This document shows, in pieces, positions 1 through 64,000 of a DNA stretch of 64,000 bases (its first letter is position 1; every line of letters starts with the position of its first letter). Location of the stretch: positions 1 through 64,000 of IMG/VR virus record IMGVR_UViG_3300025889_000075. The stretch is one strand, 5' to 3'. The DNA comes from a virus. The notes beneath the pieces are model-generated. The model saw nothing but the letters and a program-made list of their open reading frames with translations, had not been told where the DNA came from and did not search any database. Both the position numbers and the translations under genes were made by a program.

Positions 1-278
1 ATAAGTATTGTAAGAGTTTGCCTGTTAAGCATTATCGTTGGAGAAACAATAACGACATCGTAACGACTGTTCCTCCCGCGTTTCTTGGTTTCAAGCATCA
101 TGGTGAAAGTTGTTACATCAATGCTTACGGGCAAGTAAGAAATCTCAGCGGATGGCAATTAGTTAAAGACAAACTGCGTGGCATCTGGATGGGATTGAAA
201 GAAGGTAAGATTGATAGTTTTGGTGATCATAGTATGGTTGAATATATCAAACACTTAGAAAACTGGAACAAGGAGTAA
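1..278 (+). CDS. Class 3 lipase-like protein, C-terminal part (cut by window edge)
   Basis: The frame is open from the first base of the window, so the gene starts upstream and only about the last 91 residues are visible. The text HYRWRNNNDIVTTVPP followed by FLGFKHHGE and YINAYG matches the C-terminal part of the class 3 lipase family (alpha/beta hydrolase) found in many marine phages. The Asp in NNND and the His in the later DHSM segment are the likely Asp and His of the catalytic triad; the nucleophilic Ser would lie upstream, outside the window. A TTG at 18 could be read as a start but this would cut the domain, so I prefer a partial gene. Its role in infection is not established; esterase action on host membrane lipid is an inference. 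Confidence 0.75.
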   Translation, partial: KYCKSLPVKHYRWRNNNDIVTTVPPAFLGFKHHGESCYINAYGQVRNLSGWQLVKDKLRGIWMGLKEGKIDSFGDHSMVEYIKHLENWNKE

Positions 279-280
279 CC

Positions 281-445
281 ATGAAAGATTATCTCTGGAA
301 AATCATGGGAGAAAGAACGTCAATCGACGGAGCGATGTTAATTGGTGTTTGTGGTGCTGTTATATTGTTTGGCGGTATTGCTAAGTTACTTGCATGGGCA
401 GGTCTTGCTTGGGGTATTTGGACGTTAGTAAAACCAGAAAATTAA
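281..445 (+). CDS. Small single-span membrane protein
   Basis: 54 residues. A hydrophobic stretch from about residue 19 to 50 (MLIGVCGAVILFGGIAK and onward) would span the membrane one or two times, with a charged N-terminus (MKDYLWKIMGERTS). The ATG has a good ribosome site (AAGGAG) just upstream, and the gene follows the lipase by 2 nt, so the two are probably translated together. The lipase/small membrane protein neighbourhood near spanin-like genes suggests an envelope role, but no function is known to me. Confidence 0.7.
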   Translation: MKDYLWKIMGERTSIDGAMLIGVCGAVILFGGIAKLLAWAGLAWGIWTLVKPEN

Positions 446-481
446 TAATATATAGAAGTAGTTCTTTTGGAATTACTTTGA

Positions 482-850
482 ATGAAATTATTTGAATCAT
501 TAACTGAAGATAACTTTTTACTTTTCGCAGCAAGAAATTATTATAATCCTACTTGTATTGACGCTGACGAATTTCATGAAGACTTGAAACGTTTTAAATA
601 TGTTAAGAGACTTGTTAATCGTTACATAGATAATCAAATTTTATCTGAGCGATTAATTCTCAATCACTTGATAGTTATCTTCAACGTTTTTGATGTCGGT
701 CCTGGTTTAAAAATGCTCGAACATAGGTTAGATGAAAAACATTGGCCGGTGATTAAACCGTTTCTAATTTTCCTTAAAATTATCACCAACGATAAATATA
801 CTGGAATAAGCATGGACGAACATGTAGTTGACGCTTTGAGGAAAATTTAA
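482..850 (+). CDS. Conserved T4-like phage protein, function unknown
   Basis: 122 residues, rich in Leu, Phe and Tyr, predicted largely helical, no signal peptide. The pattern ENFLLFAARNYYNP, then DLKRFKYVKRL and RLILNHLIVIFNVF is familiar to me from uncharacterised proteins of marine T4-like phages. The stop overlaps the start of the next gene by one base, so the two are probably translationally coupled. No catalytic motif is visible and I do not assign a function. Confidence 0.75.
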   Translation: MKLFESLTEDNFLLFAARNYYNPTCIDADEFHEDLKRFKYVKRLVNRYIDNQILSERLILNHLIVIFNVFDVGPGLKMLEHRLDEKHWPVIKPFLIFLKIITNDKYTGISMDEHVVDALRKI

Positions 851-1437
851 TGTCACTAATTACAAGAGCGGGAGACCTAGTATATACGTTTCGATTTTTG
901 AAACTGTTGGTCACGCCATTCACAGAAACAGACGCTTTTAAATTAGGTTTGATTGACGAAGATGGTAAGAGGATTAAATCCGAAACTATCGATGACGCCG
1001 AGAAAAAATCTGCTTATACAGCATTCCACCGTTTAGTTTTCAATGTTAAAAGATTAATGGCAAAAGCACCAGGAGGTAGTTCTAAGATTGCCTCCTATGC
1101 TGCTGCTTTATATTTAATCCGTGAACATTTTAACCTTTCCGATAAAAATTTGCAAAAACTTGTGACAGAATCTAAGATGGATGTGATGGATTTTCTAACA
1201 GAAAATTCTCAATGGTACGTTTTAGATAACAAAATGTTAAGTCCTGGGGTCTATAGAATTAGAAACGAAAAAGTTTTATCAAAGTCCCTTGAACCTCTCG
1301 CGAACGAAAAGGATAAAGTTCGTGTTGAAGATAATTCATTTCCGATTACCGATATATTTGGTATCGATATTTACGAAGCAACACATATTAACTCAAATCA
1401 GAAAATACATGTTGCAGTAGGGGAGATATATAAGTGA
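850..1437 (+). CDS. Conserved T4-like phage protein, function unknown
   Basis: 195 residues. It opens with MSLITRAGDLVYTFRFLKLL and contains a Lys/Arg-rich helix (FNVKRLMAKAPGGSSK), both typical of a family I know only as uncharacterised in marine T4-like phages. The start overlaps the preceding stop and the next gene starts on a GTG inside this gene's last codons, so it is the middle member of a coupled string (482-1598). No catalytic residues can be named. Confidence 0.75.
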   Translation: MSLITRAGDLVYTFRFLKLLVTPFTETDAFKLGLIDEDGKRIKSETIDDAEKKSAYTAFHRLVFNVKRLMAKAPGGSSKIASYAAALYLIREHFNLSDKNLQKLVTESKMDVMDFLTENSQWYVLDNKMLSPGVYRIRNEKVLSKSLEPLANEKDKVRVEDNSFPITDIFGIDIYEATHINSNQKIHVAVGEIYK

Positions 1438-1598
1438 AATCGTTTAAACAACACACTGAGGAAATGACGACTGCTGCTGACGCAGGTATTCCTCATGACA
1501 CAGCAAACATGGGTCCGCGTAACAAAAAGAAAAAATATAAAGTTATGACACGCGGATATATAGAAGTGAATGGTAAAAGAAAGAAGTTAGTCAAATGA
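1434..1598 (+). CDS. Small basic conserved phage protein
   Basis: 54 residues starting on GTG that overlaps the previous stop (GTGA). The sequence MKSFKQHTEEMTTAADAGIP then HDT and a Lys-rich middle (RNKKKKYKVM) resembles short basic peptides common in marine T4-like phages. Its own stop overlaps the next ATG (ATGA). No GTG-independent start exists in frame before residue 11, and the N-terminal motif supports the GTG. Function unknown. Confidence 0.65.
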   Translation: MKSFKQHTEEMTTAADAGIPHDTANMGPRNKKKKYKVMTRGYIEVNGKRKKLVK

Positions 1599-2158
1599 TT
1601 CAAATTGTTATGTTAATGGCTGCATTATCTGCTATCGGTGGTGGATATGCTTATCACGTCTCAACCGTTTCCAAATTAGAATCTAACATTGTTCAACTCG
1701 AAGCGAACAATCGCACTCTTAAAGAAAACCAAGTTCAAATGGAGGTTGCTGTTAAAACAGCACAGGAATCTCTTGCTGCAGCTGAAGCAAATGCAAAAAA
1801 GTCAGAAGCTGCTATGACTGCTTTAACTCAACGCAATAATGAATTAGCGAGAGAAAAAGCAAATTACATGAAGATCTTCAAAGATCATAACCTGACTCGA
1901 CTCGCTCGCGCCAAACCTGGCATGATTGAGAAACGAATCAATAATGGAACTGCAAAAGTTTTTAGGGATTTAGAAAATGATACGAAAGAACTTATGGCTG
2001 CTGATGATAATGATGCTGTTACTCCAGAGTTGTCAGTGGATGCCCAAGTGGAAGTGGGGAAAGGAAACGACGCCAGTAATACCGGAACCGAAAATAATAA
2101 CAGTGGAGAAGAAAGTCCCGCTGAGGATTTACCAACCGCCGCTGCCACAGGAGATTGA
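1595..2158 (+). CDS. Membrane-anchored coiled-coil protein, i-spanin-like (Rz-type)
   Basis: 187 residues. Residues 1-20 form an N-terminal membrane anchor (MIQIVMLMAALSAIGGGYAY), followed by a coiled coil from about 25 to 100 (Leu/Glu/Ala/Asn/Gln heptads) and an acidic, low-complexity tail. This is the architecture of an inner-membrane spanin, which sits in the inner membrane with a periplasmic coiled coil and joins an outer-membrane lipoprotein to fuse the two membranes at lysis. The strongest support is context: a lipoprotein gene starts inside it in another frame (1977-2414), the embedded Rz/Rz1 arrangement. I cannot exclude that the pair is structural rather than lytic. Confidence 0.6.
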   Translation: MIQIVMLMAALSAIGGGYAYHVSTVSKLESNIVQLEANNRTLKENQVQMEVAVKTAQESLAAAEANAKKSEAAMTALTQRNNELAREKANYMKIFKDHNLTRLARAKPGMIEKRINNGTAKVFRDLENDTKELMAADDNDAVTPELSVDAQVEVGKGNDASNTGTENNNSGEESPAEDLPTAAATGD

Positions 2159-2414
2159 TTTACTCGATGTAAACTTCTTTGTAATCACAGAGGAGAACTT
2201 AGAGGATCAGGTCAAGGTTATCGAGAAAATGCTTGACGGGCAGTTCGTTGTGTTTGCTCTTACTCCAGATGGTTATGAGAAGATGGCAGAGAACTTTCAA
2301 GAAGTTCGACGCTACGTGAGACAACAAAAAGAACTTATTATCTACTATCGTGAAGCGACTACTGAGTCTGAAGGAACAGACGCAGAAGATTGGTTGCGAA
2401 ACAATCCAAAATAA
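1977..2414 (+). CDS. Outer-membrane lipoprotein, o-spanin-like (Rz1-type), overlapping another gene
   Basis: 145 residues. The N-terminus is a lipoprotein signal: MIRKNLWLLMIMMLLLQSC, with charged start, hydrophobic core and lipobox L-Q-S-C whose Cys is residue 19. A Trp/Pro-rich stretch follows (residues 20-55, including QPPLPQE), as in o-spanins, and then a folded domain (FFVITEENLEDQVKVIEKM, FVVFALTPDGYEKM, RRYVRQQKELIIYYRE). The first 182 nt lie inside the i-spanin-like gene in a different frame. The C-terminal domain is much longer than in lambda Rz1 and resembles a domain I have seen in marine phages, so this is a larger variant if the assignment is right. Confidence 0.6.
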   Translation: MIRKNLWLLMIMMLLLQSCQWMPKWKWGKETTPVIPEPKIITVEKKVPLRIYQPPLPQEIDLLDVNFFVITEENLEDQVKVIEKMLDGQFVVFALTPDGYEKMAENFQEVRRYVRQQKELIIYYREATTESEGTDAEDWLRNNPK

Positions 2415-2422
2415 TATATAAT
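2394..2422 (+). promoter_or_regulatory. Sigma70-like promoter for ribonucleotide reductase
   Basis: TTGCGA (2394-2399), 17-nt spacer, TATAAT (2417-2422), about 50 nt before the reductase ATG. The -10 box is perfect. The promoter lies across the end of the lipoprotein gene and would make the reductase group independently transcribed. Confidence 0.6.
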
Positions 2423-2472
2423 AGACCCAAGTCTTTAGATCAACCATATTAACTTAATGGAGGCGAACTTTC

Positions 2473-4395
2473 ATGCCCAGTAATTACCTACCCACATCAT
2501 ATCAAGAATTTATCCATCTGTCTCGTTATTCGAGATGGTTGCCTGAAAAGGGAAGAAGAGAGACTTGGGAGGAAACGATCGCGAGGTATTTTGATTTTTT
2601 TACAGAACACCTTGAAGAAACCTGTAACTACAAATTGCCAAAGGCATTACGAACCGAATTAGAAGAAGCAGTATTAACCCAAAGAATTATGCCTTCAATG
2701 CGTTGTCTTATGACTGCTGGTGAAGCATTAAAACGAGAAAACATTGCGGGTTATAACTGTTCATACATTGCAGTCGACAAACCTCATGCATTTGATGAAA
2801 TCCTTTATGTACTAATGAATGGTACTGGCGTTGGATTCTCTGTTGAACGTCAATATGTTTCTCAACTCCCTGTTGTTGCTGAGGAGTTTCATGATACAGA
2901 TACTACAATTATGGTCGCAGACTCTAAGTTGGGTTGGGCGAAAGCATTAAAAGAAATGATCGGTTTGCTGTATGCTGGACAGGTTCCTAAGTGGGATCTA
3001 TCTAAAGTTCGCCCTGCTGGTGCTCCTCTTAAAACTTTTGGTGGTCGTGCATCAGGTCCAGAACCACTTAATCAATTATTCCTATTTTGTATTCAAACGT
3101 TTAAGAATGCTGCTGGTCGTAAATTAAACTCAGTAGAATGTCACGATATCGTCTGTAAGATCGCTGAGATCGTCGTGGTAGGCGGTGTGCGTCGCTCTGC
3201 ACTTATTTCTCTATCAAACCTTTCCGATGATAGGATGAGACATGCAAAAGCAGGTCAATGGTGGACTGACCATGGACAACGCGCTCTGGCGAATAACTCG
3301 GCGTGCTACACAGAGAAACCAGACATTGGTATCTTTATGGATGAGTGGAAAGCATTGTATGATTCCAAGTCGGGCGAGCGTGGTATTTTCAATCGTGAGT
3401 CTGCTAACAAAATGGCAGCAATGTCAGGTCGTAGAGAAGTAGACGGGCATGAGTTTGGAACTAATCCTTGCTCTGAGATTATCCTCCGCTCTCGCGAATT
3501 CTGCAACCTCTCCGAAGTCGTAGTTCGACCAAATGATACCTGGTTAGACCTGAGAGAAAAGGTTCGTCTTGCAACGATTCTTGGAACATTCCAAAGCAGT
3601 TTGATTAACTTTAAATATATCTCTGGCGCGTGGAAGAAGAACTGTGAAGAGGAACGATTGCTCGGCGTATCAATGACAGGGATTATGGATAATCCTTTGA
3701 CCAATGGTAAACAGTCAAGCGACCTTGTGCCTCAGTTAGAATTGCTGAAGTCTGTTGCTGTAGAAACAAACAAAGAGATGGCGAAGAAGTTGGGTATTAA
3801 TGCTTCAACTGCAATTACCTGCGTTAAACCATCTGGCACGGTTTCACAATTGGTTGACGCTGCTTCTGGTATTCATGCTCGTCATAATCCTTATTACATT
3901 AGAACAGTTCGTGGGGATAAGAAAGACCCATTGACCAAAATGATGATTGATGAAGGATTCCCTGTTGAAGATGATCAAATGAATCCATCACACACCTCAG
4001 TATTTTCGTTTCCCGTCAAGGTAGATAAAGGTGCTGTGTTTAGAACTGACATGACTGCTATCCAACAATTAGAACTTTGGTTGACTTATCAAAGAAGTTG
4101 GTGTGAGCATAAACCATCAATTACTGTTTCTGTTAAAGAACACGAATGGTTGGAAGTTGGCGCGTGGGTATATAAGAATTTTGATTATATGTCTGGCGTT
4201 TCTTTCTTACCGTTCTCTGATCACACTTATGCGCAAGCACCGTATCAAGACTGTGATGAACTACAATACCAAGACCTTCTTAACAAAATGCCTAAGAATG
4301 TCGATTGGGGTAAACTCGCTCAATATGAGCAATCAGATATGACCGTAGGTGCACAAGAACTCGCGTGTGCTGCTGGTTTTTGTGAAATACAATAA
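2473..4395 (+). CDS. nrdJ: Class II (adenosylcobalamin-dependent) ribonucleotide reductase, monomeric type
   Basis: 640 residues. It reduces ribonucleotides to deoxyribonucleotides for phage DNA synthesis using vitamin B12 radical chemistry. The family's key residues are visible: redox Cys96 in GYNCSYIAVD, the radical-site block NPCSE (Asn331, Cys333, Glu335), second redox Cys344 in EFCNLSE, the VKPSGTVSQL phosphate-binding segment near 451, and a C-terminal CxxxxC pair (Cys632, Cys637) matching the thiol shuttle of the Lactobacillus enzyme. There is no separate small subunit gene nearby, as expected for class II. Ribosome site GGAGG precedes the ATG. Host B12 supply would be required (inference). 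No intein or intron interrupts it. Confidence 0.93.
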   Translation: MPSNYLPTSYQEFIHLSRYSRWLPEKGRRETWEETIARYFDFFTEHLEETCNYKLPKALRTELEEAVLTQRIMPSMRCLMTAGEALKRENIAGYNCSYIAVDKPHAFDEILYVLMNGTGVGFSVERQYVSQLPVVAEEFHDTDTTIMVADSKLGWAKALKEMIGLLYAGQVPKWDLSKVRPAGAPLKTFGGRASGPEPLNQLFLFCIQTFKNAAGRKLNSVECHDIVCKIAEIVVVGGVRRSALISLSNLSDDRMRHAKAGQWWTDHGQRALANNSACYTEKPDIGIFMDEWKALYDSKSGERGIFNRESANKMAAMSGRREVDGHEFGTNPCSEIILRSREFCNLSEVVVRPNDTWLDLREKVRLATILGTFQSSLINFKYISGAWKKNCEEERLLGVSMTGIMDNPLTNGKQSSDLVPQLELLKSVAVETNKEMAKKLGINASTAITCVKPSGTVSQLVDAASGIHARHNPYYIRTVRGDKKDPLTKMMIDEGFPVEDDQMNPSHTSVFSFPVKVDKGAVFRTDMTAIQQLELWLTYQRSWCEHKPSITVSVKEHEWLEVGAWVYKNFDYMSGVSFLPFSDHTYAQAPYQDCDELQYQDLLNKMPKNVDWGKLAQYEQSDMTVGAQELACAAGFCEIQ

Positions 4396-4404
4396 GGAGA
4401 CTTT

Positions 4405-4545
4405 ATGGACGAAGAAGGTTTAATGTTTGAATGCGATTGCATTCTTTGTAATTGTAAGTCAGTTGTGCAAGCAGTTGACGAATCCGAAAAACCAGGGTTT
4501 TGCCCCATGTGTGGAACTGCCACGGAGTTCGAAGAGTTATTATAG
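4405..4545 (+). CDS. Small Cys-rich zinc-ribbon protein
   Basis: 46 residues. Cysteines occur as CDC at 10-12, CNC at 15-17 and CPMC near 33-36, a zinc-ribbon-like layout. It starts 9 nt after the reductase stop behind AAGGAG and so is probably co-expressed with it. Whether it serves the reductase (for example as a thiol partner) or is an independent regulator cannot be told from the sequence. Confidence 0.65.
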   Translation: MDEEGLMFECDCILCNCKSVVQAVDESEKPGFCPMCGTATEFEELL

Positions 4546-4553
4546 ATAACTCT

Positions 4554-4967
4554 ATGACATGGATATTTGAAGACAAACAATTTGAACCCGATGATGATTT
4601 CTTAAAAGACCACATCGGGTTTGTTTATATGATAGAAGAGTTAGATACCAATATGAAATACATTGGTAAAAAACTTTTCTGGAAGTCTGCGTTCAGAGTT
4701 AAAAATAAAAAACGCAAACGCGTCAAACTAGAATCTGATTGGAAAACATATTTTGGTTCTAACAAGGTTCTTAAAGAAAAAGTAATTGACAATGAAATTA
4801 ATTATAAGAGGACGATCCTAAAACTCTGCAAGACGAAAGGAGAGTGTTCTTATTACGAAGCGAAGTATCAATTTGATTATGATGTTTTGTTAAGAAAAGA
4901 TTTTTACAACGAATTGATTATGTGTAGAATTAATTCAAAGCATTTAGGTATTGATAATTCTAAATAA
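4554..4967 (+). CDS. GIY-YIG-type putative endonuclease
   Basis: 137 residues from the ATG at 4554. GFVYMIEE and KYIGKK correspond to the GIY and YIG strands of the GIY-YIG nuclease fold; KKRKRVKLESDWKTYFGS and the late EAKYQFDYDVL with its Glu/Arg pattern match Seg-like endonucleases of T4-type phages. An upstream in-frame ATG at 4500 would overlap the zinc-ribbon gene and add residues unlike the family, so I chose 4554. It stands free between intact genes with no intron or intein, so it may be a fixed nuclease rather than an active mobile element. Confidence 0.72.
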   Translation: MTWIFEDKQFEPDDDFLKDHIGFVYMIEELDTNMKYIGKKLFWKSAFRVKNKKRKRVKLESDWKTYFGSNKVLKEKVIDNEINYKRTILKLCKTKGECSYYEAKYQFDYDVLLRKDFYNELIMCRINSKHLGIDNSK

Positions 4968-4979
4968 TTTTAGTATACT
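4951..4979 (+). promoter_or_regulatory. Sigma70-like promoter
   Basis: TTGATA (4951-4956), 17-nt spacer, TATACT (4974-4979), lying at the end of the GIY-YIG gene and about 68 nt before the next ATG at 5047. Both boxes and the spacing fit the host vegetative consensus. Confidence 0.6.
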
Positions 4980-5046
4980 AAAAGAGTAATGTTGAGGAAA
5001 CCATACCATACCTGATTTTTATATATAGTATGTAAGGAAATATATT

Positions 5047-5481
5047 ATGGCATATTCGATAAAAAGACAAGTGCATGAAATTTTCGAGCAATTCGAAAAG
5101 GCAAAAAATAGGCATGACAAAATTAAAGTCCTAAAAAACCACGAAGAAGTCGCGGCATTAAAAGACGTATTACGCGGTATCTTTGATGATCGTATTCAAT
5201 GGAATCTACCAGGAGGAGCTCCTCCATATGTAGAGAACAATCCAGACACTTCACCTTCTACTCTTCTCAAACAACATATGAAATTTAAATATTTCGTTAA
5301 GGGGTTACGAGAAAGCGAGAATATGATTAAATTCAAAAGAGAGAAAATGTTTATCGACGTATTAGAGTCGATACATCCGGAAGACGCTAAAATTTTAGTG
5401 TCTATGATCAACAAGAAAAACCCAGTGAAAGGATTAACTAAAAAAATCGTACAGGAGGCATACCCAAACTTAATCCCATAA
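5047..5481 (+). CDS. Conserved phage protein, probably DUF6433 family
   Basis: 144 residues, highly charged and helical. The opening (YSIKRQVHEIFEQFEKAK), the central PPYVENNPDTSPSTLLKQ and the end (KKIVQEAYPNLIP) match my memory of the DUF6433 family of T4-like phages; this label is from recollection, not a search. AAGGAAAT precedes the ATG. No enzyme motif is seen. It is the first gene after the 4951 promoter. Confidence 0.7.
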   Translation: MAYSIKRQVHEIFEQFEKAKNRHDKIKVLKNHEEVAALKDVLRGIFDDRIQWNLPGGAPPYVENNPDTSPSTLLKQHMKFKYFVKGLRESENMIKFKREKMFIDVLESIHPEDAKILVSMINKKNPVKGLTKKIVQEAYPNLIP

Positions 5482-5520
5482 TGATGATGATTCCAAGAAC
5501 TTAATAAGGAGATATTGCCT

Positions 5521-5691
5521 ATGGTGCAAACAAGTCAACTAGAAAGATTGAGAAAAGACTCACGCGAACTTGGACATTACATACATAAACTTAATAAAAA
5601 AGGGAGAACTGAAGCAGCGTATCGGATTGCAAAAAAACAATCTTTTCTAGATGCAGCTATTCAACAAGTTGAAAATAAAATAAGGGGGTGA
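5521..5691 (+). CDS. Small charged helical protein
   Basis: 56 residues: MVQTSQLERLRKDSRELGHY then Lys/Arg-rich helices (LNKKGRTEAAYRIAKKQ). AAGGAG lies 7 nt before the ATG. The amphipathic, basic character would allow nucleic-acid or protein binding, but the function is unknown. Confidence 0.65.
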   Translation: MVQTSQLERLRKDSRELGHYIHKLNKKGRTEAAYRIAKKQSFLDAAIQQVENKIRG

Positions 5692-5705
5692 TCCTGTCTA
5701 CTGGG

Positions 5706-5727
5706 TGGTCCTCTTAACTGGGGACCA
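5706..5727 (+). other. Short inverted repeat upstream of FmdB-like gene
   Basis: TGGTCC (5706-5711) and GGACCA (5722-5727) can form a 6-bp hairpin with a 10-nt loop, 17 nt before the ATG at 5745. It is not followed by a T run, so it does not look like a classic terminator. The downstream gene has only a weak ribosome site, so a role in translation is possible but unproven. Confidence 0.35.
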
Positions 5728-5744
5728 TTCATTGGATTATTATT

Positions 5745-5981
5745 ATGCCGACATATATATTTAAACATAAAGAAACCGGAGAAGAAAAAGAATTTTTCGT
5801 TTCTATTTCAAAAATGCAAGAGATGACTAACCCTGAAACTGGAGAGTGGACTCAATTGATTCAACCACCAAACACAGTTACTCATACTGGAAGCATGATA
5901 GGAAAAACATCGAACGGTTGGAAAGACTTACTAGGAAGAATTAAGAAAAACTCCGGAAGAGACAATACGATTAATTTGTAA
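5745..5981 (+). CDS. FmdB-like small protein without zinc cysteines
   Basis: 78 residues. The start MPTYIFKHKETGEEKEFFV resembles the first strands of FmdB zinc-ribbon proteins (MPxYEYxCxxC), but no Cys is present anywhere, so the metal site is lost. A similar Cys-free version occurs in T4-like phages. The stop overlaps the PhoH start (TAATG). Function unknown. Confidence 0.6.
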   Translation: MPTYIFKHKETGEEKEFFVSISKMQEMTNPETGEWTQLIQPPNTVTHTGSMIGKTSNGWKDLLGRIKKNSGRDNTINL

Positions 5982-6682
5982 TGAGTAGAACACAAAAACA
6001 GAATGGCGAAAACATGAATATTCGCCTTGACCAGTTAATAACAATCGACCCGATTACACAACGTCAGAAAGATGCAGTAACTGCTTGGAAAGAAGGTGAC
6101 AACCTCGCTTTAACTGGTACAGCAGGAACTGGTAAAACATTCCTAGCAATTTACCTCGCACTCGAGGAGGTAATGGACAAATCAACCCCATACGAAACAC
6201 TTCATATTATTCGATCAGTTGTACCTACTCGAGAGGTTGGATATTTACCAGGATCTTTAGAAGACAAACTTAATGCATTCACTGGACCATATCGTGCCGC
6301 GACTGCAGAATTATTCGAAGATTACAAAGCATATGAGAAGTTGGTTCATAACAATTATATCTCTTTCGAATCTACTTCTTACATTCGTGGGGTAACATAT
6401 GATAGCAGTATCATCTTAGTTGATGAAATGCAGAATCTTAACTTTCATGAATTAGATTCGGTAATTACTAGGATCGGACAAGGAACAAAGATTATCTTTA
6501 GTGGTGATTACCACCAGTCAGATTTCAAACAGGATAAAGAAAAAGAAGGAATAAATACTTTTCTAAGCATACTTGAAAACATGCGAAATTTTAGTATAAT
6601 AAACTTTGGTTGGGAAGATATAGTGCGTAGTGATTTTGTTCGCGACTATATCATGACAAAAGAATGGATGGGAATTAAATGA
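5981..6682 (+). CDS. phoH: PhoH-like P-loop ATPase
   Basis: 233 residues. Walker A GTAGTGKT at 46-53 and Walker B IILVDEMQN at 144-152 define the PhoH/ATPase domain, with the family's RSVVPTREVGYLPG segment at 78-91. PhoH is common in marine phages; its biochemical role (RNA-associated ATPase, linked to phosphate starvation in bacteria) is still unclear. The first ATG overlaps the previous stop; a second ATG at 6014 is also possible and would remove 11 residues before the conserved domain. Lies in a coupled string with the next two genes. Confidence 0.9.
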   Translation: MSRTQKQNGENMNIRLDQLITIDPITQRQKDAVTAWKEGDNLALTGTAGTGKTFLAIYLALEEVMDKSTPYETLHIIRSVVPTREVGYLPGSLEDKLNAFTGPYRAATAELFEDYKAYEKLVHNNYISFESTSYIRGVTYDSSIILVDEMQNLNFHELDSVITRIGQGTKIIFSGDYHQSDFKQDKEKEGINTFLSILENMRNFSIINFGWEDIVRSDFVRDYIMTKEWMGIK

Positions 6683-6876
6683 CTAAAATAGAAGAAGCAA
6701 TGAAGATGTATCTTCAAGGGCAACGAGCAAAACATGTTGCTAACTGGGAAACCTTTCTTGCTAATCCTGTTGGGGTAGCAGAACACGGCGACTTTATGGA
6801 AACGTTAGAAAGAGAATTAGAGCAAATTTCAAAGTATGACGAATTAATCGCAACGTTGGAGATTTTAAATGGATAG
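6679..6876 (+). CDS. Small helical protein, function unknown
   Basis: 65 residues, overlapping PhoH by 4 nt (ATGA) and the endolysin by 8 nt. It is acidic and helical (ETLERELEQISKYDELI). No known motif. Its placement between PhoH and the endolysin, with overlaps on both sides, argues that it is a real translated gene. Confidence 0.65.
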   Translation: MTKIEEAMKMYLQGQRAKHVANWETFLANPVGVAEHGDFMETLERELEQISKYDELIATLEILNG

Positions 6877-7315
6877 AAAAGCAATATTTGAAACGCTGAA
6901 AGTTGATGAAGGTGTAGAGTATAAAGTTTACGCAGATCATCTCGGATATCATACTTTTGGTGTCGGGCACTTAATTGTTGAGGGCGATCCTGAATGGGGA
7001 CAACCTTTTGAAACACCTGTGTCTGAAGAGAGAGTTTGGGAAGCATTCGAAAAAGATCTTGATGTTTCAATCAACGAATGCTATGTTTTATATGGGCAAA
7101 CAACTTTCGACGACTTCCCCGAAGAAGTTCAGCAGGTCGTTTGCAATATGATGTTTAACATGGGACGTCCGCGTTTATCTAAGTTTAAGAAATTTAATGC
7201 GGCATTAGAAGACGGGGATTGGGCAACAGCAGCAGTTGAGGGACGCGATTCGCTTTGGTATAAGCAAGTCCCAAATCGCGCTGAGCGTCTTATGTCTCGT
7301 CTGGAGGCGGTGTAA
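6869..7315 (+). CDS. e: T4-lysozyme-type endolysin (GH24)
   Basis: 148 residues, close to the usual length of T4 lysozyme (164). The catalytic triad of the family is present: Glu14 in DEGVEYKVY, Asp23 in ADHLGYHT and Thr29, followed by FGVGH. The late segment VVCNMMFNMGRPRLSKFKKF also matches the family. It hydrolyses the glycosidic bond of peptidoglycan at lysis. There is no signal peptide, so it would need a holin, which I do not recognise in this window. Confidence 0.92.
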   Translation: MDRKAIFETLKVDEGVEYKVYADHLGYHTFGVGHLIVEGDPEWGQPFETPVSEERVWEAFEKDLDVSINECYVLYGQTTFDDFPEEVQQVVCNMMFNMGRPRLSKFKKFNAALEDGDWATAAVEGRDSLWYKQVPNRAERLMSRLEAV

Positions 7316-7473
7316 TGGCTAAACCCCGAGGAAGCGGAGGCGGTATTGGTAGCGTTCAAAGACCTGAGCGTAAACCGAAAGGAACTTCAATTGGTAATGG
7401 CAATTTTAAAATGGCGTCATTAAACAAAAAGAAGAAGATGAGTTACAAACAATACAGAGGACAAGGTAGATAA
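7315..7473 (+). CDS. Small basic Gly-rich protein
   Basis: 52 residues. The start overlaps the endolysin stop (TAATG). MAKPRGSGGGIGSVQRPERK and the end SYKQYRGQGR are strongly basic and probably disordered; similar short peptides occur in marine T4-like phages. Nucleic-acid binding is plausible on charge alone. Function unknown. Confidence 0.6.
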   Translation: MAKPRGSGGGIGSVQRPERKPKGTSIGNGNFKMASLNKKKKMSYKQYRGQGR

Positions 7474-7475
7474 TT

Positions 7476-7640
7476 ATGGCGAAGTATTCGCGTTTTGATC
7501 CTAAGAATAAAAAGAAAAGTCGTGATCATATTTCTTTCAAGGATAGAAAAAAAGATAAGAAACAACGGTTCGAATCAGAGGAAGTGGTCGATAAGACTTC
7601 TCTGAAATACTACGAGAATCGCTACAACACAAGTCACTAA
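7476..7640 (+). CDS. Small highly charged protein
   Basis: 54 residues, dominated by Lys, Arg and Asp in the first 35 residues (FDPKNKKKSRDHISFKDRKK). It begins 2 nt after the previous stop and ends 3 nt before the glycan island. No ribosome site stronger than AGGTAGA is seen. Function unknown. Confidence 0.55.
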   Translation: MAKYSRFDPKNKKKSRDHISFKDRKKDKKQRFESEEVVDKTSLKYYENRYNTSH

Positions 7641-7643
7641 ATC

Positions 7644-8480
7644 ATGAGAGCGTTGCGCGTCGATCCCATCGACAATAGAACGTGGGAACTTTCCGATCAC
7701 TTAGAATGGAAAGGGACAATAGGTCATGGTGATTCTATGATGGGGTTGAACGTTGCTCACATGATGGCGAGTCTTCTTAAGACTACCGTGCAAATGGATG
7801 TGCATTGGTATCACGACAAAGATTATTTGTTTCACCCTGAAGATCCCGAAACCATAGTTGAAAGGTTTGATTACATTCATTCAATGTATCATAACAGTAA
7901 TACTGTAAAGGTTAATCACATCTATAATTCAACAGAAGAAGATGTTCGTAATATTAGATTTCGTGGATTTATTGAAGATAACAAAAAGAGAGGACAGGTA
8001 ATTAATGGTCTGAATTCTTGGATTTTTCGTCGTGATCTTTTTACGCCGCCAGAAAGAAACAAAATTGTGATTTGGAAACCTTTTGATAACGCCACTCCTG
8101 CGCCAAAATGGAAATTAAGTTTTAGTGAAAAAGATTGGAGTAAAATTGTAAAACACTATCTAATAAGAAAACATAGATATAACGTGGTTGAATTATCTTA
8201 CAGAACACCAATTCGCGAAGTATTTTACCACATAAGAACATGTAATTATGTAATTTGTTATGATGGAATGTGGCATTATATAACGAGGAATTTTATTAAA
8301 CCTTCTTTTGTTATTGGTGATCAAGGGGTAATTGAAGCACATAATCCACAGGCAATTACTATGAAAAAACCAATTGGATATGAAAAATTATTTAAGGATT
8401 ATGACAAGTTTATTATCGAGATTGAAGGTAAATGCGACATGTATCGTCAAAAAATGTTTAGGTATTTGAATGAAAATTGA
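7644..8480 (+). CDS. GT9-like (heptosyltransferase-type) candidate, first gene of the glycan island
   Basis: 278 residues. GHGDSMMGLNVAHMM near residue 28 resembles the N-terminal GxGDxLLxxP loop of GT-B enzymes of the ADP-heptose transferase family, and SYRTPIREVFYHIRTCNYV then CYDGMWHYITRNF near 190-220 resembles the C-terminal nucleotide-sugar region (DSGxxH in the family). The match is by pattern only and the domain is shorter than full heptosyltransferases (about 320-350). It overlaps the next gene by 11 nt. Confidence 0.5.
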   Translation: MRALRVDPIDNRTWELSDHLEWKGTIGHGDSMMGLNVAHMMASLLKTTVQMDVHWYHDKDYLFHPEDPETIVERFDYIHSMYHNSNTVKVNHIYNSTEEDVRNIRFRGFIEDNKKRGQVINGLNSWIFRRDLFTPPERNKIVIWKPFDNATPAPKWKLSFSEKDWSKIVKHYLIRKHRYNVVELSYRTPIREVFYHIRTCNYVICYDGMWHYITRNFIKPSFVIGDQGVIEAHNPQAITMKKPIGYEKLFKDYDKFIIEIEGKCDMYRQKMFRYLNEN

Positions 8481-9447
8481 TCGCGCGGTAATTGAAGTAA
8501 ACGGTGGTTGTAATTATTCTTGTTCTATGTGCCCACAAGATGTGAGAACTGGTGGACGCCACAAAGACTTCCTCAAAAAAATGTCCCTCAAAGAATTCGA
8601 GGATAACGTTGCCGATTGCGCGCAACATGGTCTTCGAGTTGTCAATCTAGATGGTTCTGGTGAAGCAACGCTGAACAGAAACCTACCTAAGTATATCGAG
8701 ATCGTCAAGAAATATAATGCTAAAGCATTCATCTTTTCCAACGGGTATCGTATGGAAGGGAAATTTATGAGAGACTGTGTTGACGCTGGATTAGATTTCT
8801 ATCGATTCTCTTGGATTGGTTATGATGTTGAAGCATATGATAAATGGATGTACAATAGAATAGGTGGTACATTCGGTTCAACATGGGACAAAGTGAAAGC
8901 AATGCGTGAGTACGTCAAGGAAACGGGTAGTGATTGTGTTGTTGCGACTTATCATCTAATTACTAATAATCAGAACCAAGACTTCGAATTGCAACACTAT
9001 AAGAAAATTGTAGAAGAACTTGATATAAAAACTGAAATTTGGAGAATGCATAACTGGTCAGGTGTCACTGATATTAGTGAAACTGGAGTGCGCAAAGGAG
9101 AGATAAAAACCTGTGGTCGTCCTTTTAGTCCTGACGTTGTTATTCGTGCTGGTGGTCTTAATGGTAAAAGAGGCGCTGTTCATCCGTGCTGTCAAGTCCT
9201 CGGAAGAGACGAAGAAGCAGTCCTCGGACACACTTCTGAAAACACTATTGAAGAAATTTGGGAAGGCGCTGAGTATTCTGCGCTCCGTGACGCTCATCGA
9301 AGCGGTAACTATCCTGACTATTGTAAGTCTTGTGACTTCTTGGTGGACGATCCTGAAATTCTAGTTTGGACTAATCATGAGAGAGATGTTTATAAAATGC
9401 ATGGTACAGATTTCGACTTGAAGGATTATCAAGATGTCTCTGCCTGA
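8470..9447 (+). CDS. Radical SAM enzyme with SPASM-type C-terminus
   Basis: 325 residues. The 4Fe-4S binding CxxxCxxC motif is Cys14, Cys18, Cys21 (NGGCNYSCSMCPQ), followed by the glycine-rich SAM-binding segment LDGSGEATLN near 60. The C-terminus carries further cysteines: TCGRP near 213, HPCCQ near 240 and YCKSCDF near 285, as in SPASM auxiliary cluster domains. Such enzymes start radical chemistry on peptides or sugars. Its neighbours are all glycan genes, so sugar epimerisation, deoxygenation or modification of a glycopeptide are possible substrates (inference). Confidence 0.88.
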   Translation: MKIDRAVIEVNGGCNYSCSMCPQDVRTGGRHKDFLKKMSLKEFEDNVADCAQHGLRVVNLDGSGEATLNRNLPKYIEIVKKYNAKAFIFSNGYRMEGKFMRDCVDAGLDFYRFSWIGYDVEAYDKWMYNRIGGTFGSTWDKVKAMREYVKETGSDCVVATYHLITNNQNQDFELQHYKKIVEELDIKTEIWRMHNWSGVTDISETGVRKGEIKTCGRPFSPDVVIRAGGLNGKRGAVHPCCQVLGRDEEAVLGHTSENTIEEIWEGAEYSALRDAHRSGNYPDYCKSCDFLVDDPEILVWTNHERDVYKMHGTDFDLKDYQDVSA

Positions 9448-10009
9448 TGTTTGGATGATAGTTGTTCCAAATAACAAAATCTCAAATTATTACTATCAAA
9501 GAACTAAAAAATCTTGGGAAAAACATAACTTTAAAGTAAGAAAGTTTCCAGCGGTTACGCCTGAAACTTTACATTTACAGCAAAATCAATTAGTATTTGA
9601 TACGAAAAGAGCAGGAAGAAGTAAAAGACCCTTTACTGAAACAGAAAAAGCAGTTTGGTATTCACATTATAATGCCTGGAGATTTGCTAAAGATTTAAAA
9701 GATCCAATCATAATAGCAGAACACGACGCTTGGCTTGAAAAACCTATTGCAAAAGAAATCTTTGATGAAAGAATTGTAAGTCTTTCTCATAATAGAAATA
9801 ATGGAAGAACATATTATGCTGCTGGTGTTTGTTACTATTTAAATCAAGAAATTTGTGGACAATTAATATCAGGAATTCGTGGTGTCAAAATAATTGAAAA
9901 TTCAGATAATTGGATACACAAACATGTTGATAGGTTTGGTAAATGGGAAAGAAAACACGCGTTCCAGTATAGTAATCCAAAGGTTGGGAAAACTATAAAA
10001 CATGGTTAA
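9434..10009 (+). CDS. GT25-like glycosyltransferase (1 of 4)
   Basis: 191 residues. It shares with three later genes (16015, 17832, 18530) the pair of signatures S-H-x-x-x-W (SHYNAW) and E-H-D-A (IIIAEHDAWL) typical of the GT25 LPS glycosyltransferase family, except that GT25 normally has E-D-D at the metal-binding site. A later segment (YYAAGVCYYL) matches the acceptor-region strand of the family. It overlaps its neighbours by 14 and 8 nt. Donor and acceptor sugars cannot be predicted. Confidence 0.65.
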   Translation: MSLPDVWMIVVPNNKISNYYYQRTKKSWEKHNFKVRKFPAVTPETLHLQQNQLVFDTKRAGRSKRPFTETEKAVWYSHYNAWRFAKDLKDPIIIAEHDAWLEKPIAKEIFDERIVSLSHNRNNGRTYYAAGVCYYLNQEICGQLISGIRGVKIIENSDNWIHKHVDRFGKWERKHAFQYSNPKVGKTIKHG

Positions 10010-10862
10010 AAAGGCAGCACTTTTAGTGAACGGTCAATATGACGTTCTTCTTCGGAGAGATGGATTAAAAGAATCACTCCAAGCAATTAAAGAACATTTC
10101 TATGATTATGACATATTTTATCAGTGTTGGGACACACATTTAAATCGACATATTTTTAAAGATATCGATGAAGAAATCTTTTGGATTCCGATGCCAGAAG
10201 AAAAAGAAAAAAATCCATATGACCTTGTTTTAGAGAACGGTATTATTATTCCTGGATATCACGCGGAGCGAGCGAGGTTTGCGTCAAAACAAAAACAAAA
10301 AAAATTAAAAACCAGATGTTTCCAACAGTATAGTTTTTGTCTACTGTACAAACATGTAACAGAAAAATACAATTATGATTATATTTTCCGCACACGTTGG
10401 GACGTAGTATTTTCGAAATATTTTAGTGCAGATTATCTTCTTCATTTAGCAAAAACAAACGTTGTTGGTTGTGGGGTTTCGACATCAACCAAAATTTTTA
10501 AAGCGTATTATGGTTCTAACGTTAGAAAAGAAATGACACCTCAGGAAATGCAGAGAAAAAAAAGAACGGTTATTAGAGATTTAATTAACAGCGAAATTGG
10601 TATTATTTCTGAAACAAAAAATAAAACATTTGATGAAAACCATCATACAAACTATTTATCTGATTTTATGATGGCAATACATAAAGATGATTTCGACGTT
10701 GATAACTCTATTAAATTATTTCATGAAGATATAATGTATCCTTCTGAGTGGGGGTGGTGGCAATTGTTTTGTCAGAAAAGAAAACATATTAATGTTAATG
10801 GATTGACATCTATACGAAGAAACGTTGAACAACTTGGATATAAAAAACACTGGAAATATTAA
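10002..10862 (+). CDS. Putative glycosyltransferase with RxRxD motif
   Basis: 286 residues. The core YDYIFRTRWDVVF (Arg130, Arg132, Asp134) matches the YDMIVRxRYD core of the genes at 14713 and 16692; in such GT-A-like proteins this Asp is a candidate metal or nucleotide ligand. The N-terminus has AALLVNGQYD instead of the SGIPRG of the other two, so it is a more distant member. No experimental function known to me for this family. Confidence 0.5.
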   Translation: MVKKAALLVNGQYDVLLRRDGLKESLQAIKEHFYDYDIFYQCWDTHLNRHIFKDIDEEIFWIPMPEEKEKNPYDLVLENGIIIPGYHAERARFASKQKQKKLKTRCFQQYSFCLLYKHVTEKYNYDYIFRTRWDVVFSKYFSADYLLHLAKTNVVGCGVSTSTKIFKAYYGSNVRKEMTPQEMQRKKRTVIRDLINSEIGIISETKNKTFDENHHTNYLSDFMMAIHKDDFDVDNSIKLFHEDIMYPSEWGWWQLFCQKRKHINVNGLTSIRRNVEQLGYKKHWKY

Positions 10863-11647
10863 TGAAGAGATTAATCTATCAAGTTTGTCTCGGTGGGCAA
10901 GCCAAATCTAAACTCTATGAAAAATGCATTGAATCTGTCTCGGCATATTGTGAAAAATATCACATCGAACATAGAGTTCAACGTGAACCGATCTTAAGAA
11001 TTAAACCTGATATTTTTATGACGAATCGAAGCAATGAGTCGTATGAAAAACACGGCGGATTTCTTCCTATCTACGAAAAAGAAAATGCGTTCGATCTTCT
11101 TGATGGATACGAACAGGTAGCGATCATTGACGCCGACGTTTATATTCGCGCAGAAGCAGGCAACGTTTTTGAAGAATTCGGATTTGACACCCCATTCGGC
11201 GCAGTTGTTGAAAGACAAATGCCAATCAATCAAGAATACAAACATAAGATTACCAACTATAGTCGAATGCAATATGCAGCATTACAAGACGTTGATTGGA
11301 AATGGAATAATCTCGGCGCAGAGTTCTGCAATATGGGCGTCATGTTTATTAACAGCGAGCAGTTCAAACCTTATCTTAACGGGCAAACAGCAAAACAATT
11401 TCTTGAGCGATATGAATTTAAAAGATTTATTGACGGTGAAGGTGCATGGAAATGGTCAACTGATCAAACACTTTTGAACTGGTGGGTAAAGAAAACGAAC
11501 ATGCCTGTTAAACATATGAACTGGCGCTGGAATGGATTATTCACTGCTAACACACAAATAGATAAATGTGACTTTGTTCATTTTTTCTTGAAAGATAAAT
11601 TACCAAATGGAGGAGAGGACATCAATTCCTTATTACAAATGATATGA
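10862..11647 (+). CDS. GT8-like nucleotide-sugar transferase with DAD motif
   Basis: 261 residues. AIIDADVYI places the DxD metal-binding motif at Asp90-Asp92, after a beta/alpha nucleotide-binding region. Later segments EFCNMGVMFIN and STDQTLLNWW match the acceptor and the DQ motif of GT8-type enzymes, and VHFFLKDK near the end carries the His of the C-terminal metal site. Start and previous stop share one base (TAATG). Probably transfers a hexose from a nucleotide sugar. Confidence 0.7.
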   Translation: MKRLIYQVCLGGQAKSKLYEKCIESVSAYCEKYHIEHRVQREPILRIKPDIFMTNRSNESYEKHGGFLPIYEKENAFDLLDGYEQVAIIDADVYIRAEAGNVFEEFGFDTPFGAVVERQMPINQEYKHKITNYSRMQYAALQDVDWKWNNLGAEFCNMGVMFINSEQFKPYLNGQTAKQFLERYEFKRFIDGEGAWKWSTDQTLLNWWVKKTNMPVKHMNWRWNGLFTANTQIDKCDFVHFFLKDKLPNGGEDINSLLQMI

Positions 11648-12081
11648 TCTTAATAGCACATCGAGGAAATACTTCTGGACCAAATAAAGAACAAGAGAAT
11701 AAACCAGAATATATAGACAAAGCACTAGAAAAATATGATTGTGAAATCGATGTTTGGAAAGTAGGTGATTATTATTTTCTTGGTCATGACAAACCAGAGC
11801 ACAAAGTAGACTACAATTGGTTTCGAGAAAGACAAGAAAAACTTTGGATTCATTGTAAAGATATATCTTCATTCACTGACCTTCATACTGAATTTAATTG
11901 TTTTTATCATAACATTGATCATTACACATTAACGAGTCACAATTATATTTGGGCGTATCCTGGATTCCTGGTTTACGAAAAGGCAAAGGCGATTGCAGTT
12001 ATGCCAGAAAAAACATTACATGCTTGGAATTTAAAATTGTTTGCGGGTATCTGTTCAGATTTGGTTGAGGATTATGATTAA
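11644..12081 (+). CDS. GDPD-like (glycerophosphodiester phosphodiesterase family) protein
   Basis: 145 residues. LIAHRGN at the N-terminus, ENKPEYIDKAL, CEIDVW (Glu-x-Asp) and FLGHD are the family's metal- and substrate-binding blocks in order: His-Arg, Glu, Glu-Asp and His-Asp. It is much shorter than full enzymes (about 240), stopping after the first half of the barrel, as in uncharacterised versions found in sugar clusters. Activity is therefore uncertain. Confidence 0.6.
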   Translation: MILIAHRGNTSGPNKEQENKPEYIDKALEKYDCEIDVWKVGDYYFLGHDKPEHKVDYNWFRERQEKLWIHCKDISSFTDLHTEFNCFYHNIDHYTLTSHNYIWAYPGFLVYEKAKAIAVMPEKTLHAWNLKLFAGICSDLVEDYD

Positions 12082-13420
12082 ATTAGTATTGTTTGATCTT
12101 GATGGTGTTCTTGTTGACGCTAAAGAGATACATTATGTCGCTTTAAATGAAGCACTAGGCGAGTATGCAATCACACCCGAAGAACATAGAAACATATACG
12201 ACGGAAGAAAAACCAATGAAAAATTGGTGATGTTAACAGAAAGAAAAGGATTGCCTGTCGAATTACATAAATCTGTCTTTGATAAAAAACAACAAAGAAC
12301 TGTTGAACTTCTGCACGATTTACATTTAAATAAAAATGCGATAGAATTATTTAAGTCGCTTGAAGAACAAGGATATATGATCGGTGTTTGTTCAAATTCA
12401 ATTAGAAGAACTGTTCTTACTGCGCTTTCTAAATCCGGATTGATTGAGTATTGTTCAGTAATATTATCTAATGAGGACGTGAAAAATTCTAAACCTCATC
12501 CAGAAATATATTGGAAAGCGATGTCTATGATGAACTGTCTTCCGGAAGAAACTGTGATAATTGAAGATTCACCTCCTGGTCTATTGGCAGCTGCTCGTTC
12601 TAGGGCGAACTATATAAGAGTACAAAATACAAAAGAAGTGAATAGAGAAAACATTATGCCTAAATTACAAACCACAGAAATTTCTAATAAATGGAAAGAC
12701 GATAACCTAAATGTTTTGATTCCAATGGCAGGTGCTGGATCAAGATTTCAACAAGCAGGATATACCTTTCCTAAACCTTTAATCGATGTCAATGGTAAAC
12801 CAATGATTCAAGTTGTTGTTGAGAACATTGGTCTTGACGCAAACTTTATTTTTGTAGTGCAAAAAGAGCATCGCGAAAAATTCCACTTGGATAATATGCT
12901 TCCTCTTATCGCACCGAACTGTAAGATTGTCGACGTGGATGGTATTACTGAAGGTGCAGCATGCACTGCTCTATTAGCAAAAGAATTTATCGATAAAGAC
13001 GCTCCGTTATTTTTTGCCAACAGCGATCAGTGGGTTGATTGGGATCCAGTACAGTTTATGTATGAAATGCAAGAAACTGAAGCAGATGGTGGCATAGTCA
13101 CGTTTAAAGCGACGCATCCGAAATGGTCTTATGCAGCAATCGATGAAGAAACTGGATTAGTAAAAGAGGTTGCTGAGAAAAACCCGATCAGCGATTGTGC
13201 TACGGTTGGATTTTATTATTGGAAGCGTGGTTCAGATTTTGTCAAATATGCAGAACAAATGATAAAGAAAGATGTTCGGGTGAATAATGAATTCTATGTT
13301 TGTCCCGTATTTAATGAAGCAATACAGGATGGTAAAGAAGTCAGAGTCAGCACCGCTACATCAATGTGGGGACTGGGAACTCCAGAAGATCTAGAGTATT
13401 ATCTTAAGGAAAAGAAATGA
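12074..13420 (+). CDS. HAD phosphatase fused to sugar nucleotidyltransferase
   Basis: 448 residues from the ATG at 12074, which overlaps the previous stop; an upstream start at 12041 would add 11 unrelated residues. Residues 1-195 are a HAD phosphatase: FDLDGVLVD (Asp8, Asp10), CSNS near 106, KPHPEIY and IIEDSPPG near 162. Residues 213-448 are a nucleotidyltransferase: IPMAGAGSRF at 216-225, FPKPLIDVNGKPM, FANSDQW for the metal Asp, and WGLGTPED at the end. The two steps, dephosphorylation of a sugar bisphosphate and activation to an NDP-sugar, are consecutive in several pathways such as heptose activation, so this protein probably makes the donor for the island (inference). Confidence 0.8.
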   Translation: MIKLVLFDLDGVLVDAKEIHYVALNEALGEYAITPEEHRNIYDGRKTNEKLVMLTERKGLPVELHKSVFDKKQQRTVELLHDLHLNKNAIELFKSLEEQGYMIGVCSNSIRRTVLTALSKSGLIEYCSVILSNEDVKNSKPHPEIYWKAMSMMNCLPEETVIIEDSPPGLLAAARSRANYIRVQNTKEVNRENIMPKLQTTEISNKWKDDNLNVLIPMAGAGSRFQQAGYTFPKPLIDVNGKPMIQVVVENIGLDANFIFVVQKEHREKFHLDNMLPLIAPNCKIVDVDGITEGAACTALLAKEFIDKDAPLFFANSDQWVDWDPVQFMYEMQETEADGGIVTFKATHPKWSYAAIDEETGLVKEVAEKNPISDCATVGFYYWKRGSDFVKYAEQMIKKDVRVNNEFYVCPVFNEAIQDGKEVRVSTATSMWGLGTPEDLEYYLKEKK

Positions 13421-14103
13421 AATCCGGATATGAATCAGGCATAGGCGCGTGGTATGATAAATTATCATTTGAGGAAGCGTGTGGTAGCGGAAGTTATCCT
13501 AAAAACAATGCAGCATATTGCAAAACATTAATACAACATCTACAATCATTAAAAGTAAATAAAGTAGTTGATCTAGGTTGCGGTAATTTACAGTCGTATA
13601 AAGGCAATCTAGATTGGACAACTACTGGTATAGAATATGTCGGTTACGAAGCGAACCAAATTGCATTAAAAGAACTAGCAAAAAAATATCCCGAACTACG
13701 TTTTGAGCAAGCAATTTTATCTGAGATACCAGAACCCGCAGATGCTATCATTATTAAAGATGTTCTGATACATTGGTATGATGAAGCAATCACTACATTT
13801 TTTGATCATGTGTTCGAGAACTTTCGCTATGTGATGTATATGCATTCAACTACCAATCGCGGATACAAAAACCGGAATAAGAGAGAAATGTATAATAAAC
13901 TCGATCCCAGCGATCGGATTGGATGGAAACCAGATTCAGGAAAACTGCCGCCTGAAGGATATACTTTTTGGCCAAAACCATATGGATGTTACGGGTATAA
14001 ATGTGTGCCCGAAAAATTACTTCCATTAAGCAAGGTTATACATCAGGAAAATATTATGGGCGACAGTATGAAGACGTTTATAGTGTTTGATAGACAAAAA
14101 TGA
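13417..14103 (+). CDS. Class I SAM-dependent methyltransferase
   Basis: 228 residues. Motif I VVDLGCGNLQ near 48-57, an acidic residue in motif II (GYEANQIA) and motif IV IIIKDVLIHW near 110 define the Rossmann methyltransferase fold. It overlaps both neighbours by 4 nt. The substrate is unknown; small-molecule or sugar methylation fits the neighbours. It lacks DNA-methyltransferase motifs such as NPPY. Confidence 0.75.
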   Translation: MKSGYESGIGAWYDKLSFEEACGSGSYPKNNAAYCKTLIQHLQSLKVNKVVDLGCGNLQSYKGNLDWTTTGIEYVGYEANQIALKELAKKYPELRFEQAILSEIPEPADAIIIKDVLIHWYDEAITTFFDHVFENFRYVMYMHSTTNRGYKNRNKREMYNKLDPSDRIGWKPDSGKLPPEGYTFWPKPYGCYGYKCVPEKLLPLSKVIHQENIMGDSMKTFIVFDRQK

Positions 14104-14711
14104 TTTTTGTATTGGGCGGTCAGAAACGCGGTGATTCACAAACATGGAATTCTATTGCTGAATTGCAGCGTCTCTCTGGGGCGAAAATATATGTGTCTGG
14201 ATATGAACATTGGGGCAAATTACCCTTTGAATATACATGGTTTGACACACCAACAGAAATAGCGCATAATATATTTAGTGATGAAAACTCATGGTATAAA
14301 CATAAGGATAAGTATCCAAGATACTATCATCAATGGAGACACCTCTCATATTGTTACGATAACATTAAACCGGATTTTAATGAAATAATATATAAAATTC
14401 GTAATGATTATAATTACTCAGGATTTCCCTTGCAGGATATAGAACCTAACACTATACACGTACCCAGGAAAGAACATCATGCTGCAAGAGAATTTCCGAT
14501 TGACATAGTATGTAATGATCAAATATTGGGTATGGATAAACCAACAGCAGACAAGTATTTTAATCTGCCTAATTATATACCAGAAACACCAGATAAAATA
14601 CTAAAAACATTTAACAGAAACAAATTATGTGACACTGGCATAGAAGCAATTCTACGCGACTATATGTATTTCCACAACATTAATTTAAAGACATTCGTTT
14701 TTAGGTATTGA
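14100..14711 (+). CDS. Protein of the glycan island, degenerate RxRxD-type candidate
   Basis: 203 residues. EIIYKIRNDYNY (Lys99, Arg101, Asp103) stands in the place of the YDMIVRxRYD motif of its neighbours, with the first Arg replaced by Lys; the N-terminus IFVLGGQKRGD also resembles ICISGIPRGD of the next gene. This suggests a divergent family member, possibly inactive or with altered specificity. It is a weak inference from motif spacing. Confidence 0.4.
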   Translation: MIFVLGGQKRGDSQTWNSIAELQRLSGAKIYVSGYEHWGKLPFEYTWFDTPTEIAHNIFSDENSWYKHKDKYPRYYHQWRHLSYCYDNIKPDFNEIIYKIRNDYNYSGFPLQDIEPNTIHVPRKEHHAAREFPIDIVCNDQILGMDKPTADKYFNLPNYIPETPDKILKTFNRNKLCDTGIEAILRDYMYFHNINLKTFVFRY

Positions 14712-14712
14712 A

Positions 14713-15468
14713 ATGAAAACAGCAATTTGTATATCTGGTATCCCGCGAGGAGATACCAAAAAAAATGTTAACATAGCAAAATCGCATTTCGACGCTGATG
14801 TTTTTTATGCAACATATATTGATCAAGAAGACCAAGTTAAAAAATACACTGACACGTATTATCTTCACCCCGAACCTACGCTATCATATCATCCTCTTGC
14901 AGATATACCCGAAGACATTATGCCTCCCGTTGCTAAAACATGGGCATTACGTGAGAAAATCAAATCTGACTTCATGTTGTATGAACGCATGAGACATCAA
15001 TCAAAACAGATTTTTGCGCACGATATGCTACTAGGTGAAGTGCCCGATGATTATGATATGATTGTGCGCATGCGATATGACACCAGACTTTCAAAAGTTG
15101 TCAACTTGACACAATATCTTGATAGGAGTTACAACGAAAACCTAGCAATAGGATTTGGTACACGCACCTCACGGCATAAGAGTCTAGACAGTTTGGTAGA
15201 GGTTCCTAAACTGTGGGCAGATCGATGGAATCCAACACCAGGAATCAGCAACGACTGGGGAGGTTATATCATGGACCCGTTGATACTGCATCCTAGAAAA
15301 CTGTGGAGCAGAGAACGACTCAAAGAGTTACACTCGAAGCGAAGTCTTATGGCAGCAGAGAGAGGGTTTTATCAAATACTCTCGCAACCATACGGCGACA
15401 CGCACGAGTGCTACTATGGCGGAGCACAGATTGAGAAGTATTTGAGGCAGACAGACTATGCAAAATAA
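14713..15468 (+). CDS. Putative glycosyltransferase with SGIPRG and RxRxD motifs
   Basis: 251 residues. N-terminal ICISGIPRGD (residues 5-14) and YDMIVRMRYDTRLS (Arg119, Arg121, Asp123) are shared almost word for word with the gene at 16692, as are YHPL/YHPI near 60, HQSKQI/HHTKQI near 97 and the C-terminal GGAQIEKYLR. The two are clear paralogues. The fold and reaction are not known to me; glycosyltransferase is inferred from context and the acidic core motif. Confidence 0.55.
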   Translation: MKTAICISGIPRGDTKKNVNIAKSHFDADVFYATYIDQEDQVKKYTDTYYLHPEPTLSYHPLADIPEDIMPPVAKTWALREKIKSDFMLYERMRHQSKQIFAHDMLLGEVPDDYDMIVRMRYDTRLSKVVNLTQYLDRSYNENLAIGFGTRTSRHKSLDSLVEVPKLWADRWNPTPGISNDWGGYIMDPLILHPRKLWSRERLKELHSKRSLMAAERGFYQILSQPYGDTHECYYGGAQIEKYLRQTDYAK

Positions 15469-16018
15469 TTGGGACTTGTGGCAGTATGATTCTTATGAGG
15501 ACTATGTAAACGCACAGATCAACGCAAATCACAGGAAAGAGTCTGTAGTTTGGGTGGAGAAACAGGCAATTGAAAAGGTGTCTTCCGTTGTTTCGCATGA
15601 TGTAAAAAACATTCTGTGTCATGGCACGAGAAACGGCAAGGAGTTACAATATTTTCAGGAGATGTTCCCTGACGCACATGTTATTGGTTCTGAGATATCA
15701 GACACGGCAACCAAATACCCAAACACTGTGCAGTGGGACTTTCATGAGGTAAATGAGGACTGGACAAACAGTTTTGACATCGTATACAGCAACTCATTTG
15801 ATCACAGTTATGATCCTAAAGCATGTCTTACCACGTGGAAAGGTCAATTGTCAAGTGTTGGCACTATCGTGATAGAGTTACAGACACAAAAACCAAAACG
15901 ATCAGATCCACTGAGTATATCGCAGGAGGCATTCGAGCACCTTGTTGACTCTCTAGATATGCAGATCAAAACTATAGAGCAAGGAAGTCACAAAGTACCG
16001 CTATATTTTATATCATGA
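15458..16018 (+). CDS. Class I methyltransferase-like protein
   Basis: 186 residues. ILCHGTRNGKELQYF near 50 stands for motif I (GxRxG in place of GxGxG), IGSEISDTA is motif II with an acidic end, and FDIVYSNSFDHSYDP is motif IV and the following catalytic loop. This is the layout of SAM methyltransferases acting on small molecules. Overlaps neighbours by 11 and 4 nt, so it belongs to the coupled island. Confidence 0.6.
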   Translation: MQNNWDLWQYDSYEDYVNAQINANHRKESVVWVEKQAIEKVSSVVSHDVKNILCHGTRNGKELQYFQEMFPDAHVIGSEISDTATKYPNTVQWDFHEVNEDWTNSFDIVYSNSFDHSYDPKACLTTWKGQLSSVGTIVIELQTQKPKRSDPLSISQEAFEHLVDSLDMQIKTIEQGSHKVPLYFIS

Positions 16019-16695
16019 AAGCATTTATATACTATATAAGCAATCATACCCCATCTATCCTACAGGCAGAGGATGCTCTTAGATCATTTAATATCAATTC
16101 TGGTTGGGAACCGACGCTCACGAAAGGCATAACACCAAAAACACTAGAAGAATATCCTACCATAAAAGAACAGAGCAGATTGCTCAACTTTCAGAAAGAG
16201 AACGAGAACAGATTTAAGACCAAAGTTAGTTGTGCGATGAATCACTTGACTTTTTGGGAAAAGGTAGTAGAATTAAATGAACCGTGTGCGTTCATAGAGC
16301 ACGATGCAATCTGTATAGGGTCTTGGAAAAACTATGATTTTGATGAGTATTTAATATTAAATGCTGATCATGTTTTTAGACCACCAAACAAATTAGGTAT
16401 AAAGAAATATGAGTCGTTTGAGTTTCCTAAAACAGATTCTCCGAAAGATTTACCGAAGAACTACCCATTGCAGTACTATAGAGAAAACAACTGGAAAGGT
16501 AGCAACATGGCACCAGGAACGGGAGCATATGCCATCACTCCGAAGGGAGCATTGAAGATGTTGAAAGCGGCAAAATTTGATGGATTAGATCAATCTGATT
16601 TTATGATCAACTCGCACAACGTAAAACTGCAATATATGACACTATTTAAATTTAACAAACAAAACCTAAGTACATCATACGGAATTTCTGTATGA
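16015..16695 (+). CDS. GT25-like glycosyltransferase (2 of 4)
   Basis: 226 residues. Signatures: CAMNHLTFWEKV, with N-H in place of S-H, CAFIEHDAIC for the metal site, and PGTGAYAITPKGALKML for the acceptor region, the GT25 order. As in the other three copies of the window the metal motif reads EHD instead of EDD. Coupled to both neighbours by 4-nt overlaps. Confidence 0.68.
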   Translation: MKAFIYYISNHTPSILQAEDALRSFNINSGWEPTLTKGITPKTLEEYPTIKEQSRLLNFQKENENRFKTKVSCAMNHLTFWEKVVELNEPCAFIEHDAICIGSWKNYDFDEYLILNADHVFRPPNKLGIKKYESFEFPKTDSPKDLPKNYPLQYYRENNWKGSNMAPGTGAYAITPKGALKMLKAAKFDGLDQSDFMINSHNVKLQYMTLFKFNKQNLSTSYGISV

Positions 16696-17384
16696 AAATA
16701 GCAGTTTGTTATTCTGGGATACCTAGAGGTATTTTCAAAAAGAACAACATGTCTGTTAAACATCATTTTCCTGAAGCAGATTATTTTTACTCAACATGGT
16801 TAAACCAAGAAACATCGATGCCCGCTGTGCAATATGTAACATATAAAGAACCACAAATGCATTATCATCCAATTAAAGATGTAGGTTCTGAGATGTTAAA
16901 TACAATGAAACTAAAATACCTTTATAAAAAAGTTTGTGCAGAAAATGATTATTATGAAAGAACGTCACACCACACTAAACAAATTTTAGGGCACGCGTAT
17001 CAATTAGATGAATTAGATGCATCATACGACATGATTGTTAGAGTAAGATATGACACATATTTATCTCCTAAAGTAAATTTGAGAAAATACTTAGAAATGT
17101 CATACAATAACAAAATTGCAATTGGATTTTCGCAAAGAGACAAAAATTTACATGAATTAAAAGAAGTAGCGTTTGATGATCGAGATCGAACTAAGTATAT
17201 CTTAGATCTTTTACTTTTTCATAGAAGAGATATGTTTTCTACTGATTTGGTTTATGATTTACATAGAAATAAAAAATTACTTTTGGCAGAAAATGGATGG
17301 TATCAAATATTAAGTGAACCATTCAATGATAATCATCTTTGTGTTCATGGCGGGGCACAAATAGAAAAATATATTAGAGAATGA
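16692..17384 (+). CDS. Putative glycosyltransferase, paralogue of the 14713 gene
   Basis: 230 residues. VCYSGIPRG at 5-13 and YDMIVRVRYDTYLS (Arg117, Arg119, Asp121) repeat the motifs of the protein at 14713, with the same C-terminal GGAQIEKYIRE. It lacks the roughly 20 residues inserted near 175 of the first copy. The duplication is separated by two other genes, so it is old or was moved. Confidence 0.55.
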   Translation: MKIAVCYSGIPRGIFKKNNMSVKHHFPEADYFYSTWLNQETSMPAVQYVTYKEPQMHYHPIKDVGSEMLNTMKLKYLYKKVCAENDYYERTSHHTKQILGHAYQLDELDASYDMIVRVRYDTYLSPKVNLRKYLEMSYNNKIAIGFSQRDKNLHELKEVAFDDRDRTKYILDLLLFHRRDMFSTDLVYDLHRNKKLLLAENGWYQILSEPFNDNHLCVHGGAQIEKYIRE

Positions 17385-17385
17385 T

Positions 17386-17835
17386 ATGAGTTGGGAAGAA
17401 TCAACACTACAAGAAGAAATTGAGTCATCAAAAAAATCTCCGATAAATACTCAAAAAATAGTTGCACCAAAAGAAAACCTGATAACGCCTGGTCAAACTA
17501 TTACTAAAACGTGGGGAGTTGAGAAATGGATTGTTAATGAAGAAACATATAATGCTAAAATTTTAGTTATTAATCCTGGGTCATATACTTCACTTCACTT
17601 CCATAAAGAGAAAAAAGAATATCTTTATATTATGTCAGGAGAGTTTGCTTTAGTAACGATAGACCTTCTTAAGAATCCAGGCAAAAAACAAGAAATTTTA
17701 CTATCTGTTGGCGATATGTACATCGCAGAACCACTTGAATTTCATCAGATCCGAGGCGTTAGAGCAGGACAAATTCTAGAAACATCAAACAGATTAGATC
17801 GTGGTGACATTTATCGTATAGAGAGATCAAGATGA
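17386..17835 (+). CDS. Cupin-fold protein, mannose-6-phosphate isomerase type II-like
   Basis: 149 residues. A single cupin barrel: KTWGVEKWIV, then LVINPGSYTSLHFHKEKKE with the HxHxxxxE-like metal motif, GEFALVTID and GDMYIAEPLEFHQIRG with the last metal His. This resembles the C-terminal cupin of mannose-6-phosphate isomerase/GDP-mannose pyrophosphorylase and sugar epimerases. Likely acts on a phosphorylated sugar in the island's pathway (inference). Starts 1 nt after the previous stop. Confidence 0.75.
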   Translation: MSWEESTLQEEIESSKKSPINTQKIVAPKENLITPGQTITKTWGVEKWIVNEETYNAKILVINPGSYTSLHFHKEKKEYLYIMSGEFALVTIDLLKNPGKKQEILLSVGDMYIAEPLEFHQIRGVRAGQILETSNRLDRGDIYRIERSR

Positions 17836-18533
17836 TTAAGGCATATGTTATAAGAATTGTTGACAACGAGGTCTCAGAGAAAGCAGCAAACCGTTTAATT
17901 GAGAGTTCTAAGTTTGTTTCCAATCAATTCGAGATAGAAAAGTTTAATGCTGTTGTTCCGGAAAGAATAAATGAGATTTGTAAACGATCAAATCTGAGAT
18001 GGAATTATCCCTGGCAGGGTGTTCACGACGATTGGGCATCAGGATTAATGAAGATTGCCTATGAGACAGCGAATCCTGAAAAGCGAGTTGCCTGTTTTCT
18101 TTCGCACTATTTGCTTTGGTGCGAATCAGTTGCTTTCGGAGAACCGATTTTAATCTTTGAACATGACGCGTTGTTTCAAGAACATCTAGACGTTGACTTG
18201 CTTTTAGAATCAAGATATGGTATTATAGGTCTTAATGATCCAAGAGGCGCTACTAGGAGATCGTTACAATTTTATGAGATCATGCAAGCAAACCCTGACG
18301 CAATTCAACCTGCACCCAAAGTCGATGATATGAAAATACCACAAGGTATTGCTGGTAACTCTGCTTATCTAATTAAACCAGAAGCTGCTATGAAACTAAT
18401 CAATCTAACAGATGAGTTTGGTATGTGGCCAAATGATGCTATTATGTGTCAGCAGTTATTGCCAGGAGTGCTTGGTGTTACTAAAACATATCACACAACA
18501 ATTCAAAGGACTCAATCAACAACAACATTATGA
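17832..18533 (+). CDS. GT25-like glycosyltransferase (3 of 4)
   Basis: 233 residues. The best match to the family among the four: AYVIRIVDNE at the N-terminus, RVACFLSHYLLWCE, ILIFEHDALF and GNSAYLIKPEAAMKLI, then the DAIMC acidic site before the C-terminal TTIQR. EHD replaces the usual EDD. Coupled to both neighbours. Confidence 0.72.
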   Translation: MIKAYVIRIVDNEVSEKAANRLIESSKFVSNQFEIEKFNAVVPERINEICKRSNLRWNYPWQGVHDDWASGLMKIAYETANPEKRVACFLSHYLLWCESVAFGEPILIFEHDALFQEHLDVDLLLESRYGIIGLNDPRGATRRSLQFYEIMQANPDAIQPAPKVDDMKIPQGIAGNSAYLIKPEAAMKLINLTDEFGMWPNDAIMCQQLLPGVLGVTKTYHTTIQRTQSTTTL

Positions 18534-19177
18534 AATCATACGTAATCACAATCAAAGATCTTCCCAAATCAGTAGAAATCGCTCAACGTTGTGCTAATTC
18601 TCTAAGAGATTATAATGTTCAAATGTTTGATGCCTTTACGCCTAAGAACAAACCAGAAGCATTACTCGAAAGCGAAGGAATACCCACTAAGAATTTTAAA
18701 GAGGTATACTCAAACTATGAGAATTGTATGGCAGCATTTTTCTCTCACTATTCTCTTTGGAAACAATGCGCTGAACAAGGTATTGAGTATCAAATATTTG
18801 AGCACGACGCAGTAGCAGTAAACGATATTCCTATGGTTATACCTTATAACAAAGTAATCAGTTTAGGCAAACCAAGTTATGGAAGGTATAATGTACCAAC
18901 GAATCTTGGTGTCAATCCTCTACAATCAAAAAAATATTTCCCAGGAGCACATGCTTATCGCCTCAAACCAGAGGGAGCGAAAGAGTTAATTGAACGAGCA
19001 AAAGTAGACGCAGGACCAACAGATATATACTTACATCTCGGTAGGTTTCCTTGGTTAGAAGAATATTATCCTTGGCCAGTAGAAGCAAGAGATCATTTTA
19101 CTACAATTCAAAGACAAGAAGGATGCTTAGCAAAACATAGTTATGGAGAAGGATATGAAATCCTCAGGCATGAGTAG
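18530..19177 (+). CDS. GT25-like glycosyltransferase (4 of 4)
   Basis: 215 residues. SYVITIKDLPKSVEIAQRC at the N-terminus, FFSHYSLWKQC, YQIFEHDAVA and GAHAYRLKPEGAKELI reproduce the order of the previous gene, as does the C-terminal TTIQRQ, so the two adjacent genes are likely a tandem duplication that has since diverged widely. Confidence 0.7.
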   Translation: MKSYVITIKDLPKSVEIAQRCANSLRDYNVQMFDAFTPKNKPEALLESEGIPTKNFKEVYSNYENCMAAFFSHYSLWKQCAEQGIEYQIFEHDAVAVNDIPMVIPYNKVISLGKPSYGRYNVPTNLGVNPLQSKKYFPGAHAYRLKPEGAKELIERAKVDAGPTDIYLHLGRFPWLEEYYPWPVEARDHFTTIQRQEGCLAKHSYGEGYEILRHE

Positions 19178-19820
19178 ATGTTTTATAACTGGTTGTGATT
19201 CTAACACCGAATGGATGCTACCGTGGTTTGCAAAAAACTACGCTAAACATAACGATACTGAAATTGGGTTTGTCGACTTTGGAGTTACTGAAGAAACACG
19301 TGCGTGGGTTTATCAACAATCGCCGTTTAAGTTTATCTTAGATGTTCCTCGTCAAAGAGTTAATGGATGGTTTCTTAAACCGAAGGCATTAATTAAAACT
19401 CCGCGCCATGAAGTTTGTTGGATTGATACTGACATACACGTTCTTGGTGATATTTCTGGTATCTTTAATTATCTTGAAGAAGGTAAACTCGCAATGGTTG
19501 AAGATAAACCATGGAGCAAGAGAAGAGGTGAAACCTGGCACAACTCAGGCGTAGTTGGTATTAGGGGCAAACCACCAATTCTAACTGACTGGGTAGATGC
19601 TTGTTACGAGAATCCGAAGGTTGGGGATCAAGAGGTTTTGCATGAAATGTTGGTTGAGTCCCCTTTAAAACGCCTCAGCAATATAGTAGACTTACCCAAT
19701 ATATACAATTGGTTAAGGATTCAACTATTAGACGGTGACGATAATCCCAATAAATTGTGTATGCATTGGACTGGACATAAGGGCAACCTAGAAATCAGGA
19801 AGTTGATTTACAATGAGTAA
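19170..19820 (+). CDS. GT8-like nucleotide-sugar transferase with DTD motif
   Basis: 216 residues from ATG 19170, which overlaps the previous stop; earlier in-frame starts (19143, 19155) would lie further inside the previous gene. VCWIDTDIHVLGD places the DxD motif at Asp86-Asp88; WHNSGVVGIRG is the acceptor strand, GDQEVLHEM the DQ motif and MHWTGHKG the C-terminal metal His, all in GT8 order. Probably a hexosyltransferase. Confidence 0.68.
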   Translation: MSRCFITGCDSNTEWMLPWFAKNYAKHNDTEIGFVDFGVTEETRAWVYQQSPFKFILDVPRQRVNGWFLKPKALIKTPRHEVCWIDTDIHVLGDISGIFNYLEEGKLAMVEDKPWSKRRGETWHNSGVVGIRGKPPILTDWVDACYENPKVGDQEVLHEMLVESPLKRLSNIVDLPNIYNWLRIQLLDGDDNPNKLCMHWTGHKGNLEIRKLIYNE

Positions 19821-19968
19821 GATTATTGAATTTCCCAAAAAACTTAATGTAATACAAAAACAAGCACAAGATATACTTGAAGAACTTAATGAGATTAATG
19901 AACAAGTTGACGAGATTAATCGTCAAACACAGATGATATTGGAAATGTTTGAGGATAATAATGAGTAA
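19813..19968 (+). CDS. Short coiled-coil protein
   Basis: 51 residues, almost entirely a predicted coiled coil (QDILEELNEINEQVDEINRQ). It overlaps both neighbours by 8 nt. It could be an oligomerisation partner for an enzyme of the island; nothing more can be said. Confidence 0.6.
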   Translation: MSKIIEFPKKLNVIQKQAQDILEELNEINEQVDEINRQTQMILEMFEDNNE

Positions 19969-20680
19969 GGTAGTTCATATTTTAGGTAATGGTGATAAAG
20001 CACATTTCTATCATAATGTGAAGAAAGGCGCAGATGATATGAAACTAATCTGTAATCTTCCACCATTCGAAATACCCATTAACGAAGTCTATGCTACATG
20101 CATGGTAGATTTTAAGATGATGGCAGCATTGACTGCTAATGCGCTGAACCTAGATGCCTATCGTTGGGTATTGGGTAATCGCCCTAAGATTTGGATGACT
20201 GCTCCTAACAACAGCATGTTTTATTTTAAATATGCTCCAAACATTCGAGAGTTTTATTTGAAAGTTCCAAAGTATGCTGGCAATGCCACTAATTTTAACT
20301 GCGGACATATGGCAGTACATTATGCTGCCAATAAACATAAAGCAGAGGAAATTCATATGTATGGATTCGATTCTATTTTTGATTTTAACATGAGGAGTTA
20401 TACTGACGTTGTTTTGTCGAGCGACAGAGGAAACGCCAACAACTATCGCCTCCTAGGTAACTGGCGACCAATCTGGACTGGAATCTTTAAAGAGTTTCCT
20501 AATACTAAATTTGTTATGCATCATGATCACACAGATGTTAAAGTTGAAATAACAAAGAACGTTGAAATTGTTGTTCATAATCCGAAACCGAAAGAGGAAC
20601 CATCGGAATGGAACAACAAGTTGGTTAAAAGAGCGAAAGACACCTCTACAGCATTGGATAGATTGAAAGCGCGTGTTTGA
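19961..20680 (+). CDS. Conserved protein at the end of the glycan island
   Basis: 239 residues from the ATG at 19961 (an upstream in-frame start at 19949 lies deeper in the preceding gene). VVHILGNGDKAHFYHN is a glycine-rich first loop of a nucleotide-binding fold, and GHMAVHYAANKHKAEEIHMYGFDSIFD resembles the core of DUF115/MptE-like and related sialyltransferase-type proteins. That comparison is by eye and weak. Could be another transferase. Confidence 0.45.
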   Translation: MSKVVHILGNGDKAHFYHNVKKGADDMKLICNLPPFEIPINEVYATCMVDFKMMAALTANALNLDAYRWVLGNRPKIWMTAPNNSMFYFKYAPNIREFYLKVPKYAGNATNFNCGHMAVHYAANKHKAEEIHMYGFDSIFDFNMRSYTDVVLSSDRGNANNYRLLGNWRPIWTGIFKEFPNTKFVMHHDHTDVKVEITKNVEIVVHNPKPKEEPSEWNNKLVKRAKDTSTALDRLKARV

Positions 20681-21350
20681 ACATGTTAAAGTCGATCTTG
20701 GTTACAATGACCTTGAATCGCATACAGGTGAAACAAAAAGAACTTACGCAACTCCGGATGGCGTTAGGTATCCATCTATCACAACAGTTCTTAGCATTCT
20801 TAGCGAAAATTCTATCTCTGAGTGGCGTAAACGGGTAGGCGAAGAAGAAGCAAATAGAATTTCTACACGCGCTTCCAGAAGAGGTACAGCAGTTCACGAA
20901 GCAATCGAAAAATATATAGATAATTCTCCATGGGAGAACATCGTCAAAGAATATACCCCAGATGTTATTGAATCAATTATAAATGTTCGAGATATACTAG
21001 ATGCAAGAATCGGAAAAGTATACGGGCAGGAACTTCCTCTTTATAGTGACCATCTACGTGTTGCTGGGCGTGTCGATTGTGTTGCTGAATTTGACGGAAA
21101 GATATCAATCATTGATTTTAAAACATCCAGAAAACCAAAGCGAAGTGATTGGATCAAATCCTATTTCTGCCAAGAAGCAGCATACGCAATCATGTGGGAA
21201 GAACGCACTGGAATGCCAATTACCCAACTCGTTACCATAATAGCAGTTGATCAGTCAGAAGCACAGGTTTTTATCGAAAAACGAGACGATCATACCGCTC
21301 TTTTAACCGAAACAATAGCGACCTACGAAAAACGTTTGCAAAATCAATAA
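20673..21350 (+). CDS. PD-(D/E)XK exonuclease, RecB/Cas4-like
   Basis: 225 residues, starting on GTG inside the end of the previous gene; no in-frame ATG lies near. RGTAVHEAIE gives the conserved His75, GRVDCVAEF the metal Asp135, and IIDFKTSRK the Asp148 and Lys150 of the nuclease motif; QEAAYAIMWEE is the downstream Gln/Tyr helix. Such single-domain nucleases act in phage recombination or DNA processing. Confidence 0.8.
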   Translation: MFEHVKVDLGYNDLESHTGETKRTYATPDGVRYPSITTVLSILSENSISEWRKRVGEEEANRISTRASRRGTAVHEAIEKYIDNSPWENIVKEYTPDVIESIINVRDILDARIGKVYGQELPLYSDHLRVAGRVDCVAEFDGKISIIDFKTSRKPKRSDWIKSYFCQEAAYAIMWEERTGMPITQLVTIIAVDQSEAQVFIEKRDDHTALLTETIATYEKRLQNQ

Positions 21351-21387
21351 CTTACCACTTTACTTTTTCGAACGAATTGGGCATAAT
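21340..21387 (+). promoter_or_regulatory. Repeated promoter block, copy 1
   Basis: AAAATCAATAACTTACC then the -35 box TTTACT (21359-21364), 17-nt spacer, and -10 box CATAAT (21382-21387), 27 nt before the ATG at 21414. The first half, including the stop codon of the nuclease gene, recurs at 21592 and 21946. Confidence 0.65.
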
Positions 21388-21413
21388 GTGTTTTCTTAAA
21401 AAGGAAATGTAAA

Positions 21414-21593
21414 ATGATTAAAGTTAAATTAGAGTTAAGAATTAAGCGTTTTTTAAATAATTATAGCGCCGCCCGCTATATCCCGCTACACCCTGATGAT
21501 TATAACCTTTTAAAATCTGAAGGTCGCCTAAACGATTTTCCACTTCCGCTTTTTAAACTAAAACCCTCCGGTGGTGGTAAAAAACCCGTTTAA
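21414..21593 (+). CDS. Small basic protein behind promoter copy 1
   Basis: 59 residues: MIKVKLELRIKRFLNNYSAA then LHPDDYNLLKSEGRLND and a Pro/Gly/Lys tail. AAGGAAATG precedes the ATG. Strongly basic at the N-terminus. No known family. Placed between two copies of the same promoter block, as for a host-takeover gene expressed early (inference). Confidence 0.6.
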   Translation: MIKVKLELRIKRFLNNYSAARYIPLHPDDYNLLKSEGRLNDFPLPLFKLKPSGGGKKPV

Positions 21594-21639
21594 AATCAAT
21601 GGGTTAGCACTTTACTTTTTTCCTGAAATATTAGACAAT
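21592..21639 (+). promoter_or_regulatory. Repeated promoter block, copy 2
   Basis: AAAATCAATGGGTTAGC then TTTACT (21611-21616), 17-nt spacer, GACAAT (21634-21639), 26 nt before the ATG at 21666. An alternative -10 box shifted by one base is ACAATA. Confidence 0.6.
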
Positions 21640-21665
21640 ACTCTTGTAATTAAGGAGAATGAAAT

Positions 21666-21956
21666 ATGTTAAGAAACGGTGATCTGATTAAAGCGTTCGA
21701 ATTCGAACCAATTCCTGGTCGTGAAGATAAATATGTAATCGGCGCTATCGACCGTATCGAAGAATACGGATACGTAATCAAAGGTGAAACCATCATCAAA
21801 GATACCGCATACGGCACTGCTCGAATGAATGAAAATGTTACTGTTCGAGTCCCTTTCAAGACCAGATTTGAGTATGATGGTCGTATCGTTGCTCTGACTG
21901 AGGATTTTCGCTTCACTGAAGCATATTACGATGAATTTCCTGAGCAAAATCAATAA
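21666..21956 (+). CDS. Small acidic protein behind promoter copy 2
   Basis: 96 residues: MLRNGDLIKAFEFEPIPG, GYVIKGETIIKDTAY, RFTEAYYDEFPEQNQ. It looks beta-rich and single-domain. TAAGGAG precedes the ATG. The C-terminal Gln-Asn-Gln-stop is encoded by the repeat shared with the nuclease gene. No family recognised. Confidence 0.65.
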   Translation: MLRNGDLIKAFEFEPIPGREDKYVIGAIDRIEEYGYVIKGETIIKDTAYGTARMNENVTVRVPFKTRFEYDGRIVALTEDFRFTEAYYDEFPEQNQ

Positions 21957-21993
21957 CTTATCGCTTTACTTTTTGGCTGGTTTAGACGATAAT
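21946..21993 (+). promoter_or_regulatory. Repeated promoter block, copy 3
   Basis: AAAATCAATAACTTATCG then TTTACT (21965-21970), 17-nt spacer, GATAAT (21988-21993), 25 nt before the ATG at 22018. The three blocks keep the same spacing and the same distance to the start codon. Confidence 0.65.
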
Positions 21994-22017
21994 ATTCTTA
22001 TAAGTTAAGGAAAAGTA

Positions 22018-22176
22018 ATGAATCGTAAAAAATTAAATCATGAAGTTGGTTCGGTTTATCAGCGTCCTATTCTTGCCGAACCAGAAATCGCTGAGATGGC
22101 AATTATCGTTGCTAGTCTCGGTATGATCTTCACTTTCTTCGCCGCTCTGGCGATCTTACCTTGGAGCGTAATCTAA
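22018..22176 (+). CDS. Small single-span membrane protein behind promoter copy 3
   Basis: 52 residues. Residues 27-50 (MAIIVASLGMIFTFFAALAI) span the membrane; the N-terminus is polar. AAGGAAAAG precedes the ATG. Stop and next ATG overlap by one base (TAATG). Function unknown. Confidence 0.62.
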   Translation: MNRKKLNHEVGSVYQRPILAEPEIAEMAIIVASLGMIFTFFAALAILPWSVI

Positions 22177-22619
22177 TGGCAATGCAAGTCACAAGAAACA
22201 CTCACACGATGCATATCGTGAATCGTCTAAAAAGCATTTGTGAAAAACACGACTGGTACTTTACGTTAGCAGATGACTATCGTGCTTATGAAGCAGGTTT
22301 AGTCGTTGCTGATGAGATCAACTATCTCAAAAACGTGTTGGTTGCTCGTGGGTATGAGAGACAAGCAAAGTCTTTGATTGATCATTATCGTCCTGCGATG
22401 CCCACATTGGAAACAATGTTGAAACCTAAACCCACAAAGACACCTAAGTCTTATCCAATCGAGGAACGAAACATTCTTTGTGATTGGAGACTGCATGGTT
22501 ATCCTGAAAACGATGACTCATTCGTGAAACGTTTGGTGGAACAAGGTTACACGGAAGATGCAGCCGTGGAGTTGATGGTTGAGTACAAAATGGATTATGA
22601 AGAATGGAGAAATTCATAA
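22176..22619 (+). CDS. Hypothetical protein
   Basis: 147 residues from ATG 22176, coupled to the preceding stop; the longer reading from TTG 22161 would overlap the membrane protein gene. Helical, with a central Pro/Lys linker (KPKPTKTPKSYP). The second half (DDSFVKRLVEQGYTEDAAVELM) looks like a small helical domain. Function unknown. Confidence 0.65.
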   Translation: MAMQVTRNTHTMHIVNRLKSICEKHDWYFTLADDYRAYEAGLVVADEINYLKNVLVARGYERQAKSLIDHYRPAMPTLETMLKPKPTKTPKSYPIEERNILCDWRLHGYPENDDSFVKRLVEQGYTEDAAVELMVEYKMDYEEWRNS

Positions 22620-22837
22620 TGGATACGATTATTGTAATTGAAAAAATGAAAGAAGAGACTTTGGAGATGGCCATCTCCGCGGGTATAAAAACAAAGGGAT
22701 CTTGGTTTGTTCGTGAGTACGAAGATCAAGAAAGTTTTGATGCTGATTGTGAAATCAGTGGATCTTTTCACAAAACTTTAGAAGATGCTCTTGAAGCAGT
22801 TAAAGACATCTTTGAAGAAGCGGAGTTGTGGGCATGA
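22619..22837 (+). CDS. Small acidic protein
   Basis: 72 residues from ATG 22619 (overlaps previous stop, TAATG). Acidic, with alternating strands and helices and a C-terminal helix LEDALEAVKDIFEEAEL. Part of a coupled string with the genes on each side. Function unknown. Confidence 0.62.
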   Translation: MDTIIVIEKMKEETLEMAISAGIKTKGSWFVREYEDQESFDADCEISGSFHKTLEDALEAVKDIFEEAELWA

Positions 22838-23316
22838 ACGGATTTCGTAAGATGCAGGAACGTCTTGGTAAAGAAGGTTGGTTTGTTGGTTGGAATCTTC
22901 CTTGTTGTCAGACGTGTGCGTGGGAAGAGTTGAATTGGATTGATGTGGTAGAAGATACCACAAAAGTTCTTTTCAATCACTCTCAGGATTGTGAGGTCGA
23001 AAGCAGCGAGGAAGAATGCCCCATGTGTGACGGTGAAGGAGTCGTTGAAGGAGCTACTGGCGAACTCGATGAAGATTGCCTAGAATGCAGAGGAACAGGA
23101 TACATGGATTTTGGAAGTGACGTCAGCGATTACGACACATCCGTAGGTGGTTTTGTTTGTTATTCGCCTGAACAACAGAATAGTTCTTTGTTTTGTTTTG
23201 ATGGCAGTGAAGAAGGTGTAGAGAACCTAAAGACAATCGTTCCTATTATTGAAGAATGCGGATGTACCGTAAATTGGAACGAAACTGGGGACTCTCGTAT
23301 TGAAATCAGTTGGTGA
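22834..23316 (+). CDS. Protein with DnaJ-type CxxCxGxG zinc motif
   Basis: 160 residues from ATG 22834 inside the previous stop. CPMCDGEGVVEG and CLECRGTGY form two CxxCxGxG repeats, about half of a DnaJ central zinc finger, flanked by an N-terminal region with two more Cys (LPCCQTCAW) and a C-terminal part resembling an uncharacterised family of bacterial proteins. No J domain. May act as a zinc-dependent binding protein; not assigned. Confidence 0.65.
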   Translation: MNGFRKMQERLGKEGWFVGWNLPCCQTCAWEELNWIDVVEDTTKVLFNHSQDCEVESSEEECPMCDGEGVVEGATGELDEDCLECRGTGYMDFGSDVSDYDTSVGGFVCYSPEQQNSSLFCFDGSEEGVENLKTIVPIIEECGCTVNWNETGDSRIEISW

Positions 23317-23326
23317 GGTAAGATAA

Positions 23327-23482
23327 ATGAATAAAGTAAAGTCGGGACTCGAAGTCTCTTTTGATAATCTAATGGAATCTTTTGATCGTATACAAAAAAG
23401 ATGTGATCGGTTAGAAAAGATTACCATTGGATTGTATGTGTTAAGCATATTGACTTTTATCGTAATTTACACTAGAATATAG
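23327..23482 (+). CDS. Small C-terminally anchored membrane protein
   Basis: 51 residues: an N-terminal amphipathic coiled region (DNLMESFDRIQKRCDRLEK) and a C-terminal hydrophobic segment (ITIGLYVLSILTFIVIY) that would anchor it in the membrane. GGTAAG lies ahead of the ATG. A promoter for the next genes lies in its 3' end. Confidence 0.6.
   Translation: MNKVKSGLEVSFDNLMESFDRIQKRCDRLEKITIGLYVLSILTFIVIYTRI
23450..23478 (+). promoter_or_regulatory. Sigma70-like promoter for tRNA/isocitrate lyase region
   Basis: TTGACT (23450-23455), 17-nt spacer, TAGAAT (23473-23478). It points to the tRNA genes and isocitrate lyase, 220-500 nt downstream, with no later strong promoter seen in between. Confidence 0.6.
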
Positions 23483-23498
23483 ATAAAGGTTTGGTAAG

Positions 23499-23597
23499 AT
23501 GATCAATTTCACGCTCTCCTTAACTACATGTGATCATCGGACATTGCGCGGGGTGGAGGCAATTCGTGCGAAGGGGCGACAATGTCATTCTTTTTAA
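23499..23597 (+). CDS. Very short possible ORF
   Basis: 32 codons from ATG 23499 behind GGTAAG, 21 nt after the promoter -10 box. The peptide (MINFTLSLTTCDHRTLRGVE and onward) has no recognisable character. Its only support is position and a modest ribosome site, and its end overlaps the next ORF by 16 nt. Could equally be leader RNA. Confidence 0.25.
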   Translation: MINFTLSLTTCDHRTLRGVEAIRAKGRQCHSF

Positions 23598-23800
23598 TGC
23601 CAACCAAAGACTCGAGTGGTCAGTGGTGGCACGAGGGTAAACCAGTTGAAATGTTCGTTATGACTGATGATGAGAAACGTGCTTATGTTGAAGCACAAAT
23701 TGGGAGTGTAGGAAAATTGGTAACCCCATCGGACTGTAAATCCGACGCCGACGGCATTGATGGTTCAAGTCCATCCGCTCCCACCAGTTTTAGAATGTGA
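23582..23800 (+). CDS. Possible small ORF running into tRNA-Tyr
   Basis: 72 codons behind a good ribosome site (AAGGGG, 5-6 nt before ATG). The first 40 residues (FFLMPTKDSSGQWWHEGKPV and onward) look protein-like, but the frame stays open through the whole tRNA-Tyr gene and stops after it. Either the protein really overlaps the tRNA or its true stop was lost when the tRNA arrived. Translation of the second half would compete with tRNA folding. Confidence 0.4.
   Translation: MSFFLMPTKDSSGQWWHEGKPVEMFVMTDDEKRAYVEAQIGSVGKLVTPSDCKSDADGIDGSSPSAPTSFRM
23702..23786 (+). tRNA. tRNA-Tyr (anticodon GTA)
   Basis: Class II tRNA of 85 nt. Acceptor GGGAGTG pairs with CGCTCCC, the anticodon arm is TCGGA/CTGTAAA/TCCGA giving GTA, the long variable arm expected of bacterial tRNA-Tyr follows, and the T arm is GATGG TTCAAGT CCATC. 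The CCA end is encoded. Confidence 0.93.
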
Positions 23801-23802
23801 TT

Positions 23803-23878
23803 GCCGCTATAGCTCAGCAGGTAGAGCAACTGATTTGTAATCAGTAGGTCCCGAGTTCGATTCTTGGTGGCGGCACCA
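23803..23878 (+). tRNA. tRNA-Thr (anticodon TGT)
   Basis: 76 nt. Acceptor GCCGCTA/TGGCGGC (one G-T wobble), D arm GCTC/GAGC, anticodon arm ACTGA-TTTGTAA-TCAGT giving TGT, T arm CCGAG TTCGATT CTTGG. CCA is encoded. TGT reads ACA, a codon suited to an AT-rich genome. Confidence 0.95.
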
Positions 23879-23880
23879 TT

Positions 23881-23957
23881 CGGAGTGTAGCGCAGTTTGG
23901 TAGCGCATCTGCTTTGGGAGCAGAGGGTCGGGGGTTCGAATCCCTCCACTCCGACCA
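23881..23957 (+). tRNA. tRNA-Pro (anticodon TGG)
   Basis: 77 nt. Acceptor CGGAGTG/CACTCCG, D arm GCGC/GCGC, anticodon arm TCTGC-TTTGGGA-GCAGA giving TGG, T arm GGGGG TTCGAAT CCCTC. CCA is encoded. It ends 20 nt before the isocitrate lyase ATG. Confidence 0.95.
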
Positions 23958-23977
23958 ATTTGTAACAAGAGGAAATT

Positions 23978-25192
23978 ATGGGCAACAAAAGAACATACAC
24001 AGAAGAAGATGTAGAAAAACTAAAAGGTAGTGTCCGAATCGAGCATACGTTAGCAAAACACGGTGCTTTAGAACTTAGACGTTTGCTTAGAGAAAATGAC
24101 TATATAAACACATTTGGTGCTTATAATGGTCAGCAAGCAATTCAACACGTTAAAGCAGGTCTTGAAGCAATCTATGTCTCAGGTTGGCAAGTTGCTGCAG
24201 CCGCTAATACAGGAAACGCAGTCTATCCTGATCAGAGTTTGTATCCCGTTGATAGTGTACCCCGCGTGGTGGCTAATATCAATAATGCTTTTCGTAGGCA
24301 AGATCAAATCGAATATCTTGAATCCGAAGGATTCGGTGGATTTCCTTTTGCGCCCATCATCGCGGACGCGGAAGCAGGATTCGGTGGAGCATTAAACGCA
24401 TATGAACTCGCTCGTAATCTCATTGAAGCAGGTGCGGCAGCGGTACACTTTGAAGATCAACTCGCTAGTGAAAAGAAGTGCGGTCATCTGGGAGGAAAGG
24501 TACTTATCCCAACCAGTCAAGCTGTACGAAATCTTAATGCTGCCCGTCTTGCTGCTGATGTATGTGATGTTCCTACAGTCATCATCGCTAGAACGGATGC
24601 TGAGTCTGCTAAACTCCTTTCTTCAGACGTAGATGAAATAGATCGTAAGTTTATGACAGGCGAGCGAACGCCAGAAGGTTTCTACAAAATCAATGGCGGG
24701 TTGTTCTATGGTTGCGAGCGAGGACAAGCATATGCTGAATATGCGGATCTTGTTTGGTGTGAGACCAGCACTCCCGATCTCAAAGAAGCAAAGATGTTTT
24801 CTGATGCGGTACGTGGTGCGTTTCCTGATCAAATGCTGGCATACAATTGTTCGCCAAGTTTTAACTGGAGACAAAGCATTCCTAGTTCAGAAGAACTGAA
24901 GAACTTTCAGAAAGAACTTGCTAAACTAGGATTCAAGTTTCAGTTTATTACGCTTGCTGGGTTTCATCAAACCAACTACAGCATCTTTGAGTTTGCTCGA
25001 AGGTATAAGAAGTCGGGTATGCTTGCCTACTCAGATCTGCAAGAGCAAGAGTTTGCTGCAGAGAGAGATGGTTACACTTCAGTCAAGCATCAGCGTGAGG
25101 TTGGCGTAGGTTACTTCGACGCGATTAGTACCGCTCTTGGCGCTGGCAGTGTAGCAGCAATGGCAGACAGCACAGAGGCAGATCAGTTTTAA
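23978..25192 (+). CDS. aceA: Isocitrate lyase (glyoxylate shunt enzyme) in a phage genome
   Basis: 404 residues, nearly full length (bacterial enzymes about 430). It cleaves isocitrate to glyoxylate and succinate. All family blocks are present in order: [19 protein letters not shown] (residues 66-74), [17 protein letters not shown], the catalytic KKCGH (Cys168), [33 protein letters not shown] and the terminal STEADQF like the STEESQF of E. coli. Only about 20 residues of the usual N-terminus are missing. RBS GAGGAA lies 5 nt before the ATG. It follows three tRNA genes by 20 nt, so it probably shares their transcript. No malate synthase is in the window. An auxiliary metabolic gene acquired from a bacterium is the natural reading; all visible active-site motifs are intact. 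Confidence 0.96.
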
Positions 25193-25202
25193 AAAAGTGG
25201 AA

Positions 25203-25277
25203 GTCCGTTGAGATGGTAATGGCCGGACAAGTGTGGTAGTAGGAATACGCCAGATGCACAGGTTGGTTCTACCACAC
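25203..25277 (+). ncRNA. Structured RNA element after isocitrate lyase (two stem-loops)
   Basis: In the 105-nt gap, GTCCG (25203-25207) pairs with CGGAC (25224-25228), and a perfect 9-bp stem joins GTGTGGTAG (25231-25239) to CTACCACAC (25269-25277). The second stem encloses about 29 nt. No T run follows, so simple termination is not evident. It could be a small RNA, an mRNA 3' stabiliser or a tRNA-like remnant; none of the standard tRNA arms can be completed by me. Confidence 0.5.
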
Positions 25278-25297
25278 ATTTAAGTAAAGGAGAATCT

Positions 25298-25546
25298 ATG
25301 GAAATTTTATTTGAAGTTCTAGGAGCTCTATTCTTCTTGTTAATTGGTATTTGCGGATGCATTTATGGATTGACTAATGACTTAAAAAAGAGTAGTATTG
25401 AAGATAACAGTATTACATTGAAACATGGTTTCGATGGAATTTATACCTTAATACATAAAGGACAAGAGTGGCATTACTCAAGTTTTTCAGAAGCATTGAA
25501 ACATATGGATTCATTACGAAGACCCCCAACCGGAGATCCTAAATGA
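25298..25546 (+). CDS. Small membrane protein
   Basis: 82 residues. Residues 1-25 are a hydrophobic N-terminal segment (FEVLGALFFLLIGICGCIYG), followed by a soluble region (KHGFDGIYTLIHKGQEWHYS). RBS AAGGAG at the proper distance. Four-nt overlap with the next gene. Function unknown. Confidence 0.65.
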   Translation: MEILFEVLGALFFLLIGICGCIYGLTNDLKKSSIEDNSITLKHGFDGIYTLIHKGQEWHYSSFSEALKHMDSLRRPPTGDPK

Positions 25547-25734
25547 AACTCACAAGAGAGTCTTTTACTGGCAGCACGTTAGACGAATTGGTTCTAGATA
25601 TACTAGAAAGTCAGTTAGAAGACGTAATAGAACTGAGTAATGATCAAAAACTTATTGATGCATTTAAATACGTAATCGCATACAACAGTGTGCCCGGAAC
25701 CTATGAGGATGGAAAATATGACCTGTCAAGTTAA
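25543..25734 (+). CDS. Small acidic protein, first copy of a tandem pair
   Basis: 63 residues. The second half (AFKYVIAYNSVPGTYEDGKY) is almost identical to the end of the next gene, encoded by a 67-nt repeat with a 40-nt perfect core. The N-terminal halves share the pattern L-x-x-L-V/I-x-x-x-L-x-x-Q-L-E-D. Function unknown. The two genes are tandem paralogues. Confidence 0.65.
   Translation: MKLTRESFTGSTLDELVLDILESQLEDVIELSNDQKLIDAFKYVIAYNSVPGTYEDGKYDLSS
25660..25726 (+). repeat. 67-bp direct repeat, copy 1
   Basis: Shares 62 of 67 positions with 25873-25939, the last 40 nt (25687-25726) being identical. Copy distance is 213 bp, a multiple of three. It contains an ATG (25718) at the position equal to the thyX start in copy 2; here it opens a 9-codon peptide (MTCQVKDCT). 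Confidence 0.85.
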
Positions 25735-25743
25735 GGATTGTAC

Positions 25744-25941
25744 ATGATAACGAGAAGTGACCTAAACGAACATGCATTTGAGCAATTGATTCGCAACGCA
25801 TTGATTGAACAACTTGAGGATTTCGAAGATAGTATGAACGATGATAGTATTCGTGATACTACTTTGGTCGAAGCATTTAAACGTGTAATTGCATACAATA
25901 GTGTGCCCGGAACCTATGAGGATGGAAAATATGACCTGTGA
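25744..25941 (+). CDS. Small acidic protein, second copy of the tandem pair
   Basis: 65 residues from the ATG at 25744 (a TTG at 25738 would add two). LVEAFKRVIAYNSVPGTYED near the end repeats the previous gene. It overlaps the start of thyX by 11 nt, so the repeat encodes at once the end of this protein and, in another frame, the thyX start. Confidence 0.6.
   Translation: MITRSDLNEHAFEQLIRNALIEQLEDFEDSMNDDSIRDTTLVEAFKRVIAYNSVPGTYEDGKYDL
25873..25939 (+). repeat. 67-bp direct repeat, copy 2
   Basis: Partner of 25660-25726, 213 bp downstream. It holds the thyX start codon (25931) and its ribosome site (GGAAAAT). The identical 40-nt core suggests a recent duplication or ongoing gene conversion. 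Confidence 0.85.
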
Positions 25942-26617
25942 AGTAAGTCTAGTTGGTATGACATCGCCCAGTGCAATTACTGGTTGTCATACTGCAAATG
26001 AATTGATTGCTTATGCTGCTAGGGTAAGTAATCCAGCGAATCAGAATAACGAGAAAACAGCATCAAAGTTGTTGCGTTATTTAATCAAAGAAGGTCATTG
26101 GTCACCATTTGAAATGGTTTCAGTCACGATGGAAATTAAGACTACGCGAGATATCTCTCGTCAAATCTTACGCCATCGTTCTTTTTCGTTTCAAGAATTT
26201 AGTCAACGCTACGCGGTCAGTGAAGGTTTCACAACTAAACGAGAAGCACGTAAACAGCACCCTACGAACCGTCAACTGTCTATGGCGGACGATGACCCAA
26301 CTCGTCAAAAGAAGGCGCAGGAGGTCTTTAACGAAATGCAGGCAGAGGTTGCTAAGGTCGCCAAAGACTATTATGAGATGGCGTTGAATAATGGTATTGC
26401 CAAAGAGCAAGCACGCGCTCTGCTTCCTGAGGGTCTCACTGAGACTACTTTGTATATGGCAGGGACGTTACGCTCTTGGGTTCATTATTGCGAACTGAGG
26501 CGAGGACACGGAACTCAAAAAGAGCACATTGAGGTTGCCGACAAGTGTTGGGAAATCCTTGGTGTGCATTTTCCCGATGTAGTTAAAGCAGTGGAGATGC
26601 TAGATGAAGATAGGTGA
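25931..26617 (+). CDS. thyX: Flavin-dependent thymidylate synthase
   Basis: 228 residues from ATG 25931; earlier in-frame ATGs (25916, 25922) lie in the repeat and have poorer spacing to a ribosome site. The family signature RHRxxSxxxxSxR is present at 81-93 (RHRSFSFQEFSQRY). HWSPFEM near 56-62 and the late RxWxHY segment (LRSWVHYCELR) also fit. It makes dTMP from dUMP with FAD, NADPH and methylene-tetrahydrofolate, for phage DNA synthesis. Confidence 0.93.
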   Translation: MTCEVSLVGMTSPSAITGCHTANELIAYAARVSNPANQNNEKTASKLLRYLIKEGHWSPFEMVSVTMEIKTTRDISRQILRHRSFSFQEFSQRYAVSEGFTTKREARKQHPTNRQLSMADDDPTRQKKAQEVFNEMQAEVAKVAKDYYEMALNNGIAKEQARALLPEGLTETTLYMAGTLRSWVHYCELRRGHGTQKEHIEVADKCWEILGVHFPDVVKAVEMLDEDR

Positions 26618-26753
26618 TAAACTTAATGGTGGTACAATCGTTGAGATTTTTGACGAAGGTTATGCTGTTTCTCGTAAAAACAAAAAAGAGGAAAACTATC
26701 CTCATCACAAAACCGAATATGTTACTTTCGTAAGGAAAACTGATGAACGGTAA
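26604..26753 (+). CDS. Small protein downstream of thyX
   Basis: 49 residues: MKIGDKLNGGTIVEIFDEGY then basic KNKKEENYPHHK. Beta-strand pattern like a small SH3-like barrel. The start overlaps the end of thyX by 14 nt and the stop overlaps the next gene by 11 nt. Function unknown. Confidence 0.55.
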   Translation: MKIGDKLNGGTIVEIFDEGYAVSRKNKKEENYPHHKTEYVTFVRKTDER

Positions 26754-26886
26754 GAAAGCAAAAATGCTCCGAAGAAGTGGAGTGGTTGACAAAAAGGCAA
26801 AAAGAGATTACAATAAGTTAAATCGGTTTGAAAAAGAATTTCTTTCTGCCTTCTATAAAGCAAAACAACTTAGCGAGAACAAATGA
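26743..26886 (+). CDS. Small basic protein
   Basis: 47 residues: MNGKKAKMLRRSGVVDKKAK then RFEKEFLSAFYKAKQLS. Strongly basic and helical. RBS AAGGAAAA. It overlaps both neighbours. A near-consensus promoter lies within it. Function unknown. Confidence 0.55.
   Translation: MNGKKAKMLRRSGVVDKKAKRDYNKLNRFEKEFLSAFYKAKQLSENK
26786..26814 (+). promoter_or_regulatory. Near-consensus sigma70 promoter inside a small ORF
   Basis: TTGACA (26786-26791), 17-nt spacer, TACAAT (26809-26814). Perfect -35 box and one mismatch in the -10 box, the best match to the host consensus that I see in the window. It would drive the gene at 26883. Confidence 0.65.
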
Positions 26887-27482
26887 ATATATTTGCACTA
26901 AATCTTAATCCAGAGATCGCCGCAAGTGAGCAATGCGATCAACATGTTATTAAGATGTCTTGTGAGTACGCTCAATTACTTTCCACCTGCCATCGTATTT
27001 GCGATGGTATGGTTTGGGAAGGCACCAGTGCTAAGACTGGTCGTAAGATCAAAAGATATATTCTTGAAGATGATGAGATGAATGAGAATTTATATCTTGC
27101 TTGTCACAACAATCATCCTTCTAACATCTGGGTTCGACAATCAGTAAATAACTATCAGTGGTTGTACAAACTCTGGGTCTCAACGTGTAAAGAATATTCG
27201 CGTCGCTATGATAAAGTTCATGCTTCTTTGATTAAATTGCAGCAGTATTTAATCAACCCTCCTGTAAATATTCCTAATGCTCCCTTCACACAACCCACTC
27301 CTGCCATGAAACAGTATCCGCATTGTATTGTTCCTGGCGATTCTGTGCAGAGTTACAAGAACTTCTACTGGGAAGACAAACGTAAGTTTGCTACCTGGAC
27401 CAACAGACCTAAACCAAAATGGTGGCAAGAATTCGAAGCAAAAACCGATATACATATGAATGATAAACTGGTACTAACATGA
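26883..27482 (+). CDS. Conserved phage protein, function unknown
   Basis: 199 residues. NIFALNLNPEIAASEQCDQH, HPSNIWVRQSVNNYQWLYK and FATWTNRPKPKWW are blocks of a family I remember from many phages and some bacteria, with conserved Cys/His (CDQHVIKM) that could bind metal. No characterised member comes to mind. First gene after the 26786 promoter. Confidence 0.75.
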   Translation: MNIFALNLNPEIAASEQCDQHVIKMSCEYAQLLSTCHRICDGMVWEGTSAKTGRKIKRYILEDDEMNENLYLACHNNHPSNIWVRQSVNNYQWLYKLWVSTCKEYSRRYDKVHASLIKLQQYLINPPVNIPNAPFTQPTPAMKQYPHCIVPGDSVQSYKNFYWEDKRKFATWTNRPKPKWWQEFEAKTDIHMNDKLVLT

Positions 27483-27697
27483 GTCTCGAACACAAACGCG
27501 GAATGATAACTGAAGAAATTTCGAAACATATGTCTGAAAACGGCAAACTTATTGCAATTGTTGTTAAAACCGAAAAAGGATATATGGTTGAACTTTACGA
27601 AAAAAGTAGGTATATTAGAACTGTTGATGTTACAACTCGCAGTCTTCAATATGCTGAAGACGCAGCAGAGAATTACGTATTAGGGTTTCCTGTATAA
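27479..27697 (+). CDS. Small protein, function unknown
   Basis: 72 residues, 4-nt overlap with the previous gene. Sequence LIAIVVKTEKGYMVELYEKS suggests a small beta sheet with a C-terminal helix (YAEDAAENYV). Its 3' end overlaps the convergent minus-strand gene by 25 nt. Confidence 0.6.
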   Translation: MSLEHKRGMITEEISKHMSENGKLIAIVVKTEKGYMVELYEKSRYIRTVDVTTRSLQYAEDAAENYVLGFPV

Positions 27698-27936
27698 ATT
27701 CTCTGAAGCATAGTTTCGAATTGTTCTACTTTATTGAGTCTATCTGGCCAATAGATGTAGTCTTTCTCAGGATTCATTTTTAAGTTTGTGAGCAATGGTT
27801 GTATGGCATTAAATAGTTTCTCAAGTCTTTCGTTTGTAGAAACTGCTTCTTCAACCTTAATTGATGCTTGTTGTACTGCTTCGAGTTCTTCCTCATTTAC
27901 TGCGGTAAACCCGAAATCGAAGAAATCGTCAGACAT
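27673..27936 (-). CDS. Conserved T4-like phage protein on the minus strand
   Basis: 87 residues. MSDDFFDFGFTAVNEEELEA and the C-terminal MNPEKDYIYWPDRLNKVEQF match an uncharacterised family of marine T4-like phages, which supports this lone minus-strand gene. It overlaps the convergent gene at its 3' end. On the minus strand CATAAATA (27963-27970) lies about 26 nt before the ATG and resembles a weak T4 late promoter. Confidence 0.75.
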   Translation of the reverse strand: MSDDFFDFGFTAVNEEELEAVQQASIKVEEAVSTNERLEKLFNAIQPLLTNLKMNPEKDYIYWPDRLNKVEQFETMLQRIYTGNPNT

Positions 27937-27967
27937 TTCTAATCCTTGTTATTGAGTAGGTATATTT

Positions 27968-28735
27968 ATGAAGATAGTGATTGCTGGTTATGGTGCTGTT
28001 GGTAAGGCGATTTATGAATGCCTTTACGAATCAGACGCAGAACTTTTTATTGATGATCCTGCGCTTGGGCATCATGTCGACACAGATGTTATGAAACCAG
28101 ACGCGGTTGTTGTTTGCGTTGCAACACCAATGAGAGAAGATGGTTCTTGTAATACTGACCACGTCGAAGAAGTGTTCATGAAATACAATGGTGTCAAGTA
28201 TTTAATTAAATCTGCTGTTAATCCTGTTTGGTTAAGTAAAGCAGTAAAATCATATAGAGGAAGTTACACTTATTCTCCTGAGTTTCTTCGAGGTAGTCAT
28301 GTACATGCTAATCCAACTCAAGAATTTCTTGACTCAGAGTTCGCTATCTATGGAGGAGATGACTGTCGTTGGTGGGACGAGTTGTTTAGACCACACCTAC
28401 CTAAACTCAAAGAAGTAAAATACTGCTCTCTCGACCAAGCAGCGTTCGCTAAATATGTTGAAAATTGTTTTCTCGCAACCAAAGTAACATTCTTCAACGA
28501 GATGTATAGAATTTATAATCAATGCGGGTTCGAAGGTTTTGATCAAATGGTTGATGCAATAACTGTCGATCCTCGCATCGGTCGTTCACACACTCAGGTT
28601 CCAGGACCAGACGGTAAGTTTGGATATGGTGGGCATTGTTTTCCAAAAGACATAGCAGCACTTCGGCACATTGCGAAAGAAAGTCCATTACTGGACGCAG
28701 TAACAGATATTAACGAAGAACATAGAAATGCCTAG
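27968..28735 (+). CDS. UDP-glucose/GDP-mannose dehydrogenase family protein, short form
   Basis: 255 residues. The NAD-binding loop IAGYGAVGKA is at 5-14, VVCVATPM at 48-55, SPEFLRG at 103-109, AKYVENCFLATKVTFFNE around 161-178, and the catalytic Cys224 in YGGHCFPKD. Full enzymes have 390-440 residues; the C-terminal UDP-binding domain is absent. Makes uronic acids from NDP-sugars in the family; whether this short form still does is uncertain. It could serve the glycan island. Confidence 0.8.
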   Translation: MKIVIAGYGAVGKAIYECLYESDAELFIDDPALGHHVDTDVMKPDAVVVCVATPMREDGSCNTDHVEEVFMKYNGVKYLIKSAVNPVWLSKAVKSYRGSYTYSPEFLRGSHVHANPTQEFLDSEFAIYGGDDCRWWDELFRPHLPKLKEVKYCSLDQAAFAKYVENCFLATKVTFFNEMYRIYNQCGFEGFDQMVDAITVDPRIGRSHTQVPGPDGKFGYGGHCFPKDIAALRHIAKESPLLDAVTDINEEHRNA

Positions 28736-29456
28736 GAAAAAGAAAGCAACATTCGTTCCCAAGAAAAAGAAAACACTTATTCCCGAACCTAATTGGGACA
28801 AGTTAAGAAAGGCAAAGACAGAAGAAGAGAAACTTGCTGCTTTCAAAGCAGCAGAAGATTTCGCTCAATATGAAGCAGATCCTAAACTCGCTCTACATTG
28901 GTTAAAGAAGTGGATTCGTGAAGAGTCTGGTTGGGATATGCATCACGCTACTGTTATATTGCCTGATACCTATATGGCAATATTTGCTAAACATGGTTGG
29001 AAAGCGATGCAGTTGGGTTTTATGCCCGAAACGTTTAAGAATAGTTTAGAAAAAAATTTACTTCCACTTCTTAAAAGAGCAGAAGAAATACGAGATAAAA
29101 ATAATAAAGAAGAGGAAAAAATTGAATTTCCAAAGGGCGAAGGTTATATTGATCCTGAAAAAGTTAAAGAATGGTTGTCTAGTTGGAGCGCATATCTTAA
29201 AAGCGCAAAGGGTCATTCTGAATCTTCTGATCCACAAATAAGATTACAATATCGTGTTGCTGAAACATATGTTTACAACATGAAACAATATTTAAGAACG
29301 GGTGTTTGGTCTGATTCACATTTTGGCGAAAACAGAGAAAATAAAATTCTTTGGGTTTGTAAAGCGATGGCATACGACAAAGATGGAACACCAAAACGTA
29401 GTGTTGGGACCTGGTATCCTGACATTGCTCAAGTATGGAAAAGGGAGTACGAATGA
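28728..29456 (+). CDS. Conserved phage protein upstream of gp33
   Basis: 242 residues with a Lys-rich start (PRKKKATFVPKKKKT). The body (WLKKWIREESGWDMHHATV, PDTYMAIFAKHGWKAMQLGF) is helical, the second part has Trp/Tyr motifs (RTGVWSDSHFGENRE). Overlaps both neighbours. Position next to gp33 and gp32 suggests DNA replication or transcription, but it does not resemble gp59 to me. Confidence 0.65.
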   Translation: MPRKKKATFVPKKKKTLIPEPNWDKLRKAKTEEEKLAAFKAAEDFAQYEADPKLALHWLKKWIREESGWDMHHATVILPDTYMAIFAKHGWKAMQLGFMPETFKNSLEKNLLPLLKRAEEIRDKNNKEEEKIEFPKGEGYIDPEKVKEWLSSWSAYLKSAKGHSESSDPQIRLQYRVAETYVYNMKQYLRTGVWSDSHFGENRENKILWVCKAMAYDKDGTPKRSVGTWYPDIAQVWKREYE

Positions 29457-29683
29457 AACTCGATGGTCTAATGTTAACTAAAAACAAATTCACCAAGATG
29501 GTTGAAGATACGGTAAGAGTAAAAAGACTTTCTTACATCGACGCGATAGTTCATCTTAGTGAGCAACATAACATTGAGATGGAAGATATTCGTAAATACA
29601 TTTCTTTATCAATTAAAAACAAACTTGAAGTTGAAGCACAGAATTTAAATTTTATGCCAAAGGGAAATACTCTCCCTGTATAA
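29453..29683 (+). CDS. 33: T4 gp33-like late transcription accessory protein
   Basis: 76 residues from ATG 29453, overlapping the previous stop. The family blocks are KFTKMVEDTVRVKRLSYIDA, EQHNIEMEDIRKYIS and LEVEAQNLNFMPKGNTLP. In T4, gp33 binds RNA polymerase and links the gp55 sigma factor to the sliding clamp at late promoters. It lies just upstream of gp32 as in relatives of T4. Confidence 0.82.
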   Translation: MKLDGLMLTKNKFTKMVEDTVRVKRLSYIDAIVHLSEQHNIEMEDIRKYISLSIKNKLEVEAQNLNFMPKGNTLPV

Positions 29684-29686
29684 ATA
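29679..29686 (+). promoter_or_regulatory. T4-type late promoter before gp32
   Basis: TATAAATA, the gp55 recognition box, overlapping the gp33 stop codon and about 88 nt before the gp32 ATG. Confidence 0.6.
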
Positions 29687-29689
29687 TGG

Positions 29690-29718
29690 TTGCCTTACCA
29701 GAAAAAATAAGGTATTAT
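29690..29718 (+). promoter_or_regulatory. Sigma70-like promoter before gp32
   Basis: TTGCCT (29690-29695), 17-nt spacer, TATTAT (29713-29718). Together with the late box just upstream, gp32 would be expressed both early/middle and late. Confidence 0.5.
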
Positions 29719-29773
29719 ATGATGTATAACGTGGACAAAAAAACATACACTGATAACATACAAGGAAAATACG

Positions 29774-30661
29774 ATGTCATTTACACAACTCAAACGCAAT
29801 CGTGACACAATCTCAAAACTGGTACAAGCAGCTTCAGGTGAGTCTGCTCCTGCCGAAAAGAAATCCTATGGTGACGACCGTCAATGGAAACCAACTGTTG
29901 ATAAAGCAGGTAACGGTTACGCAGTAATTCGTTTCCTTCCTGCGGCAGAAGGTAATGATCTTCCATGGGTTCGTTATTGGGATCATGGTTTCAAAGGTCC
30001 AACAGGTCAATGGTACATCGAGAGGTCTTTGACTTCTATCGGTCAATCAGATCCTGTTTCTGAGGCAAACTCTAAACTTTGGAACTCTGGTAATGAGCGA
30101 GATAAAGAGATCGTTCGTGAGCGTAAACGCCGATTACATTATGTTTCTAACATTTATGTTGAAAGCGATCCCTCAAACCCCGCTAATGAAGGTCAAGTAT
30201 TCTTGTTTACTTATGGCAAGAAGATCTTCGACAAAATCATGGACGTTATGCAACCCCAGTTTGCTGATGAAGATCCAGTCAACCCATTCGACTTTTGGGA
30301 AGGCGCTTCGTTTAAACTGAAGATTCGTAATGTCGAAGGTTATCGTAACTATGATAAATCAGAGTTTGCATCCCCCGCTGCATTGTCTGAATCTGACTCA
30401 GAACTTGAGGAAATCTATGATCGAGTTTATGACTTAAACGAGTTCACAGATCCTAAGAACTATAAGAGTTACGAAGAACTTTCTGCTCGTCTTGCTATGG
30501 TTCTTGGAGAGTCTGCTCCAAGGACTGTTAGAGAAGAAGTAGCACTTGATATGGTTGCTGAACCGACTCCTCTTAAGGAATCTCCAGCACCCTCCTTTGA
30601 TGCATCGGATGATGACGACGATACTATGTCTTACTTCGCTAAATTAGCACAAGAAGATTAA
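29774..30661 (+). CDS. 32: Single-stranded DNA-binding protein gp32
   Basis: 295 residues, close to T4 gp32 (301). N-terminal basic segment QLKRNRDTISKLVQ (LAST-type co-operativity region), core with AVIRFLPAAEGNDLPWVRYW and the NIYVESDPSNPANEGQVFLF and GKKIFDKI motif, and an acidic C-terminal tail (FDASDDDDDTMSYFAKLA) that binds partner proteins in T4. No Cys is found in the whole protein, so the zinc site of T4 gp32 (His and three Cys) is absent. RBS AAGGAAAA. Its stop overlaps the opposite gene's stop. Confidence 0.93.
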   Translation: MSFTQLKRNRDTISKLVQAASGESAPAEKKSYGDDRQWKPTVDKAGNGYAVIRFLPAAEGNDLPWVRYWDHGFKGPTGQWYIERSLTSIGQSDPVSEANSKLWNSGNERDKEIVRERKRRLHYVSNIYVESDPSNPANEGQVFLFTYGKKIFDKIMDVMQPQFADEDPVNPFDFWEGASFKLKIRNVEGYRNYDKSEFASPAALSESDSELEEIYDRVYDLNEFTDPKNYKSYEELSARLAMVLGESAPRTVREEVALDMVAEPTPLKESPAPSFDASDDDDDTMSYFAKLAQED

Positions 30662-32127
30662 GCATAAGCTCTCGTTAATCCATCCTCTGCAGAAGGAGAC
30701 TCCATAATAGTGGCGCTGCTAGAATTGCTTGTGTTATTTACCGTGTTTGGTGCAACAACATTAACATTTCCAGTGGCGCTGCTATTATTTTTAAATTCTT
30801 GTGTTTGATTAGCAAGCGTTTGAGTTTGATCTATACGACTGGTATTGCTGACGTTACTAACAGCTGTTGTCGTTAACTCAATGTTCTCTTGTTCTAATGC
30901 TCGTCTTTTAATTTTTAATTGATCTATTTTCTTCTGAGTGCTTGCTCTTCCTATCTTCTTAAATGGACTATCGCTTTCTAAATCTTTCTCTAACTGTTCG
31001 ATTTGACCGTCAATACTTTTAATCGCCGTTTTGTTATTAGATTTTATATTTTCTTTGTCTCCCTCGCCCATTTCAAAATCAGCGCCAAGTGAGTTCGCTA
31101 ACGATTTAACGCCAGTCCAGAGCATAGAAATTGGTTTTAAAACACTTTCAATAATATTCTGAATTAATTTATTAAAATCAAATTTATCGATCGTGTCCAA
31201 AAAACTACCCAACATTGTTGAAGTATCAAAATTTCCTTCTTCGTCTGCTAAGAATGCTTTAAACGGCCAAAGAAGTACAGTTTTAATCAAATTAATAAAT
31301 TCGCCAATAAAAGATCCAAAAAAATTACCAATGAAAGAACTTATAACGTCTACGACATTACCGCCTTCTTCAGACTCTTTTACTGCTGCTTTAAAACCAT
31401 CAAAAGCAGACATAAGAACCGCCAAGGGATAAAGAATTTTTCCGACGACTCTTAAGAAACCACCTAATTTACTTCCAACGTTTTTAAAGAAATCGACGAG
31501 CGGTTTCGCCATGTCTTGAATCATTCCTACAATCTTACCGCCACCAGGAAATTTAGGAATTTTTTCTGCGATCATTGTTTTTAAATTAGTAATCGCCTGA
31601 CTTATTTTCGTGAAGATACCTTTTTCACCGCCGAAAAAATTCTTAACTTTAGATATGATCTCTGGTATTTTTTTCTCAAAGAATCCAGTGAATCCAAAAT
31701 TAGACAAAGTCAATGCTGCTATACCAGCGGTTAAGTACAATAAGAATCTAGTTTTAAAATCATCAATCCAATTCATAAGAGATTTAAAAAATCCGTCTTT
31801 CTTTTCTCCCTTTGGCAATACAGTCGATTTTTTGCCGCCCTTTTCTCTGTCAGATTCTAGGTCTTTTAGATCACCTAAGGATTGTTGAGCAAAAAATTCA
31901 TCAAACTGATTAACGAGAATTTCAATATCTGCAGCAATACTTTCTAAGTAACCTGTTTGAACTTCAATCATTTGAAAGAATTGTTCAGACAAAGAAGGTT
32001 GTTGTGGATTGTCTCCAGTGCCAGCAGGAATTAATTGCCCTTGTAATGCTTCATCTCTTTTTCGTTGCTCATTAGCAAGAACCATTGCCTGTTGAACAAT
32101 AGTTAATGGTTTTATTTCATCAGCCAT
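30658..32127 (-). CDS. Probable tail tape-measure protein (gp29 position)
   Basis: 489 residues. Three hydrophobic stretches (FLLYLTAGIAALTLSNFGF near 130, ILYPLAVLMSAF near 230, VISSFIGNFFGSFIGEFINL near 260) separated by helical, Gly-rich regions, and a Ser/Asn-rich C-terminus, are typical of tape-measure proteins. It is the last gene of the minus-strand tail operon, after gp51. T4 gp29 is 590 residues. Sequence similarity to gp29 itself is not evident to me, so a baseplate-hub role is an alternative. Confidence 0.6.
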   Translation of the reverse strand: MADEIKPLTIVQQAMVLANEQRKRDEALQGQLIPAGTGDNPQQPSLSEQFFQMIEVQTGYLESIAADIEILVNQFDEFFAQQSLGDLKDLESDREKGGKKSTVLPKGEKKDGFFKSLMNWIDDFKTRFLLYLTAGIAALTLSNFGFTGFFEKKIPEIISKVKNFFGGEKGIFTKISQAITNLKTMIAEKIPKFPGGGKIVGMIQDMAKPLVDFFKNVGSKLGGFLRVVGKILYPLAVLMSAFDGFKAAVKESEEGGNVVDVISSFIGNFFGSFIGEFINLIKTVLLWPFKAFLADEEGNFDTSTMLGSFLDTIDKFDFNKLIQNIIESVLKPISMLWTGVKSLANSLGADFEMGEGDKENIKSNNKTAIKSIDGQIEQLEKDLESDSPFKKIGRASTQKKIDQLKIKRRALEQENIELTTTAVSNVSNTSRIDQTQTLANQTQEFKNNSSATGNVNVVAPNTVNNTSNSSSATIMESPSAEDGLTRAYA

Positions 32128-32281
32128 TTTTTGCCTTCATCCTTTCGTTTTCTTGTTTGATATATTCTATCAACATTGCTACATAAATTTCCCTCTCCCA
32201 AGGCACCATTTCATTTAGTTCAGTCAAAGAATAATTGTGGTGTTGCATCAATTGAAAGTTTAACTGATAATGATTCACCAA
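32120..32281 (-). CDS. 51: gp51-like baseplate hub assembly protein with non-ATG start
   Basis: 53 residues if the TTG at 32279-32281 is used (GTG follows at once). It reads VNHYQLNFQLMQHHNYSL, LNEMVPWEREIYVAMLIEYI, then KQENERMKAKNG, which agrees with short gp51-type proteins placed after gp26. The stop overlaps the next gene (ATGGCTGA). No ATG is available in frame: upstream the frame is closed soon by a stop, and an ATG 19 nt further upstream is out of frame. So either a TTG/GTG start or a base error near the CTCTCT run must be assumed. Confidence 0.6.
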   Translation of the reverse strand: MVNHYQLNFQLMQHHNYSLTELNEMVPWEREIYVAMLIEYIKQENERMKAKNG

Positions 32282-32301
32282 ATTATCATGAGAGAGGCAT
32301 A

Positions 32302-33009
32302 TTAAAAAAAATTCTGCATTCCTTCTATAGTTCTTGTGTTATTCGTTCCGCAAGAATTACATGTAAAATTAACTTCATGCTGAACCTTTGGAATTTCATT
32401 CATAAAAGCAGAGAGTTTACTGATTTGTGATGCTGTCATCGATTCAATAAATTCAACCATTGCTTGTTTAGGTTCATCCTCCGCAAGAATCATTTCTTCT
32501 TCTGTTATTACTGCTTCAATACAAGAAGCAAGCAATTCAAATCCAAGTTGAGTTTCGTTTCCTTCTGTTTGCGTCATTCCAGCAACATCAAGGAATGAAG
32601 GATATCTCATCTGAACAGAAATATCATCAACAATTGGTATCACATTTTGTTTATTGTTATCCTTTGTTACACTAACTTTAGAAATATCAATTTCAACTTC
32701 ATTACTATGTTCGCATTCGTTGCAAGAAATACCAACCTTTGATATTTCACCAACCGACTTAGATCTAATCTGCATAAACAAATATTCAATATCGAACGTC
32801 GTTAGTTTATTTCTTTGTAATTTATCATAAACGCAAGACTCGATTGTATCAACAACAGTTTCAAGTGTTTGTTTTTGATCTCCTGATTCAAACGCTGTTA
32901 ATAAAACTTTTTCTTCTTTGACCAAATATGGTCTAAACTTAACTATCTTTCCTGTAGAGGGTATTTCAATCTCATACTTAATAGTTTCATTCAACTTGGG
33001 TAATGCCAT
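32302..33009 (-). CDS. 26: gp26-like baseplate hub protein
   Basis: 235 residues. LNETIKYEIEIPSTGKIVKF then RPYLVKEEKVLLTAFES at the N-terminus is the hallmark of gp26-type hub proteins in marine T4-like phages. Two zinc-finger-like CxxC pairs follow: CNECEHSNEVE and CNSCGTNN near the C-terminus. The gene ends in an eight-T run on the coding strand, just before gp51. Confidence 0.8.
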   Translation of the reverse strand: MALPKLNETIKYEIEIPSTGKIVKFRPYLVKEEKVLLTAFESGDQKQTLETVVDTIESCVYDKLQRNKLTTFDIEYLFMQIRSKSVGEISKVGISCNECEHSNEVEIDISKVSVTKDNNKQNVIPIVDDISVQMRYPSFLDVAGMTQTEGNETQLGFELLASCIEAVITEEEMILAEDEPKQAMVEFIESMTASQISKLSAFMNEIPKVQHEVNFTCNSCGTNNTRTIEGMQNFF

Positions 33010-33015
33010 AATATT

Positions 33016-33690
33016 TTATCCTTTCAATGCTTTATAAATGTCAAATCCTTTTTTGAGTACTGAGTTTTCGTAATTATCATAGTAATCGTTTTTGTAACCT
33101 GTAAAGTTACTTGTCCAATCTTTGAACGAGAACGCCACAGAGAATGAAACCAATCCATCTTGATCGTTTGATAATGCAATTTCAGTTAAAGAAGTTGGAA
33201 ATGCCTCAATCAATGTTGATCCATAAACAACTTCGTCTTCCGCGTTCATTTCTGTCAATGCGTCAAGAACCTTAAATACTTTGGGAAAGTTTCCGCTGAC
33301 CAAAAGACTTGCAATATTGCCGCCAGATTTTAACTGCTGAATCGTAACATCTGAAACGTATTCTTTATAATAACCGACAGTGTAATCTCTCGTGTTGACC
33401 ACTCTTGATTGCCACTCTTCGAAAAATCTCCTAGAATAATAATCGTTCAAGGTTAGAAAAGTCATAGTAACTTCTGGTACAGCAAATCCGTATGCAACCT
33501 TTTTATTTGTCATACCGATTAATCTTTCGTTCGTAAGAATCTGTCTTCCTGGTAACGATACGTTAGTGCAAAGAAGATTGAGTTCTCTAGCAGCGTTTTC
33601 TGGAGTAAATAAAACACGATAGAGGTTTGTCCTAGCAAACCCGCCGCCTCTTGACACCAGATTCTTAAATGCTTCTATATTATAAGGCAT
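33016..33690 (-). CDS. Tail-tube-fold protein, T4 gp19/gp54 type
   Basis: 224 residues. LLCTNVSLPGRQILTNERLI, KKVAYGFAVPEVTMTFL and FFEEWQSRVVN are the conserved blocks of the T4 gp19 tail-tube family (Cys/PGR, tube-fold strands, W-helix). Since it lies in the baseplate block beside gp26 it more likely initiates the tube (gp54 role) than forms the main tube. Overlaps the upstream gene by 11 nt. Confidence 0.7.
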   Translation of the reverse strand: MPYNIEAFKNLVSRGGGFARTNLYRVLFTPENAARELNLLCTNVSLPGRQILTNERLIGMTNKKVAYGFAVPEVTMTFLTLNDYYSRRFFEEWQSRVVNTRDYTVGYYKEYVSDVTIQQLKSGGNIASLLVSGNFPKVFKVLDALTEMNAEDEVVYGSTLIEAFPTSLTEIALSNDQDGLVSFSVAFSFKDWTSNFTGYKNDYYDNYENSVLKKGFDIYKALKG

Positions 33691-34273
33691 TAATTATTTT
33701 CCTTGAGTCCATATATACCTTAGATTGCCCTGCTTTCGCAAAATCTGCTGTCGGTAAAAACGTAGCAATCTCATATTCTGGTGCAGATATCTTAGCAAAC
33801 CTACCTTTAACGTGTGATGACAAATAATGTTTAAAACACGGAGCAAAGTATCTTAGTTTAGAAGATCGTTTCAATAAACTATATGACAAACTAAACTTCG
33901 TTGTATCGTCGTACCTATTATTATTTGTTATTTCTAACAGCGCGTCTAAAAACTTCGCTCTAACAATCGGTTGTAAGTAATGTAAATTCAAACCATAGAA
34001 ACCACCTTCCGCTGGACCAACAACAATCACCAAAGGGAAACGATCATAGTAAGGCAACTTGTCTTTTGTTTTCGGATCGTAAAAGAACATGTACATATGA
34101 CCAGCAATTTCGCTTGACGTTCTTTGTACTTCTTCTTCACCCATTAAATCTTGACGATCGATTCCAGTTATCTGCCTTGCTTTCTGTCTAAACCACTCCC
34201 GTGATTGACGTGTTCTTGGCGTAATCCCTGAACGGAACGCTGCGAGTTCTAGTGTTTGAAATAAGTTACTCAT
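33680..34273 (-). CDS. Conserved structural-block protein, function unknown
   Basis: 197 residues. FRSGITPRTRQSREWFRQKA, MYMFFYDPKTKDKLPYYD, FPLVIVVGPAEGGFYGLNLH and YLSSHVKGRF are conserved blocks I remember in marine T4-like phages next to gp4, but I cannot name the T4 counterpart (gp2, gp3 or neither). Probably a head-tail completion or baseplate component by position. Confidence 0.65.
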   Translation of the reverse strand: MSNLFQTLELAAFRSGITPRTRQSREWFRQKARQITGIDRQDLMGEEEVQRTSSEIAGHMYMFFYDPKTKDKLPYYDRFPLVIVVGPAEGGFYGLNLHYLQPIVRAKFLDALLEITNNNRYDDTTKFSLSYSLLKRSSKLRYFAPCFKHYLSSHVKGRFAKISAPEYEIATFLPTADFAKAGQSKVYMDSRKIINAL

Positions 34274-34278
34274 GGAAC

Positions 34279-34767
34279 CTATTTATTCTTTTTGCGGGAG
34301 TATTTCGGTAGTGGTTTAAGTTTTTTGATTGGTTTGGGTAGGATACGCATCGCTCTTAGTTCTATTTCAGTCCAAACTTCGAACCTCCATCCTTGATCCT
34401 TAGCGTATTCGTTTGCTGCTTCCCATTTGTTTTGATTCTTAATAAAAGTAAATGCTTCATTAATATACTGTTTTGTCCTGCGTTGACCAGTTGGCGGCGT
34501 AGTTTCTTTGTTTGGTTTTACTTCGATTAATGATGTTGAACCATCTTTCCATGTCACTTTAAAGTCGGGGAAGTATCGATGCCAACGTTTATCTGCTTCA
34601 TACAAATAAGGTATAACGATTTCTTCGCTACTCCAATTAACAACATCAGAAGAAGAATCAAAGAATTGCATGCAATGTTTTTCCCACATTGATCTATAGA
34701 TGACGTTCTTTGGATCGCCTCTATACTTCTCTGGGTTTTTAACTTTGTACCTTCCGGAATATGTCAT
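34279..34767 (-). CDS. 4: gp4-like head completion protein
   Basis: 162 residues from the ATG at 34767; an upstream start at 34794 adds nine residues not found in the family and would place the start beyond the expected promoter. TYSGRYKVKNPEKYRGDP, IYRSMWEKHCMQFFD and RYFPDFKV ... LIEVKPN match the gp4 (gp50) family. The D68...E82-x-K84 arrangement is a PD-(D/E)XK nuclease signature. It closes the filled head before tail joining. First gene of the minus-strand block. Confidence 0.82.
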   Translation of the reverse strand: MTYSGRYKVKNPEKYRGDPKNVIYRSMWEKHCMQFFDSSSDVVNWSSEEIVIPYLYEADKRWHRYFPDFKVTWKDGSTSLIEVKPNKETTPPTGQRRTKQYINEAFTFIKNQNKWEAANEYAKDQGWRFEVWTEIELRAMRILPKPIKKLKPLPKYSRKKNK

Positions 34768-34775
34768 GAAAACGC

Positions 34776-34783
34776 TATAAATA
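34776..34783 (+). promoter_or_regulatory. T4-type late promoter for the plus-strand baseplate block
   Basis: TATAAATA 33 nt before the gp48 ATG at 34816. A perfect match to the T4 late consensus. Confidence 0.65.
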
Positions 34784-34798
34784 AACAGGACCAAAACC

Positions 34799-34806
34799 TA
34801 TTTATT
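34799..34806 (-). promoter_or_regulatory. T4-type late promoter for the minus-strand block
   Basis: AATAAATA on the minus strand, one mismatch to the late consensus, 32 nt before the gp4 ATG at 34767. It faces the opposite way from the plus-strand box, only 15 nt apart. Confidence 0.5.
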
Positions 34807-34815
34807 GAGGCGGGA

Positions 34816-35892
34816 ATGGAACAGCAAGTAGAGATTAAAAGAACAGACGAAGGGGTTCAGACCAGACAAAAAATCGCTGAAGAAAAGAACGACCCTCAAC
34901 TTCCCGGCACTGAATTAGTATATCCAATGGAAGATATCGGAGACTATGACGCGTATGTAAAATTTACTGTATTAGAAGATGTTCCTGTGGACATAGCAGG
35001 GTTGTTAGATGGATTTGGTAAGCACATTGAAGCGACATTTTCTAGAACTCAAAAAGTAAACGAAGAAACCGAAGAGCCTTTACCGCAGACTGCTGAAGCA
35101 AAAAAGGCAGCTACTGAAGAAGAAGAAAAAGCAATTGCGGCGATGCAGGGTGATATTTTAAAAGAGTCTGCAAATATTGATGGTAATTTTAAAAACGGGC
35201 AAGTAATTAAATTATATATGCCCCAGGGTATACAAATTGTAGACAATGTACAATATGATAACGCGGAACTTGGCGCTATTGGTGGATCAGCGGTTGGTGC
35301 TATGGGGTCAGGTCAAGGAGCATTGGCAGGCGCTATTCAAGGAGGAATGGGAGGAATTACTGCATTAGTTGATAGTTTTAAAGGCGCTGCGGGTACTGAT
35401 GCTGCAAGACTAGCGATGGTTCGCGCGTCATCAAGTTTTGGTACTGCTGGTGAGGCAGTTAAATCTGTTGCTCGTGTTGCTCTAAATCCAAACGTCAGAA
35501 CACTTTTTAAAAGCGTAGGTATTAGAGAATTTAGTTTTACCTTTATCTTCATAGCACAATCTAAAAAAGAAGCGGAAGAGATTAAAAAAATTATTAAAGT
35601 TTTTAGAAGAGAACTTTATCCTGAAAAGATTGGCGCGTTCGGAGATAATGATACAGAATCAAGTTTGTCTCTTGGTTACAAATTTCCAAATAGATTTAGC
35701 ATTGAATTGATGCATAATGAAAAATCTGTAGCTACTAAACTATTACCTTGTTATTTAAGAAACTTTCAAGCAACATATAACCCAAATTCAATGGGAATGC
35801 ATGATGACGGAAACTTTCAAGAAATTCAAATCACGATGTCATTTGCAGAATCAAGAACTCTTAGCAAAAGCGATATTGATAAAGGATTCTAA
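34816..35892 (+). CDS. 48: gp48-like baseplate tail-tube cap protein
   Basis: 358 residues. An acidic N-terminal region, a Gly/Ala-rich middle (AIGGSAVGAMGSGQGALAGA) and a tube-type C-terminal domain with FSFTFIFIAQSKKEAEEI, FRRELYPEKIG and a late RNFQATYNPNSMGMH are typical of gp48, which caps the baseplate and starts the tube. First gene after the divergent promoter. ATG follows GAGGCGGGA. Confidence 0.8.
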   Translation: MEQQVEIKRTDEGVQTRQKIAEEKNDPQLPGTELVYPMEDIGDYDAYVKFTVLEDVPVDIAGLLDGFGKHIEATFSRTQKVNEETEEPLPQTAEAKKAATEEEEKAIAAMQGDILKESANIDGNFKNGQVIKLYMPQGIQIVDNVQYDNAELGAIGGSAVGAMGSGQGALAGAIQGGMGGITALVDSFKGAAGTDAARLAMVRASSSFGTAGEAVKSVARVALNPNVRTLFKSVGIREFSFTFIFIAQSKKEAEEIKKIIKVFRRELYPEKIGAFGDNDTESSLSLGYKFPNRFSIELMHNEKSVATKLLPCYLRNFQATYNPNSMGMHDDGNFQEIQITMSFAESRTLSKSDIDKGF

Positions 35893-35895
35893 CAT

Positions 35896-36687
35896 ATGCC
35901 AAGATACTTTACAGATTTTCCATTAGTTCGATATTCTTTTGGTTCACAAGAAGATCGTGTCTATTTTCCAAAGATAACAACTTTCGTTGATGTATTTGAT
36001 AAAGTTAAACAAGAACTTTCTTTGTATAAAAAAATATCAATTATTGATAACGAAAGACCAGACAGTTTATCTTATCGTTTGTATGGCACAGTAGATTACT
36101 ACTGGACTTTTTATTTGATGAACGATAAAATTAAAGAGTCTGGTTGGCCATTGACTTTAGAAAGACAAGACGAAATTATTAAAGAAAGATACAATGGTTG
36201 GGTTCTTACTTTTGAGGGCGATATCGAACCGAACTTTCCTGTTGGACAAGTTGTTGAGATTCGTGGTGCGGGTTTAACTGGCACAGTTAAAAAGAAAAAC
36301 CCAGACCTTGGACAAGTTTATCTAACTGTTTCTCCTGTTTACAATGGACAAACAATAAATCAAAATTTGGTCAATAACTATATGCTCAGTGCTTTGGAGT
36401 TATACTATCAAAGTCAACAGATAGATTATACTGTCAGCAGAATTGTTTCAGTAAAAAAAGAATACGAAGCTGTGCATCATTATGAAAATTCTAGTGGCGA
36501 GTATGTTGACATAACGCCATCACAACAAGGATATGGTGGTGGAACTGACACAAGAAGCGGATTGACAACAGTTACTTGGGAGTCAAGATTTAAAGATAAA
36601 AACGACGATCTCAAAAACATTGTTGTTATAAGACCTGACGCTATTAATAGCGTCGTTGGAGAATACAAAAAAGCGCTCAGAAGATAA
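35896..36687 (+). CDS. 53: gp53-like baseplate wedge protein
   Basis: 263 residues. PRYFTDFPLVRYSFGSQE at the start and the LYGTVDYYWTFYLMND and ESGWPLT blocks (a LysM-like region) are characteristic of gp53, the wedge protein that links wedges around the hub. Gene order gp48-gp53-gp27 agrees. Length fits T4 gp53 (196) with an added C-terminal part. Confidence 0.82.
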   Translation: MPRYFTDFPLVRYSFGSQEDRVYFPKITTFVDVFDKVKQELSLYKKISIIDNERPDSLSYRLYGTVDYYWTFYLMNDKIKESGWPLTLERQDEIIKERYNGWVLTFEGDIEPNFPVGQVVEIRGAGLTGTVKKKNPDLGQVYLTVSPVYNGQTINQNLVNNYMLSALELYYQSQQIDYTVSRIVSVKKEYEAVHHYENSSGEYVDITPSQQGYGGGTDTRSGLTTVTWESRFKDKNDDLKNIVVIRPDAINSVVGEYKKALRR

Positions 36688-38027
36688 TGGCAACAAACGG
36701 AAAAGAACAACAATTTAAAATTCAAAGTGCATTAATTACAGCGGATAGATTTTCTGAAAAATCAATTGAAGTCGCTACATTAATTGCTGAATTGAATTTA
36801 TTTGAGCACATAGAAAAACCTTATTTGACTGGTTCTGTTCTCTTAATAGACGATGCTGGTATAATTGACAGTATAACGTTTAAAGGTTCTGAACGTTTGA
36901 CTTTAACGGTTATGTCAGTAGATAAATTAGATACCCCTTTTATTGTTGACAAAACATTCGTTATGACAAAAATAGAATCAACGCAAAGGGCAAATGATAG
37001 AGTAGAAGTTCATTTAATCTCTCTAGTTGAAGAGCATTTAGTTTTAAGTTCATTAAAAAAGATTAGTAGAACATATACAGACAATCTAGAGAATATGATT
37101 ACAAATATTCTACTTCTAGAACTTAATAAAAATTCTGATTTATCTTATCTTTCTTCTTCCGCGCAAGGTGTTCGTAAGATTAATATACCTTACCTTTCGC
37201 CATTAGACGCTTGTGATTTTATTAGAGATAGGGCAACAACTGAATCAGGTGCGCCGTTTTTTCTTTATTCGTCAATATATGATGACAATATTCGCCTTGG
37301 GTCTCTTGACGTTATGTTGCAAACTAAATCATTTAATTCAAAACAACCGTTTATATTTTCATCAAGCGTTTCTTCAGAAGCAAATATGATGCAAGAAGAT
37401 AAGGCATCTTTCATAATTAACGATGTCAAATTTAGAGGCGTTGGTGATAATCTTAAGATGGTACAAAACGGAGCAATCACTTCAGTCTATAATGAGATTG
37501 ATGTCAATTCAGGAATAGTTTCTTTTGACAAATACAAAGCAACAAACCTTGTAAAAAAATTAGAACAAGAAAACACATTAACTGAAGACGCACAATCAAT
37601 TTTTGATCCGCGTCAATATATTTCTGATCAAGCAATTGAAGAGTATGATTCAAAAGTATTTCATCAACTTTCTAGTAAAAATACGTATGGGTCTTCTCTG
37701 GGTTATCATGATGTTCTTAATTCAAAAGAAAATCTATTGAAACTTTACAGCAAAGCAACTAGGAATTTTCTTTACAACAATATGATTAATATTAATGTTC
37801 CTGGAGTTGCTTTTGCTTATTCTAAAGTCAGTGTTGGTGATGTTCTCTCTTGCGAATTTCTAAACCCAAGAGGAGCAACAAACTCGTTCGACAAAGATTC
37901 TTTGTTAGATAAGAGTAAGTCGGGTAAATATTTAATCTATGCTGCTAGGCATATTTTTAGAGACACTTCCCATAACATTTCTTTAAATGTTACTAAAATG
38001 GATTACAACGGTGCTGTAAATGCTTAG
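36687..38027 (+). CDS. 27: gp27-like baseplate central hub protein
   Basis: 446 residues. The N-terminus (FKIQSALITADRFSEKSIEV, IEKPYLTGSVLLIDDAGII) and the central blocks (ISRTYTDNLENMITNI, LDACDFIRDRATTESGAPFF) match gp27-type hub proteins. It is directly followed by the OB-fold gp5 protein, with which gp27 forms the hub trimer in T4. Start overlaps gp53 stop by one base. Confidence 0.75.
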   Translation: MATNGKEQQFKIQSALITADRFSEKSIEVATLIAELNLFEHIEKPYLTGSVLLIDDAGIIDSITFKGSERLTLTVMSVDKLDTPFIVDKTFVMTKIESTQRANDRVEVHLISLVEEHLVLSSLKKISRTYTDNLENMITNILLLELNKNSDLSYLSSSAQGVRKINIPYLSPLDACDFIRDRATTESGAPFFLYSSIYDDNIRLGSLDVMLQTKSFNSKQPFIFSSSVSSEANMMQEDKASFIINDVKFRGVGDNLKMVQNGAITSVYNEIDVNSGIVSFDKYKATNLVKKLEQENTLTEDAQSIFDPRQYISDQAIEEYDSKVFHQLSSKNTYGSSLGYHDVLNSKENLLKLYSKATRNFLYNNMININVPGVAFAYSKVSVGDVLSCEFLNPRGATNSFDKDSLLDKSKSGKYLIYAARHIFRDTSHNISLNVTKMDYNGAVNA

Positions 38028-38910
38028 AACTATTTCTAATGAATACTATGGTGACAACTTCCGTTGGTTTATCGGAACTGTAATCAATTCATCACCTCCT
38101 TATGGGTATGAGGGAAGAGTGCGCGTGCGTATACATGGTATTCATAATCCATCTACAGGAGAAACTAAAGAAGACGATTTGCCTTGGGCGCAGGTGATGA
38201 TACCTTTAACAGAAGGTGGTGTTTCAGGGCACGGTAGAATACCTCAAGTACTCCCTGGAGCATTAGTATATGGATTTTTCTTAGATGGAGAAACCTCTCA
38301 AATACCAATCGTTTTGGGTTCTGTGGCGAGGATGGAACATCCTACTGACGTTCAAGCAAGAGGATCAAACTCTAAAGAACTTAGTGTTTACAAATCTAAA
38401 ACTGCTGACGGAAAAGAATTTAAAGAAAATTTATTATCAGAAGATTTTAAAAACGATGTTTCTTTAAAACCGAATGTTTCTGAAAGAAGAAGTCAAACTG
38501 TCAAATTTTTTATTGATAATGGTTATAGTGTTTCGCAAGCAGCGGGTATTGCGGCAGGATTACAAGAGGTTTCTGGTTTCGTTACTCATACAGAGGAAGA
38601 CACAGAATTCTATACAGGAATAGGTAAATGGTTACGTAGCGGACCAAGGTATCGAGGGTTGGTTCAGTTTTCCTCCGGGATTTCTAGATATGCTAGTATA
38701 GAGAGGTTTTCAGTTCAATTGTTTTATGTATTACAAGAGCTAAGAACAACACACACTATTGCTAATTCTAAAATACTTCGTTCAACCTTAATTAAATCAC
38801 CTGCAGGTTCTGCTCAATTGTTTGTTAAATACTATCTTAAAAGACCAGATCTTTCTGTTGCTAATGTAGAAAAAATCGCTGAGAATGCATATGATGAGGT
38901 AATACGATAA
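38020..38910 (+). CDS. 5: gp5-like hub protein: OB fold plus tail lysozyme domain
   Basis: 296 residues. Residues 1-110 are the OB fold of gp5: DNFRWFIGTVINS, GRVRVRIHGIH, LPWAQVMIPL and VYGFFLDGETSQIPIVLGS. Residues 160-290 resemble the phage tail lysozyme domain: FFIDNGYSVSQAAGIAAGL, with QEVSG supplying the candidate catalytic Glu, then the RYRGLVQFSSG segment. Unlike T4 gp5 the beta-helix is not in this protein; it is a separate gene 1.8 kb downstream. Overlaps gp27 by 8 nt. Confidence 0.78.
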   Translation: MLRTISNEYYGDNFRWFIGTVINSSPPYGYEGRVRVRIHGIHNPSTGETKEDDLPWAQVMIPLTEGGVSGHGRIPQVLPGALVYGFFLDGETSQIPIVLGSVARMEHPTDVQARGSNSKELSVYKSKTADGKEFKENLLSEDFKNDVSLKPNVSERRSQTVKFFIDNGYSVSQAAGIAAGLQEVSGFVTHTEEDTEFYTGIGKWLRSGPRYRGLVQFSSGISRYASIERFSVQLFYVLQELRTTHTIANSKILRSTLIKSPAGSAQLFVKYYLKRPDLSVANVEKIAENAYDEVIR

Positions 38911-40685
38911 TGCCTAATACAAAAGAATCGTTCGACGCTAGACTTAAATCTTTAAACCAAGCAGTCTCATATCAAAACGTTGAAACTGACATTAACACTG
39001 CAGTTAAATCATATGCTGCAGCAAAAACAACTGAGATTGGTAAAGTCGCGAATCAGGTTAAAGGCGGTGTTCAAAGTTTGACATCTGAAGCAACAGGTAT
39101 CAAAGATAAACTTTCTAATCCTACTGCTTCTTTATTGTCTGGTACAGGTGGAGTTGCAGATAAACTCAAGAATGCTGCATTAAATACGTCACTGGGTTCA
39201 CTCGCTTCTAGCATTGGCGTTAGTGTTACTGTTACTTATGATGATAGCGGTTCTATATCTGGAATATCGATTGGAAGTGGAATTAGCGGGTCGATCAGTA
39301 GCATTCTCGCCAAAATAACAGGACTTGGTGCAGCACCTGGATTTTTACAAAACGTAGTTTCAAATAGCAATCCCTCCTCTTTGCGAGACAATCTAACATC
39401 TTTATCTGGCAAAGTTGGTGCTTTCGCTAGTGTCAGTGAAATTTCTAGTAAGTTTGATGCCTCTAAAACAGCAATCATGTCTGAGATTGCCTCTAATATT
39501 CCTTCACTTGACGATTCTTCACAAACATATTATAATTCTTTTGTTAGTTCTGCGAGTAATGGAATACAAGACATAACTACTGCAATACCTTCACCAGCAA
39601 GAATAACAGAGAATGATATTAAGTCCGTTTTAAAAGAAGTCAGCGGTAGTGTTTCTGCTGACAGCGCCGATAATGTTTTAAATAGCGCCAAGTCTTTCAC
39701 TAAAGATATTGCTAAAATTAATTCTAAGGTGAATCAATTTGATGCAAACGTTGGTAGTTTTGTTAAGACAAAATCAACTGGTTTGTTACAAGGATTAGCA
39801 GAAACCACTAATGATACAGGTCTTAATAAATTATTGAAAGAAACAGGCATAGAATTAACACCTGCAGAAAAAGAAAAGGTAATCAAACTCGCTCAGGGAA
39901 CTGCCCTAGAGAAATCAGAAGCTGCAGAGTTTTTAGCAGGCAAAACTTCAAAAGAAAACAGATCAAAATTAAAATCTGCTTTAAACGATTTAGATACTAC
40001 CATCGCAGGAACTCGAGTAATAGATAACGCGAACAGCGCGTTCCAAGATCCCTTTGATTTAGACGCAACAGGAAACAAATGGAAGAATGGAGTTGGTGCT
40101 AAAGATTTTACATTTACGTTTGTTTCTTCTGTTGAAGAACTTCGTTCAGAGTTAAGAAAAGTCACGAGAGACGTAACAGAAGTCGTTGTCCATTGGACTG
40201 ACACTTTCGTTAATGCTAATATTGGATCAGAAGAAATTAACCAGAGACACCTAGGATTAGGTATGAAGGGGATTGGTTATCATTATGTTATTAGAAGAGA
40301 TGGATCCTTACAAAGAGGACGTCCCGTTAATGAGGATGGCGATCATTGTGATACTAATGGACACAATAGCAACAGTATCGGTATCGCATTTGTTGGTGGA
40401 TTGAATTGTGCTTCTGGAAATCCAAATCCAACCAGATTTAGATCTGCTGCTTCTTTAACTCGAAGTCAGTTAAATACCTTTGAAGAATTTTGTCGTGCAT
40501 TTTATCAAGTTAATCCTGGTGGTCAAATACTAGGGCACAACGAAATTGATCCTAATGAAGAGGATCCAGGGTTTGAGGTAATTGAATATTGTAAGAATGT
40601 TTTTGGTAAAGAATCTTTGTTTAATGATCCTACCAAAGACAAACCGTTTACAAGAGCAACACTTAACGCGAAGAAATTAACATGA
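38910..40685 (+). CDS. Tail protein with C-terminal amidase_2 (zinc peptidoglycan amidase) domain
   Basis: 591 residues. Residues 1-390 are Ser/Ala/Gly-rich with helical and beta stretches, structural in look. Residues 405-570 form an N-acetylmuramoyl-L-alanine amidase of the T7-lysozyme/PGRP type: VVVHWTD (His428 zinc ligand), GMKGIGYHYVIRRDGSLQRG, NSIGIAFVGG and GHNEIDP (His543), with Asp552 in EDPGFEV in place of the third ligand Cys of T7 lysozyme. It sits between the gp5 N-terminal protein and the spike and could open peptidoglycan during injection. Confidence 0.8.
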   Translation: MPNTKESFDARLKSLNQAVSYQNVETDINTAVKSYAAAKTTEIGKVANQVKGGVQSLTSEATGIKDKLSNPTASLLSGTGGVADKLKNAALNTSLGSLASSIGVSVTVTYDDSGSISGISIGSGISGSISSILAKITGLGAAPGFLQNVVSNSNPSSLRDNLTSLSGKVGAFASVSEISSKFDASKTAIMSEIASNIPSLDDSSQTYYNSFVSSASNGIQDITTAIPSPARITENDIKSVLKEVSGSVSADSADNVLNSAKSFTKDIAKINSKVNQFDANVGSFVKTKSTGLLQGLAETTNDTGLNKLLKETGIELTPAEKEKVIKLAQGTALEKSEAAEFLAGKTSKENRSKLKSALNDLDTTIAGTRVIDNANSAFQDPFDLDATGNKWKNGVGAKDFTFTFVSSVEELRSELRKVTRDVTEVVVHWTDTFVNANIGSEEINQRHLGLGMKGIGYHYVIRRDGSLQRGRPVNEDGDHCDTNGHNSNSIGIAFVGGLNCASGNPNPTRFRSAASLTRSQLNTFEEFCRAFYQVNPGGQILGHNEIDPNEEDPGFEVIEYCKNVFGKESLFNDPTKDKPFTRATLNAKKLT

Positions 40686-42133
40686 CAAATAAAGTTGACA
40701 ATTTTACAAAACGAGTAACATCGCTTGGCTTGGGTGTTGAAGTCAGCGAAGGAATTCCCCGCGAAGGATTCGCTGATCCAACTGGCGAATTTCCAAGTCG
40801 CGATTATTTCTTTGGATCATCAATTAACAAAGCAGCGCGTGGCGAAAAAGTAAACAAACTCTATAACGGTGGTGGTGATCATGGTGTTAATATAGACCTT
40901 GCTGATCAGAAACCTTCAGAGTATCCATACAATCAAATAACAGAAACACAATCAGGTCATTCGATTGAGATTGATGATACTCCTGGTGGCGAACGTATTT
41001 TAATTAAACATAAAAGCGGATCAGGTGTTGAGTTTCGTTCAGACGGTAGCGTCTTATTCTCATCGACAAATAAGAAAGTTGAAATCGTCGGTGGTGATAA
41101 TGCTGTTATTATCGAAGGTCAAGCAGATTTAGTTTACAACGGTAATCTTAATTTAAAGGTTACGGGCGATTATAATCTAGACGTTGGTGGTAATATTAAT
41201 GTAACAACTGCAGGAAATAAAACTGAAAAGATTCTGCATAACCACACAGTAGAAGTTGTTGAGAATCAAAATACAACAGTCAAAGGCGACCGTGGTGCTA
41301 AGGTTATTGGTGTCAATACGGAAACTATTCTGAGTGATAATAACATATTAGTCAAAGGAACGCAAAAGAATTATGTTGAAGGCGATGTCGAACTTACGAG
41401 CGGAAACAAATTAGTAACAACTGCTGGTCTTGAATGGGCAGCAAGTTCTTTAACAACAAACATCTCTGGTTTGACTGTTAGCGTTATGGGTCAAACTGGA
41501 ACAATCGGCGGCGAGTTTATAGATCATTATGGTAAAGCGTATTCTGGTCCTCCTGGCGGATCTGGATTAGGTGGTACAACTTTCTATGGTACATTCATAG
41601 GTAAAGCGACTGAAGCGATCACTTCAGACTTTGCTAATAAAGCGGGTGAAGCGTCTTGGGCGAAATCTGCTCCTGCAGAAGCAGGAACTGCAGATGGTGC
41701 TACTAAGACAAGAAGTCCCAGATACTATCCAACGAAAATGCCTTACGTTACTATACCAACAACAGCGCCAATGCCCGTTTCTCCAATTATTGCTGCGCAT
41801 TTATCAACAAGCAATTATGGTATACGAAACGTTGAAGTTGATAAAGGTGACAAACTGAAACTCGAGTTGTTGAAGACCGATGACTATGCTGATCTATTCA
41901 ATTATGACCCTTCGATACATGAGATTCGTTCTAAGATGAGGGATCCAGCGAATAGAAACAACTCAACGTTTACAGGTTATTTGGTTGCTGAAGGCAAATT
42001 GTCATCTAAGTATCGAGACGCTCGTCCTAAGAAAGTTGGTCGTGCGATCAGCGGTAAGAACAATATTCGTTTCGGTAATACAGTTCTTGGTAATAATCCC
42101 GCCGAGAATAGAAGTAAGAGGTTTAAAGTATGA
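40682..42133 (+). CDS. 5: gp5-type beta-helix spike protein
   Basis: 483 residues. Residues 85-280 are a run of short hydrophobic/polar strands (GHSIEIDDTPGGERILIKHK, SGVEFRSDGSVLFSSTNKK, YNLDVGGNINVTTAGN) as in the triple beta-helix of the T4 gp5 C-terminal spike. The C-terminal part (from about 300) adds Pro-rich and basic segments. Acts as the central needle beneath gp27 and gp5 if the assignment is right. No lysozyme domain. Confidence 0.72.
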   Translation: MTNKVDNFTKRVTSLGLGVEVSEGIPREGFADPTGEFPSRDYFFGSSINKAARGEKVNKLYNGGGDHGVNIDLADQKPSEYPYNQITETQSGHSIEIDDTPGGERILIKHKSGSGVEFRSDGSVLFSSTNKKVEIVGGDNAVIIEGQADLVYNGNLNLKVTGDYNLDVGGNINVTTAGNKTEKILHNHTVEVVENQNTTVKGDRGAKVIGVNTETILSDNNILVKGTQKNYVEGDVELTSGNKLVTTAGLEWAASSLTTNISGLTVSVMGQTGTIGGEFIDHYGKAYSGPPGGSGLGGTTFYGTFIGKATEAITSDFANKAGEASWAKSAPAEAGTADGATKTRSPRYYPTKMPYVTIPTTAPMPVSPIIAAHLSTSNYGIRNVEVDKGDKLKLELLKTDDYADLFNYDPSIHEIRSKMRDPANRNNSTFTGYLVAEGKLSSKYRDARPKKVGRAISGKNNIRFGNTVLGNNPAENRSKRFKV

Positions 42134-42714
42134 TTTATATTGTTGACCCTATTTACAATCCGAACTTTCAAAGTTCGATTAGTTCAGCGACTAAACTCGG
42201 TCCGGGAATTACCTGTGCTAAATTTCTTGGTGCTGCAGGTTCACGTGTGCAGTTTGAACAACTAGATGTTGATCGTAAACTGGTTGCTCGTCAGTTATAC
42301 TTACAAGCAGAAGCAATTCGAGCGGTTCATAATAACCCAGACTTCAATGATAATCGTTTGATTGTTGCCGAGGGAGTTTATAAACCAGCAATTAATGAAA
42401 GCGTAACCTCTGGTTCTATTAATGATTATAAAAAAACTGGAAGAGCAATCGTCTATCAGTTAATGAATACGGCAGGTGAAATTGATATCGAAAAATCATT
42501 TGACCTAGCAGTTTATTGGAAAGACTATGTTGATTTCGATGAATTGATTCTTGATTATGACACCTACGATCCATCAGGCAAACTTAGTTGTCAATTGGTT
42601 TTGACCATGCCTGTCGCCAACGAAACATTTGATATCTCATTTCAAAGAAAAATTAAAACTGAAATGAATGGAACACTTTTATCATTAAACGAGTTAATCG
42701 AAGTCCTTGAATAG
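42130..42714 (+). CDS. Conserved protein between spike and gp25
   Basis: 194 residues. FLGAAGSRVQFEQLDVDRKL, VARQLYLQAEAI and LIVAEGVYKP are the most conserved-looking parts; the second half is FDLAVYWKDYVDFDELILD and beta-rich. Similar proteins stand at the same place in marine T4-like phages. Probably a virion or baseplate assembly protein; I do not recognise an enzyme motif. Confidence 0.65.
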   Translation: MIYIVDPIYNPNFQSSISSATKLGPGITCAKFLGAAGSRVQFEQLDVDRKLVARQLYLQAEAIRAVHNNPDFNDNRLIVAEGVYKPAINESVTSGSINDYKKTGRAIVYQLMNTAGEIDIEKSFDLAVYWKDYVDFDELILDYDTYDPSGKLSCQLVLTMPVANETFDISFQRKIKTEMNGTLLSLNELIEVLE

Positions 42715-42715
42715 T

Positions 42716-42723
42716 TATAAATA
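42716..42723 (+). promoter_or_regulatory. T4-type late promoter before gp25
   Basis: TATAAATA just after the previous stop and 29 nt before the gp25 ATG (42753). Perfect consensus match in a non-coding position. Confidence 0.7.
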
Positions 42724-42752
42724 ACAAATATCACGTTTAAACGGCAATCTAG

Positions 42753-43193
42753 ATGGCAACGAAAATATTCTCTCAAGAAGACGGTAATCTTGATGCAGCG
42801 TCAATCGTTGTAACTAGAGACATGATCTATAAGGATATAGATCTAAGTTTTAACAAGAGAACGACTGGCGACATCTATAAGAAGACTGAAGCAGCTGCTG
42901 TCAAACAAGCGATCAAAACGTTGATTTCTACTAATCGTTTTGATAAACCGTTTAATCCAGATTTTGGTGCTGATATTAGATCAATGCTTTTTGAGTTGGC
43001 AAACGAAAATTCTGGCACCGAAATCATAACGAGGATTAAAAACGCCATTCAAAAATATGAACCAAGAGCAGCGGCACAAGAAATTTCTGTTAAGGTATCT
43101 AATTATAATTCTATAGACGTTTCGATAATATTTCAGATATTGAATACAGACCAAATAATTACATATGAAACAACGGTTTCGAGGTTAGTTTAA
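42753..43193 (+). CDS. 25: gp25-like baseplate wedge protein
   Basis: 146 residues (T4 gp25: 132). IYKDIDLSFNKRTTGDIYKK, AVKQAIKTLISTNRFDKPFN and FGADIRSMLFELAN are the classic blocks of gp25, shared with type VI secretion TssE. Forms the wedge core with gp6 and gp53. Its stop overlaps the gp6 ATG. Confidence 0.92.
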   Translation: MATKIFSQEDGNLDAASIVVTRDMIYKDIDLSFNKRTTGDIYKKTEAAAVKQAIKTLISTNRFDKPFNPDFGADIRSMLFELANENSGTEIITRIKNAIQKYEPRAAAQEISVKVSNYNSIDVSIIFQILNTDQIITYETTVSRLV

Positions 43194-45073
43194 TGGCAAC
43201 GACAATTAAATCTACTGGATTAGATTTCGAATCAATCAAAAGTAATCTTAAAACATTTCTTGCTAGTAAAGAAGAATTTACCGATTACAATTTTGAAGCG
43301 TCTGGATTGTCTAACATCTTAGATGTTTTAGCATATAATACGCATTATAATGCATTAACAGCAAACTATGCGCTTAACGAATCATTTATCGGAACAGCAC
43401 AACTTCGAAGTTCTTTAGTTTCTTTATCTGAGGGGATTGGTTATATTCCTGATTCTAGAAAATCCGCCGTATCTAAAGTAAAATTAAATGTAAACCTTTC
43501 TGGGCAATCTAATCTACCGGCAAAACTTACAATTGCTTCTGGGTTTGTTTTTAATAGTATTATTGACGGTATCACATATAAATTTCAAACAGTAGCGCCT
43601 TTATCTGCAGTAAACAACGGAGCAGATATTTTCTTTTTCAAAACCGCTGATGGTATTGAAAACATAGATTTGAAAGAAGGCGTTGCCAAAACCAAAACGT
43701 TCATTGCCGGACCAGCAACGGAAAATGATGTGTATATTATTCCGGATAAAACATTAGATTTAACAACAGCAATTGTTAAAGTTTATGAAACCTCAGCGTC
43801 AACAACGTTTACTACCTATGAAAGTATTTTAACAGCAAGCGCGATTACAAGCGCGTCAACTCTTTATGTTTTAAAAGAATCGCCAAACGGATATTTTGAA
43901 TTAACTTTCGGAAACGGCACAACGTTAGGTAAGTCTCCGGTTGCTGGAAACAAAATTGTTGTCGAATATCTTTCCTCTTCTGGAGCAGATGCTAATAACG
44001 CTGATGTTTTTACTCCAGTAAATCAGTTTTCTTTCTCTAACAATTTGGGTTCAACGGTTAATGTTGACTTTAATGTTACTACTGTTAATAACTCTTCTGG
44101 TGGAACAGAGAAAGAATCAATAGAATCTATTAGGAAAAATGCACCGTTTCAATATGCAGCACAAAATAGAATGGTGACTGCTGCAGATTATTCATCATTA
44201 ATTTTAAGAAACTTTTCTAATTACATTAATGACATTAAAACTTGGGGTGGAGAAGATCACGACATCCCTGAGTTTGGTTCAGTTTATGTTTCTATTGATT
44301 TTATTTCTGGACTAGAAGCAGAAACAATTGCTTCAATTAAAAGAGATATTGTAGAACTCGCTGATCAATTATCAATAATTTCTTTCAAATTGAAATTCAA
44401 AGATCCTGTTAAGACTTACGTTAGTACAGACCTTGTATTCCAATTTAATCCTTCTTTGTCTACGCTTTCTTTAAACACAATTCAAGATAATGTCAGAACA
44501 ACAGTAGGAAATTATTTTGCAAACAGCGTAGGTAAATTTGAACAATCGTTCAGAAGATCAAATCTTTTAACGCTGGTTGATGCAGTAAGTCCTGCTGTTC
44601 TTTCTTCGCGTTCTGATGTTAAAATGCATCAAAGACTTATTCCACAAGTAATTACAACAAACGATGATAATACAACCACTACAACTTCTAAACTTGGAGT
44701 TGCTACTGATTACATAGTTCGTTATCCTGTTAATATTGATGCACCGGACGATGTTAACAACAAAATCACCTCATCAACTTTCACATATTTAAATAGAAGT
44801 TGTATATTAAGAAATAGATTAAGAACTAATATCATTGAGATTATAGATCTTTCAACGAACAAACCAATAATTGATAATATTGGATCTTACAACGTGGACG
44901 GGACATTAACCTTAATTGGATTTGCTCCCGAATCGATTGCTGGTGGTGTATCATTTATTAAGATATTTGCAGTTCCTGCTAATCAATCTGCTATTTCTCC
45001 GGTTCGTGACAGTATTTTACAATACGATGAACAAGAATCCTCGTTTAGAGGTAATGTTGTGAGTTCAACATAA
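43193..45073 (+). CDS. 6: gp6-like baseplate wedge protein (baseplate J family)
   Basis: 626 residues (T4 gp6: 660). N-terminal NILDVLAYNTHYNALTANYA and a central GTEKESIESIRKNAPFQYAA then NRMVTAADYSSL, then a SSRSDVKMHQRLIP segment, match gp6/baseplate J proteins, which dimerise to form the wedge ring. Directly follows gp25, the usual order. Confidence 0.9.
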   Translation: MATTIKSTGLDFESIKSNLKTFLASKEEFTDYNFEASGLSNILDVLAYNTHYNALTANYALNESFIGTAQLRSSLVSLSEGIGYIPDSRKSAVSKVKLNVNLSGQSNLPAKLTIASGFVFNSIIDGITYKFQTVAPLSAVNNGADIFFFKTADGIENIDLKEGVAKTKTFIAGPATENDVYIIPDKTLDLTTAIVKVYETSASTTFTTYESILTASAITSASTLYVLKESPNGYFELTFGNGTTLGKSPVAGNKIVVEYLSSSGADANNADVFTPVNQFSFSNNLGSTVNVDFNVTTVNNSSGGTEKESIESIRKNAPFQYAAQNRMVTAADYSSLILRNFSNYINDIKTWGGEDHDIPEFGSVYVSIDFISGLEAETIASIKRDIVELADQLSIISFKLKFKDPVKTYVSTDLVFQFNPSLSTLSLNTIQDNVRTTVGNYFANSVGKFEQSFRRSNLLTLVDAVSPAVLSSRSDVKMHQRLIPQVITTNDDNTTTTTSKLGVATDYIVRYPVNIDAPDDVNNKITSSTFTYLNRSCILRNRLRTNIIEIIDLSTNKPIIDNIGSYNVDGTLTLIGFAPESIAGGVSFIKIFAVPANQSAISPVRDSILQYDEQESSFRGNVVSST

Positions 45074-45074
45074 T

Positions 45075-46163
45075 ATGGCTCATAAAAATATACCAGACGT
45101 AAATAGAAGAGAACTTATATTTCGAGATCGTAGAATCTCAGAAATTCTTCCTGACTATTTTCCGAGCACGTATCCAAAACTAACTGCTCTGTTTGAGTAT
45201 TACTATGAGTTTCTTTTAGAAAACAACGCGTCGACGCAATTACTTGACCATTTGTATCAAACTCGTGATATTACTACGCTCGATGATACGCTTCTAACCT
45301 TCCTTGAAGACGAACTACTTTTAGGTCAAGCATACTTCGAAGGGTTTCAAGATAAAAGATCAGCTGCTAAATTTTCTAATACCCTGTATAGATCGAAAGG
45401 AAGTAAATATTCTATTCAACAATTCTTTAGAATGTTCTTTGGAATCGATCCTGAGATTCGTTATACAAAAGAAGATGTATTCACTCTTGGAAGTTCAAAG
45501 ATTGGTCCCAACGACGGTAAATTTTTAACTGATGACGAATTATATCAGACCTATGCAATCTTAGTTAAAACAGGATTGCCAATTTCAAAATGGAAAGATA
45601 TTTACAAATTGTTTGTACACCCTGCAGGATTTTATCTTGGTGCTCAAGTTTCTATTCTTGGTGAAGGGTTTTTTGGTAATCAAACACCACCGATAGGTCT
45701 GAAACAAATGCCGGATCCTGGGACTGCAGAGGTTCCAATTCCTATTTACGAAGGTTTGGCAGATCTCGGCATGATGTCCGCTACTTCGTTTATTGGTGAT
45801 AATTCTTACGCTGAAATAGATTCTACATATACTAATGGTATTGGCGCTATTCGTTATGATATTAATCGTTCAAGTATTAGAACGTTTGGTAGTAGTACAT
45901 TATATTTGCTAGACAAATCATATCCTTCATTGCTTAAAATGATTGATGGTTATGTTATTGCTGATACTACAAGTATATCTTATCCTGGCGTAACGCATGG
46001 ATTCGACGCTACTGCAGATAGTGCTTGGCAAATATCTTATCCAACCTTTGATAATGATTCTGCTTCTAGTAATGAGCAATTCGGAGGAAGGTTCGACTTC
46101 TCTCTTGACTCAGGGTTGGGATTGTTTGGTAAAGAAAGTTTAGTTCTTTTCAGTGACAACTAA
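45075..46163 (+). CDS. Probable baseplate wedge protein at gp7 position
   Basis: 362 residues. The N-terminus (FRDRRISEILPDYFPSTYPK, LTALFEYYYEFLLENN) and SAAKFSNTLYRSKGSKYSI, FFRMFFGIDPE, then HPAGFYLGAQVSI are conserved blocks typical of marine T4-like phages between gp6 and gp8. It is much shorter than T4 gp7 (1032), so I describe it by position only. One nt separates it from gp6. Confidence 0.6.
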   Translation: MAHKNIPDVNRRELIFRDRRISEILPDYFPSTYPKLTALFEYYYEFLLENNASTQLLDHLYQTRDITTLDDTLLTFLEDELLLGQAYFEGFQDKRSAAKFSNTLYRSKGSKYSIQQFFRMFFGIDPEIRYTKEDVFTLGSSKIGPNDGKFLTDDELYQTYAILVKTGLPISKWKDIYKLFVHPAGFYLGAQVSILGEGFFGNQTPPIGLKQMPDPGTAEVPIPIYEGLADLGMMSATSFIGDNSYAEIDSTYTNGIGAIRYDINRSSIRTFGSSTLYLLDKSYPSLLKMIDGYVIADTTSISYPGVTHGFDATADSAWQISYPTFDNDSASSNEQFGGRFDFSLDSGLGLFGKESLVLFSDN

Positions 46164-46171
46164 TATAAATA
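46164..46171 (+). promoter_or_regulatory. T4-type late promoter
   Basis: TATAAATA beginning 1 nt after the previous stop and ending 25 nt before the ATG at 46197; perfect consensus. Confidence 0.7.
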
Positions 46172-46196
46172 AACAAGTATTAAATTGGGATAAAAA

Positions 46197-47195
46197 ATGA
46201 CCAGACAGATTATTAACACAGGTTCTTCCGCCAATGATGGAACAGGAGATACGCTGAGATCTGGTGCGAATAAGATCAATGCGAATTTCCAAGAAATTTA
46301 TGAGAAATTCGGAACCGCCGATGTATTATCTTCACGAGTAGAATTCGACAGTGATGAGATTCTAATACAAGGGGTATCTGGTTATAAGATTTCAATTGGC
46401 GTTCAGAACCCATCAACTAATTCGTTTACGGTAGTTCCTTATGACGCTGGAACAAATTTCTTTGTATTAGATTCTGCTACTCAGACTCTTAAGAATAAGA
46501 CGCTAGATTCTGCGACATTATTAACGCCTCTCATTGGTGATTTATCTGAAGATCATTTCTACAAGGTAAGAGGTTCAGAACTAGCAGCAGACAGAACGAT
46601 TACTTTGCCTTTGTTAACTGGAGATGATACTGTAGTTACTGAGGCGCATACTCAAACTCTGACTAATAAAACATTAGATTCTGCAGAATTAAATAATCCA
46701 AGCATTGAAGGATTTATTTTAAACGATGCTGGTAAGAATATGCTCTACCTTGATAACCAAGGTGGAACGATCGTTAATTACCTTTCAATTGGTAATGCGG
46801 TAACAGGTAACGATGTAGATATTATTCCTGCAGGAACTGATACTAATATTAATTTAAGATTGCGAGGTAAAGGCGATAAAGCAGTATTGTTTGGTCAGAA
46901 AGTTGCTTATGATGTTGATGCCAAAACAACCAGCGGCACTACTTACAGCGATAAACCATTAACAACACAAACGGTTAACAGCGGTGTATCAACTGGAACT
47001 TTACCGAACGGTACAATCGAAGGACAACAAAAATTCATCAGCAATAGAGGAAACTATAGAATCACGGTTTCGGGATCATTTAACGAAGGAACAAACCTAT
47101 TATTAGATTCTGCTATTGCTCATTTAATGTGGGACAATACATCAAGCGAATGGCGTTTGGTTAATAACGGACATCCAAATATTTCATTCAGTTAA
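46197..47195 (+). CDS. Virion fibre-type protein
   Basis: 332 residues. The N-terminal signature RQIINTGSSANDGTGDTLRS then GANKINANFQEIY is common in structural proteins of marine T4-like phages, and TQTLKNKTLDSATLLTP and TQTLTNKTLDSAELNNP form two copies of a fibre repeat. The C-terminus is a small beta domain (RGNYRITVSGSFN). Could be a gp9/gp10-type fibre connector. Weak ribosome site (GGGATAAAA). Confidence 0.6.
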   Translation: MTRQIINTGSSANDGTGDTLRSGANKINANFQEIYEKFGTADVLSSRVEFDSDEILIQGVSGYKISIGVQNPSTNSFTVVPYDAGTNFFVLDSATQTLKNKTLDSATLLTPLIGDLSEDHFYKVRGSELAADRTITLPLLTGDDTVVTEAHTQTLTNKTLDSAELNNPSIEGFILNDAGKNMLYLDNQGGTIVNYLSIGNAVTGNDVDIIPAGTDTNINLRLRGKGDKAVLFGQKVAYDVDAKTTSGTTYSDKPLTTQTVNSGVSTGTLPNGTIEGQQKFISNRGNYRITVSGSFNEGTNLLLDSAIAHLMWDNTSSEWRLVNNGHPNISFS

Positions 47196-47224
47196 TTTGA
47201 CAGGATCAACGGAGAGAAGAACTA

Positions 47225-48610
47225 ATGACTGCAATTGTCACAAATACATTTAAACAGTTTATGCTGGATAAGATAAAGGCAGACTTCGAAGATTCTGCTA
47301 CAAACGCATATTACATGTGTATTGGTAGGTCTGAAGATTGGAACGCTCAAGACGCTGCTCCTTCATATGACATTAATGATGCTTTGTCATCTATTAGAAA
47401 TTCTAGAAATACTCGTTTAGCACTACAATCAGCAAAAGCAATTACAAACTTATCTTATGTTATTCCAAGATATGATTGGGTGGCAAATACAACTTATCCT
47501 TCTTATGATGATTCAATTGCGAATGTTCCAACGAACGGGTATTATGTTCTTACAGACGAAAACAACGTTTATATCTGTTTGCAACAGGGTAAAGATGGTG
47601 GTGGTGCTGCAGTTAGATCTACAATTAAACCAACGGGAACCACAACTAATCCACTTACTACTGCAGATGGTTATGTTTGGAAATTTATGTATAACATTAG
47701 CACAGGTGATGCTAACAAATATGTTTCAACTAATTTTATTCCCGTTTCTTTCGTTGACTCTGCCGTCTCTTATGTACAAGCAACAGAACAACAACAAAAA
47801 GGAATACAAGATAACGCATTAGCAATTCATCCAAAATCTATTGTAGGGTATGAGATTATTAACAACGGCGCAGGAACATATCCTGCAAGTACAACGCAAA
47901 CAGTTACTATTGTAGGAAACGGTTCTGGCGCACAGGCAACAGCAACAATAGACGCCAACGGAAATATAATTAAAGTCACTGTTGACGATAGTTCTGACGG
48001 AGACAAAAACTTCGGTAAAAATTATGATTATGCTAAAGCAACTGTTGGTGGCGGTGGTTCTGGATCTATTCGTCCAATATTCTCTCCTCTAAAAGGAATT
48101 GGTGGCGATCCAACAGTAGATCTTCGTGCTAATTCTATAATGTTCAACGTTAAAATGGAAGGTAACGAAACTAATACTATCTTAGCATCTAATGATTTTA
48201 GGCAAGTATCTTTGATTAGAAATCCTAAAACTCCTGCTGGCGCTGCTTTCTCAACAACAACTGGTTTGTTCTTGAAGAAGTTAGTATATTCGAATCTTTC
48301 CGGTGGTACTTTTTCGGAAGACGACATTGTAACAGGAGCAACTTCTGGTGCTAAGGGTTTTGTTGATTATAAAGGCGAAACAAATAAACTTTGGTATCAT
48401 CAAAACGATTCTACCGGATATACACCGTTTCAGGGTTCAGAAACTATTTCTAATGGTTCTGGTGTAACTGCTATTCTTCTTGGTTCTAATTTTGATTCTG
48501 CTGCTGACATAGATAAGTTTAGTGGCGATTTGCTGTATACTGATAACCGAGCAGCAATAGACAGAAACGCAGCACAAACTGAAGATCTTAAGATAGTAAT
48601 TAGATTCTAG
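47225..48610 (+). CDS. 8: gp8-like baseplate wedge protein
   Basis: 461 residues (T4 gp8: 334). AYYMCIGRSEDW, RNTRLALQSAKAIT and LSYVIPRYDW then GYYVLTDENNVYICLQ and GYVWKFMYNIS are gp8 blocks. The extra length is a Gly-rich inserted region (TVGGGGSGSIRPIFSPL) and a C-terminal beta domain. RBS GGAGAGAAG. Confidence 0.85.
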   Translation: MTAIVTNTFKQFMLDKIKADFEDSATNAYYMCIGRSEDWNAQDAAPSYDINDALSSIRNSRNTRLALQSAKAITNLSYVIPRYDWVANTTYPSYDDSIANVPTNGYYVLTDENNVYICLQQGKDGGGAAVRSTIKPTGTTTNPLTTADGYVWKFMYNISTGDANKYVSTNFIPVSFVDSAVSYVQATEQQQKGIQDNALAIHPKSIVGYEIINNGAGTYPASTTQTVTIVGNGSGAQATATIDANGNIIKVTVDDSSDGDKNFGKNYDYAKATVGGGGSGSIRPIFSPLKGIGGDPTVDLRANSIMFNVKMEGNETNTILASNDFRQVSLIRNPKTPAGAAFSTTTGLFLKKLVYSNLSGGTFSEDDIVTGATSGAKGFVDYKGETNKLWYHQNDSTGYTPFQGSETISNGSGVTAILLGSNFDSAADIDKFSGDLLYTDNRAAIDRNAAQTEDLKIVIRF

Positions 48611-48619
48611 GGATAAACT

Positions 48620-51600
48620 ATGCCTACAAATTATAATAAGAATTCCTTTTCATCAACCTACAAGGACGATTGGGCAAAGGAACGAGGTTATCATAAAGTT
48701 CTCTTTCATGGAGGTAGGGCACTCCAAGCAAGAGAACTTAATCAGATGCAATCCATTATTCAAGCAGAGATTGCTCGCCTTGGATCTAATTTATTCAAAG
48801 ACGGCGCTTTGGTTAATCCTGGTGGCGCTTCAATTAATAACGCTTACGAATATGTAAGATTAAATTCAGCTGGTGGTCAACCAACAGTATCACACATTGG
48901 AAAAACTTTAACGGGCGCAACGAGCGGTGTTAAGGCAACAGTTGTTCAATATGTTGCTCCACTTCCTGGCGGTAATGATCCAGCAACCTTTTATGTACAA
49001 TATACCGATGACGGCAATCAAACAGATACCTACAAAGCAATTCGTTTTACTGAAGGTGAAGTATTAACATCATCTGGTGGCGCTGGTTCAGTTACGGTAG
49101 AAAGTGCTGGCACAGATCCAAGGATTTATCCAGTTGGACCTGGTTGCTCTATTACGACAACAGAAGGTGATTTCTTTATCTCTGGTCATTTTGTTAATGT
49201 TCCTGGTCAGCAATTAATCCTTTCCAAGTATAGTCCAGCATTTACTGGTGAAGTTGGTTTCCGTTTAGTACAAGACATTGTTACAACATCTGACACAACA
49301 GCGTTGTATGATAATCAGGGTGGATCACCAAACCTTTCTTCTCCTGGGGCAGATCGTTATAGAATTCGATTGATTTTAACTAAGAAAGAACATGTAACTT
49401 CTACACAAACGTATGTACATCTCTGCAGTGTTCAAAACGGTCAAATTACTAAAATTGGAACTGGAACAGATTATCATAAGATCAATGACCTTTTAGCGAA
49501 AAGAACTTATGAAGAATCTGGAGACTATACAGTAAAACCATTTAAGATTAATTTTGAATATGTTGACTCAGCAATTACTGATGCATATTCTCTTAACGTT
49601 TCTCCAGGTGTTGCTTATGTTCGTGGTTATAGAGCAGAATCTCCTGGAAACGTAAAACTTTGGATTCCAAAACCAACGACGACTGAAACTGTTACAGACG
49701 AATATGTTCCTCTTTCTTATAGACAATATGTCTTAGTTAATGGAACAGCAGCTGACGGTAATCGTGGGTTACCGAGTTTGTATAGCACAGTCAATTTATA
49801 TGCTGGCGCTGGTGGAACATCTACAGTAATTGGGACTGCAGCAATCAGACAAATTGAAGCGGATGGTGATAATTATCGTTTGCATTTAATTAATTTATCT
49901 GGCGCGAGTTTAACTTCTGGAACTGGTTTCCGTGATGTTCTTAGTGTTGGTACTGGTACAACTGATTACTTTAATGTTGTACAAACAAATAGCGAATCTA
50001 AGATCATCGGCGATAATTATCGTCAATTTGTGTTCCCTCTTCCAAGACAAAGACCTTCAAGTTTTGGTACAGGCAATTCAGGAAACACTGATATTGTTTT
50101 TACAACACAAAGATTATTCTCCGGAACATCAAACGGTTCTGGACAATTGACAGTATCTGTTTCTGCTACTGGTGAATCTTTAACTGATACAACAAGTTGG
50201 ATTGTTTCTAGTGCTGATTCTGCAGTTAGGTCTTATTCTGTTTCAGGAACAAGCACCTCACAAACATTAACCGGATTGCTTCCAACAACAGCGTATGAAG
50301 TTTTGGCATATGTTCAAAAAGGAAATGGATTACAAAAAGATAAGACATTAACTTCTACCACTTCTACTGGAACTATCGCTGCGGATTCAGATCATTATCT
50401 TGGTCAACCAGACGTCTTTGATATTACTTCTATCAAGGACAGCGCAAACGGCGTTGACATTTCTAACAACTTCGTTTTAAATCGTCAGATCTTCGACGCC
50501 TATTACGGTGAAAGTCGTTTAGATAATTTGACCGGATATGCTGGTCCAGTTTATGCTGCGTTCAGATATTTCGCTCGTGGTGGTTCTGGAGACTTCTATT
50601 CAGTCAACTCTTACTCAGGAATCGATTACGGTAAAATCCCGTTCCATAAATTCAGACATATGCCTGATATGAACGCAAGAGATTTTATCGATTTCCGTCC
50701 AGACTATGTTAATGGATCTTACTCTAATACATTTGATCCACCGAAACAAGGAACAAATATTCTTTCTCCAGTAAGTTATTATCTGCCACGCGCTGATAAA
50801 CTTGTACTTGGTACTGATGGTATTCTTCAATATATTCGTGGTATTCCTGCTAAGGTGCCGTCATTTAAAAAGACGCCAGATGAATCTTTAGAACTTTATA
50901 AGATCATCATGAATGGTAATACCGTAAGCACGAAGGACATGAAAGTTACTCCAATCGAGCATAAGCATTATACCATGAAGGATATTAATGCGATTGAAAA
51001 GAAACTCGATCGTTTGGAAGAAGTTGTTTCTTTAAGTCTTCTTGAAGTTGAAACTAAAAACTTAAACATTCTTGATGGTTCAGGTAATGTTCGTACTAAG
51101 TCAGGTTTCTTTGTAGATAACTTTAGCGATCATGCATTATCTGATACTCGTTCACCAGAATACAGAGCAGCAATTGATCCGATTTCTAAACTTGTACGTC
51201 CTTCATTTAATCGTGAAAATATTCGTTTAATTAAAAACTCAGGACAATCTCGCGGAATTAAGTTTATTGGCGACGTTGCTATTTTGGATTATAACCAGAT
51301 TCTTTGGAACGAAGGTTCTAATGAAATAGCGTCACAATCTGAACCAGTTAATCCATTTATTGTTCCAAATTTCACAGGACAATTAACATTATCTCCTGCT
51401 TCTGATGATTGGAAAGTAACCGAGTTTGAACCAGACAAAGTTATCGATGGTGGTACAAGACTTGATCAAGTTGAAGCAACGGTTTGGAACGAAGAAGAAT
51501 GGGGATGGGCAGGTACTCCAGTTGATGAGTATGATGTTGGTGCTGAACTTTCTCGCACCACAACAGGGACTTCAGTTGGTGATCCAGCTGTAATTGCTGA

Positions 51601-54466
51601 AGCATACAATGTTCCTTATACTCAGGTATTCGGTGACACTTACTGGGGTTCAAATGCTCTAACAGTAACTGCTACAACCACTACAACTACTCAAACGGTT
51701 CAGCGTGTTGTTAGTAACGAGACGATCAAAGAAGTAGTTGGTAATCGTGTTGTACAAACAGCATTTATTCCTTGGATGCGATCTCGTAAAGTTTACTTCA
51801 AGGCAGAAGGTTTGCGTCCAAATACTCAAATGTATGCATACTTTGATGAAAGATCAGTTGCTAATTGGGTAAGAACAGAAAGTTCTTTTGTTAACTATTC
51901 TGATACGACTGGCGATACCAATGATGTTAATGATCATGCTAATCTAACAGAGCATCCGGATGGTAAGACTACATTGTTTACTGACTCAAAGGGCGCGTTG
52001 ATCGGTTCATTCTTTATTCCTTGTAAGAGAATTGGTTCTGCTGCTGGTACGCCTTATAAGAATGACAATTCACCTGATTATCTTAGCGGAAATGCATTCA
52101 AGTCAGGAAATCGTTTATTCAAATTATTAGATACGCCTGTTAACAGTGCTAATAATGCATTATCTAAAGCACAAGCAATGTATTTTTCTTGGGGTACAGT
52201 TGAAACAAGACAAAGAGATATTCTATCAACTCGTGTAGTTGAGTATGTTGAATATGAAGAAACTACTGAAAATACTGTAACAAATACCAGTTATACCTAT
52301 GGATCAACAACAATCGACAATCTTTATGTTGAACCAGATCAAGGGATTAATTCTGGGATTGTAGATGTTGATCAAGGTGGTATCTATATTGGTAGTATCG
52401 AAGCAGGAGATTTTGGTTCTGTTTATGTTAGTACAAATGCTAACATTAGTTCTCAAGTAGATTTTGCTGCGATTGACGCGTCATATGTTAATTCAACAAC
52501 ACCTACTTCTGTTGAAGATCCAGTACAACCTGCAATCTTATCTGACGGTTATCTCGACGCAAACAGTCAAGACGGCGTTGATCCGATTGCTAGTGCTTCT
52601 TCTTATACAACTACAGTTTCCACTAATGATCTACTTATTGGCGCTAATACAGCAGTTCTGACTAATGCTGGCACCAGCTGGACTTCTGGTGGAACAAACA
52701 ATACTACAAATGATGGTTTGCAAACACCAACAACATATCAAAGCACGAACCCATCAACATCAACTCTTGTTGCTGCCTCTGCTTCTAGTGCTGACGCGAA
52801 TCAAAACTATCCTGCTTATTATACTGGATTTGATCAACTTCCACCGCAAAAGGTTGTTACTCAAGAAACTCCTGGATCGAGTGGAAGACTTGCGTATGTA
52901 GATCCTGTCGCACAAACTTTCTTGGTAACTCAACCTGAAGGTATGTTTTTAACTAAAGCAGATCTTTTCTTTGAAACAGTAGACGCAAGTATTCCAGTTA
53001 GGATTGAGATTAGACCAACTGTTAACGGCGTGCCCGATTCAATTCGAGTAGTTCCAGGAAGTCGTGTTACGGTTGCTGGAGCAGACGCAATTGGTATTGC
53101 TAGTGTTGTTTCTAATCCTACAATGGCTGATGTTTTGGCAAGACCAACAACGTTCACGTTTGAAGAACCGATTTATCTTGCTGGTAACACTGAGTATGCA
53201 ATAGTAGTAATTGCACCAAATACGATTAAATACAGAGTTTATGTTTCTGAAATGGAAAAATACGTTTTGGGATCAAACGAAAAACGTTGTATGAATTCAC
53301 AACTCGGGTCTTTCTTTAAGTCTCAAAACTCTATGCTTTGGGAACCATCACAAAGACTCGATATGTGCTATCGTTTATATCGCGCGAACTTCATTAAGGA
53401 CGGTCAACTCAGACTAGAAAACGCAGCAGTAGAAAGAAAGTTGTTGAGAAACAACCCAATTGAATTTACTTCTGGTAGTGCTGTAGTTAGAGTTAATCAT
53501 TCTTATCATGGTTTTATAGCAGGTGATACTGTCAATCTTGCTGGTCTTGATTCAGCAACTTCTTATGGCGGTATTACTGGCGCAAATATTATGGGCAACC
53601 GAACGATTGTAAAAGTTGATCATACGGGTTATACTTTTACTGCAGGTGGAACGGCGAATAGAACTACGATTAGTGGCGGTGAAACAGTTACTGCTACAAG
53701 AAATATGCAGTTTACTCAATGTACACCAAATGTAGATAATATTGTACCTCAAGCAACTTCATTAACAGTTGATGCTAGGTTTACCACTGGTAGATCAATG
53801 GCTGGTGCTGAGACAAGATTCTCCAAAGGGGTTTTTGCTAGAGTTCCTACAAAACTCGCTCGAGTATTTGATAATCCACACATGATTGCAAATGCTGCTC
53901 TAGAATCTTCTAATTTATCTGGTGCCAAATCAGCAGACCTTAATGTCAACTTTAAGACAAACAGTTCTTTCGTTTCTCCTGTGGTTGATCTTCAGAGAAC
54001 TTCTTTGACTGTTGTTCAAAACATGATTGATAATCAGGTGTCTTCTAGTGCTTCGGCGGGAGAAAATGTTCCGATTAATTATATCGCAGAAACTGATGCC
54101 AAGAGAGGATCTTCTCCAGCGAAACATGTTACAAAACCTGTAACACTTGTTGAAGATGCTACTGGTATTAAAACATTGTTAACTGCTAACGTTCCTCCTT
54201 CTGCTAGTTTTGAGGTTTACTATAGAACTACATTAGCAAACGGAACACCGATTGAAGACGTTGCTTGGACTTTACAGGCATCTGAGAATACATTACCAAA
54301 AGATACCAACCCAGATACGTTTAGAGAATATGAATATCTAATGGGTGGTACTGGCGGTACTTTGGCACCGTTTAATCAGTTCCAATTGAAGATTGTTATG
54401 AAGTCTTCTAATAACTGTAGAGTGCCAAAGATTCGTGACTTACGTGCTATTGCTATGGTGGATTAA
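48620..54466 (+). CDS. Giant virion protein with DUF4815-type N-terminus
   Basis: 1948 residues, 5.8 kb. The N-terminus (KDDWAKERGYHKVLFHGGRA, LQARELNQMQSIIQAEIARL) is the DUF4815 domain of T4-like structural proteins. The middle contains Ser/Thr-rich beta segments, a fibronectin-like part (SYSVSGTSTSQTLTGLLP near 535), a region matching T4 gp10-type connectors (RSRKVYFKAEGLRPNTQMYA) and a C-terminal beta domain. Likely a long baseplate-to-fibre protein. Starts 9 nt after gp8. Confidence 0.75.
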   Translation: MPTNYNKNSFSSTYKDDWAKERGYHKVLFHGGRALQARELNQMQSIIQAEIARLGSNLFKDGALVNPGGASINNAYEYVRLNSAGGQPTVSHIGKTLTGATSGVKATVVQYVAPLPGGNDPATFYVQYTDDGNQTDTYKAIRFTEGEVLTSSGGAGSVTVESAGTDPRIYPVGPGCSITTTEGDFFISGHFVNVPGQQLILSKYSPAFTGEVGFRLVQDIVTTSDTTALYDNQGGSPNLSSPGADRYRIRLILTKKEHVTSTQTYVHLCSVQNGQITKIGTGTDYHKINDLLAKRTYEESGDYTVKPFKINFEYVDSAITDAYSLNVSPGVAYVRGYRAESPGNVKLWIPKPTTTETVTDEYVPLSYRQYVLVNGTAADGNRGLPSLYSTVNLYAGAGGTSTVIGTAAIRQIEADGDNYRLHLINLSGASLTSGTGFRDVLSVGTGTTDYFNVVQTNSESKIIGDNYRQFVFPLPRQRPSSFGTGNSGNTDIVFTTQRLFSGTSNGSGQLTVSVSATGESLTDTTSWIVSSADSAVRSYSVSGTSTSQTLTGLLPTTAYEVLAYVQKGNGLQKDKTLTSTTSTGTIAADSDHYLGQPDVFDITSIKDSANGVDISNNFVLNRQIFDAYYGESRLDNLTGYAGPVYAAFRYFARGGSGDFYSVNSYSGIDYGKIPFHKFRHMPDMNARDFIDFRPDYVNGSYSNTFDPPKQGTNILSPVSYYLPRADKLVLGTDGILQYIRGIPAKVPSFKKTPDESLELYKIIMNGNTVSTKDMKVTPIEHKHYTMKDINAIEKKLDRLEEVVSLSLLEVETKNLNILDGSGNVRTKSGFFVDNFSDHALSDTRSPEYRAAIDPISKLVRPSFNRENIRLIKNSGQSRGIKFIGDVAILDYNQILWNEGSNEIASQSEPVNPFIVPNFTGQLTLSPASDDWKVTEFEPDKVIDGGTRLDQVEATVWNEEEWGWAGTPVDEYDVGAELSRTTTGTSVGDPAVIAEAYNVPYTQVFGDTYWGSNALTVTATTTTTTQTVQRVVSNETIKEVVGNRVVQTAFIPWMRSRKVYFKAEGLRPNTQMYAYFDERSVANWVRTESSFVNYSDTTGDTNDVNDHANLTEHPDGKTTLFTDSKGALIGSFFIPCKRIGSAAGTPYKNDNSPDYLSGNAFKSGNRLFKLLDTPVNSANNALSKAQAMYFSWGTVETRQRDILSTRVVEYVEYEETTENTVTNTSYTYGSTTIDNLYVEPDQGINSGIVDVDQGGIYIGSIEAGDFGSVYVSTNANISSQVDFAAIDASYVNSTTPTSVEDPVQPAILSDGYLDANSQDGVDPIASASSYTTTVSTNDLLIGANTAVLTNAGTSWTSGGTNNTTNDGLQTPTTYQSTNPSTSTLVAASASSADANQNYPAYYTGFDQLPPQKVVTQETPGSSGRLAYVDPVAQTFLVTQPEGMFLTKADLFFETVDASIPVRIEIRPTVNGVPDSIRVVPGSRVTVAGADAIGIASVVSNPTMADVLARPTTFTFEEPIYLAGNTEYAIVVIAPNTIKYRVYVSEMEKYVLGSNEKRCMNSQLGSFFKSQNSMLWEPSQRLDMCYRLYRANFIKDGQLRLENAAVERKLLRNNPIEFTSGSAVVRVNHSYHGFIAGDTVNLAGLDSATSYGGITGANIMGNRTIVKVDHTGYTFTAGGTANRTTISGGETVTATRNMQFTQCTPNVDNIVPQATSLTVDARFTTGRSMAGAETRFSKGVFARVPTKLARVFDNPHMIANAALESSNLSGAKSADLNVNFKTNSSFVSPVVDLQRTSLTVVQNMIDNQVSSSASAGENVPINYIAETDAKRGSSPAKHVTKPVTLVEDATGIKTLLTANVPPSASFEVYYRTTLANGTPIEDVAWTLQASENTLPKDTNPDTFREYEYLMGGTGGTLAPFNQFQLKIVMKSSNNCRVPKIRDLRAIAMVD

Positions 54467-54690
54467 TGAAATTACTTAAAATTGAAGACACAACTTCTTT
54501 CGCTAAAGATGCAGAAACGGGTGCAGTAGTCTCTATAAATAGAAATGATGCCGCGCTCGCGCGCGAGCGAAAGGAAAAAAGAAAACTCGAGCAGTTACAA
54601 CAAGAAGAACTCAACGATAAGGTTAAATCGTTAGAAACTAAAGTTGATCTGATTCAAGAAATGTTAACTAAGATATTAGAGAAAGTATAA
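54466..54690 (+). CDS. Small coiled-coil protein between fibre genes
   Basis: 74 residues, overlapping both neighbours by one base. Charged coiled coil: ARERKEKRKLEQLQQEELND and VKSLETKVDLIQEMLTKIL. Could be a fibre trimerisation or assembly chaperone, by analogy with small coiled coils in fibre operons (inference). A GC-rich patch (GCGCTCGCGCGCGAGCG) lies inside it at about 54551. Confidence 0.65.
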   Translation: MKLLKIEDTTSFAKDAETGAVVSINRNDAALARERKEKRKLEQLQQEELNDKVKSLETKVDLIQEMLTKILEKV

Positions 54691-57260
54691 TGGCAGACCC
54701 TTACGGATACGGTAGACCAACAGATGTCGCATTAACTGATAGCATTAATACTTTTCGTAGAAAGGTTAATCAGATCGGCAACGATATTGGTAATAAATTA
54801 CGATTGGATTCTGGTGCAGATCCTCTTTGGGGATATGTTCCATCATTCCATAGTGATTCAGATCTAGTTGGCGCTCTTTTAGAACTTGATTATCGTATTC
54901 GAGAGCAAGACTCTGACCTTTATTTAAGAACAGATGGTGGCGACCTCTTTATCGTTAATGGGAAAAAAGGTAATGCTATCCACATGCAACTCACGTGGGA
55001 TAGTGCTGCTAATACTGTTGAACTCGATTTTCCTCGTCACACAGTTACTGTAGACGCCGCTGGGGATATTATTCTAGACGCAGACAATGGTAACATTATA
55101 TTCAAAGACGGTGGCACAGAGGACTACAAGTTTGCTACGGACGGTACAATCTCTCGTACTGGGGATTTAACAGTAGATGTAACTGGTAATATTGTTTTAG
55201 ACGCTGATGGTGCAAACATCGACTTTAAAGATGGTGGTGTTGCTCGTATCGAATACGGTCTTGGCGCTACTAATACAATAGCAACCACAGGTAATTTAGC
55301 GGAAACAGTTTCCGGAAATCAAACAACAGATGTTGTTGGATCGATTAAGGATTCCGCTGGTACAACGCACACAATTGTTGCTAAAACCGCTATTGCTCAA
55401 ACTTCAGGCACAACGTTTACCCAAACGTCAGGTGGCAATTTCACTACAAATGTTACAGGTAATGTTTTAATTGACGCCAGCGGCGATATCGTTTTAGATG
55501 CTGATGGCGCAGATATTGATTTTAAAGACGGTGGAACTACTCGTTTTGCATATGGTATGGGTGCCACAAATACATTAGACGTTACTGGTAATTTATCTGA
55601 AACTGTTTCGGGGAATCAAACTACAGATGTCACAGGATCAATCAAAGACTCCGCAGGAACGACGCACACAATTGTTGCAGGAACAGCAATTGTTCAGACA
55701 TCAGGTACAACAACTACGCTTACAGTTGGAAGCAACCACACTGTTAGCGTTGGTGGCAATTCTATTTCCACTGTTACTGGGAATTATACTAATGACGTAA
55801 CTGGATCGATTAAAGATTCTGCGGGCACTTCTCATACAACTGTTGCTGGTACTACAATTGCTCAAACTTCTGGGACAACATTCACACAAACTTCTGGCGG
55901 GAATTTCACCACGAATGTTACTGGAGAATATTTGGTTGATGCTTCTGGTGATATTACTTTAGATGCAAATGGTGGCAACATCTATCTGAAGGATGATGTA
56001 ACACAATTTGGCTCTCTCGCAAATACTGGTGGTGGCAATATTATAATTAAATCAGGCACCTCTACTGTTATGACTGGTAGTGGTGAAAACGCCACATTTA
56101 ATAATAATGTTGACATCGACAACGACCTTACTGTAGATCGAGATGCTCAGGTAACTCGTAATTTAAATGTAGATGGTATAACCACGCTTGATAGTACAAC
56201 AATCGATGGTTCCTTACTTGTTAATGATAGTGCATACATTACCGGTAACTTAGATGTTGGTGGAAATGTAACAGTAACAGGAAGCACTGTTCTTAACGGT
56301 CATGTTGATCTTGGTGACGGAATTGGAGATAATATTTCTATCGTAGGTAGAGTTGATACTAGTATTATTCCTGACGCCGACGGTTCATTAGATCTCGGTA
56401 GTTCTTCTTTAGAATGGCGTAATTTGTATATTGATGGAACTGCCAACATAGACTCATTAGTCGCTGACACTGCAGATATTAATGGTGGAACAATTGATGG
56501 AACTTCAATCGGTAGCAGCAGTCGATCAACTGGTTATTTTACTAATGTAGACGCTAATGGAATTACTACTCTTGATTCTACAACTATCGATGGTTCATTA
56601 ACTGTTAATGATAGCGCGTATGTAACTGGTAATCTGAACATTGGCGGTAACGTTGATATTGCTGGTACGCTAACAGTTGATGGCGTAGTTAATTTCAAAG
56701 CTGGAACAAACGGGTCGGTCACTCTCGGTGATGGAAACACAGACAACGTTGTGTTTAATGCTGATGTTAATTCACACATCATACCGAATACAGATAATAC
56801 CTATGATCTAGGTTCTAGCAGTCAAGAATGGCGTAATTTGTATGTTGATGGAATTGCTAACATTGATTCTTTGGTTGCTGATACTGCAGATATAAACGCT
56901 GGAACAATTGATGGAACTTCAATCGGCGCTAGTTCAGCGTCCACCGGTAACTTTACTACACTTAATGCTAGTGGAATTACTACTCTTGATTCTACAACTA
57001 TCGATGGTTCATTAGATCTAAACGGCGCTGCTGATATATCGGGTAATGTTGTTACTGGTGGAACATTAGTAACTGGAACATCATTAACTACTACAGCGAC
57101 TGATCATGCTGCTGCTATTAACGAATTAGATTCTGATATTGGTATAATTGCTAATATGACAACCACTACCAAGTTAAGTGTTATCGCTGCTATCAATGAA
57201 CTAAATAGTAGAATAATAGACGTTTATGACTCTGCTGGCACATTATTGAATCCAGCATAA
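54690..57260 (+). CDS. Repetitive tail-fibre protein
   Basis: 856 residues. Residues 1-110 are a conserved attachment-type head (LTDSINTFRRKVNQIGNDIG). The shaft is made of repeats: SETVSGNQTTDV ... GSIKDSAGT (about residues 205-400), then ITTLDSTTIDGSL ... NDSAYITGNLDVGGNV and SLDLGSSSLEWRNLYIDG (about 490-830), each occurring two or three times with near-identical DNA. The final ELDSDIG ... AAINELNSRI resembles a C-terminal motif repeated in other phage fibres. Confidence 0.75.
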   Translation: MADPYGYGRPTDVALTDSINTFRRKVNQIGNDIGNKLRLDSGADPLWGYVPSFHSDSDLVGALLELDYRIREQDSDLYLRTDGGDLFIVNGKKGNAIHMQLTWDSAANTVELDFPRHTVTVDAAGDIILDADNGNIIFKDGGTEDYKFATDGTISRTGDLTVDVTGNIVLDADGANIDFKDGGVARIEYGLGATNTIATTGNLAETVSGNQTTDVVGSIKDSAGTTHTIVAKTAIAQTSGTTFTQTSGGNFTTNVTGNVLIDASGDIVLDADGADIDFKDGGTTRFAYGMGATNTLDVTGNLSETVSGNQTTDVTGSIKDSAGTTHTIVAGTAIVQTSGTTTTLTVGSNHTVSVGGNSISTVTGNYTNDVTGSIKDSAGTSHTTVAGTTIAQTSGTTFTQTSGGNFTTNVTGEYLVDASGDITLDANGGNIYLKDDVTQFGSLANTGGGNIIIKSGTSTVMTGSGENATFNNNVDIDNDLTVDRDAQVTRNLNVDGITTLDSTTIDGSLLVNDSAYITGNLDVGGNVTVTGSTVLNGHVDLGDGIGDNISIVGRVDTSIIPDADGSLDLGSSSLEWRNLYIDGTANIDSLVADTADINGGTIDGTSIGSSSRSTGYFTNVDANGITTLDSTTIDGSLTVNDSAYVTGNLNIGGNVDIAGTLTVDGVVNFKAGTNGSVTLGDGNTDNVVFNADVNSHIIPNTDNTYDLGSSSQEWRNLYVDGIANIDSLVADTADINAGTIDGTSIGASSASTGNFTTLNASGITTLDSTTIDGSLDLNGAADISGNVVTGGTLVTGTSLTTTATDHAAAINELDSDIGIIANMTTTTKLSVIAAINELNSRIIDVYDSAGTLLNPA

Positions 57261-57273
57261 TTTGGAGTAAATA

Positions 57274-60200
57274 ATGGGTCGAGCATCCACCCCACTCAAA
57301 GTACTGTCGAATGGCGACCTAAGAGCGTTCACTGAAGAAGAAGAACGCTACCTTGCCTATGCAGCAGGTGTTCATGTATCACTGTTAGATAGTGATCAAG
57401 CTGGTGGTATTACTAGAGAACAAGATGGTGTAAATAATTTATCTCTCGGTCCTTTCATTGATTCAAAATACGATCAAGCAGTCGGCGCACATGTTAATCT
57501 TTCAAGTTCAACATCACAATATCCTTATTGGATTAAAGCAGGAACGCTCGACAAAACGAGCGAATCTTTTAGAAATTTAATTTCATGGGATTATTCTCTT
57601 AATGCCATAAAAGAAATGAACAATAACGACTTAACAGTATTAGGTCGTCGACTTTCTAAAACAATAGCACAAAATGAATACCCTGGATCTTATAGGATAG
57701 GATCTTCTAGTCCTGGATCTGATTGGACGATTTATAAACAAAATGCTTTCACTGACACCCGAACAGACGGAACTGCAACAAATTATAATATTTACATAAG
57801 AACAACTGGACAAACGTCTAATCCTCATTCAGGAAGAGTTTTACCCTCCGCGCTTAAACGGTCTTCAGGTGGATCAGGAACGTACCAAGGGTTTGAAAGA
57901 TTTTCTGATCAACAATTAAGTTATACATTGGGAGAAAAGGTAAAAGAACTTATTGCTGGTGGTGATATCGGTACGGTTCTTTTGCGTTCGACTGCTGATG
58001 GTGCTCCTTCATCAGGAACATGGGTTGCAAGAGGTTACGCTACCGATACAAGGCAAGAAGTTGGAGATACAGATTTCGTATCAACAAGTACGCCAACTTA
58101 TGTTGGAAATTTCCAAGCAGAATACCTCGGAGATTTCCAGGCAGAATATGCTTTAGAGGTCACATATGTAACAACCAGTTCAGGTATTATAACTCGAGAA
58201 TACAGTGGCGATTATACTGGTAATTTTGCGGGAGATTATACAACAGAATTTTTGGGTTCTCAGGGATATACTAATGATTTCGTTAGTTCATCAGAAATAT
58301 CATATACAAACGTATTCGTAGCAGATTTCGTTGGTTCAGCAGTAAAAGAGAAAAATGTAACCGAATCATATACTGGTGATTTTCTTGCTGATTTTATAGG
58401 AGATTATTTAGGTTCGACCAATAGAACCTCAGATTATACTGGAGATTTTTCTGGACAATTTACTGGAAATTATCTTGGCGACTTCCTATCATCAACTACT
58501 TTTGCGAGAACACGAACACAAACAGCATTAGAAAATTATACTGGCGATTTCCTTGGGAATTACACAGGATCAATAAATTACCTTGGATCAAATTCTGTTA
58601 GTTATATTGCAGACTATGTTAAAGTTTATATCGGAGATTTTCTATCGTCAGCCAATTTTACTAGCACAAGAGTAACTTATGCAGAAAATGAAGTCATTGA
58701 AGAATATACTGGTGATTTCATTGGTGATTACATAGGATCTATAAATGTTCTAAAAGATAACAGTGTAGGATATATTGCTGATTACATTGGTGATTATATT
58801 GGTGATTTTATAGGATCATTAAATGTTCAGAGAGATACCAGCGTAACTGATGAATCTGTTATGAGTTCAGCCAATATTACAGTACCTAGCGCAAATTATT
58901 TAAATTACGTTGGTGATTACATTGGTTCTGTTGATGATCATCCTTACACTATAACTTACATTGGTGATTTTTTAACGTCAACCGATTATACTAACACAAC
59001 ACAACACGTAACAAGCGTGAATTATATCGGCGCTGGTTCAACACAAGATGATGGAACCAAAGGGTATATTGGTGATTTCATTGGTGATTATATTGGACCG
59101 GATAACAAGTATCATATTAAAACTTTTGTTGAAGGGTACTTGAATTACGTTGGTGATTACATAGGATCAGTCGGTAAATCTTATATTGGAACGCCAAGTA
59201 CAGATTATGCTAACTACATAGGCGATCCTTACGTTGCTAATTTCGTTGGTCAAACTACTTATACTGGGACTAGCTATACTGTATTATCTCCTCAAATAAT
59301 TGGTGTCGGCGCGCAAGTTAATGGCACCGGATGGGGTGATGGATCAACTTACATTAATTCACAAACAGCTCAGTCTTCTATAAGCGTACCAATTCAGCTT
59401 CAAATTGCAATTTCTGGAACTACTAGTCCAGTTGCAGGCGTCCCAGGAAACACATATAAATGTACTTTTAATTCTTCAGCGTCCAGTGGTGTTACTGTCC
59501 TAGGTATGACACCCAACAGTAATATATCACCGAATAGATTTAATACGCTTGATTCATGGACAATCAACGGAAACCAAAGCGTTTATTTTCCTCAAGCGAA
59601 TTCGATTTATACCTTTCCTGGAATATCTTATGTAAACGTTAATATAATACTCAATTCTGAAGGTTCGGGAAAACTTGTTTTAAATGTTACCAATTCTACT
59701 GGTAGTACAATTTATAGAAAATCACAATTAAATACAAATGGAACTGCTCCATCTGTGTATAGTACGCAAAACTATACTCCTGATTTTCAGGCTGATTTAA
59801 CATATACTCCAAATTATTTGGGAACAAGTCAAATTAATTATCTTAATGATTTTGTAGAAGGATATGTACCATATCATAGTCCATTTCTTGGTAGTGCTGT
59901 AGATTATTCAGAACAGGGACCGTATGCACATGCATATACGCCAGATTACATTACTGGATATACTGGTTCTACCAGCGTAGATTATCTTGGATCATTAACT
60001 GTTCAGACAAACAACAGCGTAACATACACATCAGATTATCAAGTTAATTATCTTGGTGATTATACTGGACAGGTGGAGTATACTGGTGATTTCGTGGCGA
60101 ACTATACTGAACCGTTCATTCACAATTACATTGGTGATTTTATAACGTCAACTTCATATGAAAGTATAGCGGAGGAGAATTATATACGTTATGCGAATCC

Positions 60201-60969
60201 TTATATCTTTACTTATGTGGGTGATTTTTTAACGTCAACCGAATATAGTATCACAAGGGTAACTATAGACTATGAACCATATACTGGTGATTTTCTTGGG
60301 GATTACACAGGATCTGTAACAAGAAACACATCAACCAGCGTCAATTATCAAAATTATTTAGAACCATATATCGTTAATTATGTTGGCGACTTTTTATCAT
60401 CAACTACTTTTACTAGTACGAAAATACCCGATGCTTTTGTGGGTGATTATTTGGGTGACTTCGTTGGGGATTATACTGGATCAATTCAATATGTTGGTAC
60501 AGCATTAGAAGATTATGCTGCAGAATATCTTAATACCTTTGTTGCTGACTACATAAGCAGTGCAGAGCAACAAAAAAATAGAACCAGTACAACAACCGAT
60601 GGATTTACTGGTGATTATATCGGAGGTTTTCTAGGATCTGTCAATAGTACGGTATCTGTATCAAAATCATTTGCAGGAACATACACAGGAAATTATACTT
60701 CAGACTATGTTAGTTCTGCTCAATACACAGAAACATATACGACTGATTCAACTGATAATTTTGTTACTGCATATACTGGAGATTTCGGCGCTGCTTATAC
60801 GGGAGATTATACAGGGTCATTAATTTACACGACGCTATATACTTCTGAAAGCACAGAAGATTATGCTTCAACTAGCACTGCAAGTTATACTGGGGAATTT
60901 GCGGCAACAACAATTTTACAAACAAATGAAGTGGTTGAAACTTATACATTATACGTGAGGATAGCATGA
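57274..60969 (+). CDS. Y-x-G-D-[FY] repeat fibre protein
   Basis: 1231 residues. The N-terminal 200 residues are unique (STPLKVLSNGDLRAFTEEEE). From about residue 270 to the end roughly twenty blocks of Y-[TIV]-G-D-[FY] occur, often doubled as YTGDFLGDYTGS or YIGDFIGDYIGS, joined by DFLSST-FTSTR linkers, with a larger period of roughly 40-45 residues. A non-repetitive globular insert of about 175 residues (59240-59770) interrupts the array. Almost no charged residues other than Asp and no Cys in the repeats. Probably an elongated beta fibre; the end of the protein reads ETYTLYVRIA. Confidence 0.75.
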   Translation: MGRASTPLKVLSNGDLRAFTEEEERYLAYAAGVHVSLLDSDQAGGITREQDGVNNLSLGPFIDSKYDQAVGAHVNLSSSTSQYPYWIKAGTLDKTSESFRNLISWDYSLNAIKEMNNNDLTVLGRRLSKTIAQNEYPGSYRIGSSSPGSDWTIYKQNAFTDTRTDGTATNYNIYIRTTGQTSNPHSGRVLPSALKRSSGGSGTYQGFERFSDQQLSYTLGEKVKELIAGGDIGTVLLRSTADGAPSSGTWVARGYATDTRQEVGDTDFVSTSTPTYVGNFQAEYLGDFQAEYALEVTYVTTSSGIITREYSGDYTGNFAGDYTTEFLGSQGYTNDFVSSSEISYTNVFVADFVGSAVKEKNVTESYTGDFLADFIGDYLGSTNRTSDYTGDFSGQFTGNYLGDFLSSTTFARTRTQTALENYTGDFLGNYTGSINYLGSNSVSYIADYVKVYIGDFLSSANFTSTRVTYAENEVIEEYTGDFIGDYIGSINVLKDNSVGYIADYIGDYIGDFIGSLNVQRDTSVTDESVMSSANITVPSANYLNYVGDYIGSVDDHPYTITYIGDFLTSTDYTNTTQHVTSVNYIGAGSTQDDGTKGYIGDFIGDYIGPDNKYHIKTFVEGYLNYVGDYIGSVGKSYIGTPSTDYANYIGDPYVANFVGQTTYTGTSYTVLSPQIIGVGAQVNGTGWGDGSTYINSQTAQSSISVPIQLQIAISGTTSPVAGVPGNTYKCTFNSSASSGVTVLGMTPNSNISPNRFNTLDSWTINGNQSVYFPQANSIYTFPGISYVNVNIILNSEGSGKLVLNVTNSTGSTIYRKSQLNTNGTAPSVYSTQNYTPDFQADLTYTPNYLGTSQINYLNDFVEGYVPYHSPFLGSAVDYSEQGPYAHAYTPDYITGYTGSTSVDYLGSLTVQTNNSVTYTSDYQVNYLGDYTGQVEYTGDFVANYTEPFIHNYIGDFITSTSYESIAEENYIRYANPYIFTYVGDFLTSTEYSITRVTIDYEPYTGDFLGDYTGSVTRNTSTSVNYQNYLEPYIVNYVGDFLSSTTFTSTKIPDAFVGDYLGDFVGDYTGSIQYVGTALEDYAAEYLNTFVADYISSAEQQKNRTSTTTDGFTGDYIGGFLGSVNSTVSVSKSFAGTYTGNYTSDYVSSAQYTETYTTDSTDNFVTAYTGDFGAAYTGDYTGSLIYTTLYTSESTEDYASTSTASYTGEFAATTILQTNEVVETYTLYVRIA

Positions 60970-61409
60970 ATGAATTATATTTGCCTAATGCATTTTGGAC
61001 TAATTGGGAAAAGAAAGGTGAAGACAAGTCGAGTATAACTGCTTTAAAAAGAATTGATTCCAATTCAACAATTCAAATTACAACGAACGAAGGTCAAGAA
61101 GATTATAACAATTTGATTTCTCAATTATCTTTGAGTAAAATAACTGAGAACACTGTTATACGTTTTAATAAGAAACAAAGGGAAAAGGCAGAAAAAGATC
61201 TTATTAAAGAACAAAGAGATAAATCTAAAATGCTTGAAGAACTTTTTTCTTTTAAACTTAAAGTATTTGAAACAGAATCGGTTAAAAATTCTGAGAATAA
61301 AAAAATTAAGTCTAAGATCAGAAAAGCAAAGTCTCAAATAGAAGCACAAGCATTAACTACATTATTGATTGGCATTGAAGAAGGTATTATTGATGAGCGA
61401 GCTAACTAA
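60966..61409 (+). CDS. Charged helical protein after the repeat fibre
   Basis: 147 residues. N-terminal NELYLPNAFWTNWEKKGEDK, then a Lys/Glu coiled coil (KKQREKAEKDLIKEQRDKSK). Overlaps the repeat fibre by 4 nt and the glycosyltransferase by 17 nt, so the group is coupled. A fibre assembly helper is a possibility by position. Function unknown. Confidence 0.55.
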   Translation: MNELYLPNAFWTNWEKKGEDKSSITALKRIDSNSTIQITTNEGQEDYNNLISQLSLSKITENTVIRFNKKQREKAEKDLIKEQRDKSKMLEELFSFKLKVFETESVKNSENKKIKSKIRKAKSQIEAQALTTLLIGIEEGIIDERAN

Positions 61410-62121
61410 AGGTTACATTGTTATTGCATCGAATAAGAAATTTTTTTACAAATCTGGTCTTTATTTGATAGAATCAATTAAAGATTATTACCCAGAAGCA
61501 AAATGTTGCTTGGTTACAGAAGAAAGATTTCTTGATGGAAATGAAAGTATAGTTGATGATCTTTTATTATGTGATGATCATTTGCGCGCGAAAATGGACG
61601 GCATGGCGAGATCCCCATATGATCTAACATTTTACATTGACGCTGATTGTGAAGTTGTACATGAAGACATAGCAAATGTTTTTGATGAGTTGGGTGATTA
61701 TGATGTGATGTTTACTGAATTGACCGACGATAGGAAATACTGTTTTAAAGAAGTTCATTTTCCTGCTGGTCAATTAAGACTTTGTGGTGGTGTTTGTTTA
61801 TATGATTTAAGTAGACCGATCGTTAAAGAATTTATGAAAGATTGGTATGATTTAACGGTCAAACAATATGCTAAACTTTGGTGGCCGACAAAAGAAAATG
61901 GCGAATATGATTATGATAATTATCCTAAAACATTAGCAAGATGGGATCAGTTTAGTCTTTGGTGGTTAGTTAATAAAGAACCAAAGTATAAAGATTTGAA
62001 AGTTGGTATTTTTGACGATGATGCTAGATGGAATCACTACTCAAAATATAAAATGCAACATTGTAGAAAACCAATTGTTATTAATCATTATTCGGATAGC
62101 AGCGTAAAAAAATCAGTTTAA
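61393..62121 (+). CDS. GT8-like glycosyltransferase inside the fibre locus
   Basis: 242 residues from ATG 61393; the upstream start at 61369 lies deeper in the previous gene. TKGYIVIASNKKFFYKSGLY is a GT-A start, FYIDADCEVVH places the DxD motif at Asp83-Asp85, and LRLCGGVCLYDLSRPIV and RWDQFSLWWL fit the acceptor and DQ regions of GT8 enzymes. Its location between fibre genes, far from the glycan island, suggests a fibre-related target. Confidence 0.62.
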   Translation: MSELTKGYIVIASNKKFFYKSGLYLIESIKDYYPEAKCCLVTEERFLDGNESIVDDLLLCDDHLRAKMDGMARSPYDLTFYIDADCEVVHEDIANVFDELGDYDVMFTELTDDRKYCFKEVHFPAGQLRLCGGVCLYDLSRPIVKEFMKDWYDLTVKQYAKLWWPTKENGEYDYDNYPKTLARWDQFSLWWLVNKEPKYKDLKVGIFDDDARWNHYSKYKMQHCRKPIVINHYSDSSVKKSV

Positions 62122-62122
62122 T

Positions 62123-62791
62123 ATGCAAAAAATTGAAATTGAAAATGAAGAGGTTTTAAATAATCTAAAACCTTTTGAATGGTTTGTTAACCAAACAGTT
62201 TGTGATTTAATTATTAGAGATGAAAAAAGTTTCTCTTGTAATAGAAACGATTATGTGTCAATTCCATACATGCAAAAAATAATGCGCATGGGAAAAGACC
62301 ATAATGGATTTCCTGAAAGAGTCAAAGGGTACAGTTTTAATGGCGTAGGATTGAAATTTAAAAATGCCTCTGATCCTTTAGTTTCAGAAATGATGAATCG
62401 TTATAACGAAAACATTTTTAATTTCTCTTCTTCTCTAATGTTAAGGCATAATGCATTATTTACTGTTTATCCTCCTGGGGGTTTTATTTCATGGCATAAT
62501 AATGCAAATGCATCCGCTTATAATTTTATTTTTACATGGTCTGAAACAGGCAATGGTTATTGGCAAAATTATGACATGGAAGAACAAAAAGTGGTAACGA
62601 TAAATGATAAACCAGGTTGGCAATGTAAATCTGGTTATTTTGGGTCGTACAATGAGAATCCAAATAAAATAGTTTACCACTCTGCATCAACCGATTGTTG
62701 GAGAATGACAGTTGCATTCGTCCTTGATCGGTCAGAAATGTCTAAGGGAATTCAAGATTTAATTATCGAAGAATTGTCTTTTACAGAATAG
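62123..62791 (+). CDS. Possible 2-oxoglutarate/Fe(II) oxygenase-like protein in the fibre locus
   Basis: 222 residues. YPPGGFISWHNNANASAYNF (His125-x-Asn127) and VYHSASTDCWRMTVAFV (His186, Arg194) lie in the places of the HxD...H metal triad and the 2OG-binding Arg of the double-stranded beta-helix oxygenases, with Asn instead of Asp. The first part has no signature. Starts 1 nt after the glycosyltransferase stop. Assignment is by motif only; a cupin-like non-enzymatic protein is possible. Confidence 0.5.
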   Translation: MQKIEIENEEVLNNLKPFEWFVNQTVCDLIIRDEKSFSCNRNDYVSIPYMQKIMRMGKDHNGFPERVKGYSFNGVGLKFKNASDPLVSEMMNRYNENIFNFSSSLMLRHNALFTVYPPGGFISWHNNANASAYNFIFTWSETGNGYWQNYDMEEQKVVTINDKPGWQCKSGYFGSYNENPNKIVYHSASTDCWRMTVAFVLDRSEMSKGIQDLIIEELSFTE

Positions 62792-62797
62792 AATCAT

Positions 62798-62805
62798 TAT
62801 AAATA
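62798..62805 (+). promoter_or_regulatory. T4-type late promoter
   Basis: TATAAATA 6 nt after the previous stop and 35 nt before the ATG at 62841; perfect consensus, no coding overlap. Confidence 0.7.
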
Positions 62806-62840
62806 AAAACGATTGTTGATCTTATTTCGGATTCGTTTTT

Positions 62841-63197
62841 ATGGCTCATTACGAAGATATTACCATCGACCAAGGTTCTGATGTATCACTAGAACTACAC
62901 TTGGTCGACACTCAAGGCGATAAGAAGAACCTAACAGGTTTTTCTGCAGCTGCAAAAATGAAAGTCAATTATAACAGCGATAGTGCAGACACGGTAACGT
63001 TTGACACATATATTGCTGCTCCTGCTACAGACGGTATTGTTGTTTTGAATTTGACAAACGCACAAACCGATCTATTGAATCCGAGAAAAAAATACGTTTA
63101 TGATGTTGAAGTTTCACATCTCGATAGTGATAGCAATACGATTATTGAGAGAGTGTTACAGGGAACTATAACAGTAACTCCATCAGTAACGAAATAG
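62841..63197 (+). CDS. Small beta-rich virion protein
   Basis: 118 residues. HYEDITIDQGSDVSLELHLV, NLTGFSAAAKMKVNYNSDSA and KKYVYDVEVSHLDSDSNT resemble the small BppU-like beta sandwich that starts many fibre and baseplate proteins. First gene after a late promoter. Role by context: fibre or baseplate attachment (inference). Confidence 0.6.
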   Translation: MAHYEDITIDQGSDVSLELHLVDTQGDKKNLTGFSAAAKMKVNYNSDSADTVTFDTYIAAPATDGIVVLNLTNAQTDLLNPRKKYVYDVEVSHLDSDSNTIIERVLQGTITVTPSVTK

Positions 63198-63209
63198 GAA
63201 CATAATCTT

Positions 63210-63497
63210 ATGGCGGTAATTAAAGCACAGGGGATTTCTACAGACGGAAAGACTCAGGTGAAAATCGTTGGGAGAAAAACAACTCAAGTTAAGAAAGTAA
63301 TTGTTGGTACTCCAATTAGGCGAGTAAACGTCAATGATGATATAAATAGTAGAATACCAGTAGACTTCATTGTTAATGTTACTGCTGGTAGCGGAAAGGC
63401 AGAAGGTGCTTTATTAACATTTAACGAAGGTACTGGCGAATTTCAACCATTACTTAGACTAGGAGACAATGTCGTTTCTGACGGCGGGGGATTTTAA
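63210..63497 (+). CDS. Small virion-type protein
   Basis: 95 residues. The Gly/Val-rich text KAQGISTDGKTQVKIVGRKT and GALLTFNEGTGEFQPLLRLG is beta-rich; similar short proteins occur before fibre genes in marine T4-like phages. 12 nt after the previous stop. Function unknown. Confidence 0.55.
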   Translation: MAVIKAQGISTDGKTQVKIVGRKTTQVKKVIVGTPIRRVNVNDDINSRIPVDFIVNVTAGSGKAEGALLTFNEGTGEFQPLLRLGDNVVSDGGGF

Positions 63498-63500
63498 TAA

Positions 63501-64000
63501 ATGGCAATTATTCAGATAAAAAGATCCAGTAGTTCGGGTGCGCCAGGACCAAGTACACTTAAGAATGGTGAATTAGCATATTCTTATTTAGACGGTACTG
63601 TTGGCAACGGTGGTGATCGTCTTTATATTGGCATCGGCGATAGCACCGATGGTTATGCAGATAGCGTAGTTGAAATCGGCGGTCAATTTTTTACTCAATA
63701 TTTAGATCATACTCCTGGAACATTAACTGCTAGTTCCGCAATTATTACTGACGCTAACAGTAAAATCGATCAACTCCTGGTCGATAATTTATCTTTAGAC
63801 GGTAATACTCTAACTACAACAAACACAGACGGTGATTTGATTCTTTCTGCTAATGGCAATGGTGTCATTAGTGCAAGCAGCAAACGTATTACAAACGTAG
63901 CAACGCCAACTTCTGGTACAGACGCTGCTAACAAAACTTATGTTGATCAACAAATTGGAACTTCTGTTAATTTAAGTATTACTGCTGATAGCGGTAGTTC
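63501..64000 (+). CDS. Tail-fibre protein, N-terminal part (cut by window edge)
   Basis: At least 166 residues visible. AIIQIKRSSSSGAPGPSTLK then NGELAYSYLDG and GDRLYIGIGD is the N-terminal attachment signature shared by fibre proteins of the major tropism determinant type; the following VTPTSGTDAANKTYVDQ-like text (NVATPTSGTDAANKTYVD) is a common fibre shaft motif. The frame is open to the end of the window. Confidence 0.75.
   Translation, partial: MAIIQIKRSSSSGAPGPSTLKNGELAYSYLDGTVGNGGDRLYIGIGDSTDGYADSVVEIGGQFFTQYLDHTPGTLTASSAIITDANSKIDQLLVDNLSLDGNTLTTTNTDGDLILSANGNGVISASSKRITNVATPTSGTDAANKTYVDQQIGTSVNLSITADSGS

Follow-up and report, generated by a model that had tools for sequence, protein, structure and literature searches.

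A conserved, tightly packed glycan-gene island in a marine T4-like phage, probably for remodelling of the host surface

The window, which comprises 64,000 nt (positions 1 to 64,000 of the IMG/VR virus record IMGVR_UViG_3300025889_000075), derives from a marine T4-like phage, in whose genome T4-like baseplate genes were found. Between positions 7644 and 20680 it carries 19 consecutive plus-strand ORFs, including one of 51 aa (Table 1). In agreement with a preliminary description made from the sequence alone, ORF calling yielded nineteen genes in this interval and no competing gene on the minus strand. Three starts were moved on the basis of conserved N termini and start-codon inspection, namely those of the HAD-nucleotidyltransferase (HAD-NTase) gene G (12041 to 12074), Q (19143 to 19170) and S (19949 to 19961). 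With these refined starts, the previously described overlaps of 1-14 nt hold for 16 of the 18 internal junctions, the other two being gaps of 1 nt. Thus, all 18 junctions are no more than 1 nt apart, versus 82/162 elsewhere in the genome (Fisher P 1.6e-5). Close gene packing is frequent throughout this phage genome, and the island is tighter still. The gene train runs past both borders, as S overlaps an exonuclease gene by 8 nt, and PhoH, lysozyme and small ORFs lie upstream in the same train. The island is thereby placed in a nucleotide-metabolism block, with lysozyme/PhoH on one side and the exonuclease gene on the other, and fibre genes are not adjacent.

Table 1. Island genes (A to S) and other loci referred to in the text, with positions in the virus record and profile-match E values.
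Feature	Position	Strand	Assignment	Match (E)
phoH	5981-6682			
A	7644-8480	+	GT9/heptosyltransferase-like (GT-B) transferase; first backbone gene	
B	8470-9447	+	radical SAM + SPASM; backbone	PF04055 (3e-13), PF13186 (2.6e-9)
C	9434-10009	+	GT25 glycosyltransferase	PF01755 (6.6e-8)
D	10002-10862	+	WavE-like transferase, divergent J/M family member	hhalign to J/M alignment (4.5e-19, prob 99.1)
E	10862-11647	+	GT8-like (GT-A) transferase, DxD; backbone	
F	11644-12081	+	truncated GDPD-like protein, paired with HAD-NTase	phrog_34507
G	12074-13420	+	HAD phosphatase (beta-PGM-like) fused to sugar-1-phosphate nucleotidyltransferase; predicted donor synthesis	PF13419 (1.4e-30), PF00483 (8e-11)
H	13417-14103	+	class-I methyltransferase (weak)	PF13649 (1.7e-3), phrog_3382 (2.3e-9)
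I	14100-14711	+	possible transferase	
J	14713-15468	+	WavE-like transferase	phrog_13607 (1.5e-6)
K	15458-16018	+	class-I methyltransferase (weak)	PF13847 (1.3e-4)
L	16015-16695	+	GT25 glycosyltransferase	PF01755 (1.5e-10)
M	16692-17384	+	WavE-like transferase	phrog_13607 (2.9e-6)
N	17386-17835	+	cupin (WbuC / mannose-6-phosphate isomerase C-terminal type)	PF07883 (3.4e-7)
O	17832-18533	+	GT25; backbone	PF01755 (3.8e-13)
P	18530-19177	+	GT25; backbone	PF01755 (4.4e-12)
Q	19170-19820	+	GT8-like (GT-A, DxD) transferase; backbone	
R	19813-19968	+	51-aa coiled-coil-like small ORF	
S	19961-20680	+	final backbone gene; MptE/sialyltransferase-like (tentative)	
Exonuclease gene	20673-21350			
tRNAs	23702-23957			
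Tet_JBP gene	129444-130775			
TAGT gene	130772-131578			

This 13-kb, 19-gene block is a real glycan island. Profile matches recovered the radical SAM, HAD-nucleotidyltransferase and methyltransferase families expected from the preliminary description (both methyltransferases weakly), and the 10-11 transferases assigned agree with its "about ten". Confirmed assignments comprise the radical SAM+SPASM protein, the HAD+nucleotidyltransferase, the cupin and four GT25 enzymes (C, L, O and P, with 33.1-50.2 bits against a PF01755 cut-off of 24); weaker ones are the two class-I methyltransferases, two GT8-like, one GT9-like and three WavE-like paralogous proteins. The predicted cupin isomerase is indeed a cupin, yet "isomerase" was not established, and its match to TIGR04366 WbuC (E 1.4e-5) falls under the cut-off.

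Among the backbone genes, A yielded a structural model (AF2 pLDDT 81) whose best Foldseek matches are WaaC (E 1.5e-3, prob 1.00, TM 0.49) and TibC; it has no Pfam GT9 match and contains an invariant RTP...Y-(D/N)-GM...KP block. In B, CxxxCxxC and the SPASM cysteines are invariant; its relatives are 70-87% identical, 533 related stretches occur in IMG/VR, and a weak PDB match leads to BtrN. Two small ORFs (7315 and 7476) considered as radical SAM precursor peptides were dropped, as 7476 is kept in a locus with neither A nor the radical SAM gene. The GT8-like E, with an invariant DxD, shows a weak profile match to LgtC (E 0.39), and Q matches glycogenin/LgtC profiles with E 0.017-0.027. For S (AF2 pLDDT 84), a PDB search fixed no fold; the tentative assignment comes from a weak Foldseek match to sialyltransferase (E 7.7e-3, TM 0.31), weak PF01973 MptE-like matches in 2/15 family members and a BFVD match to an MptE-like phage protein (E 1.8e-2). 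As for the middle genes, G matches 4evw (E 1.2e-24) and beta-PGM (E 1.8e-24) in the PDB. The GDPD-like F, which is missing from the preliminary description, has a PDB GDPD match (E 7.8e-5) and an invariant HR...E.D...H signature. J and M are paralogous and share an R-x-R-[YFW]-D motif; in D, J and M the WavE profile PF07507 gave one weak match below its cut-off (M, E 0.012, 15.3 vs 27 bits), and a PDB profile search with this family returned kinase matches only, which we consider implausible. Gene I had no Pfam or PHROG match, and hhalign gave no match between it and the J/M family. The small ORF R is confined to this phage (two identical contigs).

In many phage contigs of IMG/VR, a backbone consisting of A, the radical SAM/SPASM gene, E, two GT25 genes, Q and S lies next to PhoH and lysozyme. 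A and the radical SAM gene were found together in 80/80 loci. All 20 complete A-to-S islands share the order A-rSAM-(E)-[HADNT]-(O)-(P)-(Q)-S, with E and P each present in 19, Q in 18 and O in 16. The arrangement of the outer genes is thus common to dozens of related viruses, whereas the middle genes vary and in relatives include a UDP-sugar-type epimerase, a sulfotransferase, a sugar C-methyltransferase, a polysaccharide pyruvyltransferase and an FkbM methyltransferase. Purifying selection is strong, as dN/dS does not exceed ~0.1 and is about 0.04-0.08 where dS is measurable, and the catalytic motifs are intact. Furthermore, G has bacterial relatives, most with F adjacent, that lie inside surface-polysaccharide clusters; for instance, a Balneolaceae relative (63%) is accompanied by UDP-GlcNAc 2-epimerase, Polysacc_synt_2 and Bac_transf genes, and a Prochlorococcus relative by SIS isomerase, GHMP kinase, NTase and GT25 genes. 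The F and HAD-NTase pair also occurs in SAR11. The gene families, the fixed order, purifying selection and these donor homologues together give good support to the earlier proposal of a single glycan pathway.

The T4-type late promoter motif is absent from positions 1-29678 and present 20 times in the rest of the genome. Because 1.5 motifs would be expected by chance in these first 29.7 kb, we graded this absence down from strong to modest evidence for an early role. Islands of other phages contain 9 late-promoter-type motifs in 183 kb.

We propose, with a probability of about 0.6, that the enzymes of the island, working in the cytoplasm early in infection, remodel a glycan of the host surface, most likely one of LPS core or O-chain type. 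This proposal is supported by the four GT25 "LPS biosynthesis" enzymes, the GT9/WaaC-like A, the GT8/LgtC-like E and Q, the WavE-like J, M and D, and the HAD-NTase, and similar clusters of pelagimyophages were interpreted as host O-chain modification (PMC7029224). As a presumable order of steps, G and F would provide an activated NDP-sugar; A, the radical SAM/SPASM enzyme and E may start or alter the chain; the phage-specific middle set, here GT25, WavE-like, methyltransferase and cupin proteins, would add the variable part; and O, P, Q and S might complete it. Hydropathy revealed no convincing transmembrane segment in the island proteins, the sole score above 1.6 falling within the soluble HAD-NTase, and the island has no gene for a membrane flippase, a polymerase, a lipid-linked transferase or a lipid carrier, matching neither a Wzx/Wzy- nor a GtrABC-type system; for this reason, the product would be exported by the host's own route. 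The altered surface may then keep competing phages from superinfecting the cell or progeny from adsorbing to debris.

Several observations count against the host-surface proposal. The GT25, GT8 and GT9 families also include protein glycosyltransferases, A resembles the protein heptosyltransferase TibC besides WaaC, the WavE similarity is weak, and the roles of S, I, F and the radical SAM enzyme are putative. For the virion as target speak, besides the TibC resemblance, three further points: all island enzymes appear soluble and cytoplasmic, the very large tail-fibre region of this genome has a series of ~400-aa paralogues, after which come a sulfotransferase and a 2OG-Fe(II) oxygenase, and glycosyltransferases of mycobacteriophages were proposed to act on the capsid (PMC11256854). 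A changeable coat on tail fibres, baseplate or capsid could alter adsorption or hide the virion. However, the island's position away from the fibre genes, the missing late promoters, the surface-polysaccharide setting of the donor gene's bacterial relatives and the polysaccharide pyruvyltransferase of related islands make glycosylation of virion proteins rather unlikely, and our literature search found no close precedent in T4-like phages. Of the three targets initially suggested, the host surface is hence best supported and phage fibres take an intermediate place, whereas DNA is disfavoured as the least likely. An elaborate glycan on phage DNA, built downstream of a TET oxygenase and a TET-associated glycosyltransferase (TAGT), has some appeal, as the overlapping Tet_JBP and TAGT genes make hydroxymethylated and glycosylated bases plausible here and, like the island, lie outside the late-promoter-marked genes. 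Yet we regard it as improbable, because the TET-TAGT pair forms a locus of its own, 110 kb from the island, and the two do not co-vary: complete cyanophages sharing HAD-NTase and GT25 genes are devoid of TET, TAGT and PF00303; in three other records with the radical SAM backbone no TET was found; a further record, G002, has TET and no radical SAM gene, although some of these records may be incomplete; and none of the other nine records tested, phage C48C1 and G002 included, has TAGT.

When the idea of "stuffer" DNA filling the head was raised for cyanophages (PMC3037559), the question whether large LPS-like clusters of marine T4-like phages are of this kind or have a function was not settled. 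Large size, variable content and the putative roles in relatives as well would fit such filling; in contrast, the fixed gene order over many contigs, the low dN/dS and the intact active sites argue that this version of the island works, and leave stuffer DNA very improbable indeed. Returning to remodelling of the host coat, it would represent a widespread, uncharacterised form of superinfection control by lytic ocean phages with an unusual radical SAM step. The small conserved backbone (at least A, the radical SAM gene and S) offers a defined gene set for expression and assay. Somewhat speculatively, the island might be to the phage what an O-antigen locus is to a bacterium: the conserved outer genes A, radical SAM, E, O, P, Q and S would build the shared base and end of an oligosaccharide that is defined by the phage and contains a radical-SAM-made sugar, and swappable middles would set the "serotype" displayed on the infected cell or the virion.

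The island is a variant of the LPS-gene clusters of T4-like cyanophages and pelagimyophages, and is itself new. In this T4-like phage, clustered transferase and nucleotide-sugar genes occupy a hypervariable site, close to phoH and tRNAs, whose content varies among relatives. Large LPS-gene clusters are carried by the T4-like cyanophages P-SSM2, S-SSM7 and S-SM2, one of them near phoH (Sullivan et al. 2010, PMC3037559), and by S-SCSM1 (PMC9602691). Rebuilding of the host's sugar coat has likewise been proposed for large cyanobacterial phages. These lytic myoviruses share large sets of LPS-type transferase and nucleotide-sugar genes with our phage, and P-SSM2 also resembles it in having one cluster near phoH and clusters proximal to tRNAs. 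However, our phage has no psbA/psbD family gene, the island is built on a backbone of its own, A-radical SAM-E...O-P-Q-S, and the radical SAM profile found no match in four cyanophage genomes tested. Similarly, S-PRM1, S-8S55, B23, S-CAM9 and DSL-LC03 possess cassettes with a HAD-NTase about 52-53% identical and glycosyltransferase genes, S-PRM1 and DSL-LC03 also with the GDPD-like F, but with other partner transferases (e.g. a GT11 fucosyltransferase), no radical SAM match and another genome site. Pelagimyophages, T4-like relatives that infect streamlined marine bacteria, have glycosyltransferase-rich variable regions bearing radical SAM cassettes (PMC7029224); their host recognition cluster contains tail fibres, whereas our island is away from fibre genes and its backbone is strictly ordered. 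HTVC008M gave a weak radical SAM match only. The alpha- and beta-glucosyltransferases of T4, with which the preliminary description compared the island, are likewise phage-encoded glycosylation enzymes, and the island does exceed them in size and diversity; they are the wrong yardstick, as large clusters are known in cyanophages and pelagimyophages. Moreover, the T4 enzymes act singly on hmC DNA, a kind of role for which our phage has the separate TET-TAGT pair, with no match to a dCMP hydroxymethylase (thymidylate synthase fold, PF00303) in its genome. Direct megablast against named phages gave no match. C48C1 (OQ984149, Kyanoviridae), of which no mention was found in the literature searched, has a reduced version with no GT25 family match and no tblastn match to C-R; it is the nearest named phage tested, sharing A (37%), the radical SAM gene (69%) and S (49%), arranged as in our phage.

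The preliminary description of a 19-gene, plus-strand glycan island was borne out by our ORF calls, and the 1-14 nt overlaps that it reported hold for most junctions after refinement of the start codons, three of which have to be moved (see table), the exception being two 1-nt gaps. All 18 island junctions overlap or lie at most 1 nt apart; the corresponding count for the rest of the genome is 82 of 162. The gene train runs past the island end into an exonuclease gene. Judged from their sequences, a radical SAM protein with SPASM (B), four GT25 proteins (C, L, O, P), a HAD domain fused to NTP_transferase (HAD-NTase, G) and a cupin (N) are firmly assigned. Gene A is predicted, with support from modelling, to encode a GT-B enzyme closest to the heptosyltransferases WaaC and TibC. 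Profiles or models likewise support E and Q as putative GT8-like proteins with DxD, F as a truncated GDPD-like protein retaining the HR/E.D/H residues, and D, J and M as one predicted family sharing R-x-R-[YFW]-D, whose similarity to WavE is weak. H and K might be methyltransferases, and S is tentatively MptE/sialyltransferase-like; I and R were left without an assignment. Between the lysozyme gene and gene A lie two small ORFs of 52 and 54 aa, both basic, which are conserved in relatives, even in those lacking A and the radical SAM gene.

Using the HAD-NTase and exonuclease as baits against IMG/VR contigs, we found the arrangement PhoH-lysozyme-[island]-exonuclease at the same site in many contigs. 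The island ends are conserved there, and the middle varies. An alignment scan with the radical SAM protein yielded 533 related stretches; among the 80 best loci, gene A was always present (80/80) and lay immediately upstream of the radical SAM gene in 73. The backbone order A-rSAM-(E)-[HADNT]-(O)-(P)-(Q)-S was kept in 20/20 complete A-to-S loci (6.0-11.8 kb, all genes on one strand), a count that includes some near-duplicate, not fully independent contigs. By pairwise counts, the closest pairs differ by dN 0.05-0.12 and dS near 0.8 or far higher, dN/dS being about 0.04-0.08 where dS was measurable. Minimal forms also occur: Phage C48C1 keeps A, the radical SAM gene and S, and phage record G002 has E, L, O, P, Q and S but lacks gene A and the radical SAM and HAD-NTase genes. 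In another subclade of these phages, a ~500-aa ORF (NolO-like carbamoyltransferase per the C48C1 annotation) precedes A and the radical SAM gene by a few genes.

Large LPS clusters, one of which lies near phoH, were described in T4-like cyanophages in a paper that stated the functionality of the clusters as unknown (PMC3037559). S-SCSM1 carries 13 cell-wall-related genes (PMC9602691), and pelagimyophages have variable regions that are rich in GTs and contain radical SAM cassettes, read as host O-chain modification (PMC7029224). Since such clusters were already reported, the island is a further variant of this type. In the part of the literature covered by our search, we found no description of the strictly ordered backbone, with its GT9-like and radical SAM end, exchangeable middle and GT25/GT8/S end, nor did we meet an experiment on one of its members.

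What, then, is the glycan target? The middle genes of relatives encode a UDP-sugar-type epimerase, a sulfotransferase, an FkbM methyltransferase, a sugar C-methyltransferase, a polysaccharide pyruvyltransferase and a second radical SAM protein, a repertoire like that of surface polysaccharide loci. Furthermore, bacterial HAD-NTase relatives occur in SAR11, Prochlorococcus and Balneolaceae, mostly adjoined by a GDPD-like gene, and the loci of the latter two also contain clear polysaccharide genes. We therefore rank remodelling of a host surface glycan first, with a probability of roughly 0.6. Export and lipid anchoring would then be left to the host, as the island proteins show no convincing transmembrane segments. 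Decoration of the virion comes second and seems unlikely.

Action on phage DNA, ranked third, appears improbable, as the genome already has a dedicated pair, Tet_JBP and an overlapping TAGT gene (TET-associated glycosyltransferase), which by sequence form a compact locus for DNA hypermodification in this marine T4-like phage; TAGT was not found in the other nine records tested. Moreover, TET, TAGT and PF00303 are all missing from four complete cyanophages that carry HAD-NTase and GT25 genes. Records G003, G004 and G008 have the radical SAM backbone but no TET, and G002 has TET but no radical SAM gene, although these absences are no proof because some records may be incomplete.

Exact matches to the T4-type late promoter TATAAATA number 20 on the plus strand of the whole genome, with none on the minus strand. 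All copies lie at 29679 or beyond, where they are enriched (20 vs 6.7 expected), and 10 of them stand 10-60 nt ahead of gene starts. No copy falls within the first 29.7 kb, in keeping with an island expressed at early or middle times; this evidence is modest, as only 1.5 copies were expected there by chance. On the minus strand, 0 copies vs 5.6 expected outside the early block suggests that misplaced late promoters are avoided.

The IMG/VR phage record to which the window belongs (155,131 bp) encodes baseplate proteins that are T4-like by sequence comparison, the nearest named relatives of the wedge protein including Phage C48C1 (40%), pelagiphage HTVC008M and Methylophilales phages. A search in which two cyanophage controls scored detected no psbA/psbD-family gene in this phage. 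A gene for full-length isocitrate lyase (PF00463, E 1e-94) shares 73% identity with a C48C1 gene annotated as hypothetical and is possibly a glyoxylate-shunt auxiliary gene. Of two UDP-glucose/GDP-mannose dehydrogenase-like genes, that in the window matches the central-domain model only, and the other was seen only via similarity to the C48C1 UDP-glucose dehydrogenase. About ten paralogue-like ORFs of ~400 aa in a run, starting MAI(N/D)I..., are probably tail-fibre or adhesin repeats, and are followed by sulfotransferase and 2OG-Fe(II) oxygenase genes.

Coordinates of the island and of other features (G000, the whole phage record; L-numbers, sequence pieces)
Feature	Sequence	Position
Small basic ORFs	window	7315-7640
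Glycan island	window	7644-20680
Moved start codons	window	12074, 19170, 19961
Exonuclease gene start	window	20673
Isocitrate lyase gene	window	23978-25192
Dehydrogenase-like gene	window	27968-28735
Dehydrogenase-like gene	G000	123925-124815
~400-aa ORFs	G000, outside window	78801-92638, 107629-108861
Sulfotransferase gene	G000	92689
2OG-Fe(II) oxygenase gene	G000	93528
Tet_JBP gene	G000, outside window (pair, L168:5444-7578)	129444-130775
TAGT gene	G000, outside window (pair, L168:5444-7578)	130772-131578
~500-aa ORF	L172 (C48C1)	45704-47221
~500-aa ORF	L255	4378-5871
~500-aa ORF	L256	
~500-aa ORF	L291	
~500-aa ORF	L331
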